Source: Candidatus Neomarinimicrobiota bacterium (GTDB lineage: Bacteria > Fidelibacterota > UBA2242 > B5-G15). Taken from it: 64,000 nucleotides of DNA. The position numbers and the translations under genes are program-made. The stretch spans positions 62,001 through 126,000 of the forward strand of contig JACDNV010000004.1 in assembly GCA_017656425.1 (NCBI GenBank), in the 5' to 3' direction. Below the pieces are notes generated by a model, which searched no databases, had not been told where the DNA came from, and saw only the letters and a program-made list of their open reading frames with translations. Of this stretch, positions 1 through 64,000 are shown piece by piece (the first letter of the stretch is position 1; every line of letters starts with the position of its first letter).

Positions 1-707
1 AAGTTTAATGTTTACTACATACTGGTGTTATCTAAGGAATCTGGTATAGATAATCCAAAAGAAAGTAGCCTTAAAAACTCATATTTTGATTTTTCCTACA
101 ATACCTTCGGCATTGATAAGTATATTTTATCTTTCAGTAATAAGAAAATCATGGATGTAGCTTGCGCAGTATCTTATAATCAAATATATGCTTTGATAAA
201 TTCTAATAAACACGATGGTGGAATATTCAATGTTTATTCAGTTTGCTTTAGTTGTTACAGCATAAAAGAAGATTTTAGCCCGGAAAATTATGTTTTTATG
301 TATGAGTTTAGTAATTCTTTTACTAGTTTGGAAGATGAATATTCTTTCTCCAGCGTAGCTTATGAAGATTTTTATCCAGTTGGGGTTGAACCATGAGAAC
401 CAAATTTAACTACCCTTACTGACATAAAAAATTTAAAATTGAAAAAACTTGTTAAAAAATATACACAAATACCAACTACATGGAATAAAACATTATATTA
501 CAACATACCTGATAAAAATGAGGAAATGAAAAAGCAATTATTAAAATATATAAAAAATATTATAGATATGCAGGTACCTTTCAGGGTATCGGATACATGA
601 GAAATAGGTTTTACAAACCTTCCCTTAATTGTATCATGTTTTCAAATCCGCTTGATAGTTTCTACCCTGTATGAAGCGAAGCAATAAATAGAATGACCGA
701 ATACTAA
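1..707 (+). pseudogene. Decayed M64 (IgA-peptidase family) metallopeptidase, C-terminal part
   Basis: The reading is open from the window edge to a TGA at 394, continues in the same frame to a second TGA at 598, and the family C-terminus then resumes in another frame at about 573 and stops at 705. The pieces read like an M64 peptidase: 'NTFGIDKY', 'YSVCFS', 'SLEDEYSFSSVAYEDFYP', then 'GTFQGIGYMRNRFYKPSLN' and 'SNPLDSFYPV'. The zinc site, normally HEFGHxxxxLxDEY, reads YEFSN, so both histidines are lost. The TGA at 394 sits where the family has Trp (EPWEPN), and the TGA at 672 where it has Cys (FYPVC). One frameshift, at least two nonsense changes and loss of metal ligands together show an old pseudogene. 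Its 5' end lies outside the window. Confidence 0.8.
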
Positions 708-814
708 CCAAATAAATATTCACTAAGACAATAATTCTTTAATTCAGTCAATCAAGCATACCTTTCTGAAAAATATACGATCGCTATGAAAAAATTAAAT
801 AATTGAATGTGAAA

Positions 815-832
815 TAGTTTCAAAAGAAACTA
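815..832. promoter_or_regulatory. Perfect inverted repeat upstream of hsp20
   Basis: TAGTTTC-AAAA-GAAACTA is a perfect 7-bp inverted repeat about 80 bp before the hsp20 start. It is followed directly by TGGCATACAGATTGA (835-849), which has the GG-N10-G spacing of a sigma-54 promoter with an A in place of the -12 C. It does not match the CIRCE element of HrcA. An operator role is only inferred from position and symmetry. Confidence 0.35.
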
Positions 833-910
833 TATGGCATACAGATTGAAAAGAATAAAAAGTGATTTTTGATGAAGTGAGAAAAATAAAAAATAGAAAG
901 GAGGTGAGCT

Positions 911-1357
911 ATGGCAATCGTAAGATGGTCTCCAAGGAGAAGCTTATTAGATCTTTATAATGAAGTCAATCGTATATTTGACACCTTCTTCTCTGGAATT
1001 GAGGAGGAGGAAGACACACTGGTTACGAATTTTTATCCAGCAGTTGATATCGAGGAAAGAGAAAAAGATTATTATGTAACTGTTGAGCTTCCAGGAGTTA
1101 AAAAAGATGATGTAAAAATTACAATTAAGGACAATATGCTCACGATATCTGGAGAGAAAAAGAGCGAAAAGAAAGAGAAAGGGAAAGACTATCACAGATC
1201 TGAGAGAGTTTATGGTAAATTCCAGAGAACATTCAGACTTCCAGACATGGTTGAAACCGAGAATGTACAGGCTGAATATAAGGATGGAATTCTGCACATA
1301 ACTATTCCTAAAAAGAAAGAAGCCATGGCAAAGGAGATTGAAATTAAGGTCAAGTGA
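911..1357 (+). CDS. Hsp20/alpha-crystallin small heat-shock protein
   Basis: This 148-residue protein is an ATP-independent holdase that binds unfolding cytoplasmic proteins. The alpha-crystallin domain spans about residues 40-145: 'YPAVDIEEREKDYYVTVELPGV' opens it, 'YGKFQRTFRLPD' is the typical centre, and 'YKDGILHITIPKK' is the closing signature. A short N-terminal arm (MAIVRWSPRRSLLDLYNEVNRIFD) precedes it, as is normal for bacterial class A proteins. A strong Shine-Dalgarno (AAAGGAGGTG at about 897-906) sits five bases before the ATG. The gene stands alone, with a palindrome upstream (815) and a good terminator downstream (1380), so it is probably a single transcript. The 142-residue reading on the other strand is a shadow. 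Confidence 0.95.
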   Translation: MAIVRWSPRRSLLDLYNEVNRIFDTFFSGIEEEEDTLVTNFYPAVDIEEREKDYYVTVELPGVKKDDVKITIKDNMLTISGEKKSEKKEKGKDYHRSERVYGKFQRTFRLPDMVETENVQAEYKDGILHITIPKKKEAMAKEIEIKVK

Positions 1358-1379
1358 TTTTGATCTAATTAGCAAACTT

Positions 1380-1408
1380 AAGCCGGCTTTCGCCGGCTTT
1401 TTATTTTT
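1380..1408 (+). terminator. Rho-independent terminator after hsp20
   Basis: AAGCCGGC-TTTC-GCCGGCTT forms a GC-rich stem of 7-8 bp with a tight loop, followed by a T-rich tract (TTTATTTTTT). It lies 22 bases after the hsp20 stop, and is a textbook intrinsic terminator in an otherwise AT-rich sequence. Confidence 0.93.
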
Positions 1409-1465
1409 TATCCTTTTAATTTACTTTTTCTTCTAATAAATTTCCTACGGCTGTTAAAGTAGATT

Positions 1466-2971
1466 ATGAAGAAATGTTTATTACAAGATGTAGTCATATG
1501 CTTTTTTATAATCATTACTTGTAGTAAATCATACCCATCAATAATAGATCCGTCCATAGCACCCGAAATCACTCCTGCTCAAGAAGCGTGGTTAATAAAC
1601 AATCTCGCTCTTGCAGAATCTCTATTTGTCGCTCAACTTGACACCGCTACTTCAAATATCTATATATTGTACTACAATCTCGCCTTTTTAAACTTTCTAG
1701 AAAAAGAATACTCTATATCCTATAACTATATAAAAAAAGCACTCAATAAAAATAGAAGATATGGACCTGCTTTATATCTTGTAGGTATGATACTTTATAA
1801 CAGTGGGGATACTGCAGATGCTATAATATTTTTTAAATCCTCGGCTGATTATTATAAATTTTCAGAACTTCCCCTTTATGAGCTTGGGAAAATATATTTT
1901 CAAAAGGGTAATATAAAAAAAGCAACTTATTATTTTGAAAAAGCTAAGAGAAAAAATAAAAAATACACAAAAATTTATCCACCACTTTCGAAGTGTTATT
2001 TAATTTCAAAAGATACATTAAAAGCAATAAAAATTTTAAAAGAAGGAATGTCTCACAGCTACGATGCTGAGATAATTTTACAACTCGCTGATATATACAA
2101 CGATATTGGTGACATTAAAAAGGCAATAAAATACTATGGACTCTTTGCATACTTGTACCCTCATCACCCAGATGCAAACAGAGTTATTGAATGGCTCGAA
2201 AGCAAAAACATACATAATCCGTACACCGACATTTTCACTCCACCACCCATAAGAACAAAAAAAGATAGATTTTTCCCTATTGGTGAGGAGAAGCTATATA
2301 GCGTATATTATGGTCCAATTAGGTCGGGTGAGCTTTATACAAAAATTGCTGATACACTAAATTTTAATGGCACTGATGTTTATAAAGTATATTTTAGTAT
2401 AGATTCAAACCCAATGCTTGAATTTATTGCGACTGTACATAGCGACTATATAACTTACTTAGATAGGGACACTAAATTTGCGGTAAGACATTATCTACAT
2501 ACAAGAGAAAACAAAATAATTAATAATAAAATATATGATTTCGACAGAAAAAATGGGAAGTTCATATGCAGAATTGTTCAGGAAGATGGACACATTCAAT
2601 ATCTTGAGAAATATCTTCCTAAATATACAACTGATGGTACATCAATCCTTTTTTATGCACGACAGGTAGTAAAAGAAAGAAGAAGTGAAAGGGTGATGAC
2701 AATAATTGATGAAAATTTTGTTATATCAGACATAAACTATACGAACAAACTCGAGCCTGTTGAATTAAATGGAAAGGTAGAAATGGGATTACTAATTACG
2801 GGGAAAAATCATTATAAAGGTATTCTGGGATTTACTGGGAATTTTAGAGGTTGGTTTAAAAATGATATTACCTATTTACCATTACAGGCTGATTTTGAAA
2901 TATGGGTCGGCAGGATTTTAATAAAACTTGCATCAATTGAAGATTTAAGATTGAGAAGATACGCAAGATGA
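1466..2971 (+). CDS. Exported TPR protein with C-terminal DUF3108-like domain
   Basis: The protein has 501 residues. An N-terminal signal peptide ends near 'TCSKSYP'. About residues 35-240 are TPR-like helix pairs (for example 'YYNLAFLNFLEKEYSISYNYIKKAL', 'ALYLVGMILYNSGDTADAI'). From about 270 to 495 it resembles DUF3108, opening with 'IGEEKLYSVYYGPIRSGELY', a family seen in periplasmic or outer-membrane-facing proteins. It overlaps the next gene by four bases (ATGA), so it is translationally coupled to the TatT gene and the TRAP transporter. It may be a further periplasmic partner of that system, but its exact role is unknown. No strong Shine-Dalgarno is visible before the chosen ATG; the signal peptide supports this start. 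Confidence 0.78.
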   Translation: MKKCLLQDVVICFFIIITCSKSYPSIIDPSIAPEITPAQEAWLINNLALAESLFVAQLDTATSNIYILYYNLAFLNFLEKEYSISYNYIKKALNKNRRYGPALYLVGMILYNSGDTADAIIFFKSSADYYKFSELPLYELGKIYFQKGNIKKATYYFEKAKRKNKKYTKIYPPLSKCYLISKDTLKAIKILKEGMSHSYDAEIILQLADIYNDIGDIKKAIKYYGLFAYLYPHHPDANRVIEWLESKNIHNPYTDIFTPPPIRTKKDRFFPIGEEKLYSVYYGPIRSGELYTKIADTLNFNGTDVYKVYFSIDSNPMLEFIATVHSDYITYLDRDTKFAVRHYLHTRENKIINNKIYDFDRKNGKFICRIVQEDGHIQYLEKYLPKYTTDGTSILFYARQVVKERRSERVMTIIDENFVISDINYTNKLEPVELNGKVEMGLLITGKNHYKGILGFTGNFRGWFKNDITYLPLQADFEIWVGRILIKLASIEDLRLRRYAR

Positions 2972-3837
2972 AAAGACTTATCTTACTTTCACTATCATTT
3001 TTATTAACTTATTACAATTGTAGTACAAAACTTATTTTAAGACCAATCACAAAATTTGTTACCTCTGGTTCAACTGTAATATACAAAGAAAGTGATCTTG
3101 TAATTGCAGAGCAATTTATAGTTACAAATATCGGGAACTTACAAATTTTTCTTTCAAAAGATCCTGACAATGAAGTTTTAAACCTACTAATGGCACAGGC
3201 TCTATGTGCCTATGTGACAGGTTTTGTTGAAGATTATGACACTTCAAGAGCAATAAGACTATACAATAGAGCTTTTAAACATGCATTAAATGCTTTACCC
3301 CCAAATCTTAGGTTTGAGGAAAGTGTGAAAATACCTCAGTTTGAATCTATTTTGAATAATTGTTTAAAAAAACATATCCCGGCTCTTTTCTGGATAGGTT
3401 TCTCATGGAGCAATTTAATCCTACATAATCTTGATGACCCTACAAGCCTCGTCAATCTTGCTAAAGTTGAAATGATAATGAGGAAAGTAGAATCGACCTA
3501 TCCTGAATACAACAATGGTGCAGTATATCTATTCTTTGGAGCATATTACTGTTCTAAACCCATTATGTTTGGAGGAAATCCAGAATTGGGAAAAGAATAC
3601 TTTGAAAAATGTATAAAATTAAATGGTAAAGACTATTTACTGCCCAAGGTATATATGGCTCGTTATTATGCAGTTCAAATGATGGATAAAGAACTTTTCA
3701 ATAAATTATTAAATGAAGTTATAAATACAAAAACCAATAATAAAGAATATAACCTTATGAATGCAATAGCAAAAAGAAAAGCAAGACTATTTTTGGAAAA
3801 GGAAAAACTATTCTTTCCGGAGGTAGAATATGAATAA
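2968..3837 (+). CDS. TRAP transporter-associated TatT-like TPR protein
   Basis: This 289-residue exported protein resembles the TatT (T-component) family described for Treponema pallidum Tp0956, a periplasmic lipoprotein trimer built of TPR-like helices that docks the TRAP binding protein. Supporting segments are 'EVLNLLMAQALCAYVTGFVEDYD', 'PALFWIGFSWSNLI' and 'FFGAYYCSKPIMFGGNPELGKEYFEKCI', the last matching the conserved 'gG..eka..yf' part of the family. The N-terminus is a short hydrophobic signal followed by Cys (TYYNCST); the lipobox is imperfect, so lipidation is likely but not certain. It overlaps both neighbours by a few bases and lies directly before the substrate-binding protein gene, as in other TatT/TatP pairs. 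Confidence 0.85.
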   Translation: MKRLILLSLSFLLTYYNCSTKLILRPITKFVTSGSTVIYKESDLVIAEQFIVTNIGNLQIFLSKDPDNEVLNLLMAQALCAYVTGFVEDYDTSRAIRLYNRAFKHALNALPPNLRFEESVKIPQFESILNNCLKKHIPALFWIGFSWSNLILHNLDDPTSLVNLAKVEMIMRKVESTYPEYNNGAVYLFFGAYYCSKPIMFGGNPELGKEYFEKCIKLNGKDYLLPKVYMARYYAVQMMDKELFNKLLNEVINTKTNNKEYNLMNAIAKRKARLFLEKEKLFFPEVEYE

Positions 3838-4846
3838 AAAATTTATTTTATTGATTCTAGTATTACTACTATCTCATATACTTTTCTCAAATGATAAAGT
3901 ATATATAATAAAAATGGCAACAGTTGCACCAGAAAATTCAGTCTGGATGAAGGAAATGAGAAAATTCGAAAAAGAGATAGGTCAACTTACCAATGGCAGA
4001 TTAAAATTCATTATCTATCCAAATGGTATTATGGGTAGCGAAAAGGATATGCTGAGAAAAATGAGACTTGGACAGATACATTCAGCGACTTTTACAGGTG
4101 TTGGTCTAGGAGAAATAGTACCGGAAATCAGAATACTTGAAGTCCCTTTCTTTTTTAAATCAAAGGAAGAAATAGATTACATATACAATGTTATTTTTGA
4201 GGAGCTCGCACCAAAATTCATAGAGAAAGGTTTCTTTTTATCTGGTCTTGCCGAAGTAGGATATGTCTACCTTTTTACAAACTACCCTATTAGAAAAATC
4301 GGAGATTTCAAAAAGGTCAAAATGTGGCTCTGGAGAGGTGATCCCCTGGCAAAAGCAGCATTTGATGAGCTTGGAATACCGGCAGTTCCTCTCGAAATAA
4401 CTGACGTTTACACAAGTCTCCAAACCGGACTTATAGATGGAGTATATATATCACCTTATGGAGCACTGGCACTACAGTGGTTTACAAAGACCAAATATAT
4501 GCTCAACTATCCTCTTACAAATTCCCTTGGCGCTGTCCTGATAACACAAAAAAAATTAAATGAACTACCGGAAGACCTTAGAGAGATATTAATCAATAAA
4601 ACAAAAGAATATCTCAAGCAAATGATCATAGAATCCAGAAAGGATAATAAAGAGTCCATCGAAATATTAAATCAAAATGGTATTAAAATTGTCAATATTG
4701 AGGACCCTGAGACAATTGCTGAACTTGATGAAATAGGTGCAAGAATTAGAAGAAAACTTATCGGTAAATTATACTCACAGGAACTTCTGGATAAAGTGGA
4801 AAAACTTTTAAACGAATTCCGCAATGAACATTCTGAGAAGAACTAA
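3830..4846 (+). CDS. dctP: TRAP transporter solute-binding protein (DctP/TatP-like)
   Basis: This 338-residue periplasmic binding protein supplies substrate to the DctQ-DctM permease. After a cleavable signal peptide (ending about 'LLLSHILFSND') it has the DctP-family fold: 'IKMATVAPENSVWMKEMRKFEKEIGQLTNGRLKF' at the start, 'PNGIMGSEKDMLRKMRLGQIH', and the hinge region 'LQTGLIDGVYISPYGALALQWF'. In the classic family an arginine near the middle binds the substrate carboxylate. Here the corresponding stretch is 'KKVKMWLWRGDP', which keeps an Arg-Gly; the substrate is unknown. The Shine-Dalgarno GGAGG lies within the end of the TatT gene, six bases before ATG. With TatT upstream this is a TPR-associated (TPAT) TRAP system. 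Confidence 0.92.
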   Translation: MNKKFILLILVLLLSHILFSNDKVYIIKMATVAPENSVWMKEMRKFEKEIGQLTNGRLKFIIYPNGIMGSEKDMLRKMRLGQIHSATFTGVGLGEIVPEIRILEVPFFFKSKEEIDYIYNVIFEELAPKFIEKGFFLSGLAEVGYVYLFTNYPIRKIGDFKKVKMWLWRGDPLAKAAFDELGIPAVPLEITDVYTSLQTGLIDGVYISPYGALALQWFTKTKYMLNYPLTNSLGAVLITQKKLNELPEDLREILINKTKEYLKQMIIESRKDNKESIEILNQNGIKIVNIEDPETIAELDEIGARIRRKLIGKLYSQELLDKVEKLLNEFRNEHSEKN

Positions 4847-5300
4847 AAAAATACTTGAGAATATAACAGCATACTTTGCATCTATTACATTATTATTACT
4901 GGTATTTGTATCCTTTTTACAGGTCATACTAAGAAACATATTTTCTATTGCATTCAATTTTCTCGAAATCATTATGAGAAATACTGTCCTATGGCTCACA
5001 TTTTATGGTGCTTTGCTAGTTTCTTTGAGGAGTAAACATCTCTCAATAGATATCCTGCCTATTTTTCTTGAAAGAGGTAAAAAGTACAAATTGAAAAGAG
5101 GTCTTGACATATTCGTAAATATTTTTTCTGGAATAATATGTACTATCTTAACATACCTGTCCATAAAATTTATTATAATGGAAATAGAATCAGGCTCATA
5201 TGTTGGTAATATGCTACCCGCGTGGACTGTAGAAATTATTATACCTATCGGATTTTTCCTTTTAAGCATAACCTTTTTCTTAAACATTTTTGACAAGTAG
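4824..5300 (+). CDS. dctQ: TRAP transporter small permease (DctQ)
   Basis: This 158-residue inner-membrane protein has about four transmembrane segments (around residues 12-36, 45-68, 88-112 and 130-153). Family marks include 'FLQVILRNIF', 'NTVLWLTFYGALLVSLRSKHLSIDIL' and the C-terminal 'PAWTVEIIIPIGFFLLSI', all typical of DctQ. It overlaps the end of dctP by 23 bases and is followed at once by dctM. It scaffolds the large permease in the inner membrane. Confidence 0.92.
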   Translation: MNILRRTKKILENITAYFASITLLLLVFVSFLQVILRNIFSIAFNFLEIIMRNTVLWLTFYGALLVSLRSKHLSIDILPIFLERGKKYKLKRGLDIFVNIFSGIICTILTYLSIKFIIMEIESGSYVGNMLPAWTVEIIIPIGFFLLSITFFLNIFDK

Positions 5301-5310
5301 TTATATACAT

Positions 5311-6588
5311 ATGTCTTTTAGTATAACAATTTTCATAATTATTCTATTTTTCCTGTCTGTTCCCCTATTTATAACAATAGGATTATCAGCAATTCTACAA
5401 TTTTTTAAATCAGGTATTGACCCAACTGTAGTAATTGTCGAACTAAATAGAATCGCTTCTGCGCCGACGCTTCTTGCTATACCACTTTTTACCTTTACTG
5501 GCTATATCCTTGCCCAAAGCAAAGCGCCAAAACGTTTATTCAACCTTGCTGATTCTCTTATTGGTTGGATACCAGGTGGATTATCAATTGTATCCCTAAT
5601 TGTATGTGCTGTATTTACATGCATCACAGGAGCATCAGGCATCACAATTATTGCAATAGGTGGTCTTCTCTACCCAATTTTAAAAAATAAAAATTATCCT
5701 GAGAATTTTTCCTTAGGTTTAATAACCTCTTCCGGCAGTTTAGGGCTTCTTTTTCCTCCAAGTCTACCTTTGATTATTTATGGAATAATTGCAAGAGTAT
5801 CTATCGACCAATTGTTTGTAGCTGGAATTATCCCAGGTATAATTTTAATGATACTTCTATCCATATATTCTCTGCATTTTGGATTAAAAGGCAAAAAGAC
5901 AAAAACACCTTTTTCTTTAAAAAACCTTGCCTTTTCACTAAAAGAAGCTGCTTGGGAGTTGCCAATACCCATTATAATTATCGGAGGTATATATGGAGGT
6001 TTTTTAACCATAGTAGAAGCCAGTGCAACCTCTGCCTTTTATACGCTCATAGTGGAATTTTTCGTAAAAAAAGACCTAAATATTAAAGATGACCTTCTAT
6101 CAGTTTGTAGAGATACGGTACAACTGGTTGGGGGTATCTTCGTCATATTGGGAAGCTCTATGGGATTGACTTCATTTATGATAGACGCACAAATACCACA
6201 AAACCTTTTAAATATCATACGAAGCTTCATTACATCTAAATTTACATTTCTAATTCTATTAAATATATTCCTTCTGATTGTAGGTGCTTTGTTAGACATT
6301 TTCTCTGCAATTATTATCGTAGTACCCTTAATAGTACCAATAGCATTAAGCTACGGGATAAATCCCATACACCTTGGAATTATATTTCTAACTAATTTGG
6401 AAATAGGTTATATAACGCCACCTGTTGGGTTAAATCTCTTTATTTCAAGTTTCCGCTTCAAAAAATCAATTATGTATCTCTATAAAGTCAGCATACCATT
6501 TTTGATTGTAATGTTAATTGGACTGATTTTGATTACCTATATCCCCGATTTAAGTCTAATTTTAGTCAAACTATTTTATAAAATTTAA
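5311..6588 (+). CDS. dctM: TRAP transporter large permease (DctM)
   Basis: This 425-residue, roughly 12-helix integral membrane protein is the ion-coupled transport subunit. DctM-family signatures visible are 'AIPLFTFTGYILAQS', 'GASGITIIAIGGLLYP', 'SSGSLGLLFPPSLPLIIYGIIA', 'GSSMGLTSFMIDAQIP' and 'EIGYITPPVGLNLFI'. I start it at the ATG at 5311 (MSFSITIF) rather than a TTG at 5290, because the earlier codons are not family-like and overlap dctQ. Its last codon overlaps the end of the histidine kinase gene on the other strand by four bases. Confidence 0.93.
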   Translation: MSFSITIFIIILFFLSVPLFITIGLSAILQFFKSGIDPTVVIVELNRIASAPTLLAIPLFTFTGYILAQSKAPKRLFNLADSLIGWIPGGLSIVSLIVCAVFTCITGASGITIIAIGGLLYPILKNKNYPENFSLGLITSSGSLGLLFPPSLPLIIYGIIARVSIDQLFVAGIIPGIILMILLSIYSLHFGLKGKKTKTPFSLKNLAFSLKEAAWELPIPIIIIGGIYGGFLTIVEASATSAFYTLIVEFFVKKDLNIKDDLLSVCRDTVQLVGGIFVILGSSMGLTSFMIDAQIPQNLLNIIRSFITSKFTFLILLNIFLLIVGALLDIFSAIIIVVPLIVPIALSYGINPIHLGIIFLTNLEIGYITPPVGLNLFISSFRFKKSIMYLYKVSIPFLIVMLIGLILITYIPDLSLILVKLFYKI

Positions 6589-8111
6589 CCTTTTATCACT
6601 TCCCTAATCTCTTTTGAAAAAGTAGTAATATCAACCGGTTTTTGCATCAATTTTGAGACATTCAGATTGTCCACAAATTCTGACTCTCTACCTATCACAT
6701 AGCCAGATAAAACAACTATTTTTACATTTTTATCTATTTTTCTCAGTTCTCTTATAAACTCTAATCCGCTCATAACAGGCATAACCCAATCGGTTATAAC
6801 CAGTGATATTTTATCCTTATTCTCTCTAAATTTATCTAAACCTTCCCTGCCATTCTTCGCCACCAATACACTATATCCCAAACCTATTAGAATGTCATAC
6901 ATCGCTTTTCTTACAGCATCAGCATCCTCTACAAGTAAAATAGTCTCTTTCTTTCCCTTTTCTACTTTGATCTTATTTAGAATGCTTTCACCAAATTCTT
7001 TATCCGTTGCCTCTACTGCTGGAAAATAAATAGTGAATTTAGTTCCCTTTCCAACTTTACTATAAACAGAAATATGTCCATTATGCTGCTTCACTATTCC
7101 CTGTACCTGACTCAAACCAATACCAGTTCCTTTACCCTTTTCTTTTGTTGTGAAAAATGGTTCAAAAATTCTATCCTTTATTTCGTCCGGTATACCTGAG
7201 CCTGTATCTATGAATTTTATTTCTATCCAGCTACCTGTGGTAAGCTCAGGTATTGGTTTTTCCCTCTCTGATTTTATAAATATCTTATCAATTTTAATTT
7301 TGAATGTTCCACCAGATGGCATTGCGTCCCGAGCATTAATAGCAATATTTGTAACAATTTGCGCTAGTCCTGACACATCTCCAAATACAATATAATTATC
7401 TTTACCGTACTCAAGCTCAATATTTATATTCTCTGGGATTGTTCTCTTAAGAAGTTTTACCGATTCTTTTAAGAATGGTACAAGATCAATATTTGTCCAT
7501 TCTTCTTCAGTTTTTCTTGCAAAGTCAAGTATTTGTCTTATTAAATTTGCAGCACTATTTGCCTGTTTTACAATAATTTCCAATGGTTCTTTTAAATCAG
7601 CAGATATATTCTTTTTCATAATTAATATTTGTGCCCATCCGATAATTGGTGTAAGCAAATTATTAAAATCATGGGCGATACCAGCTGCCAATTGACCCAC
7701 AGCAGCAAGGCGTGCTTGCAACTCTGCTTCCTCCTGTTTTTTTCTTTCTTCAGTTATATCTGTAATAAACCCAGCATAATATTTACCTTCTTCTTCAATA
7801 TTAACCGCCGTCACAGATATAACAGCATCGCTTCCATCAGCACGAACTATTTGTACCTCAAAATTTCTTACTATGCCATCTTTTGTCAATTTATCAAGAA
7901 ATAAACTCCTTTCTTCAGGATATTTATAAAATCTGGGAATGCTCATCTCATCTATTTCTTGTGTATTTTTTATCCTGAGTATATCCATCGCCGCTTTATT
8001 TATTTTTATGAATTTACCATCATAAGATGCAACATAAACACCAATTGGACTATGTTCGAATAATCTTGCATATAATTTATCCAGCGTCAAATCGGGCAAA
8101 ATTCTATCCAT
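6585..8111 (-). CDS. Soluble hybrid histidine kinase: PAS-HisKA-HATPase-REC
   Basis: The 508 residues show a PAS domain (about 10-125: '[29 protein letters not shown]'), a short coiled segment, HisKA with the H-box '[22 protein letters not shown]' (about 140-200), an HATPase domain (N-box '[17 protein letters not shown]', G-boxes 'DTGSGIP' and '[18 protein letters not shown]'), and a C-terminal receiver ('[14 protein letters not shown]', phosphoacceptor Asp in '[13 protein letters not shown]', Lys in 'MQKPV'). No membrane segment is present, so it senses a cytoplasmic signal through PAS. The receiver follows the kinase, so phosphotransfer may be internal or end the signal. A Shine-Dalgarno (AGGAGG) lies before the ATG. 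It converges on the TRAP operon with a four-base overlap; a regulatory link to it is possible but unproven. Confidence 0.93.
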
Positions 8112-8521
8112 TCTAAACCTCCTGTTAATTTGACTAAAAAATTAACAATGGAATTATCAGAATCAATTCATTGTCATAATATCTTAGTATACTATCAGTA
8201 TATTTCAAATTAAAATAACTCACTTACGAATATCCTCTGCCCTTTAAACCTATGTCTCTATTTAACAAACAAAATTGCTCATACTTAATGGATTTCAGAT
8301 TAAATATTTTACACACAAGCTCTATAATCATAAAAAAATTTAAATATAATATATGTATATTGCAATTATTTGAATATCAATAAAATTGAAATGCGATAAC
8401 CTTCTTTTATTAACTTTAATAAAAGATTTAACAGACCCAACGATTCCTTAATATATTGGCAAAATTTACAGGTATTCCAAAAAATCACTCTTACCAAATT
8501 TTTATGATATATTATAAATAG
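8112..8521. other. Gene-free stretch upstream of the hybrid kinase
   Basis: Very AT-rich sequence with stops in all frames. It must carry the promoter of the minus-strand kinase (Shine-Dalgarno at about 8115-8123). I see no clear operator or terminator. Its right end may contain further decayed parts of the MscS relic that becomes readable at 8522. Confidence 0.4.
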
Positions 8522-8675
8522 CTCACCCAGACAATCTACACAACAGTTAAAGAAAGCGGCGTATTATTGACATTGAGATACCTATGTGAACTAAAAAGCA
8601 AAGAACTACAGAAAACGCAATCTGGGAAGACATATTGTTAGAATTTGCAAAGCATGGCGATAGGGAAATTGCTAT
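8522..8675 (+). pseudogene. Relic of an MscS mechanosensitive-channel C-terminal domain
   Basis: From 8522 one frame reads 'LTQTIYTTVKESGVLLTLR' followed by 'YLCELKSKEL'. After a frame change at about 8600, another reads 'TTENAIWEDILLEFAKHGD'. MscS-family channels of the long-tailed type carry consecutive segments of the form LTxTVYTxVxxSGVLLTxRYLCEPRxRR and xIWEDILxxFAxxxDIDFAYPT, so these match in order. The frame is broken and neither end is open. Only the C-terminal cytoplasmic domain is recognisable, so this is a degraded remnant. Confidence 0.62.
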
Positions 8676-9721
8676 TTGCTTATTAATTTTTCATATTCAG
8701 ATTCCATCAATATAAAAAAAGCCTGAGCTTCAGCTGATGTGCCAGGTCTGTCAAAAAATGGCGCCCCGCATACACTACGTACAAAACCATGCTCATCTAC
8801 ACACTTGCTTACTCCTCCTCTCATCTTTATTCCGTATTTTAGCCATCTCTTATCCAGCCACCCCGAATTTATCCCTTTAAAAATTGAATAGGCAAGCATC
8901 TGAGATAGATTTGCTTCAATAAAACTATCTTTATTGTCAATAACATCATAAAAAAGCCCATCATCACGCATACATTCAATACAGCCAGATAGTAATTCAG
9001 TTACATATTGAATAATTTCCCTTTTTTCTTCACTGTAATTTTCAGGTAAAGTATCAATTACTCTTGCCATACCTGCTGCTGCCCATCCATTTCCTCCACC
9101 CCAGAAATCAACACGCCGAAACTTTTTCTCTTTTATATTAAAAATGTGCCTGAACATCTTTTTATCACTATCCCACAAATATTTCCTATATCCCCTTATC
9201 TGATGTATCGCATCTTTATACTCGCCAACAACAACAAGGAATGGTGGTGCCATATAGAGTGAGTCAATCCATAGTTCGGGAGCATTCTTTACATGATGCA
9301 AAATACCATCTGTCCTTGGAGCTTTATTCTTTAAATAATCCAACATCCTTTCATATCCTTTTTTAAAATATTCATCTCCGGTTCTTTCCCACATTCTGAA
9401 AACAACTTCGCCCGCCGATGCTGGATCAGTCACACCATTCTCATAATACATTACACAGAGCTGACCTTCATCGCTCTGTCGATGGACAGCCTCAACCGCC
9501 ATAAGATATGCAATTTCCATATCTCCAGCTTCATAGAAAGCCTGAGCCGCTATACCGTGCTCCCATGATGCTCTCTGCATCGTTAGTAATACCTTTTTTA
9601 CTTTAGCAAGCTTACTCTCCTTATTGATATATTCTGTTCTATTAATTGATACTTTACAATTCTTAATAAAAGGGAAAAAAGGAAAAACAAATGATTTCGA
9701 TAAAAATTCCCTTCTCACCAT
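8672..9721 (-). CDS. GH88/GH105-type unsaturated glucuronyl/galacturonyl hydrolase
   Basis: About 349 residues with a six-hairpin (alpha/alpha)6 barrel. Family marks are 'QRASWEHGIAAQAFYE', 'DGILHHVKNAPELWIDSLYMAPPFL' (the conserved catalytic-face segment, where the Asp of WIDSLYM is the expected acid) and 'VDFWGGGNGWAAAGMARV'. These enzymes remove the terminal unsaturated uronic acid left by polysaccharide lyases, as in rhamnogalacturonan or ulvan breakdown. I prefer the ATG at 9721 (MVRREFLSKSF) over the one at 9742: GAGAAAGGA is well spaced before it, and 'VRREFLSK' followed by a hydrophobic run resembles a Tat signal. It lies 37 bases beyond the aldo/keto reductase and is probably co-transcribed. 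The exact substrate cannot be read. Confidence 0.82.
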   Translation of the reverse strand: MVRREFLSKSFVFPFFPFIKNCKVSINRTEYINKESKLAKVKKVLLTMQRASWEHGIAAQAFYEAGDMEIAYLMAVEAVHRQSDEGQLCVMYYENGVTDPASAGEVVFRMWERTGDEYFKKGYERMLDYLKNKAPRTDGILHHVKNAPELWIDSLYMAPPFLVVVGEYKDAIHQIRGYRKYLWDSDKKMFRHIFNIKEKKFRRVDFWGGGNGWAAAGMARVIDTLPENYSEEKREIIQYVTELLSGCIECMRDDGLFYDVIDNKDSFIEANLSQMLAYSIFKGINSGWLDKRWLKYGIKMRGGVSKCVDEHGFVRSVCGAPFFDRPGTSAEAQAFFILMESEYEKLISK

Positions 9722-9758
9722 ATTAATTCCTTTCTCAATCATATCGATTTAATGCCCT

Positions 9759-10742
9759 TTACCATCTCTGATGTACCTGCTCTTTTATATATTTTTCATA
9801 AATTTCTTTGACCTTTTGCATAACATCACTGGTGAGGTAAGGTAGATCTGAAGCTCTAACATTTTCTCCTATCTGCTCAGCTCTTTTAGCTCCCGGAATT
9901 GCACAGGTAACAGCATCATACATTAGTATCCATTTCAGCGCAAACTGTGTCATTGTAAATCCTTGTGGGCAAATTTTCTTTAACTCCTTCATTGCACGCA
10001 ATCCTATATCATAATCAACACCTGAGAAAGTTTCTCCTCTATCGAAAGCCTTACCATCTCTATTAAACGATCTATGATCCCGAGGATCGAATTTTGTATC
10101 CTTTGTGAATTTACCTGTCAGAAGTCCTGAAGCAAGGGGAACTCGTGCTAAAATTCCCACTTTTTTCCCTTTAGCAAGTTCAAAGAATAATTCTGATGGT
10201 CTATGCCTGAACATATTGAAAATGATCTGGACTGTCTGCACATTGGGATATTCAATAGCTTTGATCGCTCCTTCTACTTTTTCAACACTCACTCCATAAT
10301 ACAGGATCTTGCCCTTCTTAACAAATTCGTCAAGAATGTCAAAAACTTCGGGTGTATAATACACTTCAAATGGTGGACAATGTAATTGAAGCAAATCTAT
10401 AACTTCAACTCCAAGATTCTTAAGACTCCTATCTATGAATCTTTCAAGGTTTTCCCTATTATATCCTTCAGCAATATGGGGATAAAGTCTTCTTCCAGCT
10501 TTTGTTGCAACTTTTATATGCGGGAATTCCTTTTTTAACCTACCTACCAACCTTTCGCTCTTGCCATCACCATATACATCAGCTGTGTCAAAAAAATTAA
10601 CACCGAGTTCAACCGCTTTACGAAGAGCCTCCATAGCCTCATTTTCTTCTACCTTACCCCATACATCACCTCCTATAGCCCAGCATCCAAAACTTATCTC
10701 AGATACTTCCCAACCAGTTCTTCCCAACTTTCTGTACTTCAT
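9759..10742 (-). CDS. Aldo/keto reductase
   Basis: This 327-residue NAD(P)H-dependent TIM-barrel oxidoreductase carries the family's catalytic tetrad: Asp and Tyr in 'FFDTADVYGDGKSERLVG', Lys in 'KVATKAG' and His in 'DLLQLHCPP'. The C-terminal cofactor segment reads 'AIPGAKRAEQIGENVRASDL'. It belongs to the broad YghZ/Tas-like group that reduces sugars and aldehydes. AGGAGG lies before its ATG. It is followed closely by the GH105-type gene, which suggests a role on the sugar acid or aldehyde released there, but the substrate is not determined. Confidence 0.92.
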   Translation of the reverse strand: MKYRKLGRTGWEVSEISFGCWAIGGDVWGKVEENEAMEALRKAVELGVNFFDTADVYGDGKSERLVGRLKKEFPHIKVATKAGRRLYPHIAEGYNRENLERFIDRSLKNLGVEVIDLLQLHCPPFEVYYTPEVFDILDEFVKKGKILYYGVSVEKVEGAIKAIEYPNVQTVQIIFNMFRHRPSELFFELAKGKKVGILARVPLASGLLTGKFTKDTKFDPRDHRSFNRDGKAFDRGETFSGVDYDIGLRAMKELKKICPQGFTMTQFALKWILMYDAVTCAIPGAKRAEQIGENVRASDLPYLTSDVMQKVKEIYEKYIKEQVHQRW

Positions 10743-10928
10743 ATTAACCTCCTGTTAATTTCTATATTACATCATATCGCAAAATTCAAACATAGTACAA
10801 AATTGTAAGTAATATGAATAAAATAGTCAAACATAATACTCTTATTTAGCTAAAAACACGTTATATTATGATAGAATTCAACACTGAATTTATCTATTGA
10901 CTCGATTGTAAATTCTTAATTAAAGCTG

Positions 10929-13397
10929 CTAATACCCCTGTATTTCTGATGGACTTTCAAAATCTTCTAAATCCTGTTCACCAGATTGCCTTTGCCTTCT
11001 CTCATCACGATAATTGTTGAAATTATACCTTAATGTAAGGTTAAATATAGGAGCCTTTCTTTCAAAATGTCCATGAGTGGAAAATCCCTCTCCATAATTT
11101 TTAAACTCAAACTTTCCTGTATCAAATAGATCTCTAACCTGTAATATCGCCGTCAGTTTCTTTGGAATAACATCATATCTAATACCAAGATCCATTATGT
11201 AAAAATCGCTTCTTTCTCCCTGTGCAGATACTGAACGACTGTTATACATTAACATCAACTGAGCTTGAAGTCGCCTTGATATTTTGAACTCATTTATAAA
11301 TCTTGTATTCCAGTTAAAACTATGCCTTGAAAAATCTTTATCGTTTAATTTACCCTCAATCCTGTAATCATAGGTGTTCAACATCAAATCAAAACTCCAC
11401 CATCTGAATGGATTGAAATTAACCATAAATTCCAAACCAAGTGCCTGATCTCTACCTACATTAGTAACAGTATGCAAAATTATATTCTCTTTATATACTG
11501 ATTGAACTCTTTCTTCTCTATTATATGTTTTCCTATAATATCCCTCTATAGAAACCAAATTATTGCCCACAAAAGTTTGATAACCTGCCTCATATGAATC
11601 GGTATATTCTGGCTTTAATTCTGGATTACCTTTTCTAACATTATAGGCATCCATCCATGTTAGAAATGGTTCGAGCTCCCATCCTCTGGGTCTCCGAATT
11701 CTTCTTGAATAGCTCATCATTAGTTGTTGAATATTGCTAATTTTGTAAGAGAAATGAAATGTGGGGAAAAAATCCCATCTATCTATTTTAAAATTATAGC
11801 TACTATCCACATAAGTTATGTATCTATATGTATACTCCCCACGTATTCCAATTTGATACCCAAAATCCCCAATTTGACTTGAATATAGAGCATACATTGA
11901 CTGTATATTCCTCGAATAATCTATTGTATGGCTAAACTCTGGATGGAATACATACTCACTTCCCAGAGTATCATAATCATAGTATTCTGTCCCATCCTCA
12001 GATTTTGAGATTCTTGCCACAATCCCGGCTTCAAACTTCCTTACGCTGTCAAAGGGCAATACATATTCAAGTCTATATCTCATCCGTGATCCGGGACCTT
12101 CTTCAATATTCTTTTGTCCATATATTATATTGCCAAAATCATCATACATCTCTGTAACCGACTTTTCATCTCCCCCTCGACTACCGTAGTTAATCTGAGC
12201 TTTCAAGTAATTTCCTTTATTGTTGAAACTATGTGTAAAATCTGCGTAAAATGACCTGAAAGAACCACTTCGCTTCCATTTTTCTACATTTTTATTTTTG
12301 ATATCTATATTGGTATTGGAATATGTACGTGTAATCACCGATTTTGAAAAGTTTTCCATACTTCTTAGTCCGAATCTGCCACCAATATTTAATATGCTTT
12401 TACTCGTTATATCCAGAACAATTTCACCTCTTATCCCATAGGGATTCCAGATTCTTTTAGATGAACCTATAGTACTTATCATCGAGGTTATACCATTCAC
12501 AGTGGTTACATTAACCATATTTCTATTTCCAGGAAAATTTCTACGGTTATAATCCAATCCAAGGCTATATCTTACCTTTTTATTCCCTGAGGATAAAGTA
12601 ACATTTGCACCATATTGTCCATTTGAACCTACGGAAGAATTGATAAGCCCACCAAACTTCTGACTCACATCTTTTTTAAGTATAACATTAATTATCCCAG
12701 CAACTCCATCAGGATCATATTTCGCAGAAGGATTTGTAATAATTTCAATCCTTTCTATTGCAGCAGCTGGAATTTGCTGTAATGCTTCATTTGACTCAAG
12801 GATAGTAGGTTTATTATCTATCAGAACTGTAAAATTGCCACTTCCTCTTAAAGTTACATTTCCCTCTATATCAACATTTACAGAAGGGACTTTCTCAAGT
12901 ATCTCAATAGCAGTACCAGCAGAAGATGTTATATGTCTATCAACGTTTATCACCTTTCTATCTATACTGTAATTCATTAATGGACGTTCACCAACAACTT
13001 CTACTTCACCCATCTGAATAACACTTGGAATAAGATTAATTACACCCATATCAACTTCCATATTACTGGGTTTTATCTCAATATGATTGATATCTTTCAT
13101 CTTAAATCCAATAAAGTCAACTTTTAAAAAATATCTACCTGGTCTAACTCCATCAATAACAAATCGCCCATGTTTATCAGTTATGGTACCTGTTAGCATA
13201 GTACTGTCAGGTAAGGTAAAAAGCATCACATTAGCATATTCGATATATTTTCCTGATACAGAATCCTGGACAATACCTGTTATTTTACCTCCAACTTTAC
13301 TAAACTGTCCCAAAATACCTTGAGGATGTCTGATAGGTTGACCAATCATTACCTGTGTCAAAATAACAATAACTAGAATTAAATACAACCTCCTCAT
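10929..13397 (-). CDS. Outer-membrane beta-barrel receptor with carboxypeptidase-regulatory-like domain
   Basis: The 822 residues begin with a signal peptide ('LILVIVILTQVMIG'), then a carboxypeptidase-regulatory-like domain (about 35-125: 'GKITGIVQDSVSGKYIEYANVMLF', 'DKHGRFVIDGVRPGRYFLKVDFIGF'), then a TonB plug (about 130-240: 'SAGTAIEILEKVPSVNVDIEGNVTLRGSGNFTVLIDNKP', 'IERIEIITNPSAKYDPDGVAGIINVIL'), then a large 22-strand-type barrel. The plug wording matches the OMP_b-brl_3 subgroup of TonB-dependent receptors rather than SusC. No SusD partner is adjacent. It stands alone on its strand; the divergently placed TrmI gene begins 200 bases away. Substrate unknown. Confidence 0.88.
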   Translation of the reverse strand: MRRLYLILVIVILTQVMIGQPIRHPQGILGQFSKVGGKITGIVQDSVSGKYIEYANVMLFTLPDSTMLTGTITDKHGRFVIDGVRPGRYFLKVDFIGFKMKDINHIEIKPSNMEVDMGVINLIPSVIQMGEVEVVGERPLMNYSIDRKVINVDRHITSSAGTAIEILEKVPSVNVDIEGNVTLRGSGNFTVLIDNKPTILESNEALQQIPAAAIERIEIITNPSAKYDPDGVAGIINVILKKDVSQKFGGLINSSVGSNGQYGANVTLSSGNKKVRYSLGLDYNRRNFPGNRNMVNVTTVNGITSMISTIGSSKRIWNPYGIRGEIVLDITSKSILNIGGRFGLRSMENFSKSVITRTYSNTNIDIKNKNVEKWKRSGSFRSFYADFTHSFNNKGNYLKAQINYGSRGGDEKSVTEMYDDFGNIIYGQKNIEEGPGSRMRYRLEYVLPFDSVRKFEAGIVARISKSEDGTEYYDYDTLGSEYVFHPEFSHTIDYSRNIQSMYALYSSQIGDFGYQIGIRGEYTYRYITYVDSSYNFKIDRWDFFPTFHFSYKISNIQQLMMSYSRRIRRPRGWELEPFLTWMDAYNVRKGNPELKPEYTDSYEAGYQTFVGNNLVSIEGYYRKTYNREERVQSVYKENIILHTVTNVGRDQALGLEFMVNFNPFRWWSFDLMLNTYDYRIEGKLNDKDFSRHSFNWNTRFINEFKISRRLQAQLMLMYNSRSVSAQGERSDFYIMDLGIRYDVIPKKLTAILQVRDLFDTGKFEFKNYGEGFSTHGHFERKAPIFNLTLRYNFNNYRDERRQRQSGEQDLEDFESPSEIQGY

Positions 13398-13596
13398 CTC
13401 ATTCTGCCTCCATGTAAAAAATAAAATTGTCCAAAATCAGCAATGTTCAAAACTTAGACAATTATTTTCCAATTTGGTTAATTACAATCATAGAATTTTT
13501 TACAACGATATATTTTTTTAATATCAAATGTACTTACGTTTCAATTTAAGTAGAAATTTTTCTCCCCCTTTATTATTTTTCTATTGGGTGAATAAG

Positions 13597-14442
13597 ATGG
13601 TTTCAGAGAATAGGGTTAAAGAAGGCGATACAGTCCTTTTAATAAGTCCAAGAGGTAAAAGATATTTAATCAAGGTGGTAAAAAATAAAAAATTTGAAAC
13701 AGATAAAGGAGTAATCTCCCATGAAGAGATAATAGGAATGAAATATGGTGACGAGATATTCTCTAATAATAATCAACCTTTCCTAATTCTACAACCCTCA
13801 ATTTATGATATAATTCAATCAACAAAAAGGATTACCCAGATAATATATCCAAAAGATGCATGTTATATAGTGATGAAATTAAATATTTCATCCGGAAAAA
13901 AGATTATAGAAGCGGGAACAGGCAGTGGTGCTTTAACGATATTTTTTGCTAATTTTGTAAAACCTGATGGTAAAATTTTTACATATGAAATTCGTGATGA
14001 TATGATCAAATATGCAAAAGGTAATATAAAAACTCATGGGATGTCTGAGTTTGTCGAATTAAAACAAAGAGATATTGCAAATGGTTTCGATGAAAAAGAT
14101 GTAGACGCGGTTTTTTATGATTTAAAAAATCCCTGGGACTACATCAATCAGGCATATGAGTCATTAAAACCTGGCTGTTACCTTGGCTGCCTTGTTCCAA
14201 CAGCAAATCAGGTCATAAAACTTCTAAAAGTGCTTGAAGACTCACAGTTTGGTGATATTGAAGTAGAAGAATTGTTAGTTAGAAAATACAGGACAATTGC
14301 TGATAGATTTCGCCCAGATGAAAAAATGATTGGACATACAGGATATCTACTATTTGCACGAAAATTAATATGTAAAAGTAATAAATTATGGTATTCATTC
14401 TTAACGGGTAGAAGCTGGAAGAATAAAACAGAAAAAGAATGA
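13597..14442 (+). CDS. trmI: tRNA (adenine-58-N1)-methyltransferase TrmI
   Basis: From the chosen start (MVSENRVKEGDTVLLISPRGKR) the protein has 281 residues. It has the TrmI N-terminal small beta domain ('GDTVLLISPRGKRYLIKV', 'GVISHEEIIGMKYGD') and a Rossmann SAM domain with motif I 'KKIIEAGTGSGALTIFFA', acidic 'FTYEIRDDMIKYAKGNI' and motif IV 'DAVFYDLKNPWDYINQA'. It methylates A58 of the tRNA T-loop as a tetramer. A 23-codon upstream extension is possible, but its translation is not family-like and the ATG at 13597 has GGGTGA nearby. It is a single gene; the C-terminus runs against the convergent DUF4956 gene. Confidence 0.93.
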   Translation: MVSENRVKEGDTVLLISPRGKRYLIKVVKNKKFETDKGVISHEEIIGMKYGDEIFSNNNQPFLILQPSIYDIIQSTKRITQIIYPKDACYIVMKLNISSGKKIIEAGTGSGALTIFFANFVKPDGKIFTYEIRDDMIKYAKGNIKTHGMSEFVELKQRDIANGFDEKDVDAVFYDLKNPWDYINQAYESLKPGCYLGCLVPTANQVIKLLKVLEDSQFGDIEVEELLVRKYRTIADRFRPDEKMIGHTGYLLFARKLICKSNKLWYSFLTGRSWKNKTEKE

Positions 14443-14470
14443 GTCATCCGTCTGATATTCTATTAAACGA

Positions 14471-15142
14471 TTATATATTTTCTTCATCATAGTAAAAATT
14501 TACATTCTCAATTTCTGATATCGAATTCAATTCTCTTAAAAGTCTTTGATGGTCGGACTCTTTTTTTAAATGCACATAGTAAGATAATTCTAACTCCTCA
14601 CCTTTACCAGTACTCCGGACATTAATCAATCTCGACGATCGACAGAATTTCTTCAAAACCTCTATATAAGGTGGAGAATCACTTTTCCCGGAATATCTGA
14701 ATTGAACAAGAAAATCATAGCCCTGCTTAAATAGCATTTTCCTTTTGGAAAATAAAATTAATATACTACCTATAACCAGAACACCAATAATTGATAACAA
14801 ATGCAATCCCACACCTGCAGCCATACCAGATGTCAGTGCAAAAAATATAAATACAATATCTTGAATATCTTTTACGGCTGTCCTAAACCTAATAATTGAC
14901 ATTGCACCCACCAATCCGAAAGCCCGCGCTAAATTATTCCCGATTACCATTATAACAACACTTGTAATCATAGATAATACAACAATTGAATCGATGAATG
15001 ATCTTGTGTAACCAACTCCAGTGTACACGATTCTGTATATGATAGAAATTAAAAACCCACTGATAAATGCAACTAATAAGTTTACGATAACCTGTTGAAT
15101 TGATAATGTAATTACGAATATATCACTCAAACTATCAAGCAT
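14471..15142 (-). CDS. DUF4956 integral membrane protein
   Basis: The 223 residues include about four membrane segments in the first 140 ('VIVNLLVAFISGFLISIIYRIVYTG', 'IDSIVVLSMITSVVIMVIGN', 'IVFIFFALTSGMAAG', 'HLLSIIGVLVIGSILILF') followed by a soluble ferredoxin-like tail. The stretch 'NNLARAFGLVGAMSIIRFRTAVKDIQDIVFIF' is the DUF4956 signature. Family members regularly sit beside VTC-type polyphosphate polymerases and CotH proteins, as here. It is last in a three-gene minus-strand operon, 14 bases after the VTC gene. The function is not established. Confidence 0.88.
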   Translation of the reverse strand: MLDSLSDIFVITLSIQQVIVNLLVAFISGFLISIIYRIVYTGVGYTRSFIDSIVVLSMITSVVIMVIGNNLARAFGLVGAMSIIRFRTAVKDIQDIVFIFFALTSGMAAGVGLHLLSIIGVLVIGSILILFSKRKMLFKQGYDFLVQFRYSGKSDSPPYIEVLKKFCRSSRLINVRSTGKGEELELSYYVHLKKESDHQRLLRELNSISEIENVNFYYDEENI

Positions 15143-15156
15143 TTTTATCTCCTTTT

Positions 15157-15930
15157 TTAAAACCTACAGGCAATTCTTCCATGGTTTATTATTTTTTCAG
15201 GTAAAAACAATAATTTATCTTTCCCTTTTAGTTTATCAATGCTCATCACATATTTGGATAAAGCTAATCTAGTGGCAGAAATTTCACCAAGTATTTTTAC
15301 TAAATATTCTGGCAAACTATTATAAAATTTTACCTCAAGAATGAAATAATTTTTCATTACGAATTCTAAATCAGAATCTGAGAATAACTCATTCACAACA
15401 GGGAAAAGCTTTGCTCGTAAATTTTTATCAAAGGTTATCCTTAAACTTTTATCAAACTTAGAAAAATAAGCTTCTCTATCGTATACAACTAAAGCAATTG
15501 GAGCCAGAGATTTTCTATAATAATGGAATAAAAAATGATTTTTAGCCTTTTCAATGTTCAGGATTCCGTTTGTTTCAATATTCTTCGTAACATTACCAGT
15601 ATCTAAGAAATTTTTCACATCTGAAAAAATCAGAGGAATTCTTTCTTTAAATATTCTGTCATTCAGTTTTCTTTTTATTTCAAAAAAAACTATTTTTTCT
15701 GGATTATAATCATCATATCCTCTAAGCCTTATCTTTTTTCTGATAATAAAACCTGCTTCTTTCCTGTAGTAGTATTCTAAAAATGGAGTATCATAGTATA
15801 TACTTCTAACGATATATTCTTCTCTCCTGTGACCTCCGTAATAATCCGGTATAATAAAAAAGTCCAATTTACTCTTTAATCTATCAAAGATGCTGTTGTG
15901 AAATAGATATTTATATTCCAATCTTGACAT
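15157..15930 (-). CDS. VTC-domain polyphosphate-polymerase-like protein
   Basis: This 257-residue protein has the VTC/triphosphate-tunnel fold: 'RLEYKYLFHNSIFDRLKSKL', 'YIVRSIYYDTPFLEYYYRK', 'IIRKKIRLRGYDDY' and 'KIVFFEIKRKLNDRIFKERIPL'. The alternating Arg/Lys and Glu residues that line the tunnel (RxEYKY, RKKIRLRxY, FEIKRK, KERI) are present, and the C-terminal 'FVMKNYFILEVKF' supplies the last acidic strand. In yeast Vtc4 this domain makes polyphosphate from ATP; the bacterial homologues are mostly untested. Its ATG directly abuts the stop of the membrane-fusion-protein gene, which means tight coupling. Confidence 0.88.
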   Translation of the reverse strand: MSRLEYKYLFHNSIFDRLKSKLDFFIIPDYYGGHRREEYIVRSIYYDTPFLEYYYRKEAGFIIRKKIRLRGYDDYNPEKIVFFEIKRKLNDRIFKERIPLIFSDVKNFLDTGNVTKNIETNGILNIEKAKNHFLFHYYRKSLAPIALVVYDREAYFSKFDKSLRITFDKNLRAKLFPVVNELFSDSDLEFVMKNYFILEVKFYNSLPEYLVKILGEISATRLALSKYVMSIDKLKGKDKLLFLPEKIINHGRIACRF

Positions 15931-16977
15931 TTAGAAATACCTGAATAATATGCTAATTATTTTTCTTCGCCCTACTTTAATACTGCATTTAGCTATCATC
16001 CCTTTTATTAGTTCATTCATTCCATTGTGAATCTCAACAAATACCAGCCGTTTCTGCTTGCCATTAAGTACTACAACTTCATCAGATATTCTGCTGACTT
16101 CACCAAATAGAGTTCGTGTTCTTTTCCCTACAATTTTAGCTTTAACTTCCATCCCTTTTTTGATTTCATGGGATATTTTTATATCAATTGGTACTACAAT
16201 AATAAAATTTTGGTTATCCATAAGGATACACAAAGTATCAGCAGAATATGCTGGTAATATTTTACCAGAAAAAGGTGCTTTTATATACAACAACTCTTTT
16301 TGCTTCTCCAATTCATCAAGCATTGTCCTGAATTTATTAATTTTGTCTCTTGTCATATCAATCAATTCAGGTTTTTCGCCAGTGCTTACATTTTTTAACT
16401 CTGCCTCTGCTATTCTTATATTAATCTCTGCTAAATCTTTATCATTCTTGATTATGTCAAATTCCTCCTCAGATATCAGCTCTTTTTCATATAATTCTTT
16501 TGATCTTTCATAGATTCTTTTCTTATGCTTGTAGTCTCTCTTAGCATAACTTAACTTTTCTTTTGCGAGCTCAATAATTGCATCTTTTTGTGGTGACTGG
16601 TAATAATTAAGCTCAGCTACAGAATATGCAAGCTCTCCTTTTAACTCTTTGATCTTCTGCTTTATATAGGAAGAAAGAAAAATACCAATTGTATCACCTT
16701 TATTAATTATCCAGTTCATATTATTAAAGTTTTTAATCTGAAATTGAACTATATCTCCTCTTTCTGGTCTATAAACCGTTTCATCTGTAATGAAACCGAA
16801 TAAATAATCGATTAATTTAAAGGAAAATACACCCCCCTGATTCATGATGAAAAATTCCTTAGCAGGATACACCTTTCCATAAATGTTTATCTTATAATCT
16901 AATTCTAAAAAATAAGAAGAAAGAAAAACTAAAATAATCAGCACTACTATAAATATAGCTGGCCTAACTTTAATCAT
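15931..16977 (-). CDS. HlyD-like membrane-fusion (periplasmic adaptor) protein
   Basis: The 348 residues have one N-terminal transmembrane helix (about 7-25), a short beta/lipoyl half, a long alpha-helical hairpin (about 105-235: 'QKIKELKGELAYSVAELNYY', 'ELYEKELISEEEFDIIKNDKDLAEINIRIAEAEL') and a returning lipoyl/barrel segment ('LLYIKAPFSGKILPAYSADTLCI', 'GMEVKAKIVGKRTRTLFGEV'). This is the layout of HlyD/AcrA adaptors. No RND or ABC exporter or outer-membrane channel is adjacent. Instead it is first in an operon with VTC and DUF4956 genes and lies back to back with a CotH gene, so it may serve an envelope or export role in that group. Confidence 0.85.
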   Translation of the reverse strand: MIKVRPAIFIVVLIILVFLSSYFLELDYKINIYGKVYPAKEFFIMNQGGVFSFKLIDYLFGFITDETVYRPERGDIVQFQIKNFNNMNWIINKGDTIGIFLSSYIKQKIKELKGELAYSVAELNYYQSPQKDAIIELAKEKLSYAKRDYKHKKRIYERSKELYEKELISEEEFDIIKNDKDLAEINIRIAEAELKNVSTGEKPELIDMTRDKINKFRTMLDELEKQKELLYIKAPFSGKILPAYSADTLCILMDNQNFIIVVPIDIKISHEIKKGMEVKAKIVGKRTRTLFGEVSRISDEVVVLNGKQKRLVFVEIHNGMNELIKGMIAKCSIKVGRRKIISILFRYF

Positions 16978-17108
16978 TAGTAAAACCCAACAAATATCTA
17001 TAGTAAATTACTTGATATTTTCCTCAATCACAAAGCAAACCTCTTCAATAAATAAATTCTTTATTATTTTTTATAGACAAAGTAATTGTAATAACTTAAA
17101 ATAAATTA

Positions 17109-18713
17109 ATGAAAAAATTGGTAAGATTATCAACCATAATCAATTTACTAGCAACATACCTGTTGAGTCAAAGTTTAACACAATCAAATCTACCAATTGT
17201 AGTTATTAATACCGATAATACTATTCCCAACGAGCCTAAAATTACTGCACATATGGGTATAATATACAATGGAAAAAATCAAATCAATTATATTTCAGAT
17301 AAATTTAATGAATATGATGGACTGATTGGAATAGAAACACGTGGTTCATCTTCGCAAATGTTTCCTAAAAAATCATATTCCATTGAAACAAGAGATACCG
17401 ATGGCAATAACCTAAATGTCTCATTACTTGGCATGCCTGAGGAAAACGATTGGATTTTATACGGACCATATAGTGATAAATCCTTAATAAGAAATGCTCT
17501 TGCATACAAGTTGTATGAAGAAATGGGGTGGTATTCACCAAGATTCAGATTTTGTGAGTTAATCCTTAATAATGAGTATAAGGGATTATATCTACTGATT
17601 GAAAAAATTAAAAGAGACAAGAATAGGGTAGATATATCAAAATTAGCTACAACTGACATTGAAGGAATTGACATCACAGGAGGCTATATTATAAAAATTG
17701 ATAAAACTGAGGGAAGTAAAACAGCAGGCTGGTACTCTCAGCATAATATTTACTACCAATACCACTATCCAGATCCCGATGACATACTTGAGGTTCAGAA
17801 AAATTATATTATAAGCTTTATTGACAGTTTTGAGTACAAAATGAATAATATAAACTATAGTGACCAGCCTGAAGAAAAATACAAAAAAGTAAACATAGAA
17901 TCTTTCGTCGATGTTACTATAATCTCAGAATTATCAAAAAACATTGATGCCTATAGGCTTAGTTTTTTTATGTATAAAGATAGAGATGACAAAGATGGCA
18001 GACTTACAGCAGGACCAATATGGGACTATAACTTAGCATTTGGAAATGTAAACTATTACGATGCAGAAAAATACACAGGCTGGAAGATTATAGAAGGGAT
18101 TCCAGATGATGATTCCTTTAAAATTCCTTTCTGGTGGAATAAAATGTGGAATGATCCATTCTTTCAGCAAAAGTTCAAACAGAGATGGGGTGAATTACGG
18201 AATGATATAATTCCAGAAAATCATATTTTATTACTTATAGACTCATTAACTAATTATATTTCTGATGCTGCAAGAAGAAATTTCGAAAAGTGGGATATTT
18301 TAAATACCTGGATATGGCCGAATAATTTCGTTGGAGGTTCTTGGGAAAATGAAATCTTATACTTAAAAAGCTGGATTATTCAAAGGATAAAATGGATTGA
18401 TACCGCTCTTAATTATGCTGATTTAATATATGACCATAATAAACCAGAACGATATAATATATTGAAATTATTCCCAAACCCTACCAATGGTGAAATTAAC
18501 ATTCAAATTAAACTAAGCATTATTCCTGAAAATATAGATATAAATGTCTATAATATCCTGGGACAAAAAGTTTTTAGTCTTAATAATGTTACAGTAAATG
18601 ATTACGTTAGTACTTTAACAATACCACTATCAAAATTTGAATCCAATATTTTTATACTTGAAGTAAAAGCAGGAAAACTAAGTTTAAAAAATAAATTTAT
18701 AATCCTTAAATAG
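17109..18713 (+). CDS. Secreted CotH-kinase family protein with C-terminal sorting domain
   Basis: The 534 residues start with a signal peptide ('IINLLATYLLSQSL'). The CotH domain runs from about 30 to 440: 'GIETRGSSSQMFPKKSYSIE', 'NDWILYGPYSDKSLIRNALAYKLYEEMG', 'CELILNNEYKGLYLLIEKIKRDKNRVDI' and the active-site-like 'AGPIWDYNLAFGN'. CotH proteins are atypical kinases; spore-coat CotH phosphorylates proteins. A type-IX-style sorting domain closes the protein ('LFPNPTNGEINIQIKL' to 'NKFIILK'). It is divergent from the MFP-VTC-DUF4956 operon, an association that recurs in other genomes and suggests a shared envelope process. Export of a CotH protein to the surface is notable because an extracellular ATP source is not obvious. 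Confidence 0.88.
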   Translation: MKKLVRLSTIINLLATYLLSQSLTQSNLPIVVINTDNTIPNEPKITAHMGIIYNGKNQINYISDKFNEYDGLIGIETRGSSSQMFPKKSYSIETRDTDGNNLNVSLLGMPEENDWILYGPYSDKSLIRNALAYKLYEEMGWYSPRFRFCELILNNEYKGLYLLIEKIKRDKNRVDISKLATTDIEGIDITGGYIIKIDKTEGSKTAGWYSQHNIYYQYHYPDPDDILEVQKNYIISFIDSFEYKMNNINYSDQPEEKYKKVNIESFVDVTIISELSKNIDAYRLSFFMYKDRDDKDGRLTAGPIWDYNLAFGNVNYYDAEKYTGWKIIEGIPDDDSFKIPFWWNKMWNDPFFQQKFKQRWGELRNDIIPENHILLLIDSLTNYISDAARRNFEKWDILNTWIWPNNFVGGSWENEILYLKSWIIQRIKWIDTALNYADLIYDHNKPERYNILKLFPNPTNGEINIQIKLSIIPENIDINVYNILGQKVFSLNNVTVNDYVSTLTIPLSKFESNIFILEVKAGKLSLKNKFIILK

Positions 18714-19215
18714 AATTGAATTAAATCAAAATAGCAAAAAAAGATACCATTTTGTATCAATTACCAATATCATTGAGCATAAATTATTTAACATTATCTT
18801 TAATAAACTTATTTCCTACCAACTTAATAGTAAATTATACAGCTATATCAAAACAATAAGCCTAATCTCTAAGCTTCGAGCTGAACTCATTGTTTATTCT
18901 GGGGGATCCTGCTCTATATGGTTCTATTCTAGGCAACCCTCTGTTTACAAAACAAATGATATATTCTGTTGAGCTAACGGAATATAACCTTTTAAGAATT
19001 GCCCTCAATTTTTCAAAAATTTAACCTTAAAACCAATATTTAATTTTAAATTGATATAATTAAAAATAATTATTTATTTCGGTAATATTATTCCATCTTC
19101 GACATATAATTATCGCCTGCTACTTGTATATCTAATCCAATTTCAAACTAAAGTAGTACTTACCATTTCGATAAAAGACTATTTGATAAATAATATATAT
19201 AAATAATTAGCTGAA
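18714..19215. other. Gene-free stretch of about 500 bases with a tRNA relic
   Basis: All six frames are broken. The only recognisable item is a tRNA-like relic at 18901-18982 on the minus strand. The rest is AT-rich and featureless to me. It separates the end of the CotH gene from the end of the SSS-like membrane protein gene, so it is a convergent spacer, yet I see no good intrinsic terminator in it. Confidence 0.5.
18901..18982 (-). pseudogene. Decayed tRNA gene (anticodon TGT-like)
   Basis: The reverse complement begins TCCGTTAGCTCAACAG, then has TTTGT-TTTGTAA-ACAGA where an anticodon arm should be, followed by GGGTTGC. This follows the intact tRNA-Arg at 25655 (TAGCTCAACAG ... GCAGAGGGTTGC) position by position. 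The loop would give anticodon TGT (Thr). The acceptor stem does not close and the T arm is replaced by unrelated sequence, so it cannot be a working tRNA. Confidence 0.5.
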
Positions 19216-20649
19216 TTACTTTGAATTTGAGATGAAATTCTTTCTAAATAATAACTGGTAAATGTAATTTGAAAGAACAAAAATTAGTATTGTAAATATC
19301 AGTAATAATATTACTGGCTCCACAGGTAATAAATAGCCACTATCATCAGCTACATCGCAAACGTACATAAGTATTACCAAGATAAACCCTGCTAGTATAG
19401 AAGGTAACAAAATTATCTTTTCATTTCTTCTAATTAAAAAATATCCTAGGTATATGCCGGTTACTATAGATATATAATACAAATATACCTTTATGATATT
19501 GATTATTATACCACGATTCATAATTATATTCGAATAATTAAATAAAATCCCAATAAAAATAAAACCAATTATCACAAGCTGATTTAGTAGTTCTTCCCTA
19601 CAACTGGTATATACCCCACGAACACCGTGCATAATTTCTGATACAAGTAGGTTTGCTCCACTTCTAAGGGTTACAGACATTTCAACATTAAAAATTAAAG
19701 TGAAAATTAAAAATACAATTACATGAATGAGATTTGAAAATAACATAAATATATTTACAATTGAAAAACTAGTATCGAATAAGTATTGAATTCTGCCATC
19801 TATACTGGAGATTATAAAAATTAAAAAGAATATAACTATCATAAGTGGAATAATAGGAATTAACAAATATTTATTCCTCTCATTAGGAATTATATATTTC
19901 AGCTTTTGGTAGTTATATCTATGTATAAACCAGTAATAAATTCCGATAATTATCATCAATATCAGAAACGAGAAATTATCAATTTTAATAAAAGATGGAT
20001 ATGATATAGATAGCAATTGTAAAATATCTAAATTTGGCTTATTACTTAAATAATAAACAAAGTTCTTTGAACCGGCATAGGTCACAAAAAAAACCAACGT
20101 TAAAAATAATACTACCATTAAAGATTGCCAAAAACTATTTATCATTATAGACTTATATTGGGCTATTATCGCATATATACCTGTTGTTATTAATAGCAGA
20201 GTAGAAATCAAACTTATATCGTCATTAAAAAGTCTTCCGAAAACCAACTTAGTTATACCAATAAAAGCAAATAATCTTAATGTCATAATAAATAGCAACT
20301 CAATACTTGCCAGTGTATATCTGCAAGGTTTCATGGCTTTTGGTAATATCTCTTGCCAGAAACCAGCAGGTTCAAAATTGGGATAAAAAATATAAATTAC
20401 AATAACTACCACAGGGATTAATGATAGAATTATCAACCAAAAACTGTAATTTGACACATTAACTATTATTTTAAGATAAATGAAATCGAAAAATATCCCA
20501 GCGATGATAAAACTGAAAAAAAGAGCGAAAATACTATTTAAAGGTTTTCTTATTATTCTGTTTATGTATGAAACAAGCAAAACCCCCAGTACAGATAATA
20601 TAAAAACTATAAGTATGATTGCAGTATAAAATATAAGACTCATTCCCAT
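19216..20649 (-). CDS. Highly divergent SSS-like polytopic membrane protein
   Basis: The 477 residues contain about 13 hydrophobic segments, the number usual for sodium:solute symporters (SSS). By eye, 'PAGFWQEILPKAMKPCRYTLASIEL' followed by 'LLLITTGIYAII' lines up with 'FTMPEFLEKRYGKSCRMYLTSVSII' and 'LLVIVTGLYTIAGG' of the true symporter at 28854-30464, and 'LLVSEIMHGVRGVYTSCREEL' lines up with its 'ALMSSLASCFNSISTLFTMDLY'. The small and polar residues that usually form the sodium and sugar sites are largely gone. It could be an unusual transporter or a transporter-derived sensor. It lies downstream of regulator module 1 behind an operator and a sigma-54-like promoter (20684-20790). Apart from the SSS resemblance I do not recognise it. 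Confidence 0.6.
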   Translation of the reverse strand: MGMSLIFYTAIILIVFILSVLGVLLVSYINRIIRKPLNSIFALFFSFIIAGIFFDFIYLKIIVNVSNYSFWLIILSLIPVVVIVIYIFYPNFEPAGFWQEILPKAMKPCRYTLASIELLFIMTLRLFAFIGITKLVFGRLFNDDISLISTLLLITTGIYAIIAQYKSIMINSFWQSLMVVLFLTLVFFVTYAGSKNFVYYLSNKPNLDILQLLSISYPSFIKIDNFSFLILMIIIGIYYWFIHRYNYQKLKYIIPNERNKYLLIPIIPLMIVIFFLIFIISSIDGRIQYLFDTSFSIVNIFMLFSNLIHVIVFLIFTLIFNVEMSVTLRSGANLLVSEIMHGVRGVYTSCREELLNQLVIIGFIFIGILFNYSNIIMNRGIIINIIKVYLYYISIVTGIYLGYFLIRRNEKIILLPSILAGFILVILMYVCDVADDSGYLLPVEPVILLLIFTILIFVLSNYIYQLLFRKNFISNSK

Positions 20650-20683
20650 TTTACAAAGGAGTTCAATAACTCAGAATTACAAA

Positions 20684-20699
20684 AACAAAAAATAGGCCA
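20684..20699 (-). promoter_or_regulatory. Sigma-54-type promoter before the SSS-like gene
   Basis: On the minus strand TGGCCTATTTTTTGTTT has GG at -24 and GT at -12 with the exact ten-base spacer. It nearly repeats the promoter at 54428-54444 (TGGTCTATTTTTTGCAA), differing mainly by T for C at -12. The start codon at 20649 lies about 35 bases downstream of the -12 element. The operator at 20776 is centred 85 bp upstream of the -24 element. Confidence 0.55.
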
Positions 20700-20775
20700 G
20701 ATTGACTAAGACACATTTTACCGACGGGGAAATCTATGATTAATTAATTACTTTTAACAGAAAAACAATTTTATT

Positions 20776-20790
20776 TTATCAAATTGATAA
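20776..20790. promoter_or_regulatory. Operator A: TTATCA-AAT-TGATAA palindrome
   Basis: A perfect 6-bp inverted repeat with a three-base centre, extended on both sides by TT/AA. It is identical in its arms to the sites at 30612, 54498 and 58841. It lies between the end of activator copy 1 and the SSS-like gene, in the upstream-activator position for a sigma-54 promoter. Confidence 0.75.
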
Positions 20791-20797
20791 AATTTAA

Positions 20798-22250
20798 TTA
20801 TTTAAGACCTAACTCCTTACACATTCTGTAAAAATTAGATGGAGCAAGCCCTAACATTTTAGCAGCCTCTGTATCTGACTTTGTTTGTTCCCTGACATAC
20901 ATAAAATATTTTTTCCTCATTTCCCTTTCAAAGTCTTTTAGAGGTATTATTTTATTACATGTAAAATCCATCTCACCTACTTCACAAATAGGAATATCTT
21001 CAATGTGTAAATATTCATTCAATACTTTTTGAGTTATCTTTTCAAATCCATTTAATAAAATCCTCTGTATAAAATTTTTTAATTGCCTTACATTACCAGG
21101 CCACTCATAATTAATCAATGAAGTTAAGACATCATCAGGGATTTCTGGTTTTATAGTGTTATATTCATCGGAAAACTTATCGATAAAATATTTTAAGAGA
21201 ACCGGTATATCTTCTTTTCTCTCCATTAATGGTTTTACATTTATATTTAACACATTGAGTCTGTAAAATAAGTCTACCCTCAATTTTTTTTTCCTTTAGT
21301 AGAGATTTTATATCCGAATTGGTAGCAGAGATTATTCTCACATTAACTTTATATGATTTTTCTCTTCCAATTTTTTCAAGCTCTCCAGTCTCAATTATTC
21401 GAAGAAGTTTTGCCTGAGCCTCGTGAGACATTTCTCCAACTTCATCAAGAAAAATGGTTCCCCCATTCGCCTGTTCGAATAATCCTGGTTTGGATTCTTT
21501 TGCACCTGTAAATGAACCTTTAGTATAACCAAACAATTCACTTTCAATTAGATCATTTGGGATTGCTGCACAGTTAACAGCTACAAAATTCTCGTATCTT
21601 CTCTTACTTCTATAGTGGATGTTTTTTGCAACCAATTCTTTACCCACTCCAGATTTGCCGGTTATCAATATATTTGCATCAGAGATAGCATACTTGAGAA
21701 TTAAATCTTTCACTCGCTTGATTTCATCAGATACCCCAATTATTTCATTCTCAGATAAAATTGAATCTATATTTTTTTGAAATTTTAATTTTGTCTTATG
21801 CTTTTCACATTCAAGCCGTTTCCTTTCATACGCATTTAAAACTGCAAGAACAAAATCTGTAGGTTGATAGATATATTCCCCTATATCCGCCGGATATTTA
21901 GTCCCATACCAACACGCACCATTCTTTAGCAATTTGTCTGCAAAATATATATCTGAATGATCAATCGTTTTTTTAGTGATGACTATAACCTGAATAAATG
22001 GATCTTTTGATTTTATACTCTTTATCAATTCCTCCCCATATAAACTTCCTGAAATCTGATAATCCATAATTACCACATCATTTTCATAGGCATAATCCTC
22101 AATATACTTAACCGCCTTTTTCCCACTTGAAAAAATTGCACTAATCTCACAGGAGTTTCCAAGTGGGCTAAGGGTATTTCTTATTCTCTTAACATCAAAT
22201 TCTTCATCCTCAATAATAATGATTCTTATTTTTTTATCATATGAGAACAT
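20798..22250 (-). CDS. NtrC-type sigma-54 response regulator, module 1 (split by +1 frameshift)
   Basis: Two overlapping frames together encode REC-AAA+-Fis. The receiver has 'IIIIEDEEFD' and phosphoacceptor Asp63 in 'VVIMDYQISGS'. The AAA+ domain has Walker A 'GKSGVGKE', the sigma-54 contact loop GSFTGA and Walker B 'GGTIFLDEVGEMS'. The C-terminal helix-turn-helix is 'DTEAAKMLGLAPSNFYRMCKELG'. The frame breaks at nine A residues (21284-21292). Removing one A joins the pieces into 483 residues, against 484 for the paralogue at 54547-56001, whose sequence runs straight through this point. It could be a recent mutation, a sequencing error or transcriptional slippage. It is last in the SBP-kinase-regulator operon, 16 bases after the kinase, with AGGAGA before its ATG. 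Confidence 0.88.
21284..21292 (-). other. A9 run at the frameshift point of activator copy 1
   Basis: The minus strand reads G-AAAAAAAAA-TTGAGG. In the zero frame this gives GAA AAA AAA ATT GAG and the reading soon ends at 21177. With eight A residues it gives GAA AAA AAA TTG AGG GTA GAC, matching 'REDLFYRLNV' of the paralogue. Runs of nine or more A are known sites of RNA polymerase slippage, so a share of transcripts could encode full-length protein. Confidence 0.8.
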
Positions 22251-22266
22251 AGTTATCTCCTGATAT

Positions 22267-23733
22267 TTACGATATTGGTATTATAATCTTAAATCTAGCT
22301 CCAGAATTCACAGGATTTTCCGCAAATATTTTCCATCCACACCTCTTACAATTCTCATAAGCTATATAGCATCCAAAACCTGAATTTCTATCACCTTTCG
22401 TAGAAACATTCTCTTCAAAAATCCTCTGATATCCGAATTGGTTAAATTCTAAAAGTTTCTCTTTAAACTTCTCACCATTGTCTTCTATAAATATTCGCCC
22501 TTCCAAAGCCTTTTCATCATACTCCGTTTTTATAAATATAACCAACCCTTCACGGTTATTATGGTCTATTTTATTCTGTATCAAAGGCTCAATTATCTCC
22601 CATAATATGTATTCGTTTACATTTAAAACAGGAAATACATCGTCTAAATTTAATTCAAAATCATACTCATCGCTTTTTTTATAAACTCTCAAAAATACAT
22701 TATTTATGAGGAATCTAATAACTTCATTAACATTAGTTTTAAAAATATTACTTCTCACTACATGTATTGGTGGCTCAATAATTTTCATATCATATATAAC
22801 TCTAGATATAAACTTTGCGTATTTAATAACCCGAATTTTTACTTCCTCAATATTATCTTTACTGAGACTACTTAAATCTTCATTAACAAATCCCATAATT
22901 TTCTCTGCTTTATGATGAGCATGATAAATTCTATTTGCAAAATTGATCTCCTTTCTGCGCTCCACCTCCTTCCTTATCTGAATTTCCTTTTCTTTATAAA
23001 GCTCTCTCAATGCATCATCCCTTTCTCTCAAAACATAATTCGATATAAAAAACATTCCGAGCAAACCAAAAAGGATTAAAACAGAAAAAACAGCTCCAAT
23101 TTCGCTATAAGACGAAGATATAACTCTTATAATATTGCTTATATCAGGAACAACCTTCATATATACCAGCCCATGAAACTCCCCCCATGGTATAAAAGGA
23201 ACTACCACTTCTACAATATTTCCCTCTTTTAAGTGACTGTATATTTTTTCAAAATCGTAAACAGAATCCCGCAATGTTATATACATCTTAAAAGCATCAT
23301 TATCTATTTCAGAAATCTTTATTTCATCAGGAGCCCCAAAGAGAAAATTATACAGACTTCTACCATCTTTTATAAAGTAAATAGTATTCCCTCTTTCGGC
23401 AACTATACATATCTTCTTTACACTTTTTTGTAATAGCTGTTGATTCAATATTATATTCAGTTTTTCTATAACTTTTAATTTTTCTTCCTCTCTTTCAGGA
23501 GGATTAGAGCGTACTTGCTCAACTAACATTTCCAATGAAGTGGTAGTAAGATCGGCAATTCTTTCCACCATTTCCTTTCTGAAAATTTCAATAGACCTTG
23601 ATATAACTACTTTTGTTGAATTATTGTGAATAAAGGTTAAAATTGTATGAAAAGTAACAATTATTAAAATTAAAAGTATCAAATGCCAAGCTTCAAAGTG
23701 ATATTTGGTAATTTTGTTTAATAACTTTTTCAT
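22267..23733 (-). CDS. Membrane histidine kinase of module 1, atypical H-box
   Basis: The 488 residues have transmembrane helix 1 (about 17-36), an extracytoplasmic domain of about 175 residues, helix 2 (about 213-235), a coiled coil, a histidine-bearing helix 'ANRIYHAHHKAEKIMGFVNEDL' and an HATPase domain with N-box 'LIQNKIDHN', 'IFIEDNGEKF' and 'NSGFGCYIAYENCKRCGW'. The histidine motif does not resemble the usual HE-[LI]-RTP box but is kept in the paralogue at 55991. It lies three bases after the binding-protein gene and before the sigma-54 activator, so the expected path is sugar-loaded binding protein to kinase to activator. The paralogue shares the whole layout. Confidence 0.88.
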   Translation of the reverse strand: MKKLLNKITKYHFEAWHLILLILIIVTFHTILTFIHNNSTKVVISRSIEIFRKEMVERIADLTTTSLEMLVEQVRSNPPEREEEKLKVIEKLNIILNQQLLQKSVKKICIVAERGNTIYFIKDGRSLYNFLFGAPDEIKISEIDNDAFKMYITLRDSVYDFEKIYSHLKEGNIVEVVVPFIPWGEFHGLVYMKVVPDISNIIRVISSSYSEIGAVFSVLILFGLLGMFFISNYVLRERDDALRELYKEKEIQIRKEVERRKEINFANRIYHAHHKAEKIMGFVNEDLSSLSKDNIEEVKIRVIKYAKFISRVIYDMKIIEPPIHVVRSNIFKTNVNEVIRFLINNVFLRVYKKSDEYDFELNLDDVFPVLNVNEYILWEIIEPLIQNKIDHNNREGLVIFIKTEYDEKALEGRIFIEDNGEKFKEKLLEFNQFGYQRIFEENVSTKGDRNSGFGCYIAYENCKRCGWKIFAENPVNSGARFKIIIPIS

Positions 23734-23736
23734 CTC

Positions 23737-25083
23737 TCAATTTTTCGGAATATTTCGATTTCTAATTTTTTCTATGTCGTTTAGTATTTGTCTAACAACT
23801 TCCTTAAAATTAAGATTCCCTTTAAAATATTGATTGGTCTTCATTGAAATAATATCTGATATACGAGTATAATTTTTATCCATAGGTCTGCTTATGCCAA
23901 TATTCAAATAATTTTTTGCAAATCTTAAAACTCTGTCATTATTAACGTAGTTTGTATCCTGGTATATACTTCTTATTACAGGAAGATAACCTTCCACATC
24001 TTTTAAAATCCGCTGTGACTTATAAGATATTAAGAACCTTATAAAGGTTAAAGCCTCTTTTAAATGCCTACAAGATTTGGAAATCATAAGATTCCATCCA
24101 CCAAGAATAGGGAAAGATTTTTTACCTTTATCATATATCGTTCGAGTAAAACCAACATATTTAAATTTTAGTGTATCCCTGCCAAGAACTTTATTCGCTT
24201 TTACTAGACTCAACCATCCTCTAAAAAATACTATATCATTATTTAAGGCATATTCATAGCTTGGTATTTCCTTTAAAACAAGTACCTCTTCCGGACATAT
24301 CTTATATTTATATATTAAATTATTAACGAAATTGCATGTCTGAATAAATCCTGTCGAATTCAGTCTGAAATTATAAAAATCATCGACAATACCGATTAAT
24401 CCACCTTCTATTTCAAATAAGTTGCAAATCAGTCCCTCATAATTATCTGCCTGAAAGACATAAACAGGTTTATTTTTACAATATTTTTCTTTTATATAAA
24501 ATATATCATCCCAAGTAAAATTATAAGAATCCCCTTCAATATCTCTATATTCAGGATAATTTCTTAAAATATCCTTTCTATAATAAAGAACTCCTATGTC
24601 AAGAAATAAAGGTAAACTATAAAGTTCACCATTAACATAGCACATTTTTAATGCTACAGGTAAAATTTGATCAAGCTCCGATTTATCAAAATAAACAGAT
24701 AATGGTTTCGCCCATTTGGAAAACCTTTCAACCCATATTTGATCAACTGCAAAAATATCTATCATACTGCTTTCTGTACGTAGTGCACGGCTTAGTAATT
24801 CTTTTCTTTCGTTGGTACTGAATTTCTCAAAAGATAAATCAATAGGGATAACTTCTATACTTCCTTTATATTCTTTATTAAACTCATCTATAATAATCCT
24901 GTGTGCCTCCGAGAGATGGTCAATATAATAGAGCTTAATAGGTCCGGTATTCTTTCCTATAAAATTTATAGGTGATAAATAAATCAAAAGTGAGATAAAA
25001 ATTGCAGAGACCACAATCATAAAGACAATAATTATCCTATCGACGTTATGATAAGTATTTGATTTGTAATTTGATACATTCAT
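23737..25083 (-). CDS. Membrane-anchored sugar-binding protein (sensor subunit), module 1
   Basis: From the ATG at 25083 the protein has about 448 residues. One N-terminal transmembrane helix ('IIIVFMIVVSAIFISLLIYL') with no lipobox or cleavage site anchors a family-1 extracellular solute-binding fold: 'IKLYYIDHLSEAHRIIIDEF', 'FAVDQIWVERFSKWAKPLS', 'GELYSLPLFLDIGVLYYRKDIL', 'PILGGWNLMISKSCRHLKEALTFIRFLIS'. These proteins normally feed sugar ABC importers, but no ABC permease or ATPase gene occurs anywhere in the window; a kinase and a sigma-54 activator follow instead. I infer a periplasmic glucan-oligosaccharide sensor. The homologue at 57487 shares the same layout. A TTG four codons upstream is less likely as the start. 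Confidence 0.85.
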   Translation of the reverse strand: MNVSNYKSNTYHNVDRIIIVFMIVVSAIFISLLIYLSPINFIGKNTGPIKLYYIDHLSEAHRIIIDEFNKEYKGSIEVIPIDLSFEKFSTNERKELLSRALRTESSMIDIFAVDQIWVERFSKWAKPLSVYFDKSELDQILPVALKMCYVNGELYSLPLFLDIGVLYYRKDILRNYPEYRDIEGDSYNFTWDDIFYIKEKYCKNKPVYVFQADNYEGLICNLFEIEGGLIGIVDDFYNFRLNSTGFIQTCNFVNNLIYKYKICPEEVLVLKEIPSYEYALNNDIVFFRGWLSLVKANKVLGRDTLKFKYVGFTRTIYDKGKKSFPILGGWNLMISKSCRHLKEALTFIRFLISYKSQRILKDVEGYLPVIRSIYQDTNYVNNDRVLRFAKNYLNIGISRPMDKNYTRISDIISMKTNQYFKGNLNFKEVVRQILNDIEKIRNRNIPKN

Positions 25084-25140
25084 AATACAATACAAAATTA
25101 ATAATAGATAACTATTAACACAATTACAAAAGATTAAGCC

Positions 25141-25347
25141 AACGAATTTCTTTAAGTCAAGTCAATGGAGTGAGGACTTCTAACTGAGCTGGATGAAAAA
25201 ATTATAATATGGATATAGCAATTACTTGATAGAAGATATTCATACTTGATTGTAGATGCGGAATACGAGATCTTCAGGGAAAATCATAGAGCTATAAATA
25301 CACCCACTATCACAAATGAGAAAATACCCGATAGTGTGTGTCATTAA
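25141..25347 (+). mobile_element. Relic of an IS256-family (Mutator) transposase
   Basis: One frame reads 'GLLTELDEKIIIWI', stop, 'QLLDRRYSYLIVDAEYEIF' and then 'RENHRAIN' before losing similarity. IS256 transposases have the consecutive pattern SxLTKELDExVxxWxxRPLDxEYPYLxVDAxYxKVRExGRVxS, which matches in order and spacing; the Asp of 'VDAEY' corresponds to the first catalytic Asp. Two further in-frame stops, and the lack of both ends, show a short decayed fragment. No terminal inverted repeats are visible. Confidence 0.6.
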
Positions 25348-25569
25348 ATCTTAAACATAAAAGTAGCCAATTGTAAGAATGAAATAAGCTAGTTATCCTA
25401 ATTAACTCTATGAGAGTTCACGAAAATATTCTGAAATTTCTTATCCTGAAATGAACAAAAATAAAGAAAAGAACATTATGTACTCCAAAAAGAAAAATAT
25501 ATGCCCATTCTCACACAAAATTATCAATGAGATGCAAAATAGCGTAAAATAAAAAACTTGCTTATTAGC

Positions 25570-25625
25570 ATGGTATGAGTCTATACAAACCCACAACTAA
25601 AAGGCAGATGCTTTAGTGTAATAAT
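25570..25625 (-). pseudogene. Possible decayed copy of the neighbouring tRNA
   Basis: The plus strand has AAAAGGCAGATGCTTTAGTG at about 25600-25619, echoing AGAAGGCAGATGCTCTATCC inside the intact tRNA-Arg 90 bases to the right, and GAGTCTATACAAACCCACAA upstream of it loosely follows that tRNA's T arm. No cloverleaf can form. It may be a relic of a tandem tRNA or of a duplication at the tRNA end. Confidence 0.35.
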
Positions 25626-25654
25626 TGCTTATTAATCCATTATCTAAATTTTTG

Positions 25655-25728
25655 TACCCCGAGCAGGACTCGAACCTGCAACCCTCTGCTTAGAAGGCAG
25701 ATGCTCTATCCTGTTGAGCTATCGGGGC
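25655..25728 (-). tRNA. tRNA-Arg(TCT)
   Basis: The 74-base reverse complement folds fully. Acceptor GCCCCGA pairs with TCGGGGT, followed by discriminator A and no encoded CCA. The D arm is GCTC...GAGC, the anticodon arm TCTGC-CTTCTAA-GCAGA has anticodon TCT (25692-25694), and the T arm is GCAGG-TTCGAGT-CCTGC. It lies downstream of the GH16 gene on the same strand. Confidence 0.97.
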
Positions 25729-25826
25729 ATCACTTTTTAAAAATCGTATATAAATTTTCTAATATTCTACTTTAAAATCAATCTTTTATTGAGTCAATAC
25801 TAACAAAGTTTTATTTTAAATATATT

Positions 25827-26681
25827 TTACCTGATCTTCTGATATACTCTTACATATTCTATTTCCATCCGTTGAGGGAATTCAGTGGTCTCATCAGGAT
25901 ATCCTGGCCAATTCCCACCAACCGCAATATTCATTATTAGGTGAAATTTTTGATCAAAGGGAGCGGGGTAAGGACCGCCAGAAGACCACCATTCTGTTTG
26001 CATTTGATAACATGAATCATCGACAAACCATTTGATATAAGTTGTATCCCATTCTATAGCAAATGTATGAAATTCTTTACTGAAATCACCATCTTTTAGA
26101 ACAAATGACTTACCGGTATGTACATTATCTGGCCATTGCCCACCATAGTGAATCGTTCCATAAACTTTATTTGTTTCATGTCCCAGCATTTCCATTATAT
26201 CTATCTCACCACTTGCAGCCCAACCTCCATATTTCCACTCTGTTGGCAACATCCATATTGCTGGCCAAATTCCCTGGCCATAAGGAAGTTTAGCTTTCAC
26301 TTCTACTCTACCATACTTCCAGTCTCCTTTATTCATCGTTTTGATTCTAGCTGATGTATATTGCCATTCTTTTCCATCCTTTATATAACTCTCTTTAACT
26401 GCTTGAATTATGAGTTTACCATTTTCTATAAAAGAGTTTATCGGTCTATTTGTATAATATTGTAATTCTTTATTACCCCATCCATGTCCTCCAATATCAT
26501 ATACCCACTTGGTAGAATCAATTTCCTCTTCTTCAAATTCATCGTCCCAGATTAGTTTCCACTCATCAAATTTTTTATCATTAAATCCTTTATCATTGCC
26601 ATTTACTGTGTTCTTTTCACAATTAACTAAAATCAACACAACTATCATAATTAAAAATAAATAAGCATATTTCTTTGCCAT
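25827..26681 (-). CDS. GH16 laminarinase-type endo-beta-1,3-glucanase, lipoprotein
   Basis: From the ATG at 26681 the protein has 284 residues. The signal peptide ends in a lipobox (ILVNC), so it is anchored by lipid to the outer or inner membrane. The GH16 jelly roll is complete: 'LIWDDEFEEEEIDSTKWVYDIGGHGWGNKELQYYT', 'GRVEVKAKLPYGQGIWPAIWMLP', catalytic ExDxxE as Glu159-Ile-Asp161-Ile-Met-Glu164 ('SGEIDIMEMLG'), and 'FHLIMNIAVGGNWPG'. The extra Met in the motif is characteristic of the laminarinase group rather than lichenases. An earlier ATG at 26705 overlaps the GH5 gene; the later start gives a more compact signal. It is last in the symporter-GH5-GH16 operon. Confidence 0.93.
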   Translation of the reverse strand: MAKKYAYLFLIMIVVLILVNCEKNTVNGNDKGFNDKKFDEWKLIWDDEFEEEEIDSTKWVYDIGGHGWGNKELQYYTNRPINSFIENGKLIIQAVKESYIKDGKEWQYTSARIKTMNKGDWKYGRVEVKAKLPYGQGIWPAIWMLPTEWKYGGWAASGEIDIMEMLGHETNKVYGTIHYGGQWPDNVHTGKSFVLKDGDFSKEFHTFAIEWDTTYIKWFVDDSCYQMQTEWWSSGGPYPAPFDQKFHLIMNIAVGGNWPGYPDETTEFPQRMEIEYVRVYQKIR

Positions 26682-26697
26682 GACATTCAACCCACTA

Positions 26698-28773
26698 TTA
26701 TTCAACTATTTTTACTGTGCCTAATTTAAATGTTGATCTGTAGGCTGAATCAGTTTTATTAAATAAAGTAAGCTTCTTTCTTGAATATTCATTATCTGCA
26801 TCTATTACATGTATGTCTAGACCTATGAAATTATTTCCACTCATATTAATGGATAGATCTTCCCAAAACATAGCAAGTTCGATTATATAACCATTTTTAC
26901 TATTTTCAATTTTAAATTCAGGATTGATATTGGCACCTCTTATTAATCTGAAATCCCCATTCAAATAGATTTTAAAAAAACAATCGTGCTTCGTATAACC
27001 GTCTGCTCTATTGTTATCACTATCTATATATACTTCAATTCCATCTCGATTATTTATTAAAACATTATCCTGCACATTAATAAATAAATATAGTCCTTTA
27101 TTATCCCACAGTAATCTAACTTTAGCCAAAATATCCTGCTTATCCCACTTCTCCTGATATATAAGGTTTTCAAAGGTAAGCTCATTGACCCTTTTCCAAT
27201 CATCATCTAACTTACCGTCGATAACTATTGAACTTGTAGCTCTTCTTATATTCACTCCCTTAAACGGCGTAACCTTAAGTATAAATTCCTTACTAATATC
27301 ATAGCCTTTCGAATTATAGACCACTACGTAATATTTATCACCATTATTTTCCATAGTAACATTAGATATAACTATATTTGCTTTGTTTTGTCCTGGTAAT
27401 GACTTTTTATTTACATACCATTGATAATTTAAAGGGTAACCTGTAGCAACTACAGCATTTTGAAATGCACCTCCCTCCTCTACTTTCAGATTAACAGGTT
27501 GCACATAAATTTTTGGTTCTTCAATACTTCTACTTTCTAAATATTTTTTCACATCCAACCCATTGAGCGAAGATACCATATCTGGATAAAATTGACAATA
27601 TTTAGAATTAGTTAATTCTGCTTGCAAGAATAGAAATTTTCTCGCTTCTCTTCTACCGGGTCTATCCGCATTCCCATTCCAATAATCTAAAATTTTCAAA
27701 AATCCATGAATTCTAATAACCGACCAAGGCTGGGTAACATTATCAAACTTTTTATGAGTCCACCAGGACCAGCTTACATTCCGACTTTCCAGAAATTTTG
27801 TAGCTTTCCTGTTTAAGTCATAGGGAGGTCCCTGTTCTCCAGTTTCACCATGCCATAAAGGAATATTATATTTTTCCCTGAGCTTCTCCCATCTTACTAA
27901 TCCCTTTTCGTCAGAAGTTGGTGGATATGAATGAAAAGCTATTGCTATGTGTGGATCCCAGTCTATTGGTTCAAGCATATCAAAATTTTGTGCCCAATCA
28001 TCTCCCTCAATAAATATTATTCCAAGGGAATCAACCCTTCTTATTGTGTCAGTAAGAACAAGGTATAGCTCCCTTAGTAGTTTGGGATCATAACCATATC
28101 TGATAAGCAACGGCTCATTTAGAAGATCGTAACCTATTATTACATCTGAGTCTTTATATCTCTCGGCAATCTTATACCACAAATCAATCAATCTCGGCCA
28201 ATATTTTTCCTTTTCGGACCACAGCCTCGCTTCACCATCACTATCAGAAATATTCTCAGCATTCTGTGCCCCGGGTGCACCATGCATATCCCAAATAAGC
28301 CCAACATCATGTCTCTCACACCATTTTACCACACTATCAAGAAGACTAAAACCATATTCAGAATATATAAATGGAGGTTTATCCGGCTGACTATCTCTTG
28401 GCTGCAACCAGGACGCAAGAAGCGCAATCCTGATAGAATTTACACCCCACATCTTCATCGCCTTTACATCTTCCTCAGTAAAGAAATTTCTATGATAAAT
28501 CTCCCAGAACTTTCTTGCATCCTCTTCGCCTATCAATTCCTCAATAGCCTTTTCAAATTGCCAAGGTCGATCGTATTTTCCAATACCCCACATATATCCT
28601 TCGGGTAATAACCAACATCCGATACCAAAACCACGAAGGATTACTCTTTCACCTGTTTTTCTATCAATAAAATCTTTCCCTTTTGTCGTAAACTTAGCAG
28701 CTAAATCACTAATAACAACCAGAATAATAATTAAAAAAATAACTTTCTTAACTAACTTAGATCTTACTATCAT
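26698..28773 (-). CDS. GH5 glucanase with Ig-like and CBM9-like domains
   Basis: The 691 residues show a signal peptide or anchor (about 9-25), then a GH5 TIM barrel (about 30-400) with 'FIDRKTGERVILRGFGIGCWLLPEGYM', acid/base Glu220 in 'GYDLLNEP' and nucleophile Glu310 in 'PLWHGETGE'. An Ig-like module follows (about 425-505, 'YPLNYQWYVNKKSLPG'), then a CBM9/DOMON-like module (about 515-690, 'IDGKLDDDWKRVNEL', 'GLYLFINVQDNVLINNRDGIEVYIDSDNNRADG'). The opening barrel strand resembles exo-beta-1,3-glucanase-type GH5 proteins. It is a paralogue of the GH5 at 39761-41773. It lies 80 bases after the symporter and overlaps the ORF of the GH16 gene. Confidence 0.9.
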   Translation of the reverse strand: MIVRSKLVKKVIFLIIILVVISDLAAKFTTKGKDFIDRKTGERVILRGFGIGCWLLPEGYMWGIGKYDRPWQFEKAIEELIGEEDARKFWEIYHRNFFTEEDVKAMKMWGVNSIRIALLASWLQPRDSQPDKPPFIYSEYGFSLLDSVVKWCERHDVGLIWDMHGAPGAQNAENISDSDGEARLWSEKEKYWPRLIDLWYKIAERYKDSDVIIGYDLLNEPLLIRYGYDPKLLRELYLVLTDTIRRVDSLGIIFIEGDDWAQNFDMLEPIDWDPHIAIAFHSYPPTSDEKGLVRWEKLREKYNIPLWHGETGEQGPPYDLNRKATKFLESRNVSWSWWTHKKFDNVTQPWSVIRIHGFLKILDYWNGNADRPGRREARKFLFLQAELTNSKYCQFYPDMVSSLNGLDVKKYLESRSIEEPKIYVQPVNLKVEEGGAFQNAVVATGYPLNYQWYVNKKSLPGQNKANIVISNVTMENNGDKYYVVVYNSKGYDISKEFILKVTPFKGVNIRRATSSIVIDGKLDDDWKRVNELTFENLIYQEKWDKQDILAKVRLLWDNKGLYLFINVQDNVLINNRDGIEVYIDSDNNRADGYTKHDCFFKIYLNGDFRLIRGANINPEFKIENSKNGYIIELAMFWEDLSINMSGNNFIGLDIHVIDADNEYSRKKLTLFNKTDSAYRSTFKLGTVKIVE

Positions 28774-28853
28774 AAATATCCTTTCAATCTATCATAAAAA
28801 TAAAATAGGATTAATCTTATTCGATTCATATGCCATAATCATGATAATTTTAA

Positions 28854-30464
28854 TCACCTGAAAACTATCCATAAGACAACCAGCAATGATACTACAATAA
28901 CAGAAAAGATTAAATTATATTTATCAAAATTTGAAATGGAGTTCAATTTAAAATTACAATTTCTACCGATAGAATGTTCAATGTACTTTGATTTATAAAT
29001 ATCGGTTTTACGTGAGAATAGACTACCAGAGTACATAATTAAAACGGATGTTAAAAACAACAGAATTGCAAAATGCAAAAAATTCATTTGAACAAACCAT
29101 GCCAAAGGACCAAGAGATATCAATCCCTTTTTCCACAATATTTCTAAAACAAGTCTCAACATTCCAACTATAGCTCCAAAAATTAATGTTGTGAATGCGC
29201 CGGTGTTATTTGCTCTTCTCCATAAAATACCAATGACAAATACAGCAGTTATTGGAGGCGCTATATAGGCCTGAACAGATTGCAAATATACGAATAACTG
29301 AGAGCTTATGCTTCGTATAAAAGGAATCCATAAAATACTCAATATTACCATTGCCGTTGTTGCGAGTCTGCCCACGAGGACAAGTTCCTTTTCACCTGCT
29401 CCATATCTTAAATTTGTATATAAATCCATTGTGAATAAAGTTGAAATACTATTGAAACAACTTGCAAGCGAAGACATCAGTGCTGCTAATAATCCTGCTA
29501 TTACTAATCCTTTTAGTCCAGCAGGTAACAAATAACTTGAAACGAGCATTGGAAAAGCCTGGTCACTTTTAACCCCAGGGAACATTGCTACTGCAATTAT
29601 ACCAGGTAATACCAATATAAAAACTGGCAATAATTTTAAATAGCTTGCGAGAATTGTACCTGCCCGGGCATGTTCTATATTCTTTGCACCTAAAACCCTT
29701 TGCACAATATACTGATCCGTACACCAGTACCAGACACCTAAAATAGGAGCCCCAAACATTATACCAGTCCATGGGAAATCAGGATGGTTAATTGGTTTGA
29801 ACATCGAAAAGAAATCTGATGGAACCTTTTCTCTCAATCCAGCTATCCAGCCAACTTCTTTCAATCCAAAGATAGTCAATATTGATGCGCCAACAATTAA
29901 TAATAATGTTTGTATAATACTAGTATAGACTACAGATTCTAAACCACCCGCAATAGTATAAAGCCCTGTAACTATAACAAGTAATATAGAACTGGTTACC
30001 ATATTCCATCCCATTATAAAATTTAATAATAGTGCTCCCGCAAATATAGTAACTGACATCTTTGTAATTATATAAGAAATTATTGATACTGAAGTCAGAT
30101 ACATTCTACATGACTTACCATATCGTTTTTCCAAAAACTCAGGCATTGTAAATACACTACTTCTTAAATAAAATGGGACAAATAACCACCCAAGTAATAA
30201 TAATGCAAATATAGCCAACCACTCAAAATTCCCAACTGCTAAGCCAGAGGTTGCTCCTGATCCTGCCAATCCTATATAATGTTCACTACTAATATTGGCT
30301 GCAAATAAAGAAGCACCTACAGCAAGCCAGCTCATCTTTTTCCCGGCAAGGAAATAGTCATTAGATGTTTTTTTTCTCTGGGATACCCACATACCGATAA
30401 TGGATATTAACCCAAAATAGCTGATTATAAATATCCAATCCAACTTCTCAAAATTATTCATCAA
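28854..30464 (-). CDS. Sodium:solute symporter (SSS/SGLT family)
   Basis: This 536-residue inner-membrane protein has about 14 helices. SSS marks are 'WVSQRKKTSNDYFLAGKKMSWLAVGASLFAANISSEHYIGLAGSGA', 'TMPEFLEKRYGKSCRMYL', 'TGLYTIAGGLESVVYTSIIQTLLLI' and 'LMSSLASCFNSISTLFTMDLYT' (the sodium-site helix). The first of these is typical of the SGLT sugar-transporting branch. It heads the operon with GH5 and GH16 genes, so glucose or short gluco-oligosaccharides are the likely cargo. An operator (30612) and sigma-54-like promoter (30521) lie upstream. Confidence 0.93.
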   Translation of the reverse strand: MMNNFEKLDWIFIISYFGLISIIGMWVSQRKKTSNDYFLAGKKMSWLAVGASLFAANISSEHYIGLAGSGATSGLAVGNFEWLAIFALLLLGWLFVPFYLRSSVFTMPEFLEKRYGKSCRMYLTSVSIISYIITKMSVTIFAGALLLNFIMGWNMVTSSILLVIVTGLYTIAGGLESVVYTSIIQTLLLIVGASILTIFGLKEVGWIAGLREKVPSDFFSMFKPINHPDFPWTGIMFGAPILGVWYWCTDQYIVQRVLGAKNIEHARAGTILASYLKLLPVFILVLPGIIAVAMFPGVKSDQAFPMLVSSYLLPAGLKGLVIAGLLAALMSSLASCFNSISTLFTMDLYTNLRYGAGEKELVLVGRLATTAMVILSILWIPFIRSISSQLFVYLQSVQAYIAPPITAVFVIGILWRRANNTGAFTTLIFGAIVGMLRLVLEILWKKGLISLGPLAWFVQMNFLHFAILLFLTSVLIMYSGSLFSRKTDIYKSKYIEHSIGRNCNFKLNSISNFDKYNLIFSVIVVSLLVVLWIVFR

Positions 30465-30520
30465 TCACTCATAAACGTAGTATATTGGTCAGACAAAACA
30501 ATATGTTCTCTACCATTTAT

Positions 30521-30536
30521 ATCAATGTTTATACCA
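30521..30536 (-). promoter_or_regulatory. Possible sigma-54 promoter of the symporter operon
   Basis: On the minus strand TGGTATAAACATTGATA has GG at -24 and GA at -12 with a ten-base spacer; the GH3 promoter begins TGGTATA too. The -12 element carries A where C is expected, so it is the weakest of the four. The operator at 30612 is centred 84 bp upstream of the -24 element, matching the 85 bp of the site at 20776. Confidence 0.42.
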
Positions 30537-30611
30537 AAATTATTTTTAATTAAATCAACAAATTAACCCGACGATAAGGCTATAAATGGTTGCTAAAAAT
30601 GTCATTAAAAG

Positions 30612-30626
30612 TTATCAAAATGATAA
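30612..30626. promoter_or_regulatory. Operator B: TTATCA-AAA-TGATAA palindrome
   Basis: Perfect 6-bp arms with a three-base centre, the same arms as the sites at 20776, 54498 and 58841. It lies 148 bp before the symporter start codon, in an upstream-activator position. Confidence 0.73.
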
Positions 30627-30644
30627 TTATATATTAATTATTTT

Positions 30645-30751
30645 TTAACATTTACTACATATTGGGATAAACTTTATCGTGGTACCTCCTCCTGATGCAA
30701 GGTTTATATTTATCCAATCACTACTTCTACTATTTTGAAACCAGAATATAG
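30645..30751 (-). pseudogene. C-terminal relic of a glycoside hydrolase, perhaps GH97
   Basis: On the minus strand one frame reads 'FWFQNSRSSDWININLASGG' followed by 'GTTIKFIPI', and stops at 30645. GH97 enzymes end in a beta-sandwich with the pattern xLxIxLASGGGxAxxxxP, which fits. Upstream, the frame breaks and I cannot extend the similarity, so only the tail survives. The 200 bases between this relic and 30959 have no readable gene. Confidence 0.33.
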
Positions 30752-30959
30752 ATTCAATTTTTTCTTAAATTTAATCCCAGGGCACAATAATTGAATTATC
30801 TGCTTTCCTGGTCTTTCAACAAATTAGTGCGGTATACCATTTTTTACTGAAAAACCAATTACATTAATATTGCCTGGTGAGTAAAAACTTTATTTTTAAA
30901 TATATATTTAATAATAGAAAATGATTTACTTGTTTCTTTATTCACTGGACCCATCGTCT

Positions 30960-33900
30960 CTACTTAATTAAAAGAATTTTTTGCACTTCCCTATCAAATG
31001 ATGTTTCAAATACTATAAAATATAATCCTGAAGGCAAACCCTTAGCGTCGATGATTGATTTGTAATCTCCTGGAGCCTTTTTACCTTCATCCATTTTTTC
31101 TACTACCTGACCTTTAACGTTATAAATTTTTATATCTAAATTTGATTCATATGGAATTGTATATTCTACACACGTTCTGGAATTAAATGGGTTTGGATAA
31201 ATTCTATTTAGCTTAAATCTACCGGTTTGGTTTATCTCAACATGGTCAATATCATTCTTTGACAAACCTATATACACTTCCCCAAGAACACCGGGATTTT
31301 TCCACCCTTCCTCATTCTCAGCTAAAGACACAATTTGAGATTCTCTATCTCCTCCGTCATCATCATCATCTATACCAATATCGAATCCAATAACATCGCC
31401 AACTTCTGGTGAAATACCAATTGTTTGCCACGGGATCAAAAGTTCCAATAAATATCCACTATCAACCTCTTTAATACAAAACTCAATGCCATCAACTCTA
31501 CTCAACGAATTTGCACCAATGCTTATAGCGTCATCTTTTATTCTAAATCCCAACTGGTAATCGTTTATACCGTCATAAGATTTACCTTTACTGTTATCAC
31601 CATCTATAAAAACTTCTACAGCGTCATCTTCCCACCAGTCTGACCCTGAGTCGTTTATCAACACAGAATCCTTGACATTAACCAAAATATACAAATTAGA
31701 TTTATCTGCCATTGCTTTCCATTCGGCATAGAAATCGTTTTGTTTATTACCTATTACGACATTGTTAATTGGCATTGCGGGTGTATTTGCCCACATTGGA
31801 TCAATATTACCATCGATTATACAGGGAGTTTTTGTTATCCCAATAATAGGTGGTTTTATATCGCCCATGTCGTCATCCAGTATTGTTACTATACAGCTTC
31901 CTTTACCACCGATTATATAATTTTCACCGCTTACGAGTAGGATACTAATATACTCAGGTCCCTCCACTATTTCATCATTTATGGATTTTATAGTCAAAGT
32001 ATCCACAAATTTGGATGAGTTTAAATTGATAACACTATCTATGTTTTCGATTATAATAAAATCATCATTTACTTCTGCAGAACCTTCTACACTATATTTT
32101 ACAGAGATATCGTTGTCTATTCCAAAGGCATCGATAACTACAATTGCAGAATCACCATCTTCCAGGCAAAATTGATCCGGGGAATAAATATTTACTGCCG
32201 GAATCACATCTATAATACACGTATCCCTTATAAGATTATCCGGTGTATATGCTATTAAATATGATCTGCCGGGCAATTTTCCCATAATTGAAGCAAAGGT
32301 GTTACTCGTATCTACTATTACTGCAATATTAGTATCCGTTAATACCCAATTTATTGAATAGTTTGAAGCATATTGTGGTATTGTATTAAGAGCTACTGTA
32401 TCAATCTTCAACCTCGGCAATTCCATTAATTTTGGATTCAACATGATATCTTCAATTGCTATATTTGTATAATTTATCTTCAAATTAAATCCTTCTTTAA
32501 CATATATAGGTTCATCTGACTCAATATTAGAAATAGTTAATCCATTTATCTCTGCTTCACCTATACCTGTACAAACAACTATAGCTTTACCTTCATGAGT
32601 TTCTATACGCTTTGATTCAATATAAGGATCAAGCCCTGTACCATCAATGACTACATTTTTAAATAATATATTCGAAAACCCAGCGTTACCGCCAATCATA
32701 ATACCATCTCTCTGGGCATCTATTATATTCAAGTCTATAAAATTAATATTTTTAATCTCTTTTAATGTTGCTGCAAGCTCTACCGCTCCTCTCTCGTATC
32801 CCCATAAATCATAACTTGTGCCACACTTAATAATTAAGTTATTTTCAAAGGTTATCTCGTCAGTATATTCAAAATTATATCCTGAAAAATCAGTCGTTAG
32901 TCTAATACCCGATCCGGCAAAATTATCTTTAATAATATTATTCCTTATTATATGACCATTACCCCCAAAAATTGCTATTCCTCCCGCTCGCCAATTATGC
33001 TCAATTGTATTATTTTCAAAAATAATATTTTCAGACATCTTTGCACTTAAATCATCATAGGGCCAACAAGCTAAACCATCATCTCCGTTATTCCTGATAT
33101 TACAATTTCTAACAATGGAATTGCTCGTTCCCTGAGTAAAATTCACTCCATCAGCATAATTATTCCTTATTCTACAATTATAAATAATCAAGTTATCGGT
33201 ATATTTCATAGGATACGAATAATCGCCTATCCAGAAACCACATTCGAAATGCTCTTCCCATATGTCATGAATTATAGAATTGCTGCCAAAAGTCCCCATG
33301 AAACATTTGTAAATATACTGCTGTTCGGGTTTATCATTATAGAATCTACTATTTATCACACTATTCAAGTATATATGTGCAATCTCTACATTAGAACAAT
33401 TATCCCCACCTACAATTCCTCCTCCACTTATGCTATCATTGGTAAAAAATATCTCTGTATACCATATACCCGCTCCAATAATTTTTATATTCGAAATATC
33501 TAAAACTAATTGTTTGCTTAGCAAATATTTACCTTCGGGTATGTATACATCTTTGCCCTGATTTTTTGCTTCATATATACAATCGTTAAACCCCTCCGAA
33601 TCATCATATTCATCATCAGGAACAGCACCAAAGTCAGTTACAGATAATGCACTATCTGGTTTAGGTACTTTTTCGGGAATCTTTTCTATTTCTATAAAAT
33701 CTATGCCATATTCATAATTGTCTCTTCCTTCCTTAGTAAATCTCAATATATCTCCAGGTTTTAAAGGGCTATCAAGTTTGAAATGTACCTCATCAAACCT
33801 CATTCTGGGTCTTTCTGAAGGAGTATTTGTAGGATCTGAACTGGGGAAATATTGCCATGACCAATATGAGGTTAAATTAATATCAAATATTTTTTCTCCA

Positions 33901-34247
33901 TTTACATAAACTCCCAATAAGCCATTTACTCCATTACCTTCTGGTGAATCCGGTAACATAAACCTGATATTGATCCCATCAGCACTATCGTTTATAGTCC
34001 ATTCAACATAGTCACCTGCTAGAGGTAGTCCTATATATGATTGGTTTGACGCTTCTGAGGCTGTGCTATCCTGGATAAACATTTTTGACTCGTGTAAAAT
34101 CGATCCAGCGCCCCAATTCCCGAATTCAGCTTCGTATCTTCTATATGGGAAACTAGCACCTATCTGACTGACACTTTTATTACATAAAATAGTTGCAATC
34201 AGAAAAATAGATACAAAAAGATATTTATAATATTTCATCACTATCAA
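30960..34247 (-). CDS. Secreted GH87-like beta-helix glucanase with CBM, Calx-beta, CBM9-like and sorting domains
   Basis: The 1095 residues show a signal peptide, a CBM35/CBM6-like sandwich (about 36-190, 'RYEAEFGNWGAGSILHES', 'GDYVEWTI'), a right-handed beta-helix (about 200-620, opening 'LSVTDFGAVPDDEYDDSEGF'), a Calx-beta domain (about 695-795), a CBM9-like domain (about 800-1000) and a sorting domain ('IYPNPFNSRTCVEYTI' to the end). Inside the helix, Asp366 ('ADGVNF') and Asp389-Asp390 ('NNGDDGLACW') are spaced 23 and 24 residues apart, as I recall for the three catalytic Asp of GH87 alpha-1,3-glucanases. The CBM-helix layout also matches actinobacterial mycodextranase-like proteins. GH87 acts on alpha-1,3-glucan, a surprise in a locus otherwise aimed at beta-glucan. 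Confidence 0.72.
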   Translation of the reverse strand: MIVMKYYKYLFVSIFLIATILCNKSVSQIGASFPYRRYEAEFGNWGAGSILHESKMFIQDSTASEASNQSYIGLPLAGDYVEWTINDSADGINIRFMLPDSPEGNGVNGLLGVYVNGEKIFDINLTSYWSWQYFPSSDPTNTPSERPRMRFDEVHFKLDSPLKPGDILRFTKEGRDNYEYGIDFIEIEKIPEKVPKPDSALSVTDFGAVPDDEYDDSEGFNDCIYEAKNQGKDVYIPEGKYLLSKQLVLDISNIKIIGAGIWYTEIFFTNDSISGGGIVGGDNCSNVEIAHIYLNSVINSRFYNDKPEQQYIYKCFMGTFGSNSIIHDIWEEHFECGFWIGDYSYPMKYTDNLIIYNCRIRNNYADGVNFTQGTSNSIVRNCNIRNNGDDGLACWPYDDLSAKMSENIIFENNTIEHNWRAGGIAIFGGNGHIIRNNIIKDNFAGSGIRLTTDFSGYNFEYTDEITFENNLIIKCGTSYDLWGYERGAVELAATLKEIKNINFIDLNIIDAQRDGIMIGGNAGFSNILFKNVVIDGTGLDPYIESKRIETHEGKAIVVCTGIGEAEINGLTISNIESDEPIYVKEGFNLKINYTNIAIEDIMLNPKLMELPRLKIDTVALNTIPQYASNYSINWVLTDTNIAVIVDTSNTFASIMGKLPGRSYLIAYTPDNLIRDTCIIDVIPAVNIYSPDQFCLEDGDSAIVVIDAFGIDNDISVKYSVEGSAEVNDDFIIIENIDSVINLNSSKFVDTLTIKSINDEIVEGPEYISILLVSGENYIIGGKGSCIVTILDDDMGDIKPPIIGITKTPCIIDGNIDPMWANTPAMPINNVVIGNKQNDFYAEWKAMADKSNLYILVNVKDSVLINDSGSDWWEDDAVEVFIDGDNSKGKSYDGINDYQLGFRIKDDAISIGANSLSRVDGIEFCIKEVDSGYLLELLIPWQTIGISPEVGDVIGFDIGIDDDDDGGDRESQIVSLAENEEGWKNPGVLGEVYIGLSKNDIDHVEINQTGRFKLNRIYPNPFNSRTCVEYTIPYESNLDIKIYNVKGQVVEKMDEGKKAPGDYKSIIDAKGLPSGLYFIVFETSFDREVQKILLIK

Positions 34248-34301
34248 TCCTACTCCTTATGTTTATTAAATATAATCCTATTTATTTCTAAACTGTCGTT
34301 T

Positions 34302-36008
34302 CTATTTTAGAAAAACCATTTTTTTAACAATACTTTTATATTTACCTTCTAATTTGTAGAAATAAACACCGCTTGACAGCACATGTCCATTATCATCTCT
34401 TCCATCCCAAGTTATTTTATATAAACCAACATCCTGTCTACCATTTACAAGAATTCGCACTATTTGACCTCTCGAATTTAGAATATACAATTTAACTTTA
34501 GATTTTTGTTTTATCTCATACTTTATTGAAGTCGTAGAATTAAATGGATTGGGATAATTCTGATAAAGCTCAAAGGCTACAGGTTTTAATTTTTTATCTT
34601 CTTCTATACCAGCCTCTTTCCACCACCTCGGATCACCAAGGGGATTACCCTTATCGTCTACTAAATTTGCATTATATGATAAATCAATATAATCTTCGAT
34701 TGGCCATTCAAAAGTAAGTAAGGCATCTGGCGGCTCATGAAAGTAGTAAACTCCATCTTTCCATGGATCCCATATACCATTAAGATTTCCAATAATAACT
34801 TCAGGATCACATACTTCCACATTGAATTGGGGATCAACATTTACATTATTACTGTCAACAAAATTAGGATATCCTTCATCATTATCAAAAAAATGCTCTT
34901 TTATATAATCTGCCATCCACTTTTGAGGCAACACGCCAAATTCATTATTATTCCACCATTCAATAACTTCTGGAATCCAGTAATAAACATTATTCTTTAA
35001 TGTATAAACGCGTTCATCTTCCGCAAAATGTCCATCTCCATTAGGATCATATCCTTTCATTTTACAGAATAGGGAGTCTCTGGTCAAAGAGTCAAGCTCA
35101 AATAAATGTACAAGACCATGAACATCCTTAGTCGGAACTCTATTGTTCACCTCTTCTATATCCTCAGATGCCATATAACAGTTGTAGAATATATTATTTT
35201 CCACATGGCATTCAACTATCCAATTGAATTGGTGAGACTGTGTCCATGTATTTACAAGAGTGTTGTTCTTGAACTCACCATATAAAGTCGGCCCTTCACA
35301 ATCAGCTGTATACCCACCTACATTAAAAAAAGTACTATTTCTGCAAATAACACTGTCTTTTGGGATACCAGGACCTGATTCACAGAATACCACACCATTC
35401 CATTTAACTCCTGGCATACCAACACTAAAAACCAAACAGTTCAAAATTTTCCATGTACTTCTACCGGAACCTGTCCCCTGAACAGCCGCCCATCCAGTAT
35501 AAGGTGCTTCAATAATAAGCCCATCAAATGTATAGCTTGTGCCTTCATGGTCCACAACGTTTATTACATATTGACCACAAGCCCCCACTCCATCGGGTCT
35601 TATCCCTGTGATCCATAAATTTTTAAGCACGGCACTTTCATGAAACTCGAATAACCACGGCGGCGTTGTACCATCAGGTTTTAAACCAGGTCTTACAACG
35701 GGTGGTCTTTTATCCTTTGTAGGTTTCTGAGCAACTATTTGAATATCTTCATCAAAACGAATTACATTTTCTACCAAATAAACAGAATCTCTATAAAGCT
35801 CATAAACCTTATGTTTTTGTTTTCCATTTTCATCGACATCATTATAAATCCAGTAATCAAGAGCACCACTCAAAGAACCGTCTGGTTTATGATTACCTAT
35901 AAGTAGTGTATCTCCTTTTTCAATAACCCCGGAAAAAAGAAACTCTGGATGAATTACTATCATCAAAAATAATATTGTTATAGCTAAAAATGGTTTTAAT
36001 CTTAGCAT
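34302..36008 (-). CDS. Secreted beta-helix (pectate-lyase-like fold) protein with sorting domain
   Basis: The 568 residues start with a signal peptide ('LAITILFLMIVIHPEFLFSG'). A repetitive parallel beta-helix follows (about 45-400: 'VLKNLWITGI', 'STWKILNCLVFSVG', 'DSVICRNSTFFNVGG', 'GEFKNNTLVNT', 'CHVENNIFYNC'). It resembles DUF5123/DUF4957-type proteins found in polysaccharide loci of Bacteroidetes. It closes with a sorting domain ('LYQNYPNPFNSTTSIKYEI' to 'KKMVFLK'). No catalytic motif of a known lyase or GH family is clear, so it may be a binding or accessory protein. It lies 17 bases after the TonB receptor gene and before the GH87-like gene, in the same operon. Confidence 0.75.
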   Translation of the reverse strand: MLRLKPFLAITILFLMIVIHPEFLFSGVIEKGDTLLIGNHKPDGSLSGALDYWIYNDVDENGKQKHKVYELYRDSVYLVENVIRFDEDIQIVAQKPTKDKRPPVVRPGLKPDGTTPPWLFEFHESAVLKNLWITGIRPDGVGACGQYVINVVDHEGTSYTFDGLIIEAPYTGWAAVQGTGSGRSTWKILNCLVFSVGMPGVKWNGVVFCESGPGIPKDSVICRNSTFFNVGGYTADCEGPTLYGEFKNNTLVNTWTQSHQFNWIVECHVENNIFYNCYMASEDIEEVNNRVPTKDVHGLVHLFELDSLTRDSLFCKMKGYDPNGDGHFAEDERVYTLKNNVYYWIPEVIEWWNNNEFGVLPQKWMADYIKEHFFDNDEGYPNFVDSNNVNVDPQFNVEVCDPEVIIGNLNGIWDPWKDGVYYFHEPPDALLTFEWPIEDYIDLSYNANLVDDKGNPLGDPRWWKEAGIEEDKKLKPVAFELYQNYPNPFNSTTSIKYEIKQKSKVKLYILNSRGQIVRILVNGRQDVGLYKITWDGRDDNGHVLSSGVYFYKLEGKYKSIVKKMVFLK

Positions 36009-36025
36009 AGTTCCTCCCTATTTTT

Positions 36026-39000
36026 TTAAAATTCATATTTAATTCCAAAATCGATAGTTCTACCGTAATATCTCTCATATATTGGTAGTTCCTTAAACTT
36101 TATAACATTTTTCTCATACTCGTTGTTTAAATTATTGAAATTAAGGTAAAACTCCATACCCTTAATAGGAAGTTTCTGTCTTAAAGAAAGGTCATGTCTA
36201 AAAAAGTCGGATGAATAACCTCTCAAATCTTCGTACCAATTGGTGTTAGTAAATATGTTTGATTTATACCTAAAAGTCCATCTTACTGAGAATCCTTTGT
36301 AATCAAACCCAGCTGTCAAATTTAGAATATGGTCGGGTTGATAGACCATTCTTTCAGCATAAGTAGTATCCGCATTCCTATAAATTGGCATAAAATTCTC
36401 GTCATAGTCTATTATTACTCTGTTTCGGAAGTACTTTGTCTCTGAGAAATTCCTTGTATAGTTAATATTTAAGACCAAACCTTTTAATATCCCCGGCAGA
36501 TACCAGAAATTTGACATCCACTGAAACTCTATTCCGTAATCAATGGCTTTATATTTATTATTCTTCGCAAAGGTTACCGTTCTTCCTATGGTCTTACTAT
36601 CTAATCCTTCAAAAAAGTCAAGCTCTTCCTTAGTTACAACCCAGTTACCTGCATAATAAATCATATCTCTTATTGTTTTGTAAAATAAAGAGGTTGAAAA
36701 TAGTCCTACTTTGTTTGAAACAACAGCGAATTCAACATCATAATTTCTTGCCTTTTCTGGTTGAAGATTAAAATTATGCCAAACAATAGGCCCGCTAATA
36801 GGATTGGTTATCAGTACAGTTGGAACAATATCACTATAGTTTGGACGTTGCAAAGTATGGGTATATCCAAATTTTACATTTAGCCACTTCTTTGGTTTAT
36901 ATACAAAATGAATCATGGGAAGAAAAAAACTATTTTCTCTTTCTTTTTTTACTTTATACCATTTATTGAAGGGCAACCATGCAGCTGTTAGGTCTCTGGC
37001 ATCTCCCCTATAACCCGTATAGATTGTTTTGTTTCTCTCATATCTTATACCAGGTATAAAAGTAAAGGGACCATATCCCACGGTCATCATTAAATACCCT
37101 GCATAGTAAATTTCTTTTCCATCATAATCATAAATAATACTCTCCTGCTGGTTATCATAATAACTAATTGAATCATCCTGATCAGCAATTATATGGTCAT
37201 TAAGTTCTTTAATCTTATCAAGATCAAGTGAGCAATCGATCATAAATTTATCATCAAGAATACTGATGTTTTTATATTCTTTATCATACAAATCATACGC
37301 TAAAATGTAGCTCGAGCCTGCCCCCAGATTCCAATAACTCATGTTTTTAGCACACCAGAAGGTAGATAGTTTATTACCTTTTTTTAAATCCTCCTCTCCA
37401 AATAAATAAAAATACATGTCTCTGTTAATTAAATCTTGATTTAACTGCCCACTCAACATAGCGTATAATACATCCTGGTCATAGCTACGAACGGTATTCT
37501 TATACATCCCACCCCATTTTAGATCAAGTTTGAACATAGAGGTACTTAGAATATCTTTATAAAGGAAATCTATCTTAGAAACTGCATGGTAACCATCCGA
37601 ACTAAATTTTCTATGATACAAATCTCCTAACTTTCGATCAACACCAATATATTTTTCTACTCTATCTTTATAAGTATAGGTTAAAGTATCTAAAATCATA
37701 ACGCTCTGCACATCATAGGGATGGAGGTTTTCCCTTGTATTGATATTAGATGGAAATGATCTATTATCGACATCTACAGCCCAAGCATATAATTGTTCTG
37801 GAGTAGAATTCTGAGAATAAGAATAACCAACAGAGGCATCTAACTCCATTTTTCCAATAACTTTTTTTACATCAACAGAATTTGTTATTACACTCAAACA
37901 ATTATTTTCAGATAGTACACTGACCGGTGTATTACGCCATTGCAAACTAAAATTCATAGCGCGCTCATCTATACCTGTTTTTTTAAGACTTAAAAAAGTA
38001 TTGGTTTTTATCTTAGTTGTAATCCCATTGTAATCTAATACCAGAGTAGCGTTATACCTCTTTATATTTCTTTTAACATCTCTAACCATTACCAAATCTG
38101 TTAAAACAGGACCATCTTCTCTTTCTTTTGAATATACATTATTACCCATTTCCTCTGAGCTTGCATCTTTTCTCTCTGTATCCAGCTGTAAAAATATTCC
38201 AACTTTATTATTAAAAAACCTTCGGCTACCACTGAGGATAACCTTATAATTCTTTAAATTATTTGTCAGATCATTATACCCACCCTGTACAATGATATTA
38301 AATTGTGGAACTTCAGGAGCTTCTCTTATAACAAAATTAACAACCCCACCTGTGGCATCCGCTTCTTTGTCCGCTGTCAATGATTTGAAAAGCTCAATTC
38401 CAGATAGCATATATTGAGAAATCATACTTAAATCTGTACTTCTATCATAAGAATCAGTTGGACTCATTGTTATACCGTTTATCTGTACCTTAGTGTATTT
38501 AGGAGCAAGACCTCTAATAACAAGCTTATTACCCTCGCCTCCAGATCTCTGCAATGATACACCTGGTAGTCTACCTATCGCCTCTGCAGCATTTGCCTCT
38601 GGTAACTCTTGAATTTGAGTTGATGAGATTACATTTGCTATATTTACCATTCCAATCTGTTGGTTTATTGCTTGAATCTGTCCACGTGCCTGAGCCTGTA
38701 TCACAACCTTTTCTCCTTTAACAGGACTAACCTCCATAACTATATCTAAATATCTTACTTCATTCTCTTTTATAGTAATCGATATGTTCTTTGTCTTATA
38801 TCCTATATAACTAACCATAACTTCGTAACTACCAGGCGGTATGGAGGATAATATAAACTCCCCTTTAATATTAGACGCGGTACCAATATTTAAATCCTTA
38901 ATCATAATGTTAGCACCTGGCAGTGGATTACCTTGTTCATCTACGGTTTTACCTGTCAATATTCCATATCTGGACGCATTAAGGGTACATACGATGATTG

Positions 39001-39034
39001 AAAAAATCAGTATTAAACGATGAAGTTGTATCAT
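36026..39034 (-). CDS. TonB-dependent receptor for glycan import
   Basis: From the ATG at 39034 (MIQLHRLILIF), which AAGGGG precedes, the protein has 1002 residues. After the signal peptide come a carboxypeptidase-regulatory-like domain ('YGILTGKTVDEQGNPLPGANIMIKD', 'GEFILSSIPPGSYEVMVSYIGYKT'), a plug ('ELPEANAAEAIGRLPGVSLQR', 'GNKLVIRGLAPKYTKVQING', 'MLSGIELFKSLTADKEADATGGVVNFVIREAP') and a large beta-barrel ending in Phe. The plug wording fits the subgroup used for complex glycans in Proteobacteria and FCB bacteria without a SusD partner. It is a member of the operon beginning at 54319. A start 11 codons upstream is possible but lacks a ribosome site. Confidence 0.92.
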   Translation of the reverse strand: MIQLHRLILIFSIIVCTLNASRYGILTGKTVDEQGNPLPGANIMIKDLNIGTASNIKGEFILSSIPPGSYEVMVSYIGYKTKNISITIKENEVRYLDIVMEVSPVKGEKVVIQAQARGQIQAINQQIGMVNIANVISSTQIQELPEANAAEAIGRLPGVSLQRSGGEGNKLVIRGLAPKYTKVQINGITMSPTDSYDRSTDLSMISQYMLSGIELFKSLTADKEADATGGVVNFVIREAPEVPQFNIIVQGGYNDLTNNLKNYKVILSGSRRFFNNKVGIFLQLDTERKDASSEEMGNNVYSKEREDGPVLTDLVMVRDVKRNIKRYNATLVLDYNGITTKIKTNTFLSLKKTGIDERAMNFSLQWRNTPVSVLSENNCLSVITNSVDVKKVIGKMELDASVGYSYSQNSTPEQLYAWAVDVDNRSFPSNINTRENLHPYDVQSVMILDTLTYTYKDRVEKYIGVDRKLGDLYHRKFSSDGYHAVSKIDFLYKDILSTSMFKLDLKWGGMYKNTVRSYDQDVLYAMLSGQLNQDLINRDMYFYLFGEEDLKKGNKLSTFWCAKNMSYWNLGAGSSYILAYDLYDKEYKNISILDDKFMIDCSLDLDKIKELNDHIIADQDDSISYYDNQQESIIYDYDGKEIYYAGYLMMTVGYGPFTFIPGIRYERNKTIYTGYRGDARDLTAAWLPFNKWYKVKKERENSFFLPMIHFVYKPKKWLNVKFGYTHTLQRPNYSDIVPTVLITNPISGPIVWHNFNLQPEKARNYDVEFAVVSNKVGLFSTSLFYKTIRDMIYYAGNWVVTKEELDFFEGLDSKTIGRTVTFAKNNKYKAIDYGIEFQWMSNFWYLPGILKGLVLNINYTRNFSETKYFRNRVIIDYDENFMPIYRNADTTYAERMVYQPDHILNLTAGFDYKGFSVRWTFRYKSNIFTNTNWYEDLRGYSSDFFRHDLSLRQKLPIKGMEFYLNFNNLNNEYEKNVIKFKELPIYERYYGRTIDFGIKYEF

Positions 39035-39183
39035 TTTTTCTGCCCCTTTTGTTAAATAATCATTCACAATGTATCATTTAATAACAAAATGGTACGACCT
39101 GACTGAGTTTAACTTTACAAAAGTTGCTAAATAAAAATAATAATCCCTGATTACCTTTATAAAACTACCTTTACAATAAATTA

Positions 39184-39720
39184 TTAAAAAACAACTTCGT
39201 CTGTCCCGAATTCAATAAATTCCCCGTTAATGGAATCGTTATCACCTATCGCCCAAATAACTTTATTAGACTTTTTTGGATCTATGCTATAATCAAACTG
39301 ATCTTGAGTGTTCAGTTTCCTTGAAAATTCAATGATGGTAAAATTATTCCATTCCCTGCCTTTGAACTCTATTATATCGTTACTACCACCTAAAATGACA
39401 TCTGGAATCTGCTTTTCTTCACCACTAAGTTTAAATCCATCATTTAAATAAACCATACTCTCCTTAACGTACCCAATTATAAAATCTGCTTCTGAACCAT
39501 CAGTATTTACAGGGAACCCCAATGCAACACAGCCTTTTGTCCTTGCCATAATTTCAAAATAAATTGTATCATTAGATATATTCCAGTAAAGATAATAATT
39601 ATCTGAAAGCTTCTTCTCGCTTTTACGCTTTAAAAATGTAGGTTCTTCAGCACCACATTTTATAAGAATAATCCAAACTAATACAGTAACTAATATTTTA
39701 ATATGCAAAAACTTCAACAC
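39184..39720 (-). CDS. Lipoprotein with a single DOMON domain
   Basis: The 178 residues begin with a lipoprotein signal ('VLVWIILIKCG'). The rest is one DOMON beta-sandwich: 'YYLYWNISNDTIYFEIMARTKGCVALGFP', 'EADFIIGYVKESMVYLNDGF', 'WNNFTIIEFSRKLNTQDQFDYSI' and 'KVIWAIGDND'. DOMON domains bind haem or sugars, for example in cellobiose dehydrogenase and dopamine beta-hydroxylase. Met and His haem ligands are not obvious here, so sugar binding seems more likely in this context. It lies between a GH5 gene and a TonB receptor gene, with about 116 bases before the latter. Confidence 0.78.
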   Translation of the reverse strand: MLKFLHIKILVTVLVWIILIKCGAEEPTFLKRKSEKKLSDNYYLYWNISNDTIYFEIMARTKGCVALGFPVNTDGSEADFIIGYVKESMVYLNDGFKLSGEEKQIPDVILGGSNDIIEFKGREWNNFTIIEFSRKLNTQDQFDYSIDPKKSNKVIWAIGDNDSINGEFIEFGTDEVVF

Positions 39721-39760
39721 TTTAATCCTAGATGTATTGAAATATTAATAAAGTGATTGA

Positions 39761-41773
39761 TCATCTTAATAACAACATCTTTTTTATATCCTGTACCCCG
39801 TTACAGATAATCTTATAAAAATAAACACCCGAGGGAACAGCCCTCCCAAAATTGTCTCTGCCATTCCAACGCAAAAAACTTAACCCACAATCCATTTCCC
39901 CATCATATAAATGGTTGATAATTTTCCCATCAAGTGAATAAATGACTACTTTTACTTTCTTTTTATCATTCAACACAATTGGTATATTAGTTACACTGTT
40001 AAATGGGTTGGGGAAATTCCTGTTCAAGAAAATCCCATCTTCAATATTTTGATAGATGTTTGAATGGATAAGTTCAAATTTTAAATATTCAAGGTTAAAA
40101 CCACCTTTAACAAATAAAACTTTTAGCTCATATTGGCCTTCATCCAAATGAATACTATCAATAGTGATATCTCTCCATGCTTTCCACCCTCCAGTATTTT
40201 CAACCATTATATTAGAAGCAATCGGATTATCATCTAAATAAATATTCATTATGCCTGTATTGTTTGGGGATGCAACCCTTAATTTAAGACTGTATATACC
40301 AGATGTCACTATATCAATTGTGTATTTCAGCCATTCATTATCTTCAATCCATCCAACATTGTATTTTATACCATTTTCATCTTCAGATACCTCGATATCG
40401 ACACCATCATTTCTAAATTCTCCACCACTATTCCATGCTACCCAATTTGGATAAGTTATCATTTGATAGTTTTTGTCACCATAGGCTATCCCATTCTGCC
40501 CCAGATCATAAAACACTGCAGGTATCAATCCAGGAACCCTTAAGTCAGCAAAAGGCTTATTTGTTTTTTTAAAATCCTTATCCAATAAAGCCGATACCAC
40601 ATCTTTTCGAAACTCACAGCTATCCATATCAAATTTTTTCGCTAAGGTAAAAAGTGCATTTTTAGCAAATTCTAAGGAAGGTTTTGAAGCATTCCCATTC
40701 CAGTAATCTATAATTCTTTGATAATCATCGGTCAATTTAACAGAGTAAATAACAGATGTAGCATCGATTTTCTTATAAGTCCACCAGTTCCAGCTAATAC
40801 TGTTTTTCTCTGCAATACTGATTACCTCAGAGAACCAGTGATTGGAATTTTCACCGAACTCGCCAAGCCATAACGGTCTAAGATATTTTCTTCGCATTTC
40901 TATATATTGGTTAATGGTATTTGCGGCAGGATCACTCCAGTATTTATGGAACGCATAAGCCATATTTACATCAAATGGAACTTCAAGATTAGAAAAATCT
41001 GTAGCATACCAATTACCTTCTATAAATAATAGATGATTATCTCCGTTGCTTCTTATTTCATCTTTTATCTTTATGTATAAATTTCTCAATTCCGTTGTTG
41101 AAATACCCTGTGGTAAGACGGGTTCATTTAATAAGTCATATCCCGCTATCACTTTTTCGTTTTTATATCTTTCTGAAATAAAATCCCAAAAATCAATTGT
41201 TTTTTTCTTATTCTCTTCATATAACCATAATTCAGCTCTGCCTGGACTATCACTTATATTTCCATCATTTTGACCACCTGGAGCACAATGCAAATCCAGA
41301 ATTAAATACAAACCATATTTTTTGCACCAAGTCAATAATGAATCAAGAATATGAATTCCTTCACTTTCGTAGCTAAATGATAAATTAGCATCCATAAAAA
41401 GATCATAATGAAGGGGTATTCTTATGGAATTAAATCCAAGCTCGGATATTCTCTTCACATCTTTTTCCTGTATATAATATTTTCTATATAATATGAAGAA
41501 CTCTCTTGTATTTTCAACTCCTATCAACTCCTCTACCATTTCTCTAATGGAAGTAGGGGAACCATAACCTGGCATACGAAGCATGTATCCTTCTGGTACT
41601 AACCAACCACCCAATCCAATACCTCTAAACAGTATTTCATTCCCTGATGTATCCAAAAATACAAATCCAGCTGCTTTTACATAATCAGATGAAAACAAAT
41701 TTACTATCGTCGTATTAATAACTAAGACAAGTATTAATAATTTTAACCTAGAACTACCTCTTAACATTATCAT
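39761..41773 (-). CDS. Secreted GH5 glucanase with CBM6-like and sorting domains
   Basis: The 670 residues show a signal peptide (about 10-28), then a GH5 barrel (about 30-400) with 'FLDTSGNEILFRGIGLGGWLVPEGYM', acid/base Glu217 in 'GYDLLNEPVLP' and nucleophile Glu305 in 'PLWLGEFGEN'. A CBM6-like sandwich (about 420-570) has 'VPGLIPAVFYDLGQNGIAYGD' and 'VGWIEDNEWLKYTIDIVTSGIYSLKLRVAS', the typical CBM6 core. The sorting domain starts at 'LNRNFPNPFNSVTNIPIVL'. It is a paralogue of the GH5 at 26698 but carries different binding and sorting modules, so this one is surface-exported. It lies 15 bases after the permuted GH16 gene in the main operon. Confidence 0.93.
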   Translation of the reverse strand: MIMLRGSSRLKLLILVLVINTTIVNLFSSDYVKAAGFVFLDTSGNEILFRGIGLGGWLVPEGYMLRMPGYGSPTSIREMVEELIGVENTREFFILYRKYYIQEKDVKRISELGFNSIRIPLHYDLFMDANLSFSYESEGIHILDSLLTWCKKYGLYLILDLHCAPGGQNDGNISDSPGRAELWLYEENKKKTIDFWDFISERYKNEKVIAGYDLLNEPVLPQGISTTELRNLYIKIKDEIRSNGDNHLLFIEGNWYATDFSNLEVPFDVNMAYAFHKYWSDPAANTINQYIEMRRKYLRPLWLGEFGENSNHWFSEVISIAEKNSISWNWWTYKKIDATSVIYSVKLTDDYQRIIDYWNGNASKPSLEFAKNALFTLAKKFDMDSCEFRKDVVSALLDKDFKKTNKPFADLRVPGLIPAVFYDLGQNGIAYGDKNYQMITYPNWVAWNSGGEFRNDGVDIEVSEDENGIKYNVGWIEDNEWLKYTIDIVTSGIYSLKLRVASPNNTGIMNIYLDDNPIASNIMVENTGGWKAWRDITIDSIHLDEGQYELKVLFVKGGFNLEYLKFELIHSNIYQNIEDGIFLNRNFPNPFNSVTNIPIVLNDKKKVKVVIYSLDGKIINHLYDGEMDCGLSFLRWNGRDNFGRAVPSGVYFYKIICNGVQDIKKMLLLR

Positions 41774-41788
41774 ACCATTTAATATTTA

Positions 41789-42847
41789 CTACTTTAAATA
41801 AGTTACCTTTTTCTTAACTATACCATTATTTGACTTAACCCTTATCATATATACCCCGGAATTTAATCTCTTACCAAATCTGTCTTTGCCATCGAAACGA
41901 AGAATATACTCACCGGAGCACAAATAGTTATTATACATTTTATTAACTATCCTTCCATATAGATCAAATATCGAAATCTCAAAATTACCTCCAGATTTCA
42001 CTCCAACTGCTATATTTAAACTTTCATTAAATGGATTGGGATATACATTTAATAATTCAAATTCAATTTCTTTTATATTGCTTTCTTTTATCCTGTTATA
42101 TCCAACATCTTCGGATGTCGTCAGGCATAATATCATATAACCATCTTTAAATACTACGTTCTCAGGTATGAAATCACAATTATTACCATAAAATGTATGT
42201 GTAGCTTTCTGCCATCTATCACTATCGAAATAATCAAAGTCATCTTTCCATTTGAATTTAAAATTTTTCCCCATTCCATAGTCACCATTTTCGGGATCAT
42301 ACTCATAATATTTAACCCAATCATATACGGCGTACTTAGGCAAAATCGAATCATCAAATTGACCAACCCAATTCTTATCTGTAGACTGCCATAAATTCAT
42401 CATTATCTTCTGAGGTTTATTTAATTCCGCTATATGTTGACCTACTTGTATGTGCTTAGATATATCATCTATATACCATGCAACATAATTAGGCATCCAT
42501 TCGATTGCATATATGTGAAAATCTTCGCTCGGATCAAAGTTCACTGTAACCAATTCAACATGGTTTATTCTTCCAGGTGTTATTGTATTGAACTGGACTT
42601 TATTATTATATTTCCCCAGAATTTCAATATCAATTTCATTCCAATCCATTTCATCTTTTACATTATCGTGATATGTGAAAAATGACGAGACTATGCCTGA
42701 CCCAGATGCAGATTTAAATCGGACTTCAAATCTACCATATAGAAAGGACTCTTTTGTTCTTAACTCTCCACCTTTGTAAGGCTTAGGGTATACTAAAGAT
42801 ATACACACAAGACACAGTGTAAACTTAATTTGCCATTTTCTTCCCAT
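41789..42847 (-). CDS. Circularly permuted GH16 lichenase-type beta-glucanase with sorting domain
   Basis: The 352 residues start with a signal peptide. The mature protein opens in mid-fold at 'PYKGGELRTKESFLYGRFEVRFK' and carries catalytic Glu71-Ile-Asp73-Ile-Glu75 ('WNEIDIEILG'). It continues to 'AVYDWVKYYEYDPENG' (about 174-188), where ordinary lichenases end, and then to 'FKWKDDFDYFDSDRWQKA' and 'GNNCDFIPENVVFKDGYMIL' (about 197-240), which ordinary lichenases have at their N-terminus. Its order is therefore permuted, as known for the Fibrobacter succinogenes 1,3-1,4-beta-glucanase. The short EIDIE motif without the extra Met fits lichenases. A sorting domain follows ('YPNPFNESLNIAVG'). 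It overlaps the upstream gene by 23 bases; AGGTTGGATT precedes the ATG. Confidence 0.93.
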   Translation of the reverse strand: MGRKWQIKFTLCLVCISLVYPKPYKGGELRTKESFLYGRFEVRFKSASGSGIVSSFFTYHDNVKDEMDWNEIDIEILGKYNNKVQFNTITPGRINHVELVTVNFDPSEDFHIYAIEWMPNYVAWYIDDISKHIQVGQHIAELNKPQKIMMNLWQSTDKNWVGQFDDSILPKYAVYDWVKYYEYDPENGDYGMGKNFKFKWKDDFDYFDSDRWQKATHTFYGNNCDFIPENVVFKDGYMILCLTTSEDVGYNRIKESNIKEIEFELLNVYPNPFNESLNIAVGVKSGGNFEISIFDLYGRIVNKMYNNYLCSGEYILRFDGKDRFGKRLNSGVYMIRVKSNNGIVKKKVTYLK

Positions 42848-44330
42848 AATCCAACCTATTATAAGTTGTTAATACTGGAAAGTTAGGAACTACCACAGGA
42901 TATGGAAGTCCTGTTTGTAATACTGACATATCAACTCTAGTAAGCTTTATATTTTCCAGTATATAGGTATTTATCTCTATTTCATTTTCATACTTTTTAA
43001 TCAAACTTAAAAAATAGGGATTAAGAACAGTATCAATTATTGAAATGTAATCCTGTTTAAAATCATCTAACAAATTCTTCTTATTTAAAATTCTATTTCT
43101 TTGATCTATAGCTAGCAGATTGTCTTTCCACATTTGAACGTTGTGATTCACACTTTCTATCCTGTCATATCCTCGTCTATATGCATCTTGAGTTATGTAA
43201 TAATCTCTGACTAGATCTACAATTGCATATTTTAGCTGTTCTAAATATTCTGAGTTTTTAAATCTTCTTTTTCTAAAAACTAAGGGATGCTTTTCAAGTA
43301 GCTCTTTAAATTCCTTCACAGTCCATGCCCTGTTATCGATATTAAATAATGGTTCATCTATAATGTCGTCAAACAGACCTTGTATACTGTCCGGTGCCGC
43401 CTTAACTTCCAAATCCCACAGTGCTCTATTTAGCTCACTTTTTTTATCTATATTTAGATATAAATCGGACACTCTCTGGGCTATTGTAAGAAATATGTCC
43501 CTATTAAATTCAATTCTTTTCCCTTGCATTATTCTTTTAACTATCTGGCTATAATGTTTATCTGCTTTATATAACTTAAGGAACCTTTCAACTTCCTGCA
43601 TATGAGCCGCTCTTGATCTTTCATCAATAGGAATAGTAGTAGTCCAGCCCATAACTCTAAATATTATGAAGCTTCTGTAGGAAATTCTTATAGGTCCAAT
43701 AATTTCACCCTTGTTATATTTTCTTGAATAAATTTTAAAAATTACATCTGGATCAGTTACCATGTTCAATTCTAATTCCATATATGGGATGGAATCACCT
43801 CTTAGATGATCATAAAATACTCTTTCAAAAATTTCATTATTTATAGTGCCATACCCAATCAATTCATTGAAAACAGCAGTATCCGTAAATGTATAATAGT
43901 TCAACTTATATTTTCTTAAACTATTTTCGTAAAAATCGTTTAATTCTTCTTTAGTGAGTTTAATTCTACTATAGGATAAAAGATAATAGTGCCATTGCCT
44001 CATTGCCTGCTCTTTCCTGCCTGTCAAATAATTATTAAAATTTGAGTTGGTTAAGAGTGGTGATTTACTCTTCTCTGCCTCAATGGCATACAACTTTTCG
44101 GCAATCAAAGTATTCAATATTATTTTTTTATGTATATAATAGTCTCCCCTACAATACGCAGGGCGAGGAGTATACTCTGCACGTCTTATGAATTCATTCT
44201 TAGTAATGACCCTGTTACCAATCCTGGCTATTATTGAATCCTGACTTATTTCAGGAAATTTTTTACTACAACAAGTTGTAATGACACCAATTACAAATAA
44301 AGTAGAGACAACAATTTTTCTTATAATCAT
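42825..44330 (-). CDS. Periplasmic SurA/PpiC-like chaperone, probable lipoprotein
   Basis: The 501 residues start with a signal ending in two Cys (ITTCCSKK), so lipidation is likely. The opening 'DSIIARIGNRVITKNEFIRRAEYT' is the SurA_N/foldase pattern. The rest is helical with a possible degenerate PPIase-like segment (about 150-240: 'SIPYMELELN', 'YNKGEIIGPIRISYRSFIIFRVMGWTT', the latter matching the C-terminal strand of parvulin domains). SurA-like proteins escort outer-membrane beta-barrels through the periplasm. Encoding one inside an operon of TonB receptors, a PorV-like barrel and type-IX-type cargo suggests a dedicated folding helper. No catalytic residues can be confirmed. Confidence 0.7.
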   Translation of the reverse strand: MIIRKIVVSTLFVIGVITTCCSKKFPEISQDSIIARIGNRVITKNEFIRRAEYTPRPAYCRGDYYIHKKIILNTLIAEKLYAIEAEKSKSPLLTNSNFNNYLTGRKEQAMRQWHYYLLSYSRIKLTKEELNDFYENSLRKYKLNYYTFTDTAVFNELIGYGTINNEIFERVFYDHLRGDSIPYMELELNMVTDPDVIFKIYSRKYNKGEIIGPIRISYRSFIIFRVMGWTTTIPIDERSRAAHMQEVERFLKLYKADKHYSQIVKRIMQGKRIEFNRDIFLTIAQRVSDLYLNIDKKSELNRALWDLEVKAAPDSIQGLFDDIIDEPLFNIDNRAWTVKEFKELLEKHPLVFRKRRFKNSEYLEQLKYAIVDLVRDYYITQDAYRRGYDRIESVNHNVQMWKDNLLAIDQRNRILNKKNLLDDFKQDYISIIDTVLNPYFLSLIKKYENEIEINTYILENIKLTRVDMSVLQTGLPYPVVVPNFPVLTTYNRLDYGKKMAN

Positions 44331-44343
44331 ATAGTATCACAGG

Positions 44344-45396
44344 TTAAAATGAAAATTTAACAGTATATACATTATATTTACCAAGAATGTTCATATCCCT
44401 ATATGCATAATCAACCAAAAGAAAAGTATTTCTGGGCATTCTTATCCTCAACCCAAAACCAGAAGTTAATCCATATACTGAATACGGCATAAATATCCCT
44501 TTATATCCTGCTCTTAAAAATATACTACCAATTCTAAATATTTTGAGTTCATATTGAGTTCCTATATTAATGTATTCAGCATTATTATTGGGATGAATAG
44601 CATCTGCTGCAATTATTAAATTATGGTAACTTGACACTATGGGTCTATATGAAATACCAATCCTGGAAATTAATGGTAATTCCCAGCTCTCAGTATCAAA
44701 TTTACCCTGCGCATCCCCGTAATTACCCGCTTCATCAGGCAAAATATCAATTGTATTCAGAAGGTCAATTCCATCATACTTCATTTTAGTTCCATAATTT
44801 GAAATACTCATTCCTATATTTAGTCCATCTTCCCTTTCCCCTGATAAACTAAAAAATCCTGTATTTACAATGGCACCCAGATCCAGAGCGACAGAATTGC
44901 CTATACAATGCCATATTTGTGATGAAATTAATTTAGCAGTAGCCCCGAAAGAAAACCAAGTAGCGAGTTTACGAGCATAAGACAAACCTATTGCATATTC
45001 ATTTGCAGTATAAACCTCTCCTGTTCCATCTTCATATTTCACGGTGGTTACGGGTATATCGCCATAATTTATCTGAGTTGCTGCAAGTGCAAAGGTACCC
45101 AATAAAGGCAAATTAACAGCGCCCGCCACAAAGATGATATCGATATCAACTAACCATGGTTGATAACAAAAGATTGCCTCTCTTCCAGTGAGAAATGCAA
45201 GCCCCGCAGGATTCCAATAAATTGAGGATACATCATTTCCTACACTAACATATGCGTCACCCATCCCCACTGCAGAGCTTGCCATACCTATCTCAAGAAA
45301 ATTAGCCGCAGTAGTACCTACACGGTGTGGTTTTTGTTGAGGCAACAACGAACAAATGAATATGAAAATTATTAAAATTGCTCTCTTTATTCTCAT
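44344..45396 (-). CDS. PorV/PorQ-like outer-membrane beta-barrel
   Basis: The 350 residues have a signal peptide, then 'GTTAANFLEIGMASSAVGMGDAYVSVGNDVSSIYWNPAGLAFL', the hallmark of the PorV/PorQ family, then an alternating beta-barrel ('GAVNLPLLGTFALAATQINYGD', 'YAIGLSYARKLATWFSFGATAKLI') that ends in 'YTVKFSF' with a C-terminal Phe. PorV shuttles type IX cargo from the translocon to the attachment complex. Several neighbours here carry sorting domains, so a local accessory of that pathway is plausible. AGGGTG lies before the ATG. It follows the 1162-residue protein gene by ten bases. Confidence 0.85.
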   Translation of the reverse strand: MRIKRAILIIFIFICSLLPQQKPHRVGTTAANFLEIGMASSAVGMGDAYVSVGNDVSSIYWNPAGLAFLTGREAIFCYQPWLVDIDIIFVAGAVNLPLLGTFALAATQINYGDIPVTTVKYEDGTGEVYTANEYAIGLSYARKLATWFSFGATAKLISSQIWHCIGNSVALDLGAIVNTGFFSLSGEREDGLNIGMSISNYGTKMKYDGIDLLNTIDILPDEAGNYGDAQGKFDTESWELPLISRIGISYRPIVSSYHNLIIAADAIHPNNNAEYINIGTQYELKIFRIGSIFLRAGYKGIFMPYSVYGLTSGFGLRIRMPRNTFLLVDYAYRDMNILGKYNVYTVKFSF

Positions 45397-45406
45397 AATT
45401 ACACCC

Positions 45407-48400
45407 TTATTTTATTACTGCGAACTTACCCATAACTTCATCACCTGTTTCCTCTGCTTTTATATAATATATATACATACCAGCAGCTATTTCTAATCCC
45501 TCTCTTGTTAACATATCCCAGACATATACGCCCTTTTCAATTGGATTATTAACGTGTATCTCATCAACCAAAACACCGCTTACAGTAAATATCTTTATTG
45601 TACATTTTGCAGGGATATTTTTAAACATCAATCTTCTGGGTTGATTAAGGTAAGGATTTGCAACAGCAGGTTCAATTTCATTCGTACAAATATATGGATT
45701 AGGTACAATTTTCACGTCTTTTAGATTGTTTGCAAGCTCTTCTCTATCGATTGTGTCAGTAGCAGTAATTGAGAAGTAAAGAGAATCGGTTTTCCAGAAT
45801 GGTCTTTTAAATGTAACTCTATATACACCATTATTAGGTGGTACAGTACTATTTAGAAAATCGATAACAAATATTGTTCCTGCCCAGTCTCCGTTCTTAT
45901 TTAGTGCACCAACAAGGATTTTATCTTCATTTATTTCAAACAGACCATCTTCATTCACATCTTGAATTAATATATCCATCCTCTCATAGTTTCCTGTGGA
46001 ATCCTTAAAAAGAATATTATAAACAGTAAAAGGAACAGTCTGATGAGTCAGTATTTGAGAAGATCTAATCCTTGTATCTGATTCATCTCTGATTCCCGTT
46101 TTATCATCAGTAACACCGGTATATTGATCTCCAAATACTATATTATACTCCCATGGAAAATACTTAGATTCCCTTGCTGAGGGCATAATAAACAATGTAT
46201 CATAACCTTCAATCCAGCCACTATTGGCAAAATCAAATGTTGGTGTTTCGATATTTAAAACAATATTTAGTCTTATACCATCGAAAACATCAGTATAAAA
46301 TCCACCTGTCTTTATAGTATAGTAATTCAGCGTATCATTACGATTAATATTATCTCCGGAATATTTACTGCTATTTTCATAATAGACCAGTGATGTATCT
46401 TCCGTAAGGTTAAAAACTTTATATCCACTCGTAGTATAAATTAATCCATGATCATAGTCATTTATAATCTCCGGTAATCCACTAATATTATGAACAGTAT
46501 CAATATCAAAAGTAATACAATATTCATGACCGGACTTTAATGCTCCAAGAGCAAGCAATTCCGGTATTACTTCGCCTGATCCGATAAATGATATTCCTTT
46601 CCTGATGTTTGTCTCAGGTGGTACGTAGCCAGCTGATGGAGGAGTTGGAACCACTACCGCTATGTTTTTACCGTATCCAATAATGTTTTCATTTTCATCC
46701 ATTTCAATTACGAGATTATTTTCTGATGGAGCAATGCCTGGTCCTATGTCAGGCGCACCGTAGTCATAAGCTACAAGACCGTAATAATATGTCCTCCCGT
46801 TTTGTACATTATTATCAATAAAATAATGAGTTATTCCGGTCTCACTCCCAAGAAAATACCCCATACCATTTACCAAGCCAAAATCTGTAAAACCCTGTTT
46901 GCCATCCTTTAGATCACACTGGTATATCGGTTTATAAAACATAGGGGTACCGTACCCATCAGTAATTACCTGTGCATCATGAAAATAAGGATCAGTAGCC
47001 CTATATAACTTATATCCTTCAAAATCATTAACATTACCAACAAATGGATCACGAGTTCTGGTATCTGCGACATCATCCCAAGTAAGGATAACTTTCCTGT
47101 CACCGGGTGTTGCCGTCAGCGTTGGCATCTCAGGTGGACTGGCAAATCTATAATCTCTTTCATATATTACCTGAACTATTCTTTTTAATTCAAAAAGAGC
47201 AGGTGCTGTGTGTTGTTCTGACTCTAGTCCTTCCAGTGGATCATAAGCGTGTAACTCTGACATAGAAATACGTTCTGTCCTTCCTTTATAAAGAGGGAAA
47301 GGTCCAGAAGCAAACACTTCCACCAAATTAGATATAACTCCATAATATTCCATTAGTGTATCCGCTGCTAGTATTTCCCACATTACATCATCATTCTTAA
47401 ACCAAATTGTTGTGTTTGATTGTGCATGGCTTTGAATGGGAAACATTCTAAAACTCGTCAAACCAACCATATCAGATTCAGAAACATCAGTAGCTGCAAA
47501 ATTTGGCTCACATCCAACACCCTCTTTATAATCTGGCATATGGTTACATTCTCCCTCATCAGGACCTGTATAGTTTAGCTCTCCTGGACCTACACCATCT
47601 AATCCCACATCATCACCAGCAAATTCCGTAATTTGATAAACGCCATCACCATTTAAATCTTCGCCATCCTGCCAATCTTGATCTTCATCGGCATCCCAGT
47701 GTTCATGTAAATCTTCCATTTTTAATCTATAAAATGCTAAGAACTTGTTTATATCAGCTATATCTTCAGTTGGACCAACAAGCCTTGTTGCTGGATTATC
47801 TCTTTGTTCATCTATAAGTCCATCATCGTCATTATCTATACCATCATAGGGTAATCCAGGACTCTCAAGGTAAGCAAAGCCCATAATACCAGTCCTTCCA
47901 CCAGCATATCCAGTTTCATCATTATCCCATGAATAAGCCATATCCAGAAGTTTATTAAAATATGCAATCTCGTCATCAGCTTCACCACCTATACCGTTAT
48001 CAACCCAATACCCAAAGCATACTTGAGTTAAATGATACTCAGAAATATTTGCAATGTTGTATTCCCAGAAAATGCAATCCCGTGCTTGTGGATTATTCCA
48101 TTGATATCCTCTCGTCTCTATCCGAATACCGATACCTCCCCATGGTTCACCTTTTTGTATTGTTACACTGGGTCTTTTGTCCCCGATTTTCCTTCCTGGT
48201 CTCGGATAGTATTTTACATAATCTTCAGGTCCTAGATACTCCTGATCCTGTGCATCATTAACAACAAAATATGTCTCCAGATCGGCATACATTACTCCTC
48301 TTCCAAATCTACCATTCCATTCTCCTGGCCATTTTAATTGATCATAAGGTGCTGGCCAACCCTCTGGAGGCCACGAATTAGGCTTATTACTCATTGCAGG

Positions 48401-48895
48401 ATAATCCTGGGTCTCATTAAAATACCCGAATACAGGATAGAATCCCCAAGGTGTACCATCTACAGGGTTATAATCCATTTCCTCTCTATAACTGGTCTGC
48501 AGAAAATATAATGTATGGTAATTATTTGGAAACATTATAATTTTCGTAATGTCTGTTTCAGGAATAGTATCTGGATTTGTAGGAGTCGGATTGGAGGATT
48601 TTTTTATAAAAACTTTTGCACCAACTAATAAACCAACTCCATCGAGCATTCTCTGTGCATCAGGTCCATAAGGCCAACCAGAAAACTCAGGACCAACCTC
48701 ACCACTGTACCAATTTGATAACTCAGTAGTATTCTTAAAATATAGATAAACCCTATTACCATTCATAACTCCTGCACGTACTGCCGCTATATCGCCTGCT
48801 GGATCATCGGGACCCTCATATTTTTTACCCTGGCCAAATACTAACGTTATAAAAATCAGTAATATTAAAAATAGAATTGAAATTAATCTCTTCAT
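45407..48895 (-). CDS. Large secreted protein with FN3-like region and degenerate sorting domain
   Basis: The 1162 residues begin with a signal peptide ('LISILFLILLIFITLVFGQ'). Several Asp-rich calcium-loop-like stretches are present ('DGIDNDDDGLIDEQRD', 'DADEDQDWQDGEDLNGDGVY'), then a fibronectin-III-like segment near 'PEMPTLTATPGDRKVILTWDDV'. The C-terminus ('VKIVPNPYICTNEIEPAV' to 'GKFAVIK') looks like a divergent sorting domain. Proteins of this layout recur next to TonB receptors and PorV-like genes in candidate FCB phyla, but I know of no defined function. Because it lies 18 bases after the TonB receptor gene, it may be a surface partner that takes the place of SusD. Confidence 0.68.
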   Translation of the reverse strand: MKRLISILFLILLIFITLVFGQGKKYEGPDDPAGDIAAVRAGVMNGNRVYLYFKNTTELSNWYSGEVGPEFSGWPYGPDAQRMLDGVGLLVGAKVFIKKSSNPTPTNPDTIPETDITKIIMFPNNYHTLYFLQTSYREEMDYNPVDGTPWGFYPVFGYFNETQDYPAMSNKPNSWPPEGWPAPYDQLKWPGEWNGRFGRGVMYADLETYFVVNDAQDQEYLGPEDYVKYYPRPGRKIGDKRPSVTIQKGEPWGGIGIRIETRGYQWNNPQARDCIFWEYNIANISEYHLTQVCFGYWVDNGIGGEADDEIAYFNKLLDMAYSWDNDETGYAGGRTGIMGFAYLESPGLPYDGIDNDDDGLIDEQRDNPATRLVGPTEDIADINKFLAFYRLKMEDLHEHWDADEDQDWQDGEDLNGDGVYQITEFAGDDVGLDGVGPGELNYTGPDEGECNHMPDYKEGVGCEPNFAATDVSESDMVGLTSFRMFPIQSHAQSNTTIWFKNDDVMWEILAADTLMEYYGVISNLVEVFASGPFPLYKGRTERISMSELHAYDPLEGLESEQHTAPALFELKRIVQVIYERDYRFASPPEMPTLTATPGDRKVILTWDDVADTRTRDPFVGNVNDFEGYKLYRATDPYFHDAQVITDGYGTPMFYKPIYQCDLKDGKQGFTDFGLVNGMGYFLGSETGITHYFIDNNVQNGRTYYYGLVAYDYGAPDIGPGIAPSENNLVIEMDENENIIGYGKNIAVVVPTPPSAGYVPPETNIRKGISFIGSGEVIPELLALGALKSGHEYCITFDIDTVHNISGLPEIINDYDHGLIYTTSGYKVFNLTEDTSLVYYENSSKYSGDNINRNDTLNYYTIKTGGFYTDVFDGIRLNIVLNIETPTFDFANSGWIEGYDTLFIMPSARESKYFPWEYNIVFGDQYTGVTDDKTGIRDESDTRIRSSQILTHQTVPFTVYNILFKDSTGNYERMDILIQDVNEDGLFEINEDKILVGALNKNGDWAGTIFVIDFLNSTVPPNNGVYRVTFKRPFWKTDSLYFSITATDTIDREELANNLKDVKIVPNPYICTNEIEPAVANPYLNQPRRLMFKNIPAKCTIKIFTVSGVLVDEIHVNNPIEKGVYVWDMLTREGLEIAAGMYIYYIKAEETGDEVMGKFAVIK

Positions 48896-48913
48896 TTCTA
48901 CTCCTCAATTCAC

Positions 48914-51625
48914 TTAAAATGATAATACCAAACCAATTTTAATTGTTCTGGGGACAGAATATGCTGATGGATTTTTATATGTTTCATCATATGTGCTAAA
49001 ATTACTTCTGTATGATTCTAAATCAGATGGTCTAACTATTGCGGTATAAGCCCTTCCTGTCTGTCCGTTTACCCATACTTCATTAAGTCTATCAAACAAA
49101 TTGTATATAGACCATTCCATTCTCAATTCGAATCTTTTAATTGAAATTATATCGTAGTACCCGGTAGCATCAACACTGTATGATTGGCTAATGTAATCAT
49201 TGTTAGGATATAAATTCAGTCTTGAAATTCTATTTTCTGGTATTGGACTCCACGTATAGGGTGTACCAGAATTATAGTATCCTGTAAATGTTATACCCCA
49301 ACGGTCCGTATTGTAACCAACAGTAAGGTTAAATGTATGGCGTTGATCCCAGCTCATTGGAATATATCTGATTATAGGGTCCATATTATTCCCTTCACGA
49401 TTAAAATTCTGCTCCGGGGTATCAGCATTACCTCGAGTGTATTGTAACGTATAATTTAAAAACAATGATATCGGTCCTCTTACAAAATCAAGTTTTACCT
49501 CAAGACCTCGTGCATTACCATAATCTTTATTTGTATATATACCATAGCGAATCTGGTTATAGGTTGTCATAACCTTTGTGCTTAATAAATTATAAATATC
49601 CCTATAAAAAAGGGTTACTTCTAATCCCAGGTCCCTAATTAGTTCCTGCCACAAGCCAACCTCATATGTAACCGTTTTTTGAGCCTTGAGCTGAGGGTTA
49701 CCCATGGTGGCTTCGAAATCCCTTGGACCTACTAAGTGGGAATGATTTTGATAAAAAGCATATAAAGGAGGTGTTTGGAAAAAGTGTCCATAACTGAAAT
49801 GAAGTATGGCAGTTGAACCTAATTGATATGCCAGACCAAATCTTGGGCTTATTTGAACCTTCGGATCTGCTTTTACATATTTAGACATCATTGAATCTGG
49901 CAATGACAATTGGTTTGCAGGATTTCTGAGATCCGTAGGATATGTCGTGTTCGGATCGAAATAATCGTATCTTAAACCTATATTGATAACCATCTCATTA
50001 AATTCCATTTTATCTTGAATATAAAGTGAATATTCATATGGTTTTACAACATAAACATCTGACCATCTTGTAGAATCGGGATAAATTACCGGCTGGTACA
50101 CTAAATTTGCAGAGTCTGTCCCAGCATATTTGTTTCTGATTACATGGTATTGGTTATCCAGTATATGCTGAGCATATTCAAATCCTGTTTTAAAACTATG
50201 ATTTGTATTAGCCTGCCATGTCAGGTCAAATTTCGTTTTATAATCTGTCTGATATCTCTTAGTATGGGGTTTCCCCAGATATTCTCCAAACCTATTTCCT
50301 GCACCTTCCTGTCCGCCAGTATAGAAATAGCAACCATTATTATTTAAGAATCTATCATTAATATATCGGGAGTCATAAGGATTCTCATAATGGTAATTGC
50401 CATAATAATCATAAATTTTTGCCATCTTCAATTCATAAAATAGATTTGTTGAAATCATATGGTTTATCTGTATGGACAATAAATTATCTTTACCATAAGA
50501 TTTAAGCTGACCGTCAGGATTATATTTAAACGTATGATTGTAGCTTTTCCAGCTCGACAAACTTGTATTATACAACAGCGATAATTTAAATTTGGAAAAT
50601 GGTTTGAAGGTAAATTTAGTCATAAGTGACTGGTTTTTATTCCAATTCATAGGCACAAATTTATTATCCCCTGTATTTTCAGAATACCATTCAGTAGAAT
50701 CCATAGAAGAAAAATCGCTATAATCAGTTATTCTGAATCTTCTGATTCCATTGAGATGCCCTTTATTATCCTGTTTTCTATAATTTATAAAAAATGTTAA
50801 AAAGTCTTTTATGATTGGACCACTTAATTGGAATTTATAATCTTTATTTCTATCGATTTCTGCCTCATCGATCCCGATAAATATTTCATCATGTGTGGTA
50901 AAGTAATTTGAAAAGCTACCTGATATAAAGCCATGAAAATCATTTCCGCCTTCCCTCGTTACCATATTGACGACACCACTCATCGCCTGCCCGTACTCTG
51001 CATTAAAAGTGCCTGTAATCACTTCAAGATCTTGAACGGCTTCTGGCTCCAGCATAACTGCAGAATAATTACCAGTAAAAAGTTCATCCACACGCAAACC
51101 ATCAATCATATAGGAAACCTCGTAAGATCTGCCACCCCTGAAATGGCCTGCAACAACTCCTGCCTGCATATTGACAATTGTAGCTACATTTTCAACAGGC
51201 ATCTTTTCAATTTGATCTTGTGAAACGTTTTTAATAGTACTGGTCTGGTCTTTTTTTATCGCTATTCTATCAGCTTCAACAACAACTGTTTCCCCCTCTA
51301 TCGACGTTTGATCAAGATCAACATCTATATATGTAGTTCTATTAACCGATACTTTAACTCCCGTGATCTTCTCTGTTTTGTATCCTATTACCTGAACTAC
51401 CAATGTATATTCACCAGGAGGTACATTTATTAAATAGTAGTTCCCATTTTCATCGCTTGCCGTCCCGATGGTACTACCCTCAAGCCAGATATTTGCTCCA
51501 GGTATCTTATCCCCGGTTTTCGCATCAGTTATAGTACCTGCAATCTTACCGGTAGTCTGAGCAAAAATTGAATTGGATATGAAAAACGTTAATATTATTA
51601 ATAACCAAATTTTTGAATTCTTCAT
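48914..51625 (-). CDS. TonB-dependent receptor, second copy in the locus
   Basis: The 903 residues have a signal peptide, a carboxypeptidase-regulatory-like domain ('GKIAGTITDAKTGDKIPGANIWLEG', 'GNYYLINVPPGEYTLVVQVIGY'), a plug ('PVENVATIVNMQAGVVAGHFRGGR', 'EVSYMIDGLRVDELFTGNYS', 'VQDLEVITGTFNAEYGQAMSGVVNMVTREGG') and a barrel ending in 'KIGLVLSF'. The plug resembles receptors of Caldithrix- or Marinimicrobia-type bacteria. It is the second gene of the operon starting at 54319 and is preceded by a strong hairpin (51663). No SusD gene follows; the 1162-residue protein does. Confidence 0.93.
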   Translation of the reverse strand: MKNSKIWLLIILTFFISNSIFAQTTGKIAGTITDAKTGDKIPGANIWLEGSTIGTASDENGNYYLINVPPGEYTLVVQVIGYKTEKITGVKVSVNRTTYIDVDLDQTSIEGETVVVEADRIAIKKDQTSTIKNVSQDQIEKMPVENVATIVNMQAGVVAGHFRGGRSYEVSYMIDGLRVDELFTGNYSAVMLEPEAVQDLEVITGTFNAEYGQAMSGVVNMVTREGGNDFHGFISGSFSNYFTTHDEIFIGIDEAEIDRNKDYKFQLSGPIIKDFLTFFINYRKQDNKGHLNGIRRFRITDYSDFSSMDSTEWYSENTGDNKFVPMNWNKNQSLMTKFTFKPFSKFKLSLLYNTSLSSWKSYNHTFKYNPDGQLKSYGKDNLLSIQINHMISTNLFYELKMAKIYDYYGNYHYENPYDSRYINDRFLNNNGCYFYTGGQEGAGNRFGEYLGKPHTKRYQTDYKTKFDLTWQANTNHSFKTGFEYAQHILDNQYHVIRNKYAGTDSANLVYQPVIYPDSTRWSDVYVVKPYEYSLYIQDKMEFNEMVINIGLRYDYFDPNTTYPTDLRNPANQLSLPDSMMSKYVKADPKVQISPRFGLAYQLGSTAILHFSYGHFFQTPPLYAFYQNHSHLVGPRDFEATMGNPQLKAQKTVTYEVGLWQELIRDLGLEVTLFYRDIYNLLSTKVMTTYNQIRYGIYTNKDYGNARGLEVKLDFVRGPISLFLNYTLQYTRGNADTPEQNFNREGNNMDPIIRYIPMSWDQRHTFNLTVGYNTDRWGITFTGYYNSGTPYTWSPIPENRISRLNLYPNNDYISQSYSVDATGYYDIISIKRFELRMEWSIYNLFDRLNEVWVNGQTGRAYTAIVRPSDLESYRSNFSTYDETYKNPSAYSVPRTIKIGLVLSF

Positions 51626-51662
51626 GGCTACTCAACCTACAATTTATTGCAGTTGGACATTG

Positions 51663-51695
51663 ATATAAAGGGGGGTATACTACCCCCCTTTATAT
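51663..51695. promoter_or_regulatory. Perfect 13-bp RNA hairpin between the surface-protein and receptor genes
   Basis: ATATAAAGGGGGG-TATACTA-CCCCCCTTTATAT is a perfect 13-bp stem with a seven-base loop, in the 87-base gap between the genes at 51713 and 51625. No U-tract follows on the minus strand, so it is not a standard terminator. It could stabilise the 3' end of the upstream message or reduce read-through into the receptor gene. Confidence 0.8.
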
Positions 51696-51712
51696 GTTAT
51701 TTATCACATTTA

Positions 51713-54319
51713 TCATTTAATTAACAGCATCTTCTTTGTCATTATAAAGTCGCCGGCTCTCAGTTGATAGATATATATCCCAGATGGGTAGTCTTTCGCA
51801 TTCCAGTTCACCTTATAATAACCTGCTGGAAGGTCTTTATTAATCACTTTATCGACTTCCCTTCCCAATACATCATATATAATTAACTCTACTTTTCCAT
51901 AGTTCGCTATGCTAAAAGCAATCGTTGTATTTGGATTAAACGGGTTTGGATAATTATCATATAGCTTATAAACAAAAGACATAGCATTTTCAGCAGCTTT
52001 TATATCAGTCTTAGTAGTATCGAATACCCATGTATATGCCCATTCTGTTGGATATCTCCATTGATTATCGGTACTGAACTTTGAGAAACCAACATTTCCT
52101 TCCCAGCTACCATCATTATCATGGAAATATAGATCAATTGGGATTCTCATACCATGCTCAGGGTAAAACCTTGCATCTTCTTCCATCTTTATACTATCAA
52201 GAGGAATTTTAGCTTCAATGACATAATCAGGGTTATATCCTTCAAAGAAGTAATTGTCTGTTCCAGGCTCATATAGTATCACACCACCGCGGGTATCGTG
52301 ATGAAATCCAGTTTCATTCATATATAACGAATAATCAGGTTCGCTACCTCTCATGAATGATGTGTGCTTGGCTCCCACCCAATCATAGAGCCCAATAAAA
52401 ACCTGAAAAGCATCACTATTCCACCAGTCGGTATTTGGATCATAATTGTAAACATCATCTACTACATCAGCACCTATGTATAGATAGTTACTATCCATTG
52501 CAAGATAGACTGTTGCATTAAGGTCATTTGCATCGTCAACTGTCCCTGCTGGCACATGCCCTAGTTCAGGATTAATTATAAAGGGTTTTATACCTTCCCA
52601 CTCACTAAAATCCCCATCGGCAACAAAATTCTGGGGTGGGTTCATAGATATAACGGGTATACCCTTAGCTGTATTGGTAAAAGCATCAGAGAAACCTGGC
52701 TCACCAACATTACCTGCACCATCAATACATACAACAGCATAATAATAGGTAACATCTTCATCTTTTAGTGGGGAACATAGCCAATGTATTGCAGTCTGAA
52801 CATTCTCAAGTACCCCAGAAGCAACAACTTCTAAAGTCGGGTCGTTGATATCAGTAATTGGACTTTCACTTGCATAAACGTTATAAACTTCACCATTTTC
52901 ACCAGGGACATCCTGCCAGGTAACCAAATTATAATATTCTCCAGCTGTTGTACTTACGTTCTGAACAGCTGCAGGTGCAATATTATCTATCAGTGGATTA
53001 CCAATCCATACATTATCTAAATATACTATTTCTCCATAACCTGTAGTTTGATCAGTTACTAATATCTTGAATCTATAAAATCTTGTTGAATCCATTTCAC
53101 CAGCTCTCAAAGCAGCTCCATCCCATGCACCACTTAGTCTATAGAAGTCCTTTAGAGCCACTTTAACTAGTTTCCATGTACCATCAAAATAACCCATATC
53201 CTCTGTTATCGTATATCCCGCTTCAAATTCCAGATCAGGAGTATCATCAGCCCCATTTCCATCATTATCAACCCAACCATCAATGTCATCATCAGTTAAA
53301 ACCAACTTTAACTGTCCTATCCCTGACGGAGCTTTAATCCAGAACTTAATACTATCCACAGTCCAGGTATAACCTAAGTCTCTCGGACTATCCATTGTGA
53401 ACATAAGTCCATCCCATGCTTGAGTAGGTAGTTTCCACTTTATACTATTTGTTAATCCATTATCAACATCTTCCTCGTTTGTTACCATATATGCTCCAGT
53501 ATTCCCCCAGGCACTGGACATTGTAACATTATTGGGAACAGCCTTGCCATTAAAAAACACTACTGCAATGCTTCTCGGTCCCTTAAGTACCAGATGATCA
53601 AGTATAATAGCCCCTTTGGCGCTATCCCCTTCTCCAGAACCACTCATTGAAAACTCTATAGAGAAACCCTTAATCTTATCCTTATCAAGCACCCCATTAC
53701 CGGGAATTCCAGCCCATCCTGTTAGATTAAAACCTTCTCCACTCCAGTATTCTCCACTAGCTATCAACGGTATCTTAATTTCATTCCAGCCAGGCTCATT
53801 ATCAAGGACATAATGAAATGAGTAATAGTATTCACAATCATTTACGCTATAAGTCTTGTTGCCATTAGGAGAATTACTTACATCATGCAAATTAAACCTT
53901 AGATGAACTCTTCCTTCAAGATTCTGTGGCTCTACATTATAATACCAGAAAGATACCGTATCATAAGATGACCAATCATATACTGCATCTGAATCAGGAT
54001 TCCAGTGTTCTATTTTCGTATAACCACCCCAGCTCTCTGTATTATGGGTTGCCCAGACTAACTTCATTGCCCCATCACCGAATTTTTTAATATCGTTTAC
54101 GTAGCTAATGTGGATGTAAGCTCTCGTAGAATCAGCATTATCATTTGCTTGATAATGGGCACCATGACTAGTACTAACGTTGATTTGATCAAACCATGCC
54201 CAGTAATTTGTGTCTTCCGGAGCTTGATCAAATTCGTTAATCAATTTCTCCCAGCCTGAAAAGGCTGTTCCAAAAAGAAAAATAACGAACACTAAAGATA
54301 GTAATAAACTTTTCCTCAT
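51713..54319 (-). CDS. Multi-domain carbohydrate-binding surface protein with sorting domain
   Basis: From the ATG at 54319 (GGAGG five bases before it) the protein has 868 residues. After the signal peptide come a CBM11/CIA30-like sandwich (about 20-250, 'FGDGAMKLVWATHNTESWGGYTKIEHWNP'), a second sandwich (about 255-450, 'SIAVVFFNGKAVPNNVTMSSAWGN'), a fibronectin-III-like stretch ('APAAVQNVSTTAGEYYNLVTWQDVPG'), a CBM9-like domain (about 565-770, 'FVADGDFSEWEGIKPFI', 'LAMDSNYLYIGADVVDD') and a sorting domain ('LYDNYPNPFNPNTTIAFSI'). No catalytic motif is seen. As first gene of the operon before a TonB receptor it probably captures glucan at the cell surface, a SusE/F-like role. A sigma-54 promoter (54428) and operator (54498) lie upstream. 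Confidence 0.8.
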   Translation of the reverse strand: MRKSLLLSLVFVIFLFGTAFSGWEKLINEFDQAPEDTNYWAWFDQINVSTSHGAHYQANDNADSTRAYIHISYVNDIKKFGDGAMKLVWATHNTESWGGYTKIEHWNPDSDAVYDWSSYDTVSFWYYNVEPQNLEGRVHLRFNLHDVSNSPNGNKTYSVNDCEYYYSFHYVLDNEPGWNEIKIPLIASGEYWSGEGFNLTGWAGIPGNGVLDKDKIKGFSIEFSMSGSGEGDSAKGAIILDHLVLKGPRSIAVVFFNGKAVPNNVTMSSAWGNTGAYMVTNEEDVDNGLTNSIKWKLPTQAWDGLMFTMDSPRDLGYTWTVDSIKFWIKAPSGIGQLKLVLTDDDIDGWVDNDGNGADDTPDLEFEAGYTITEDMGYFDGTWKLVKVALKDFYRLSGAWDGAALRAGEMDSTRFYRFKILVTDQTTGYGEIVYLDNVWIGNPLIDNIAPAAVQNVSTTAGEYYNLVTWQDVPGENGEVYNVYASESPITDINDPTLEVVASGVLENVQTAIHWLCSPLKDEDVTYYYAVVCIDGAGNVGEPGFSDAFTNTAKGIPVISMNPPQNFVADGDFSEWEGIKPFIINPELGHVPAGTVDDANDLNATVYLAMDSNYLYIGADVVDDVYNYDPNTDWWNSDAFQVFIGLYDWVGAKHTSFMRGSEPDYSLYMNETGFHHDTRGGVILYEPGTDNYFFEGYNPDYVIEAKIPLDSIKMEEDARFYPEHGMRIPIDLYFHDNDGSWEGNVGFSKFSTDNQWRYPTEWAYTWVFDTTKTDIKAAENAMSFVYKLYDNYPNPFNPNTTIAFSIANYGKVELIIYDVLGREVDKVINKDLPAGYYKVNWNAKDYPSGIYIYQLRAGDFIMTKKMLLIK

Positions 54320-54427
54320 GACATCCTCCATTTTATTTAAAAAAATTTCTACAATAAAAATATTTTATTTCTTCTAACAAGAATTTATCTCAACCCCTTA
54401 TTCGACATTCACATATCACTTTGATTA

Positions 54428-54444
54428 TTGCAAAAAATAGACCA
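54428..54444 (-). promoter_or_regulatory. Sigma-54 promoter of the main glucan operon
   Basis: On the minus strand TGGTCTATTTTTTGCAA has GG and GC exactly ten bases apart, the defining -24/-12 pattern. It is about 110 bases before the start at 54319. The operator at 54498 is centred 62 bp upstream of the -24 element. With the two activator copies in the window this is a well-supported site. Confidence 0.8.
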
Positions 54445-54497
54445 TATGAAAAATACACGCAGCTATACTGCAAAAATATCTACTATACTTACTTTAA

Positions 54498-54512
54498 TTA
54501 TCATTATGATAA
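54498..54512. promoter_or_regulatory. Operator C: TTATCA-TTA-TGATAA palindrome
   Basis: Perfect inverted repeat, extended by AA/TT to 19 bp. Arms are identical to the sites at 20776, 30612 and 58841. It lies between activator copy 2 and the promoter of the large operon. Confidence 0.78.
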
Positions 54513-54546
54513 TTAAATATTATATTTTATTTAATAATATTTAGTA

Positions 54547-56001
54547 CTATTTTATACCTAACTCTTTACATAATCGATGGAAATTGGGAGGAGCTAGTCC
54601 AAGTTTCCTTGCTGCCTCTGCGTCAGATAAACTTCTATCTCTAACATATCTTATAAACTCTGATTTTACCCTGATATCAAACTCTTTTAAAGTTGGTAAT
54701 TCGTTATTAATTAAAGAAAAGTTAATCAAACTTTTCCCTACATCAGCCTTAATATCCAAAAATGCCATCGCAATTTCCCTGCTAACTCTAGCTACTCCAT
54801 TCAATACAAGCCTTTGAATGAAATTTTTTAACTGCCTTACATTCCCTGGCCAATCATACTGTAATAAAAACTTTATAGCTTCTTTATCAAATGTCGGCTT
54901 TTCTATATTATACTCCCGCGAGAAAATGTCACAAAAATTTTCGATTAATACCTCAATATCTTCTCTTCTTTCTCTCAATGGTTTTATATTAATATTGAGA
55001 ACATTCAACCTATAAAATAAATCCTCTCTTATTTTTTTCTCTTCTAAAATCCTTGTAATATCTTTATTTGTGGCAGATATAATTCGGACATCAACTCTAT
55101 GTTTTCTTTCACTTCCGATCTTTTGTAGTTCACCCGTTTCTATTATCCTCAAAAGCTTTGCCTGAGCTTGAATTGACATTTCACCAATCTCATCAAGAAA
55201 AATTGTTCCTCCATTAGCCTTTTCAAACAAACCTACCTTTAACTCACTTGCTCCAGTAAAAGCCCCCTTTGTATAGCCAAATAATTCACTTTCAATTAAT
55301 TCATTCGGAATCGCAGCGCAATTAACTGTAATATAATTTTCAAATCTCCTATGGCTTTTATAGTGAAGATGTAAAGCAACGAGTTCTTTCCCTACACCAG
55401 ATTCACCGGTAATTAACACATTCGCGTCAGCTTTAGAATATTTATCTATCAGCATTTTGATATCTTCTATTTCTTTCGATATACCTACTATCTTATTTTG
55501 CATCAATATATTCTCAATATTTTTCTCTACTTTTACATCCGATCTATGTTTACTTAGTTCTAATTGCTTTCGCTCGTAGGCATTAATAACGGCCAGGATA
55601 AAATCTGTAGGTTGGTAAATATAATTGTCCATATCTACAGGGTACTTCGTCCCATACCAGCATGCACCACTTCTCATCAATTCATTTGCAAAATATACAT
55701 CATTAACATTAATAGTCATCTTTGTTATCACAATTATCTGTATAAAAGGATCGATCTGCTTTATCTTTTTTATCAATTCCTCACCGTGCAGACTTCCTGA
55801 AAGCTGATAATCCATTATTACTACATCATCTTTTAATTTGTTCTTATTCAAATATTCTAAAAAGTCTTCTCCATCTCCAAATACACCATCAATTACATAT
55901 TCGCGTGACATTGTCTTCAGTGTATTTTCAATTCGCTTAACATCAAATTCTTCATCCTCAAGAATAACTATCCTAATTTTACTATCAATTCTATGCCCCA
56001 T
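54547..56001 (-). CDS. NtrC-type sigma-54 response regulator, module 2
   Basis: The 484 residues form an intact REC-AAA+-Fis protein. The receiver has 'IVILEDEEFDVKRIENTL' with phosphoacceptor Asp64 ('VVIMDYQLSGS'). Walker A is GESGVGKE (199-206), the sigma-54 loop is GAFTGA (246-251) and Walker B is GGTIFLDE (264-271). The DNA-binding helix is 'DAEAARKLGLAPPNFHRLCKELG', almost identical to copy 1 ('GLAPSNFYRMCKELG'), so both should bind the same site. The receiver is followed by a longer linker than usual (about 140-170). I choose the ATG at 56001 because AGGAGGTG is six bases upstream; a GTG three codons earlier lies inside that site. It overlaps the kinase gene by 11 bases. Confidence 0.95.
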   Translation of the reverse strand: MGHRIDSKIRIVILEDEEFDVKRIENTLKTMSREYVIDGVFGDGEDFLEYLNKNKLKDDVVIMDYQLSGSLHGEELIKKIKQIDPFIQIIVITKMTINVNDVYFANELMRSGACWYGTKYPVDMDNYIYQPTDFILAVINAYERKQLELSKHRSDVKVEKNIENILMQNKIVGISKEIEDIKMLIDKYSKADANVLITGESGVGKELVALHLHYKSHRRFENYITVNCAAIPNELIESELFGYTKGAFTGASELKVGLFEKANGGTIFLDEIGEMSIQAQAKLLRIIETGELQKIGSERKHRVDVRIISATNKDITRILEEKKIREDLFYRLNVLNINIKPLRERREDIEVLIENFCDIFSREYNIEKPTFDKEAIKFLLQYDWPGNVRQLKNFIQRLVLNGVARVSREIAMAFLDIKADVGKSLINFSLINNELPTLKEFDIRVKSEFIRYVRDRSLSDAEAARKLGLAPPNFHRLCKELGIK

Positions 56002-57478
56002 AATAAGCACCTCCTCCTGTAATAGGTATTATAATTCTATATCTTGCCCACCTATCTTTATTTTCAGCAACAATATCCCATCCACACTTCTTGCAGTTTT
56101 CATAAGCTATATAACACCCATAGCCCGAATGCCCAACATTCTTTTTCGTAGTGACATTTTCTTTAAAAATAAGCTGGATACCATCTTCATCTTTTAACAC
56201 GAGCTCAGATGGAAAATTTGCTCCATTATCCTCAATAATAATCTCACCAATATTTTTCTCTTTATAAATGGTGGTCTTAATCCTGATAACTACATTCTTA
56301 CCTCCATTATGATCTATTTTATTCTGAATTAATGGCTCAAGAATTTCCCAGATAACAAACTCATTAATATTTAATATTGGAAATTCTTTATCCAGCTCCA
56401 TTTTAAAATCATACCGGCTCGACATTTTATGTGTTCTTAAAAAAACATTTTTTACTAAAAATTTTATTACTTCATTAACATCAGTATGGAACATAGAACC
56501 TCTAATAATATGTATTGGTGGTTCAAATGTTTTCATATTATATATCACCCTCGATATAAACTTTGTATATTTTAAAACTCTATTTTTTACCTCCTCAATA
56601 TTATTCTTATTAATTATATTCAAATCTTCATTTATAAATCCCATTATCTTTTCTGCCTTGTGGTGGGCATGATATATTCTTTTAGTAAAAAGCTGTTCCT
56701 TCCTGTGTTCTATTTCTGCTTTTAGCTTATTTGCTCTTTCCTCATAAAGTTGCGAAAGCGCTATATCCCTTTCTTTAAAAGTATAACTTGAAACAAAAAA
56801 CATACCCAGAAGACCAAAAAGTATTATGGCAGTAAATATAGCCCCAGTCTCATTGTAAGATGAGGAGATTAATTTCTCAATATTTCTTAAATCAGGAACA
56901 ACTCTCATATATACCATACCATAAAATTCACCCCATGGCACCAGTGGTACGCCCGCTTTAACTCCATTTTTTTCATCAAGATAGCTAATTATAACCTCAT
57001 TATTCTTTAGCTCATCTCTAATTTCATAATACATTCTTAATGCAGGAAGTATAACTTCCTCCTCGCTTTGTACAGTACTATCACTTTTGAAAAAGAAACG
57101 ATATAAACTGCGTCCATCATTTAAAAAATATAATCGATTGTTTCTTTCTAGAACCAAACACATTTCTTTTACATTTCTTTGGAGAAGTTGCTGGCTGAGA
57201 ATTATATTAAACTTTTGTATTATTCTCCTTTCCTCTTCCTCCGTATTTGGCATATTACTATACGCCTGTTCTAGTAAAAGCTCTAAAGATGTTGTTGTAA
57301 GGTCTGCCACCCTTTCAACAAAATCTTTTCGATAAATCTCCATTGTTTTTAACAATAAAGATCTAGTTGAAGTATTATGTATCACAGTTAATATAACTTG
57401 AAAACCAACTATAGCCAAAAATAATATAACAAAGTGTCTACCCTCAAAATGACGCCATTTAAAATTTTTTACCTTCAT
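55991..57478 (-). CDS. Membrane histidine kinase of module 2, atypical H-box
   Basis: From the ATG at 57478 (GAGGATAACT before it) the protein has 495 residues: transmembrane helix 1, an extracytoplasmic domain of about 175 residues, helix 2 ('AIFTAIILFGLLGMFFVSSYTF'), a coiled coil, then 'TKRIYHAHHKAEKIMGFINEDL', and an HATPase with 'LIQNKIDHN', 'IIEDNGANFP' and 'HSGYGCYIAYENCKKCGW'. The histidine helix is the same as in the copy at 22267 and unlike common H-boxes. The start is eight bases after the binding-protein stop and the end overlaps the activator gene, so all three are one translational unit. The extracytoplasmic domain probably contacts the anchored binding protein. Confidence 0.9.
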   Translation of the reverse strand: MKVKNFKWRHFEGRHFVILFLAIVGFQVILTVIHNTSTRSLLLKTMEIYRKDFVERVADLTTTSLELLLEQAYSNMPNTEEEERRIIQKFNIILSQQLLQRNVKEMCLVLERNNRLYFLNDGRSLYRFFFKSDSTVQSEEEVILPALRMYYEIRDELKNNEVIISYLDEKNGVKAGVPLVPWGEFYGMVYMRVVPDLRNIEKLISSSYNETGAIFTAIILFGLLGMFFVSSYTFKERDIALSQLYEERANKLKAEIEHRKEQLFTKRIYHAHHKAEKIMGFINEDLNIINKNNIEEVKNRVLKYTKFISRVIYNMKTFEPPIHIIRGSMFHTDVNEVIKFLVKNVFLRTHKMSSRYDFKMELDKEFPILNINEFVIWEILEPLIQNKIDHNGGKNVVIRIKTTIYKEKNIGEIIIEDNGANFPSELVLKDEDGIQLIFKENVTTKKNVGHSGYGCYIAYENCKKCGWDIVAENKDRWARYRIIIPITGGGAYYGA

Positions 57479-57486
57479 AGTTATCC

Positions 57487-58815
57487 TCAATGATTAATAG
57501 AAAGTAATAGATTTCCAATTCCTTTATTTATTATAAATGGAACTTCAGAAACATCTAACTCACCTCTTAATAGCATATTGATATTGGAAGAAATTACATC
57601 TGATATTTTAGTATAATTGATATGAGAAGGACGAGAAATACTATAATTAAAATATTTATAATAGAATCTCAATTCTTGATCGATACTGGTATACTTTTCG
57701 TCAAGATAAAGCTTTTTAATAACAGGCAAGAACCCCCCTTTTGACCTTAATATCCATTGGGAATCCTCAGAGACCATATATTTTATGAAAGTAACAGCTT
57801 CATATTTATGAGGGGAATATTTGGAAATCATCAAATTCCAGCCTCCGATAACCGGGCGAGGTTCATTCCCCTTTTTAAAAGCAACATACGTTCTGTCTAA
57901 ATTCTCAATTTTTTTAGTTTCAACACCCTCAACTAAATACATATCGTTAAAACTTGGCCATCCCCTAAAAAATGGAATATCATTTAATAGAGCATACTTC
58001 CAGCTTTCAATCTCATTAAACTCCGTAACCTCTATTGGAGCAATCCCATTATCAATCAACTTTTTCATGAAGTTAATGGTTCTTATAATAGTCGTATCCA
58101 CAAAATTAAAGTCTTGCAGAGCCTGATAGTTGCCTCCTAAACCACCAAAAAATTCTACAAAATTACATACTAATCCTTCATAATTATCACCCTGAAATAC
58201 ATAAACCGGCTTGTCTTTATAATATCTTTTCTTAATTTCATAAAGGATCTCCCATGTAATAAATGGCTTATTGTTATCATCATAGCTAATTAAATCTTTA
58301 AACCTTTTTACCAAATCTTTTCTGTAATACAATAACCCTATATCGAAATAGATAGGAATACTGACAAGTACCCTGTTATTATAACACGTATTTAAAGCTG
58401 GTTTAATAAACCTATCCAGCTCCTGTCGGCTGAAATGTATAGATAGAGGTTCAGCCCAGCGTGAAAATCTTTCGACCCATACCTGATCTACGGCAAAAAT
58501 ATCTATAACACTACTTTTTGTTCTAAGGGCTCTTGCAATTATCTCTTTTCTGTCATTTGTGCTAAATTTAGTAAAAGGAAGATCAACAGGAATAACCTCT
58601 ATTTTCCCTTTATACTTCTGATTAAATTTCAATATTGCTTCTCTATGTGCTTCGGAAATATTATCGGCGTAGTAGATTCTAACACTCTCTCTTTTAAATA
58701 TTGGCAAGGAAATAGGCAATAAATAGACAACAAAAGAGATCAATATCGCAATTATTATTATCATTATATAAAATCCATACTTGTAGGTAATGGAAGAGCT
58801 TCTATCTTCACTCAT
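57487..58815 (-). CDS. Membrane-anchored sugar-binding protein (sensor subunit), module 2
   Basis: The 442 residues have an N-terminal transmembrane helix (about 13-33) with no lipobox, then the family-1 solute-binding fold: 'VRIYYADNISEAHREAILKF', 'FAVDQVWVERFSRWAEPLSIHF', 'IPIYFDIGLLYYRKDLVKRF', 'PVIGGWNLMISKYSPHKYEAVTFIKYMVS'. It matches the protein at 23737 along its full length. No ABC transporter genes are present, so it should deliver a signal to the kinase rather than substrate to a permease. AGGAGG lies eight bases before the ATG. Operator D (58841) is only 25 bases upstream, so the module may be autoregulated. Confidence 0.87.
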   Translation of the reverse strand: MSEDRSSSITYKYGFYIMIIIIAILISFVVYLLPISLPIFKRESVRIYYADNISEAHREAILKFNQKYKGKIEVIPVDLPFTKFSTNDRKEIIARALRTKSSVIDIFAVDQVWVERFSRWAEPLSIHFSRQELDRFIKPALNTCYNNRVLVSIPIYFDIGLLYYRKDLVKRFKDLISYDDNNKPFITWEILYEIKKRYYKDKPVYVFQGDNYEGLVCNFVEFFGGLGGNYQALQDFNFVDTTIIRTINFMKKLIDNGIAPIEVTEFNEIESWKYALLNDIPFFRGWPSFNDMYLVEGVETKKIENLDRTYVAFKKGNEPRPVIGGWNLMISKYSPHKYEAVTFIKYMVSEDSQWILRSKGGFLPVIKKLYLDEKYTSIDQELRFYYKYFNYSISRPSHINYTKISDVISSNINMLLRGELDVSEVPFIINKGIGNLLLSINH

Positions 58816-58840
58816 TATAATAGCCTCCTATAAAAAATTA

Positions 58841-58855
58841 TTATCATATTGATAA
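58841..58855. promoter_or_regulatory. Operator D: TTATCA-TAT-TGATAA palindrome
   Basis: Perfect inverted repeat with the same arms as the three other sites. It lies between the divergent module 2 operon and the GH3 gene: 25 bases before the start at 58815, and centred 74 bp upstream of the -24 element at 58921. One site could activate GH3 and repress or tune the regulator operon. Confidence 0.77.
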
Positions 58856-58920
58856 TATAATATTTTTTATTTTATCATACGAAACCTTAATTTTATAATA
58901 AAAATAAAGAAATAAAAATA

Positions 58921-58937
58921 TGGTATATTTGTTGCTT
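58921..58937 (+). promoter_or_regulatory. Sigma-54 promoter of the GH3 gene
   Basis: TGGTATATTTGTTGCTT has GG-N10-GC with the expected TTGC at -12. A start about 12 bases beyond the GC would leave a leader of about 35 bases before the ATG at 58981. It is the clearest -24/-12 element in the window together with that at 54428. Confidence 0.82.
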
Positions 58938-58980
58938 CAATAGTACTCAAGTTTTTTAATATGAATATGGGGGATTTAAA

Positions 58981-60774
58981 ATGAAAGTCAGAATTTTTTT
59001 ATTATTGTCACTAATTATACTTACTGTCCTTAATTGTAACAACAATTCAAATACCTTGCTTGATTCAAAAAATGAAGAAAAAATTGAATCACTAATAAGC
59101 CAGATGACATTAGAAGAAAAAATAGGGCAAATGTCTCAAGTTGATATAAGATTTATAAAAAAACCAGAAGATATTTATATATATGGATTCGGCTCCATCC
59201 TGAGTGGTGGCGGTGCACATCCACCACAGAACACTTCAGAAGCATGGGCCGAATTATATGACAGCCTACAAACATTAGCTCTTAAGAGCAGACTAAAAAT
59301 TCCTATAATCTATGGAATAGATGCAGTACACGGGCATAATAATGTCATGGGTAGTGTTATATTTCCTCATAATATAGGTCTCGGAGCTACTCGTGATCCA
59401 GATTTGGTAAAAAAGGCTGCAAGAATAACCGCAATAGAAGTGTCAGCAACAGGGATAGACTGGACATTTGCACCATGCGTTGCTGTAACCCGAGATGAAA
59501 GATGGGGAAGGACCTATGAAAGCTTCGGTGAAGTACCGGATTTAGTTTCAATAATGAGTAGAGCCGCAGTAGAGGGATATCAGGGAGATAATCTGTCGAA
59601 TATTACAACTGTAGTTGCCTGTGCAAAACATTTCATAGGTGATGGTGGAACAACAAATGGCGTTGATAGAGGTAATACTGAGATTGACGAGAAAACTTTA
59701 AGAGAAATACATCTGCCACCGTATAAAGCAGCAGTAGATGAGGGCGTAGCAACTATTATGGTATCCTATTCCAGCTGGAATGGAACAAAATGCCATGCAA
59801 GTAAATATCTTATAACTGACTTATTAAAAGAAGAAATTGGATTTAAAGGAATAGTAGTGTCAGATTACGCTGCTATTGACCAGATACCTGGAGATTATAG
59901 AAATGATATAAAGACGGCAATAAATGCCGGGATTGATATGGTAATGATTCCTGACAAATATGAGGAATTTATTTCATTACTTACTGACCTTGTTAAAAAA
60001 GGGGAGGTACCTGAAGAAAGAATTAACGATGCAGTAAGAAGAATTCTAAGGGTAAAGTTCGCTCTTGGTCTCTTTAATGACCCATTTTCCCATAGAGAAT
60101 TGCTTTCAAAAATAGGCTCTGACGAGCATCGACAAATAGCGAGAGAATGCGTAAGGAAATCCATTGTTTTACTTAAAAATGAAAATAAAATTTTGCCATT
60201 ATCAAAATACTTAAAAAGAATACATATATCAGGTAAAAACGCTAATGATATAGGAAACCAATGTGGGGGATGGACTATTTCCTGGCAGGGTTCCAGTGGA
60301 GATATTACTAAAGGGACAACAATTTATGAAGCAATAAAAAAATCCGTTTCAGATCAAACCAAGATAACTTTTTCCATAGATGGATTGAATGCAGAAGGAG
60401 CAGACGTTGCAATAGCTGTACTTGGTGAAACACCTTACGCAGAGATGCAAGGTGACAGACAGGATCTTCATCTTGATTCAAAAGACTTACAGACTCTGGA
60501 AAATCTTAAAAACTCAGGTGTACCAATTATCGTAATATTGGTAACTGGAAGACCACTCATTATAACAGAACAGCTAAAATATATCGATGCTTTGCTCGTC
60601 GCTTGGTTACCAGGTACTGAGGGTGAGGGTGTAACAGATATTCTTTTTGGTGATTATTCTCCAACAGGTAAACTGCCAATTAGTTGGCCAGCAAGTATGG
60701 ACCAAATTCCAATCAATATCGGTGATAAAAATTACAATCCCTTATTTAAGTATGGATTTGGTCTATCATATTAA
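58981..60774 (+). CDS. GH3 exo-beta-glucosidase, lipoprotein
   Basis: The 597 residues begin with a lipoprotein signal (TVLNC). Domain 1 is a TIM barrel with 'QMTLEEKIGQMSQVDI', 'IYGIDAVHGHNNVMG', 'TFAPCVAVTRDERWGRTYESFGE', 'VVACAKHFIGDGGT' and the nucleophile Asp295 in 'GIVVSDYAAID'. Domain 2 is an alpha/beta sandwich with 'RKSIVLLKNENKILPLSK' and 'GETPYAEMQGDRQDL', the segment holding the acid/base Glu in plant-type exo-1,3/1,4-beta-glucanases. It ends at 'KYGFGLSY', the normal end of two-domain GH3 enzymes, so it is complete. It would release glucose from the oligosaccharides made by GH5 and GH16. A sigma-54 promoter (58921) and operator (58841) lie before it. Confidence 0.95.
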   Translation: MKVRIFLLLSLIILTVLNCNNNSNTLLDSKNEEKIESLISQMTLEEKIGQMSQVDIRFIKKPEDIYIYGFGSILSGGGAHPPQNTSEAWAELYDSLQTLALKSRLKIPIIYGIDAVHGHNNVMGSVIFPHNIGLGATRDPDLVKKAARITAIEVSATGIDWTFAPCVAVTRDERWGRTYESFGEVPDLVSIMSRAAVEGYQGDNLSNITTVVACAKHFIGDGGTTNGVDRGNTEIDEKTLREIHLPPYKAAVDEGVATIMVSYSSWNGTKCHASKYLITDLLKEEIGFKGIVVSDYAAIDQIPGDYRNDIKTAINAGIDMVMIPDKYEEFISLLTDLVKKGEVPEERINDAVRRILRVKFALGLFNDPFSHRELLSKIGSDEHRQIARECVRKSIVLLKNENKILPLSKYLKRIHISGKNANDIGNQCGGWTISWQGSSGDITKGTTIYEAIKKSVSDQTKITFSIDGLNAEGADVAIAVLGETPYAEMQGDRQDLHLDSKDLQTLENLKNSGVPIIVILVTGRPLIITEQLKYIDALLVAWLPGTEGEGVTDILFGDYSPTGKLPISWPASMDQIPINIGDKNYNPLFKYGFGLSY

Positions 60775-61904
60775 CTGTTAACATATCTCCAGGTAAACCT
60801 GGCTCGAACTAATTCACTTAGTTTGTCTTTTTTTAAAATTATAGAACTGACATTAACTATATCGTTATTTTCTAAAGCTTTCATCCTGAATAATACATTA
60901 TCACCTGCATAAGCTTCATTCTTATAATCAATATTTAATTCATATAATTGATATTTTTTCAAAAAATCATCTGGCATAGACCGCAAAAGCCAATCAACGT
61001 ATACAACATTATTTACATGCCTGTTCAAATCGACATCATGTATTGATACCGGAAATTCTCTTTCAAAATCATAGCTGTCCGTCCCAGATATATCAGAAAA
61101 ACCATCTGGGAAAGTTATCTTTTCAACAACTGTATTATCAGGAATAATTTTTCTAGCGCCTACCACTCTCTTTGATTTTATATCAAGCAAAGCCCATGAT
61201 GTACTTGATAAGGCAACTAAAATGCCTTTCTCTGTGACAACCTCATAATCCCTAACAGCAAATTTTTCATTTACCTCAGAGTTCCATGTATATATTAAAA
61301 TTTTATCTTTCCATGCTGGATATGAATAAAATCTAATTCTATAACGCGATAGAACCCAGGTAAGACCTCTCTTTATTAAATCTTCGTATGAAAAATGAAA
61401 AATTCCAGCATGTATTCCTGCCATTTCCTGAAGTAGATTCATTAAATATGTAACCTTTAATTTCCCCTTATGATCAATTCCAAAAGAGGGAATTGTAAAT
61501 TTTTTTACATATATACTGTTTTCAACATAACTACTCGAAACCTCTCCTAGTTTCTTAGTTTTTATAATCTGCATGACATCTCTTATCCAGGAACATTCAC
61601 AGGGATTTGGACATGGAGAAAGCTCCTCTACATGAAAGCAATAACCAGGGCAAACATTTTCACCAGTTAAACGTACTCTAAAAATCGGACCACTATGAAG
61701 TTCTTTAAATTTATAAGCATTCACTCCAATCGTTGATCCACAATCCTTATGATTAAATAAAAGGATTCCCAAATCTATATTTTTAAAATTTACCTGATAT
61801 CTAGAAAGAGTTAGATTCTTATCGGAAATAAATTCATCGAGTGTTTTCCATTCGCTACCACAGCTACATCTTTTAAAAATAGTCCTGTATTTATTATTAT
61901 CCAA
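60771..61904 (-). CDS. Acyl-ACP thioesterase fused to an N-terminal Cys-rich domain
   Basis: The 377 residues fall into two parts. Residues about 1-125 hold a Cys-rich stretch ('KRCSCGSEWKTLDEF', 'HKDCGSTIGV', 'CPGYCFHVEELSPCPNPCECSW') that looks metal-binding. Residues about 130-375 form a double hot-dog acyl-ACP thioesterase: 'KFTIPSFGIDHKGKLKVTYLMNLLQEMAGIHA' in the first fold and 'VSIHDVDLNRHVNNVVYVDWLLRSMP' with the conserved Asp-Asn-His-Asn in the second. It hydrolyses acyl-ACP to free fatty acid. The added Cys-rich part is unusual for the family. The end overlaps the GH3 end by four bases on the opposite strand; the aldolase gene is 16 bases upstream. Confidence 0.87.
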   Translation of the reverse strand: MDNNKYRTIFKRCSCGSEWKTLDEFISDKNLTLSRYQVNFKNIDLGILLFNHKDCGSTIGVNAYKFKELHSGPIFRVRLTGENVCPGYCFHVEELSPCPNPCECSWIRDVMQIIKTKKLGEVSSSYVENSIYVKKFTIPSFGIDHKGKLKVTYLMNLLQEMAGIHAGIFHFSYEDLIKRGLTWVLSRYRIRFYSYPAWKDKILIYTWNSEVNEKFAVRDYEVVTEKGILVALSSTSWALLDIKSKRVVGARKIIPDNTVVEKITFPDGFSDISGTDSYDFEREFPVSIHDVDLNRHVNNVVYVDWLLRSMPDDFLKKYQLYELNIDYKNEAYAGDNVLFRMKALENNDIVNVSSIILKKDKLSELVRARFTWRYVNS

Positions 61905-61920
61905 ATATTTAACTTGCTAA

Positions 61921-62898
61921 TTATTCAGCTTTTCCAGCACTGCCGAGAACATTCTTGTTTTTATGTATAATTAAATTTTTCAATGCCTCTCTTGCTGGAC
62001 CTAAATATTTTCTGGGGTCAAAAACTTCTGGTTGTTCATACAGTACCTGTCTAATCTTTGCAGTAACTACAAGCCTACCATCCGTATCAATATTTATCTT
62101 ACATACAGCAGATTTCGCAGCCCTTCTCAATTGATCCTCGGGTACACCAACTGCACCTTCTAATTTCCCACCATACTTATTACACAATTCCACAAATTCC
62201 TGCGGCACTGACGAAGCACCATGTAAGACAATTGGGAAACCAGGTATTCTTTTTTCAATTTCTTCAAGTATATCAAATCTCAACGGCGGTGGGGTTTCTC
62301 CAGGCTTTACTTTAAATTTATACGCACCGTGGGATGTCCCTATCGAAATTGCAAGACTATCAACTCCAGTTCTTGAAACAAAATCCTCAACATCATCCGG
62401 ATTTGTATAATGTGATTTTTCAGCAGAAACATGTTCTTCTATCCCGGCAAGTACTCCAAGCTCACCCTCAACAGTTACATCATATTGATGAGCAAAATCC
62501 ACAACCTGTTTCGTTATCTTAATATTTTCCTCATAGGGAAGATGTGACCCATCAATCATCACTGATGAAAAACCCATTTCTATAACTGACTTACATAATT
62601 CAAACGAATCCCCATGGTCAAGATGTAAAGCAACCGGTACATTACTCCCCAGATCATCTCTCAGCATACGAATAGCACCCTCTGCCATATACCTCAATAA
62701 TGTGGGATTAGCATAATTCCTTGCTCCCTTGGATACTTGCAATATAACTGGAGATTTACTCTCCGCACAACCCGTAATTACAGCCTGTAATTGTTCCATA
62801 TTATTGAAATTATAAGCAGGAATTGCATAGCCCCCTTCCATAGCCTTTCTAAACATCTCTCTGGTATTTACAAACCCTAAATCGCTATAATGTACCAT
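61921..62898 (-). CDS. fba: Class II fructose-bisphosphate aldolase
   Basis: This 325-residue zinc enzyme interconverts fructose-1,6-bisphosphate with dihydroxyacetone phosphate and glyceraldehyde-3-phosphate. Marks are 'GYAIPAYNFNNMEQLQAVI', 'VALHLDHGDSFELCKSVI' (zinc His), 'VEGELGVLAGIE' (catalytic and metal Glu), 'SLAISIGTSHGAYKFK' and 'FPIVLHGASSVP' (zinc His plus phosphate loop). The purine-rich ribosome site GGAGAGGAAAG precedes ATG. It is probably co-transcribed with the thioesterase gene downstream and the DUF1015 gene upstream (50-base gaps or less). Glycolytic use of glucan-derived glucose fits, but this is ordinary housekeeping. Confidence 0.96.
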   Translation of the reverse strand: MVHYSDLGFVNTREMFRKAMEGGYAIPAYNFNNMEQLQAVITGCAESKSPVILQVSKGARNYANPTLLRYMAEGAIRMLRDDLGSNVPVALHLDHGDSFELCKSVIEMGFSSVMIDGSHLPYEENIKITKQVVDFAHQYDVTVEGELGVLAGIEEHVSAEKSHYTNPDDVEDFVSRTGVDSLAISIGTSHGAYKFKVKPGETPPPLRFDILEEIEKRIPGFPIVLHGASSVPQEFVELCNKYGGKLEGAVGVPEDQLRRAAKSAVCKINIDTDGRLVVTAKIRQVLYEQPEVFDPRKYLGPAREALKNLIIHKNKNVLGSAGKAE

Positions 62899-62947
62899 CT
62901 TTCCTCTCCTCTCCTTTTAATTAACAGCTCTAAATATAGAAAAAAGA

Positions 62948-64000
62948 TTAGACTTTTTCTAACAAGTTTTTATTCTCTAGTGAATATACAACTATTCCAT
63001 CTCTTAACTTAGGTTCAAACCATGTTGACTTTGGTGGCATTATTTTATTATCATTAGAAATATTAATAATATCTTCTATATCAACAGGGTATAATGAAAA
63101 TCCAGTTATCGCATTCCCCATATCCACTTTTTTCTTTATCTGTTCAACTGAATCAAAACCACCAATATATTCAATCCTATCACTTTGACTCGGATTATGA
63201 ATATTAAAATAAGGTTTTAGAATAAATTCGTGTAGAATATTTACATCAAGATTTTTAGCAATGTCATCATTTTTCTTAGATCTTAATCTTATTGAAAAAC
63301 ACTTTCCATCACAATAAAATCTAATATCCCCTTTTCTATTAGGTATTAAATCTTTTACCTGTTTTACATAAAATATTTTTGAGATATAATCAATAAAATC
63401 ATCCAGTAAAAAGTGCTCAACTCCTTTTATAATCCTATTATATGAAAGTATGAGTAACTGATCATGAGGAAATATAACAGACAAAAGCCAGCTATTAAGA
63501 TTAGAAAAAGATTTATCTTTTGAATTTTTGAAAATATTATATGCCGCTTCTGCTCTATGGTGTCCATCAGCTATATAAAGAAAATCTATCTCTTTAAAAA
63601 AATCTTCTATATTAAGAATTAAATCTTTCCTATTAACCGCCCACAATTTATTGAGAACACCATTTTCGTCTGAAAATTCAAAAACAGGTTTCTCCATTAA
63701 AACCGAACCAATTAATCCCTTAAAATTGCGATCATCTTTAAAAAATAACATAACTGGTCCAGTTTGTGCTTTAACAACTTCAATATGTTTTGTTCTATCT
63801 ATCAACTTTTCTTCTCTTGTTAATTCATGCTTTTTAATCCGACCACTTTCATAATCCTCCATTGATACTATTGCATACAGACCTATCCTTTCCTTTTTAT
63901 TAAACTTTTGTGATAGAACATAAAAATGAGGGGCATTGTCTAAAATGAATATTTTCTTCCTTAAAAACCACTGCCAGTTTTCCCTTGCTTTTTTATAAAT
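62948..64000 (-). CDS. DUF1015 family protein, 5' end outside the window
   Basis: 350 residues are readable, running off the right edge in frame: 'IYKKARENWQWFLRKKIFIL' is followed by 'DNAPHFYVLSQKF', 'ERIGLYAIVSMEDYESGRIK' and 'KHELTREEKLIDRTKHIEVV'. These, with 'IADGHHRAEAAYNI' and the closing 'KSTWFEPKLRDGIVVY', are DUF1015 marks; the last is a conserved family tail. DUF1015 genes often sit near serA/serC, and a phosphoserine-like role has been suggested, but the function is unproven. The ATG at 63862 is internal and is not the true start. Confidence 0.93.
   Translation of the reverse strand: MYKKARENWQWFLRKKIFILDNAPHFYVLSQKFNKKERIGLYAIVSMEDYESGRIKKHELTREEKLIDRTKHIEVVKAQTGPVMLFFKDDRNFKGLIGSVLMEKPVFEFSDENGVLNKLWAVNRKDLILNIEDFFKEIDFLYIADGHHRAEAAYNIFKNSKDKSFSNLNSWLLSVIFPHDQLLILSYNRIIKGVEHFLLDDFIDYISKIFYVKQVKDLIPNRKGDIRFYCDGKCFSIRLRSKKNDDIAKNLDVNILHEFILKPYFNIHNPSQSDRIEYIGGFDSVEQIKKKVDMGNAITGFSLYPVDIEDIINISNDNKIMPPKSTWFEPKLRDGIVVYSLENKNLLEKV

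Follow-up and report, generated by a model that had tools for sequence, protein, structure and literature searches.

The gene at 41789 to 42847 on the minus strand of the window (the whole 64,000-nucleotide stretch of Neomarinimicrobiota DNA analyzed here) very probably encodes a surface-exposed or secreted lichenase of GH16_21 type that is permuted as in Fibrobacter, is exported by the Type 9 Secretion System (T9SS), belongs to a beta-glucan locus and goes back to one shared permutation. The rotated lichenase is no rumen oddity, and it is widespread in several related phyla. The Fibrobacter case thereby becomes part of what is apparently one evolutionary change, open to study in about 90 sequences, and the permuted relatives are a source of enzymes with natural C-terminal fusions. 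The parts of the gene are as follows.

41789 to 42847, minus strand: whole gene, with signal peptide, circularly permuted GH16 lichenase and T9SS type A sorting domain (352 aa).
42788 to 42847, minus strand: N-terminal signal peptide, about aa 1-20, with limits set by eye from the sequence and a helix at 3-17 in the AlphaFold (AF2) model.
42299 to 42784, minus strand: catalytic core, aa 22-183, aligned with about residues 60-215 of classical lichenases.
42623 to 42637, minus strand: catalytic EIDIE, with Glu71/Asp73/Glu75 aligned with F. succinogenes E56/D58/E60.
42263 to 42298, minus strand: short linker, aa 184-195, from the old C-terminus to the old N-terminus, placed by alignment.
42095 to 42262, minus strand: relocated N-terminal strands, aa 196-251, aligned with about residues 10-55 of classical lichenases.
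41792 to 42046, minus strand: T9SS type A sorting domain, aa 268-352, matched by TIGR04183 and PF18962.

The start codon is an ATG at 42847. The permuted GH16 domain spans aa 22-251 including the linker, and its chain opens right before 'GELRT'. Along the protein, WNEIDIE (aa 69-75) is followed by AVYDWVKYYEYD (aa 173-184), by the stretch from FKFKWKDDFDYFDSDRWQKATHTF onward (aa 196-243) and by the T9SS tail (aa 268-348). The preliminary description had placed EIDIE near the N-terminus and the N-terminal strands behind AVYDWVKYYEYD and a short linker, and this is the order found. In homologs, 12-18 linker residues separate the two profile matches. The Pfam model PF00722 (GH16) matches aa 21-159 only, with 111.5 bits against a curated cut-off of 22. 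At 42825 to 42847 the gene's 5' end and the 3' end of the ORF upstream share 23 bp, an overlap that suggests translational coupling.

A phmmer search against the PDB gave the Fibrobacter succinogenes 1,3-1,4-beta-glucanase 3axd as the best match, collinear over aa 19-251 (E 9.2e-52), and the engineered permutant 1cpm was matched collinearly over aa 28-245. Classical lichenases align with the unrotated protein over about aa 19-182 only. When aa 195-251 were put before aa 22-185 and the search was repeated, each classical lichenase became one full-length match with a higher score (3wvj rose from 134.6 to 151.2 bits, 3i4i from 139.3 to 154.6 and 3o5s from 136.1 to 149.5), and the Fibrobacter matches split into two pieces. 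Since the rotated protein aligns in order with classical lichenases and at higher scores, the C-terminal segment corresponds to their missing N-terminal strands. Searched on its own, this segment aligns with the Fibrobacter enzyme at residues 178-237 (E 4e-11) and weakly with classical lichenases at their N-terminal residues 12-70. The AF2 model, made from 30 sequences, has a mean pLDDT of 87, with values above 90 across nearly the whole catalytic domain. In sequence-order alignment the predicted structure matches the Fibrobacter crystal structures with a target-normalised TM of 0.90-0.94 over about 235 columns, and the classical Bacillus enzymes with a TM of about 0.65 over about 155 columns. 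Alignment, rotation, structure and homologs all agree that the domain is naturally circularly permuted, with the order of the Fibrobacter enzyme, as had been claimed beforehand, and the alignment with Bacillus and Fibrobacter lichenases proposed at the time is collinear with Fibrobacter unrotated and with the classical enzymes once rotated. These results support the lichenase domain as a natural circular permutant with the same break as the F. succinogenes enzyme.

The permuted form is present in 98 further locus proteins, about 90 of them distinct, and the locus proteins, which overlap between collections, hold 91 different domain sequences. The hosts are Neomarinimicrobiota, Ignavibacteria, KSB1, Calditrichota and MAGs labelled Bacteroidetes/Chlorobiota. 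Scanning GTDB species genomes yielded 80 loci, among them those of the isolate Stygiobacter electus and of a single-contig chromosome of 4.06 Mb. Permuted order is found in 99 of the 99 locus proteins that have both segments (the window's own counted) and likewise in Fibrobacter; the homolog set describes spread and not frequency, because the collections overlap and the ranking by similarity to a permuted query biases it towards permuted forms. With a classical Clostridium enzyme as query, 71 of 245 genomes of the window's phylum gave matches, 70 of them at lichenase-like strength. Permuted relatives are present in many genomes of this phylum, and among the strong matches in the 245 genomes one gene only, G002:C61 (L150), was found to have the classical order. 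Apparent classical-order matches were those of the LicB search that start well before residue 44, and this gene is the only classical one among those checked. Genes from G006, G109, G067 and G197:C12 (L011) had also appeared classical, and direct checking showed them to be permuted genes with a chance upstream extension. In L150 (26-1870) the classical-order lichenase-like GH16 domain lies at the C-terminus of a 615 aa protein, and the same Neomarinimicrobiota genome has a permuted one. The earlier placing of the window's enzyme 'outside the known Fibrobacter case' was right and understated, as the permuted order is common in several Fibrobacterota-related phyla. The open papers found link natural lichenase permutation only to Fibrobacter or generally to 'some bacterial beta-glucanases', which is weak evidence that other cases are unreported, and the words 'circular', 'permut' and 'Fibrobacter' are all absent from the text of the GH16 subfamily review.

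Subfamily GH16_21 is marked by an aromatic platform at -1 that is Phe and not Trp (Phe92 in Bacillus), by the EXDXE motif, by Trp192 at +1, Trp103 and Tyr94, and by Tyr24 in the cleft; its domain has about 210 residues with short loops and is strict on mixed-linkage beta-glucan (PMC6827312). The window's protein is 40% identical to the 1mve sequence across 231 aligned residues. Here E56, D58, E60 and F40 of 1mve align with E71, D73, E75 and F57, and Y42, W54, W141 and W148 align with Y59, W69, W153 and W160. The EXDXE motif is present as E71-I-D73-I-E75, with Glu/Asp/Glu invariant in alignments A1 and A2. The -1 platform aromatic is Phe (F57, opposite Fibrobacter F40 in the alignment and invariant in A2), the equivalents of Trp192 (+1), Trp103 and Tyr94 are conserved as W160, W69 and Y59, and aa 22-251 form a short domain with no long inserted loops relative to 3axd. 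The Tyr24-equivalent stretch aligns with a one-residue ambiguity. The position of Fibrobacter W203 lies there and is occupied by His217, and His is found in all 30 aligned relatives (A2). Because of this substitution, subsite affinity may differ from that of the Fibrobacter enzyme. The best solved relatives in the phmmer search are all 1,3-1,4-beta-glucanases, at least 60 bits above the xyloglucan and 1,3-glucan enzymes. The NCBIfam equivalog model NF047856 (beta-glucanase BglS) gives 187.2 bits in two stretches, below its cut-off of 300 bits, as expected because the model has the classical order, and this shortfall leaves the beta-glucanase name unconfirmed. Automatic family models of classical order under-score permuted enzymes. 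From its sequence, the gene product is predicted to be an endo-1,3-1,4-beta-glucanase (lichenase, GH16_21 type).

The origin of the permutation was examined in a carefully built 69-row tree whose outgroup was formed by xyloglucan-active GH16 enzymes. The laminarinase-like GH16 of the window had been tried as root, and the outgroup branch of about 10 changes per site made it uninformative. All permuted rows, Fibrobacter included, lie on one side of a branch with support 92/86 when all columns are used. With core columns, the relocated strands being left out, the split of permuted from classical rows has support 99/97 and is present in 200 of 200 bootstrap trees. The GH16 tree placement called for in the preliminary description thereby groups Fibrobacter with the permuted rows. 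Because one branch separates permuted from classical rows in both column sets, one permutation event shared by Fibrobacter and the related phyla is most likely. Within the permuted rows, the full tree puts Fibrobacter inside the window's clade with 99/99. A firm nesting is not claimed, since the AU test (p 0.40) does not reject a tree in which Fibrobacter branches outside the remaining permuted rows, and the core-only tree gives no starred set for the nesting. The permutation may have arisen by ancestral gene duplication followed by trimming at both ends; we offer this route as a conjecture because no intermediate with both copies of the N-terminal strands is present among 100 proteins.

Circular permutation is usually supposed to arise through tandem duplication, which makes a leftover, truncated tandem copy of GH16 plausible, and the preliminary description had allowed that the C-terminal segment might be a second, partial domain. 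Against this reading, the core and the C-terminal segment cover complementary parts of classical lichenases without overlap, the rotated domain is one full-length match, the AF2 model follows the Fibrobacter enzyme's single jelly roll from one end to the other, and a second copy of either segment is found in 0 of 100 proteins. As both segments are complementary and non-overlapping, the permutation stands; the second-domain reading was dropped on this coverage and the rotation result, and its probability is very small. It is vanishingly unlikely that faulty assembly or annotation of one metagenome-derived genome produced the apparent order. Most genomes involved are MAGs, but the same order occurs in about 90 distinct sequences, in the isolate draft genome of Stygiobacter electus (L075) and in the single-contig 4.06 Mb chromosome CP070707.1 (L063), and the frame is open and uniform.

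Once the domain is taken as a true permutant, its history and its substrate can still be read in other ways. The same convenient surface loop could have been opened independently in Fibrobacter and in the window's lineage. Convergence is structurally possible because this site tolerates engineered permutation (1cpm, 1cpn), and the Fibrobacter branch is long. However, the permuted rows with Fibrobacter stay together both in the core-only tree and with all columns, and identities between the Fibrobacter row and permuted relatives reach 44%, which makes two separate events improbable. A single shared event remains the preferred account. As to substrate, an enzyme of the fold described could act on another beta-glucan (laminarin, a cellulose-like glucan or xyloglucan) and be no strict lichenase. 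The gene adjoins GH5 and laminarinase-like GH16 genes and carries His217 in place of the Fibrobacter aromatic, which would fit such an enzyme. We consider it unlikely given the retained GH16_21 marks (F57, Tyr59, Trp69, Trp160, EXDXE and short loops) and the lead of the 1,3-1,4-beta-glucanases among solved relatives, and we keep the lichenase prediction.

The tail of the protein (aa 268-348) scores 41.7 bits with TIGR04183 (cut-off 23) and 40.1 bits with PF18962 (cut-off 27). Both are over cut-off, which confirms the joining of the lichenase to a type-IX sorting domain that had been read from the sequence. Profile searches of the genome found the PorU sortase (741 bits, cut-off 420) and SprA (SprA_N 117 bits, in a frame of 2098 codons). 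About 45 other matches are to the C-terminal region of PorU and are mostly sorting tails. With a T9SS type A tail in a host that encodes PorU and SprA, the lichenase is predicted to be T9SS cargo. The further claim of a secretion route different from that in Fibrobacter is unsafe, because envelope hydrolases of F. succinogenes S85, among them FSU_2986, a GH16 protein that may or may not be the permuted enzyme, have also been proposed as T9SS cargo from the same C-terminal tail family (PMC6851124).

The relatives differ in what is attached to the permuted domain. Short forms (about 350-370 aa) consist of the permuted domain and a T9SS tail, and long forms (about 600 aa) have, in those scanned, a malectin-like domain inserted before the tail. 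By eye, the permuted lichenases of five Neomarinimicrobiota loci (L151, L152, L153, L154 and L156) have an additional domain at the N-terminus, and at the C-terminus a dockerin-like repeat replaces the T9SS tail. In L033 and L039 (the same genes as L015 and L017) the permuted domain is fused to a GH5-CBM6 enzyme homologous to the gene next to the lichenase in the window. The genes around the lichenase are as follows.

25827 to 26705, minus strand: second GH16, of classical order, laminarinase-like and not a lichenase by profile and sequence matches.
39761 to 41773, minus strand: adjacent gene for GH5, CBM6 and a T9SS-type tail (26.9 bits, TIGR04183 cut-off 23; under the Pfam cut-off).
42825 to 44330, minus strand: 501 aa protein with no assigned family, with a homolog in 22 of 82 related loci.
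44344 to 45396, minus strand: PorV/PorQ-family outer-membrane protein, with a homolog in 62 of 82 related loci.
45407 to 48895, minus strand: secreted 1162 aa protein that fits no named family; its place upstream of the permuted lichenase is conserved.
48914 to 51625, minus strand: probable TonB-dependent receptor, assigned by eye from the translation, with conserved synteny.
58981 to 60774, plus strand: probable GH3 beta-glucosidase, assigned by eye from the translation, with homologs near the permuted lichenase in many loci.

Among the 63 related loci with enough upstream sequence, 55, from several phyla, have homologs of the 1162 aa and PorV-family proteins on the same strand and upstream of the lichenase. 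GH5 is found in 34 of 82 related loci and a laminarinase-like GH16 in 35 of 82. From these neighbors (TonB receptor, PorV-family protein, GH5, GH3 and laminarinase-like GH16) and the GH5 fusions, we infer that the permuted lichenase belongs to a beta-glucan utilization locus, and the fusions in L033 and L039 suggest that the lichenase and the adjacent GH5 enzyme act together. The block at 44344 to 51625, with its TonB-type receptor, 1162 aa protein and PorV-family protein, may serve glycan uptake as a module without SusD. Two more copies of the 1162 aa/PorV pair are present in the genome (C2:30029-34580 and C1:171487-175464), along with 13 PorV-family genes over cut-off and a single SusD match, located elsewhere. 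At 30960 to 34247 the window encodes a 1095 aa protein with alpha-1,3-glucanase-like domains (CatAgl_D1/D2), a CBM9 and a T9SS tail. Similar cassettes at 20798 to 25095 and 54547 to 58815 flank the glucan genes, each with an NtrC-type regulator, a histidine kinase and a membrane-anchored protein of sugar-binding type. The NtrC-type regulator of the cassette at 20798 to 25095 is split by an apparent frameshift between 21177 and 21283.

In the proposed mechanism, Sec would carry the lichenase across the inner membrane and the T9SS would carry it across the outer membrane, where PorU would cut off the sorting tail. Outside the cell the lichenase would be the first enzyme to cut, at beta-1,4 bonds beside the beta-1,3 kinks of mixed-linkage glucan, by a retaining mechanism with Glu71 as putative nucleophile and Glu75 as acid/base. 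The oligosaccharides would then be taken in via the TonB receptor and finished by the GH5 and GH3 enzymes. A wider reading is possible and rather doubtful. The permuted form would be the standard, perhaps ancestral, lichenase of the Marinimicrobia-Ignavibacteria-KSB1-Calditrichota-Fibrobacterota group, with one origin, and would have been kept because its ends suit C-terminal fusions (T9SS tail, malectin-like domain, GH5) in a conserved SusD-free locus with a TonB receptor, a large secreted protein and PorV-family proteins.

The Fibrobacter lichenase is a stock example of natural circular permutation. The title of Tsai et al. (2003) calls the Fibrobacter enzyme (1mve, 1zm1 and 3axd) a 'natural circularly permuted jellyroll protein', as cited in PMC2395249 and PMC4606783. 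The window's enzyme shares with it the permuted order, the break point, the short linker, the Glu/Asp/Glu triad and most cleft aromatics. It differs in the T9SS type A domain after the catalytic domain, in His217 for W203 and Met149 for R137, and in its phylum and locus. The classical GH16_21 lichenases (Bacillus 1gbg, 1mac and 3o5s, and Clostridium thermocellum 3wvj) have the same fold and catalytic machinery and are collinear once the window's domain is rotated, whereas in their chains the N-terminal strands come first. The engineered permutants of the Bacillus lichenase (1cpm and 1cpn) have their chain opened at residue 59 of the parent enzyme, which is nearly the identical opening point, and give a full-length collinear match, but they are man-made and have no sorting domain. 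The T9SS type A cargo glycosidases of Bacteroidota share the signal peptide and the TIGR04183/PF18962 tail, with PorU and SprA in the genome, while the cargo domain here is a permuted GH16 and the host is a member of the Neomarinimicrobiota.
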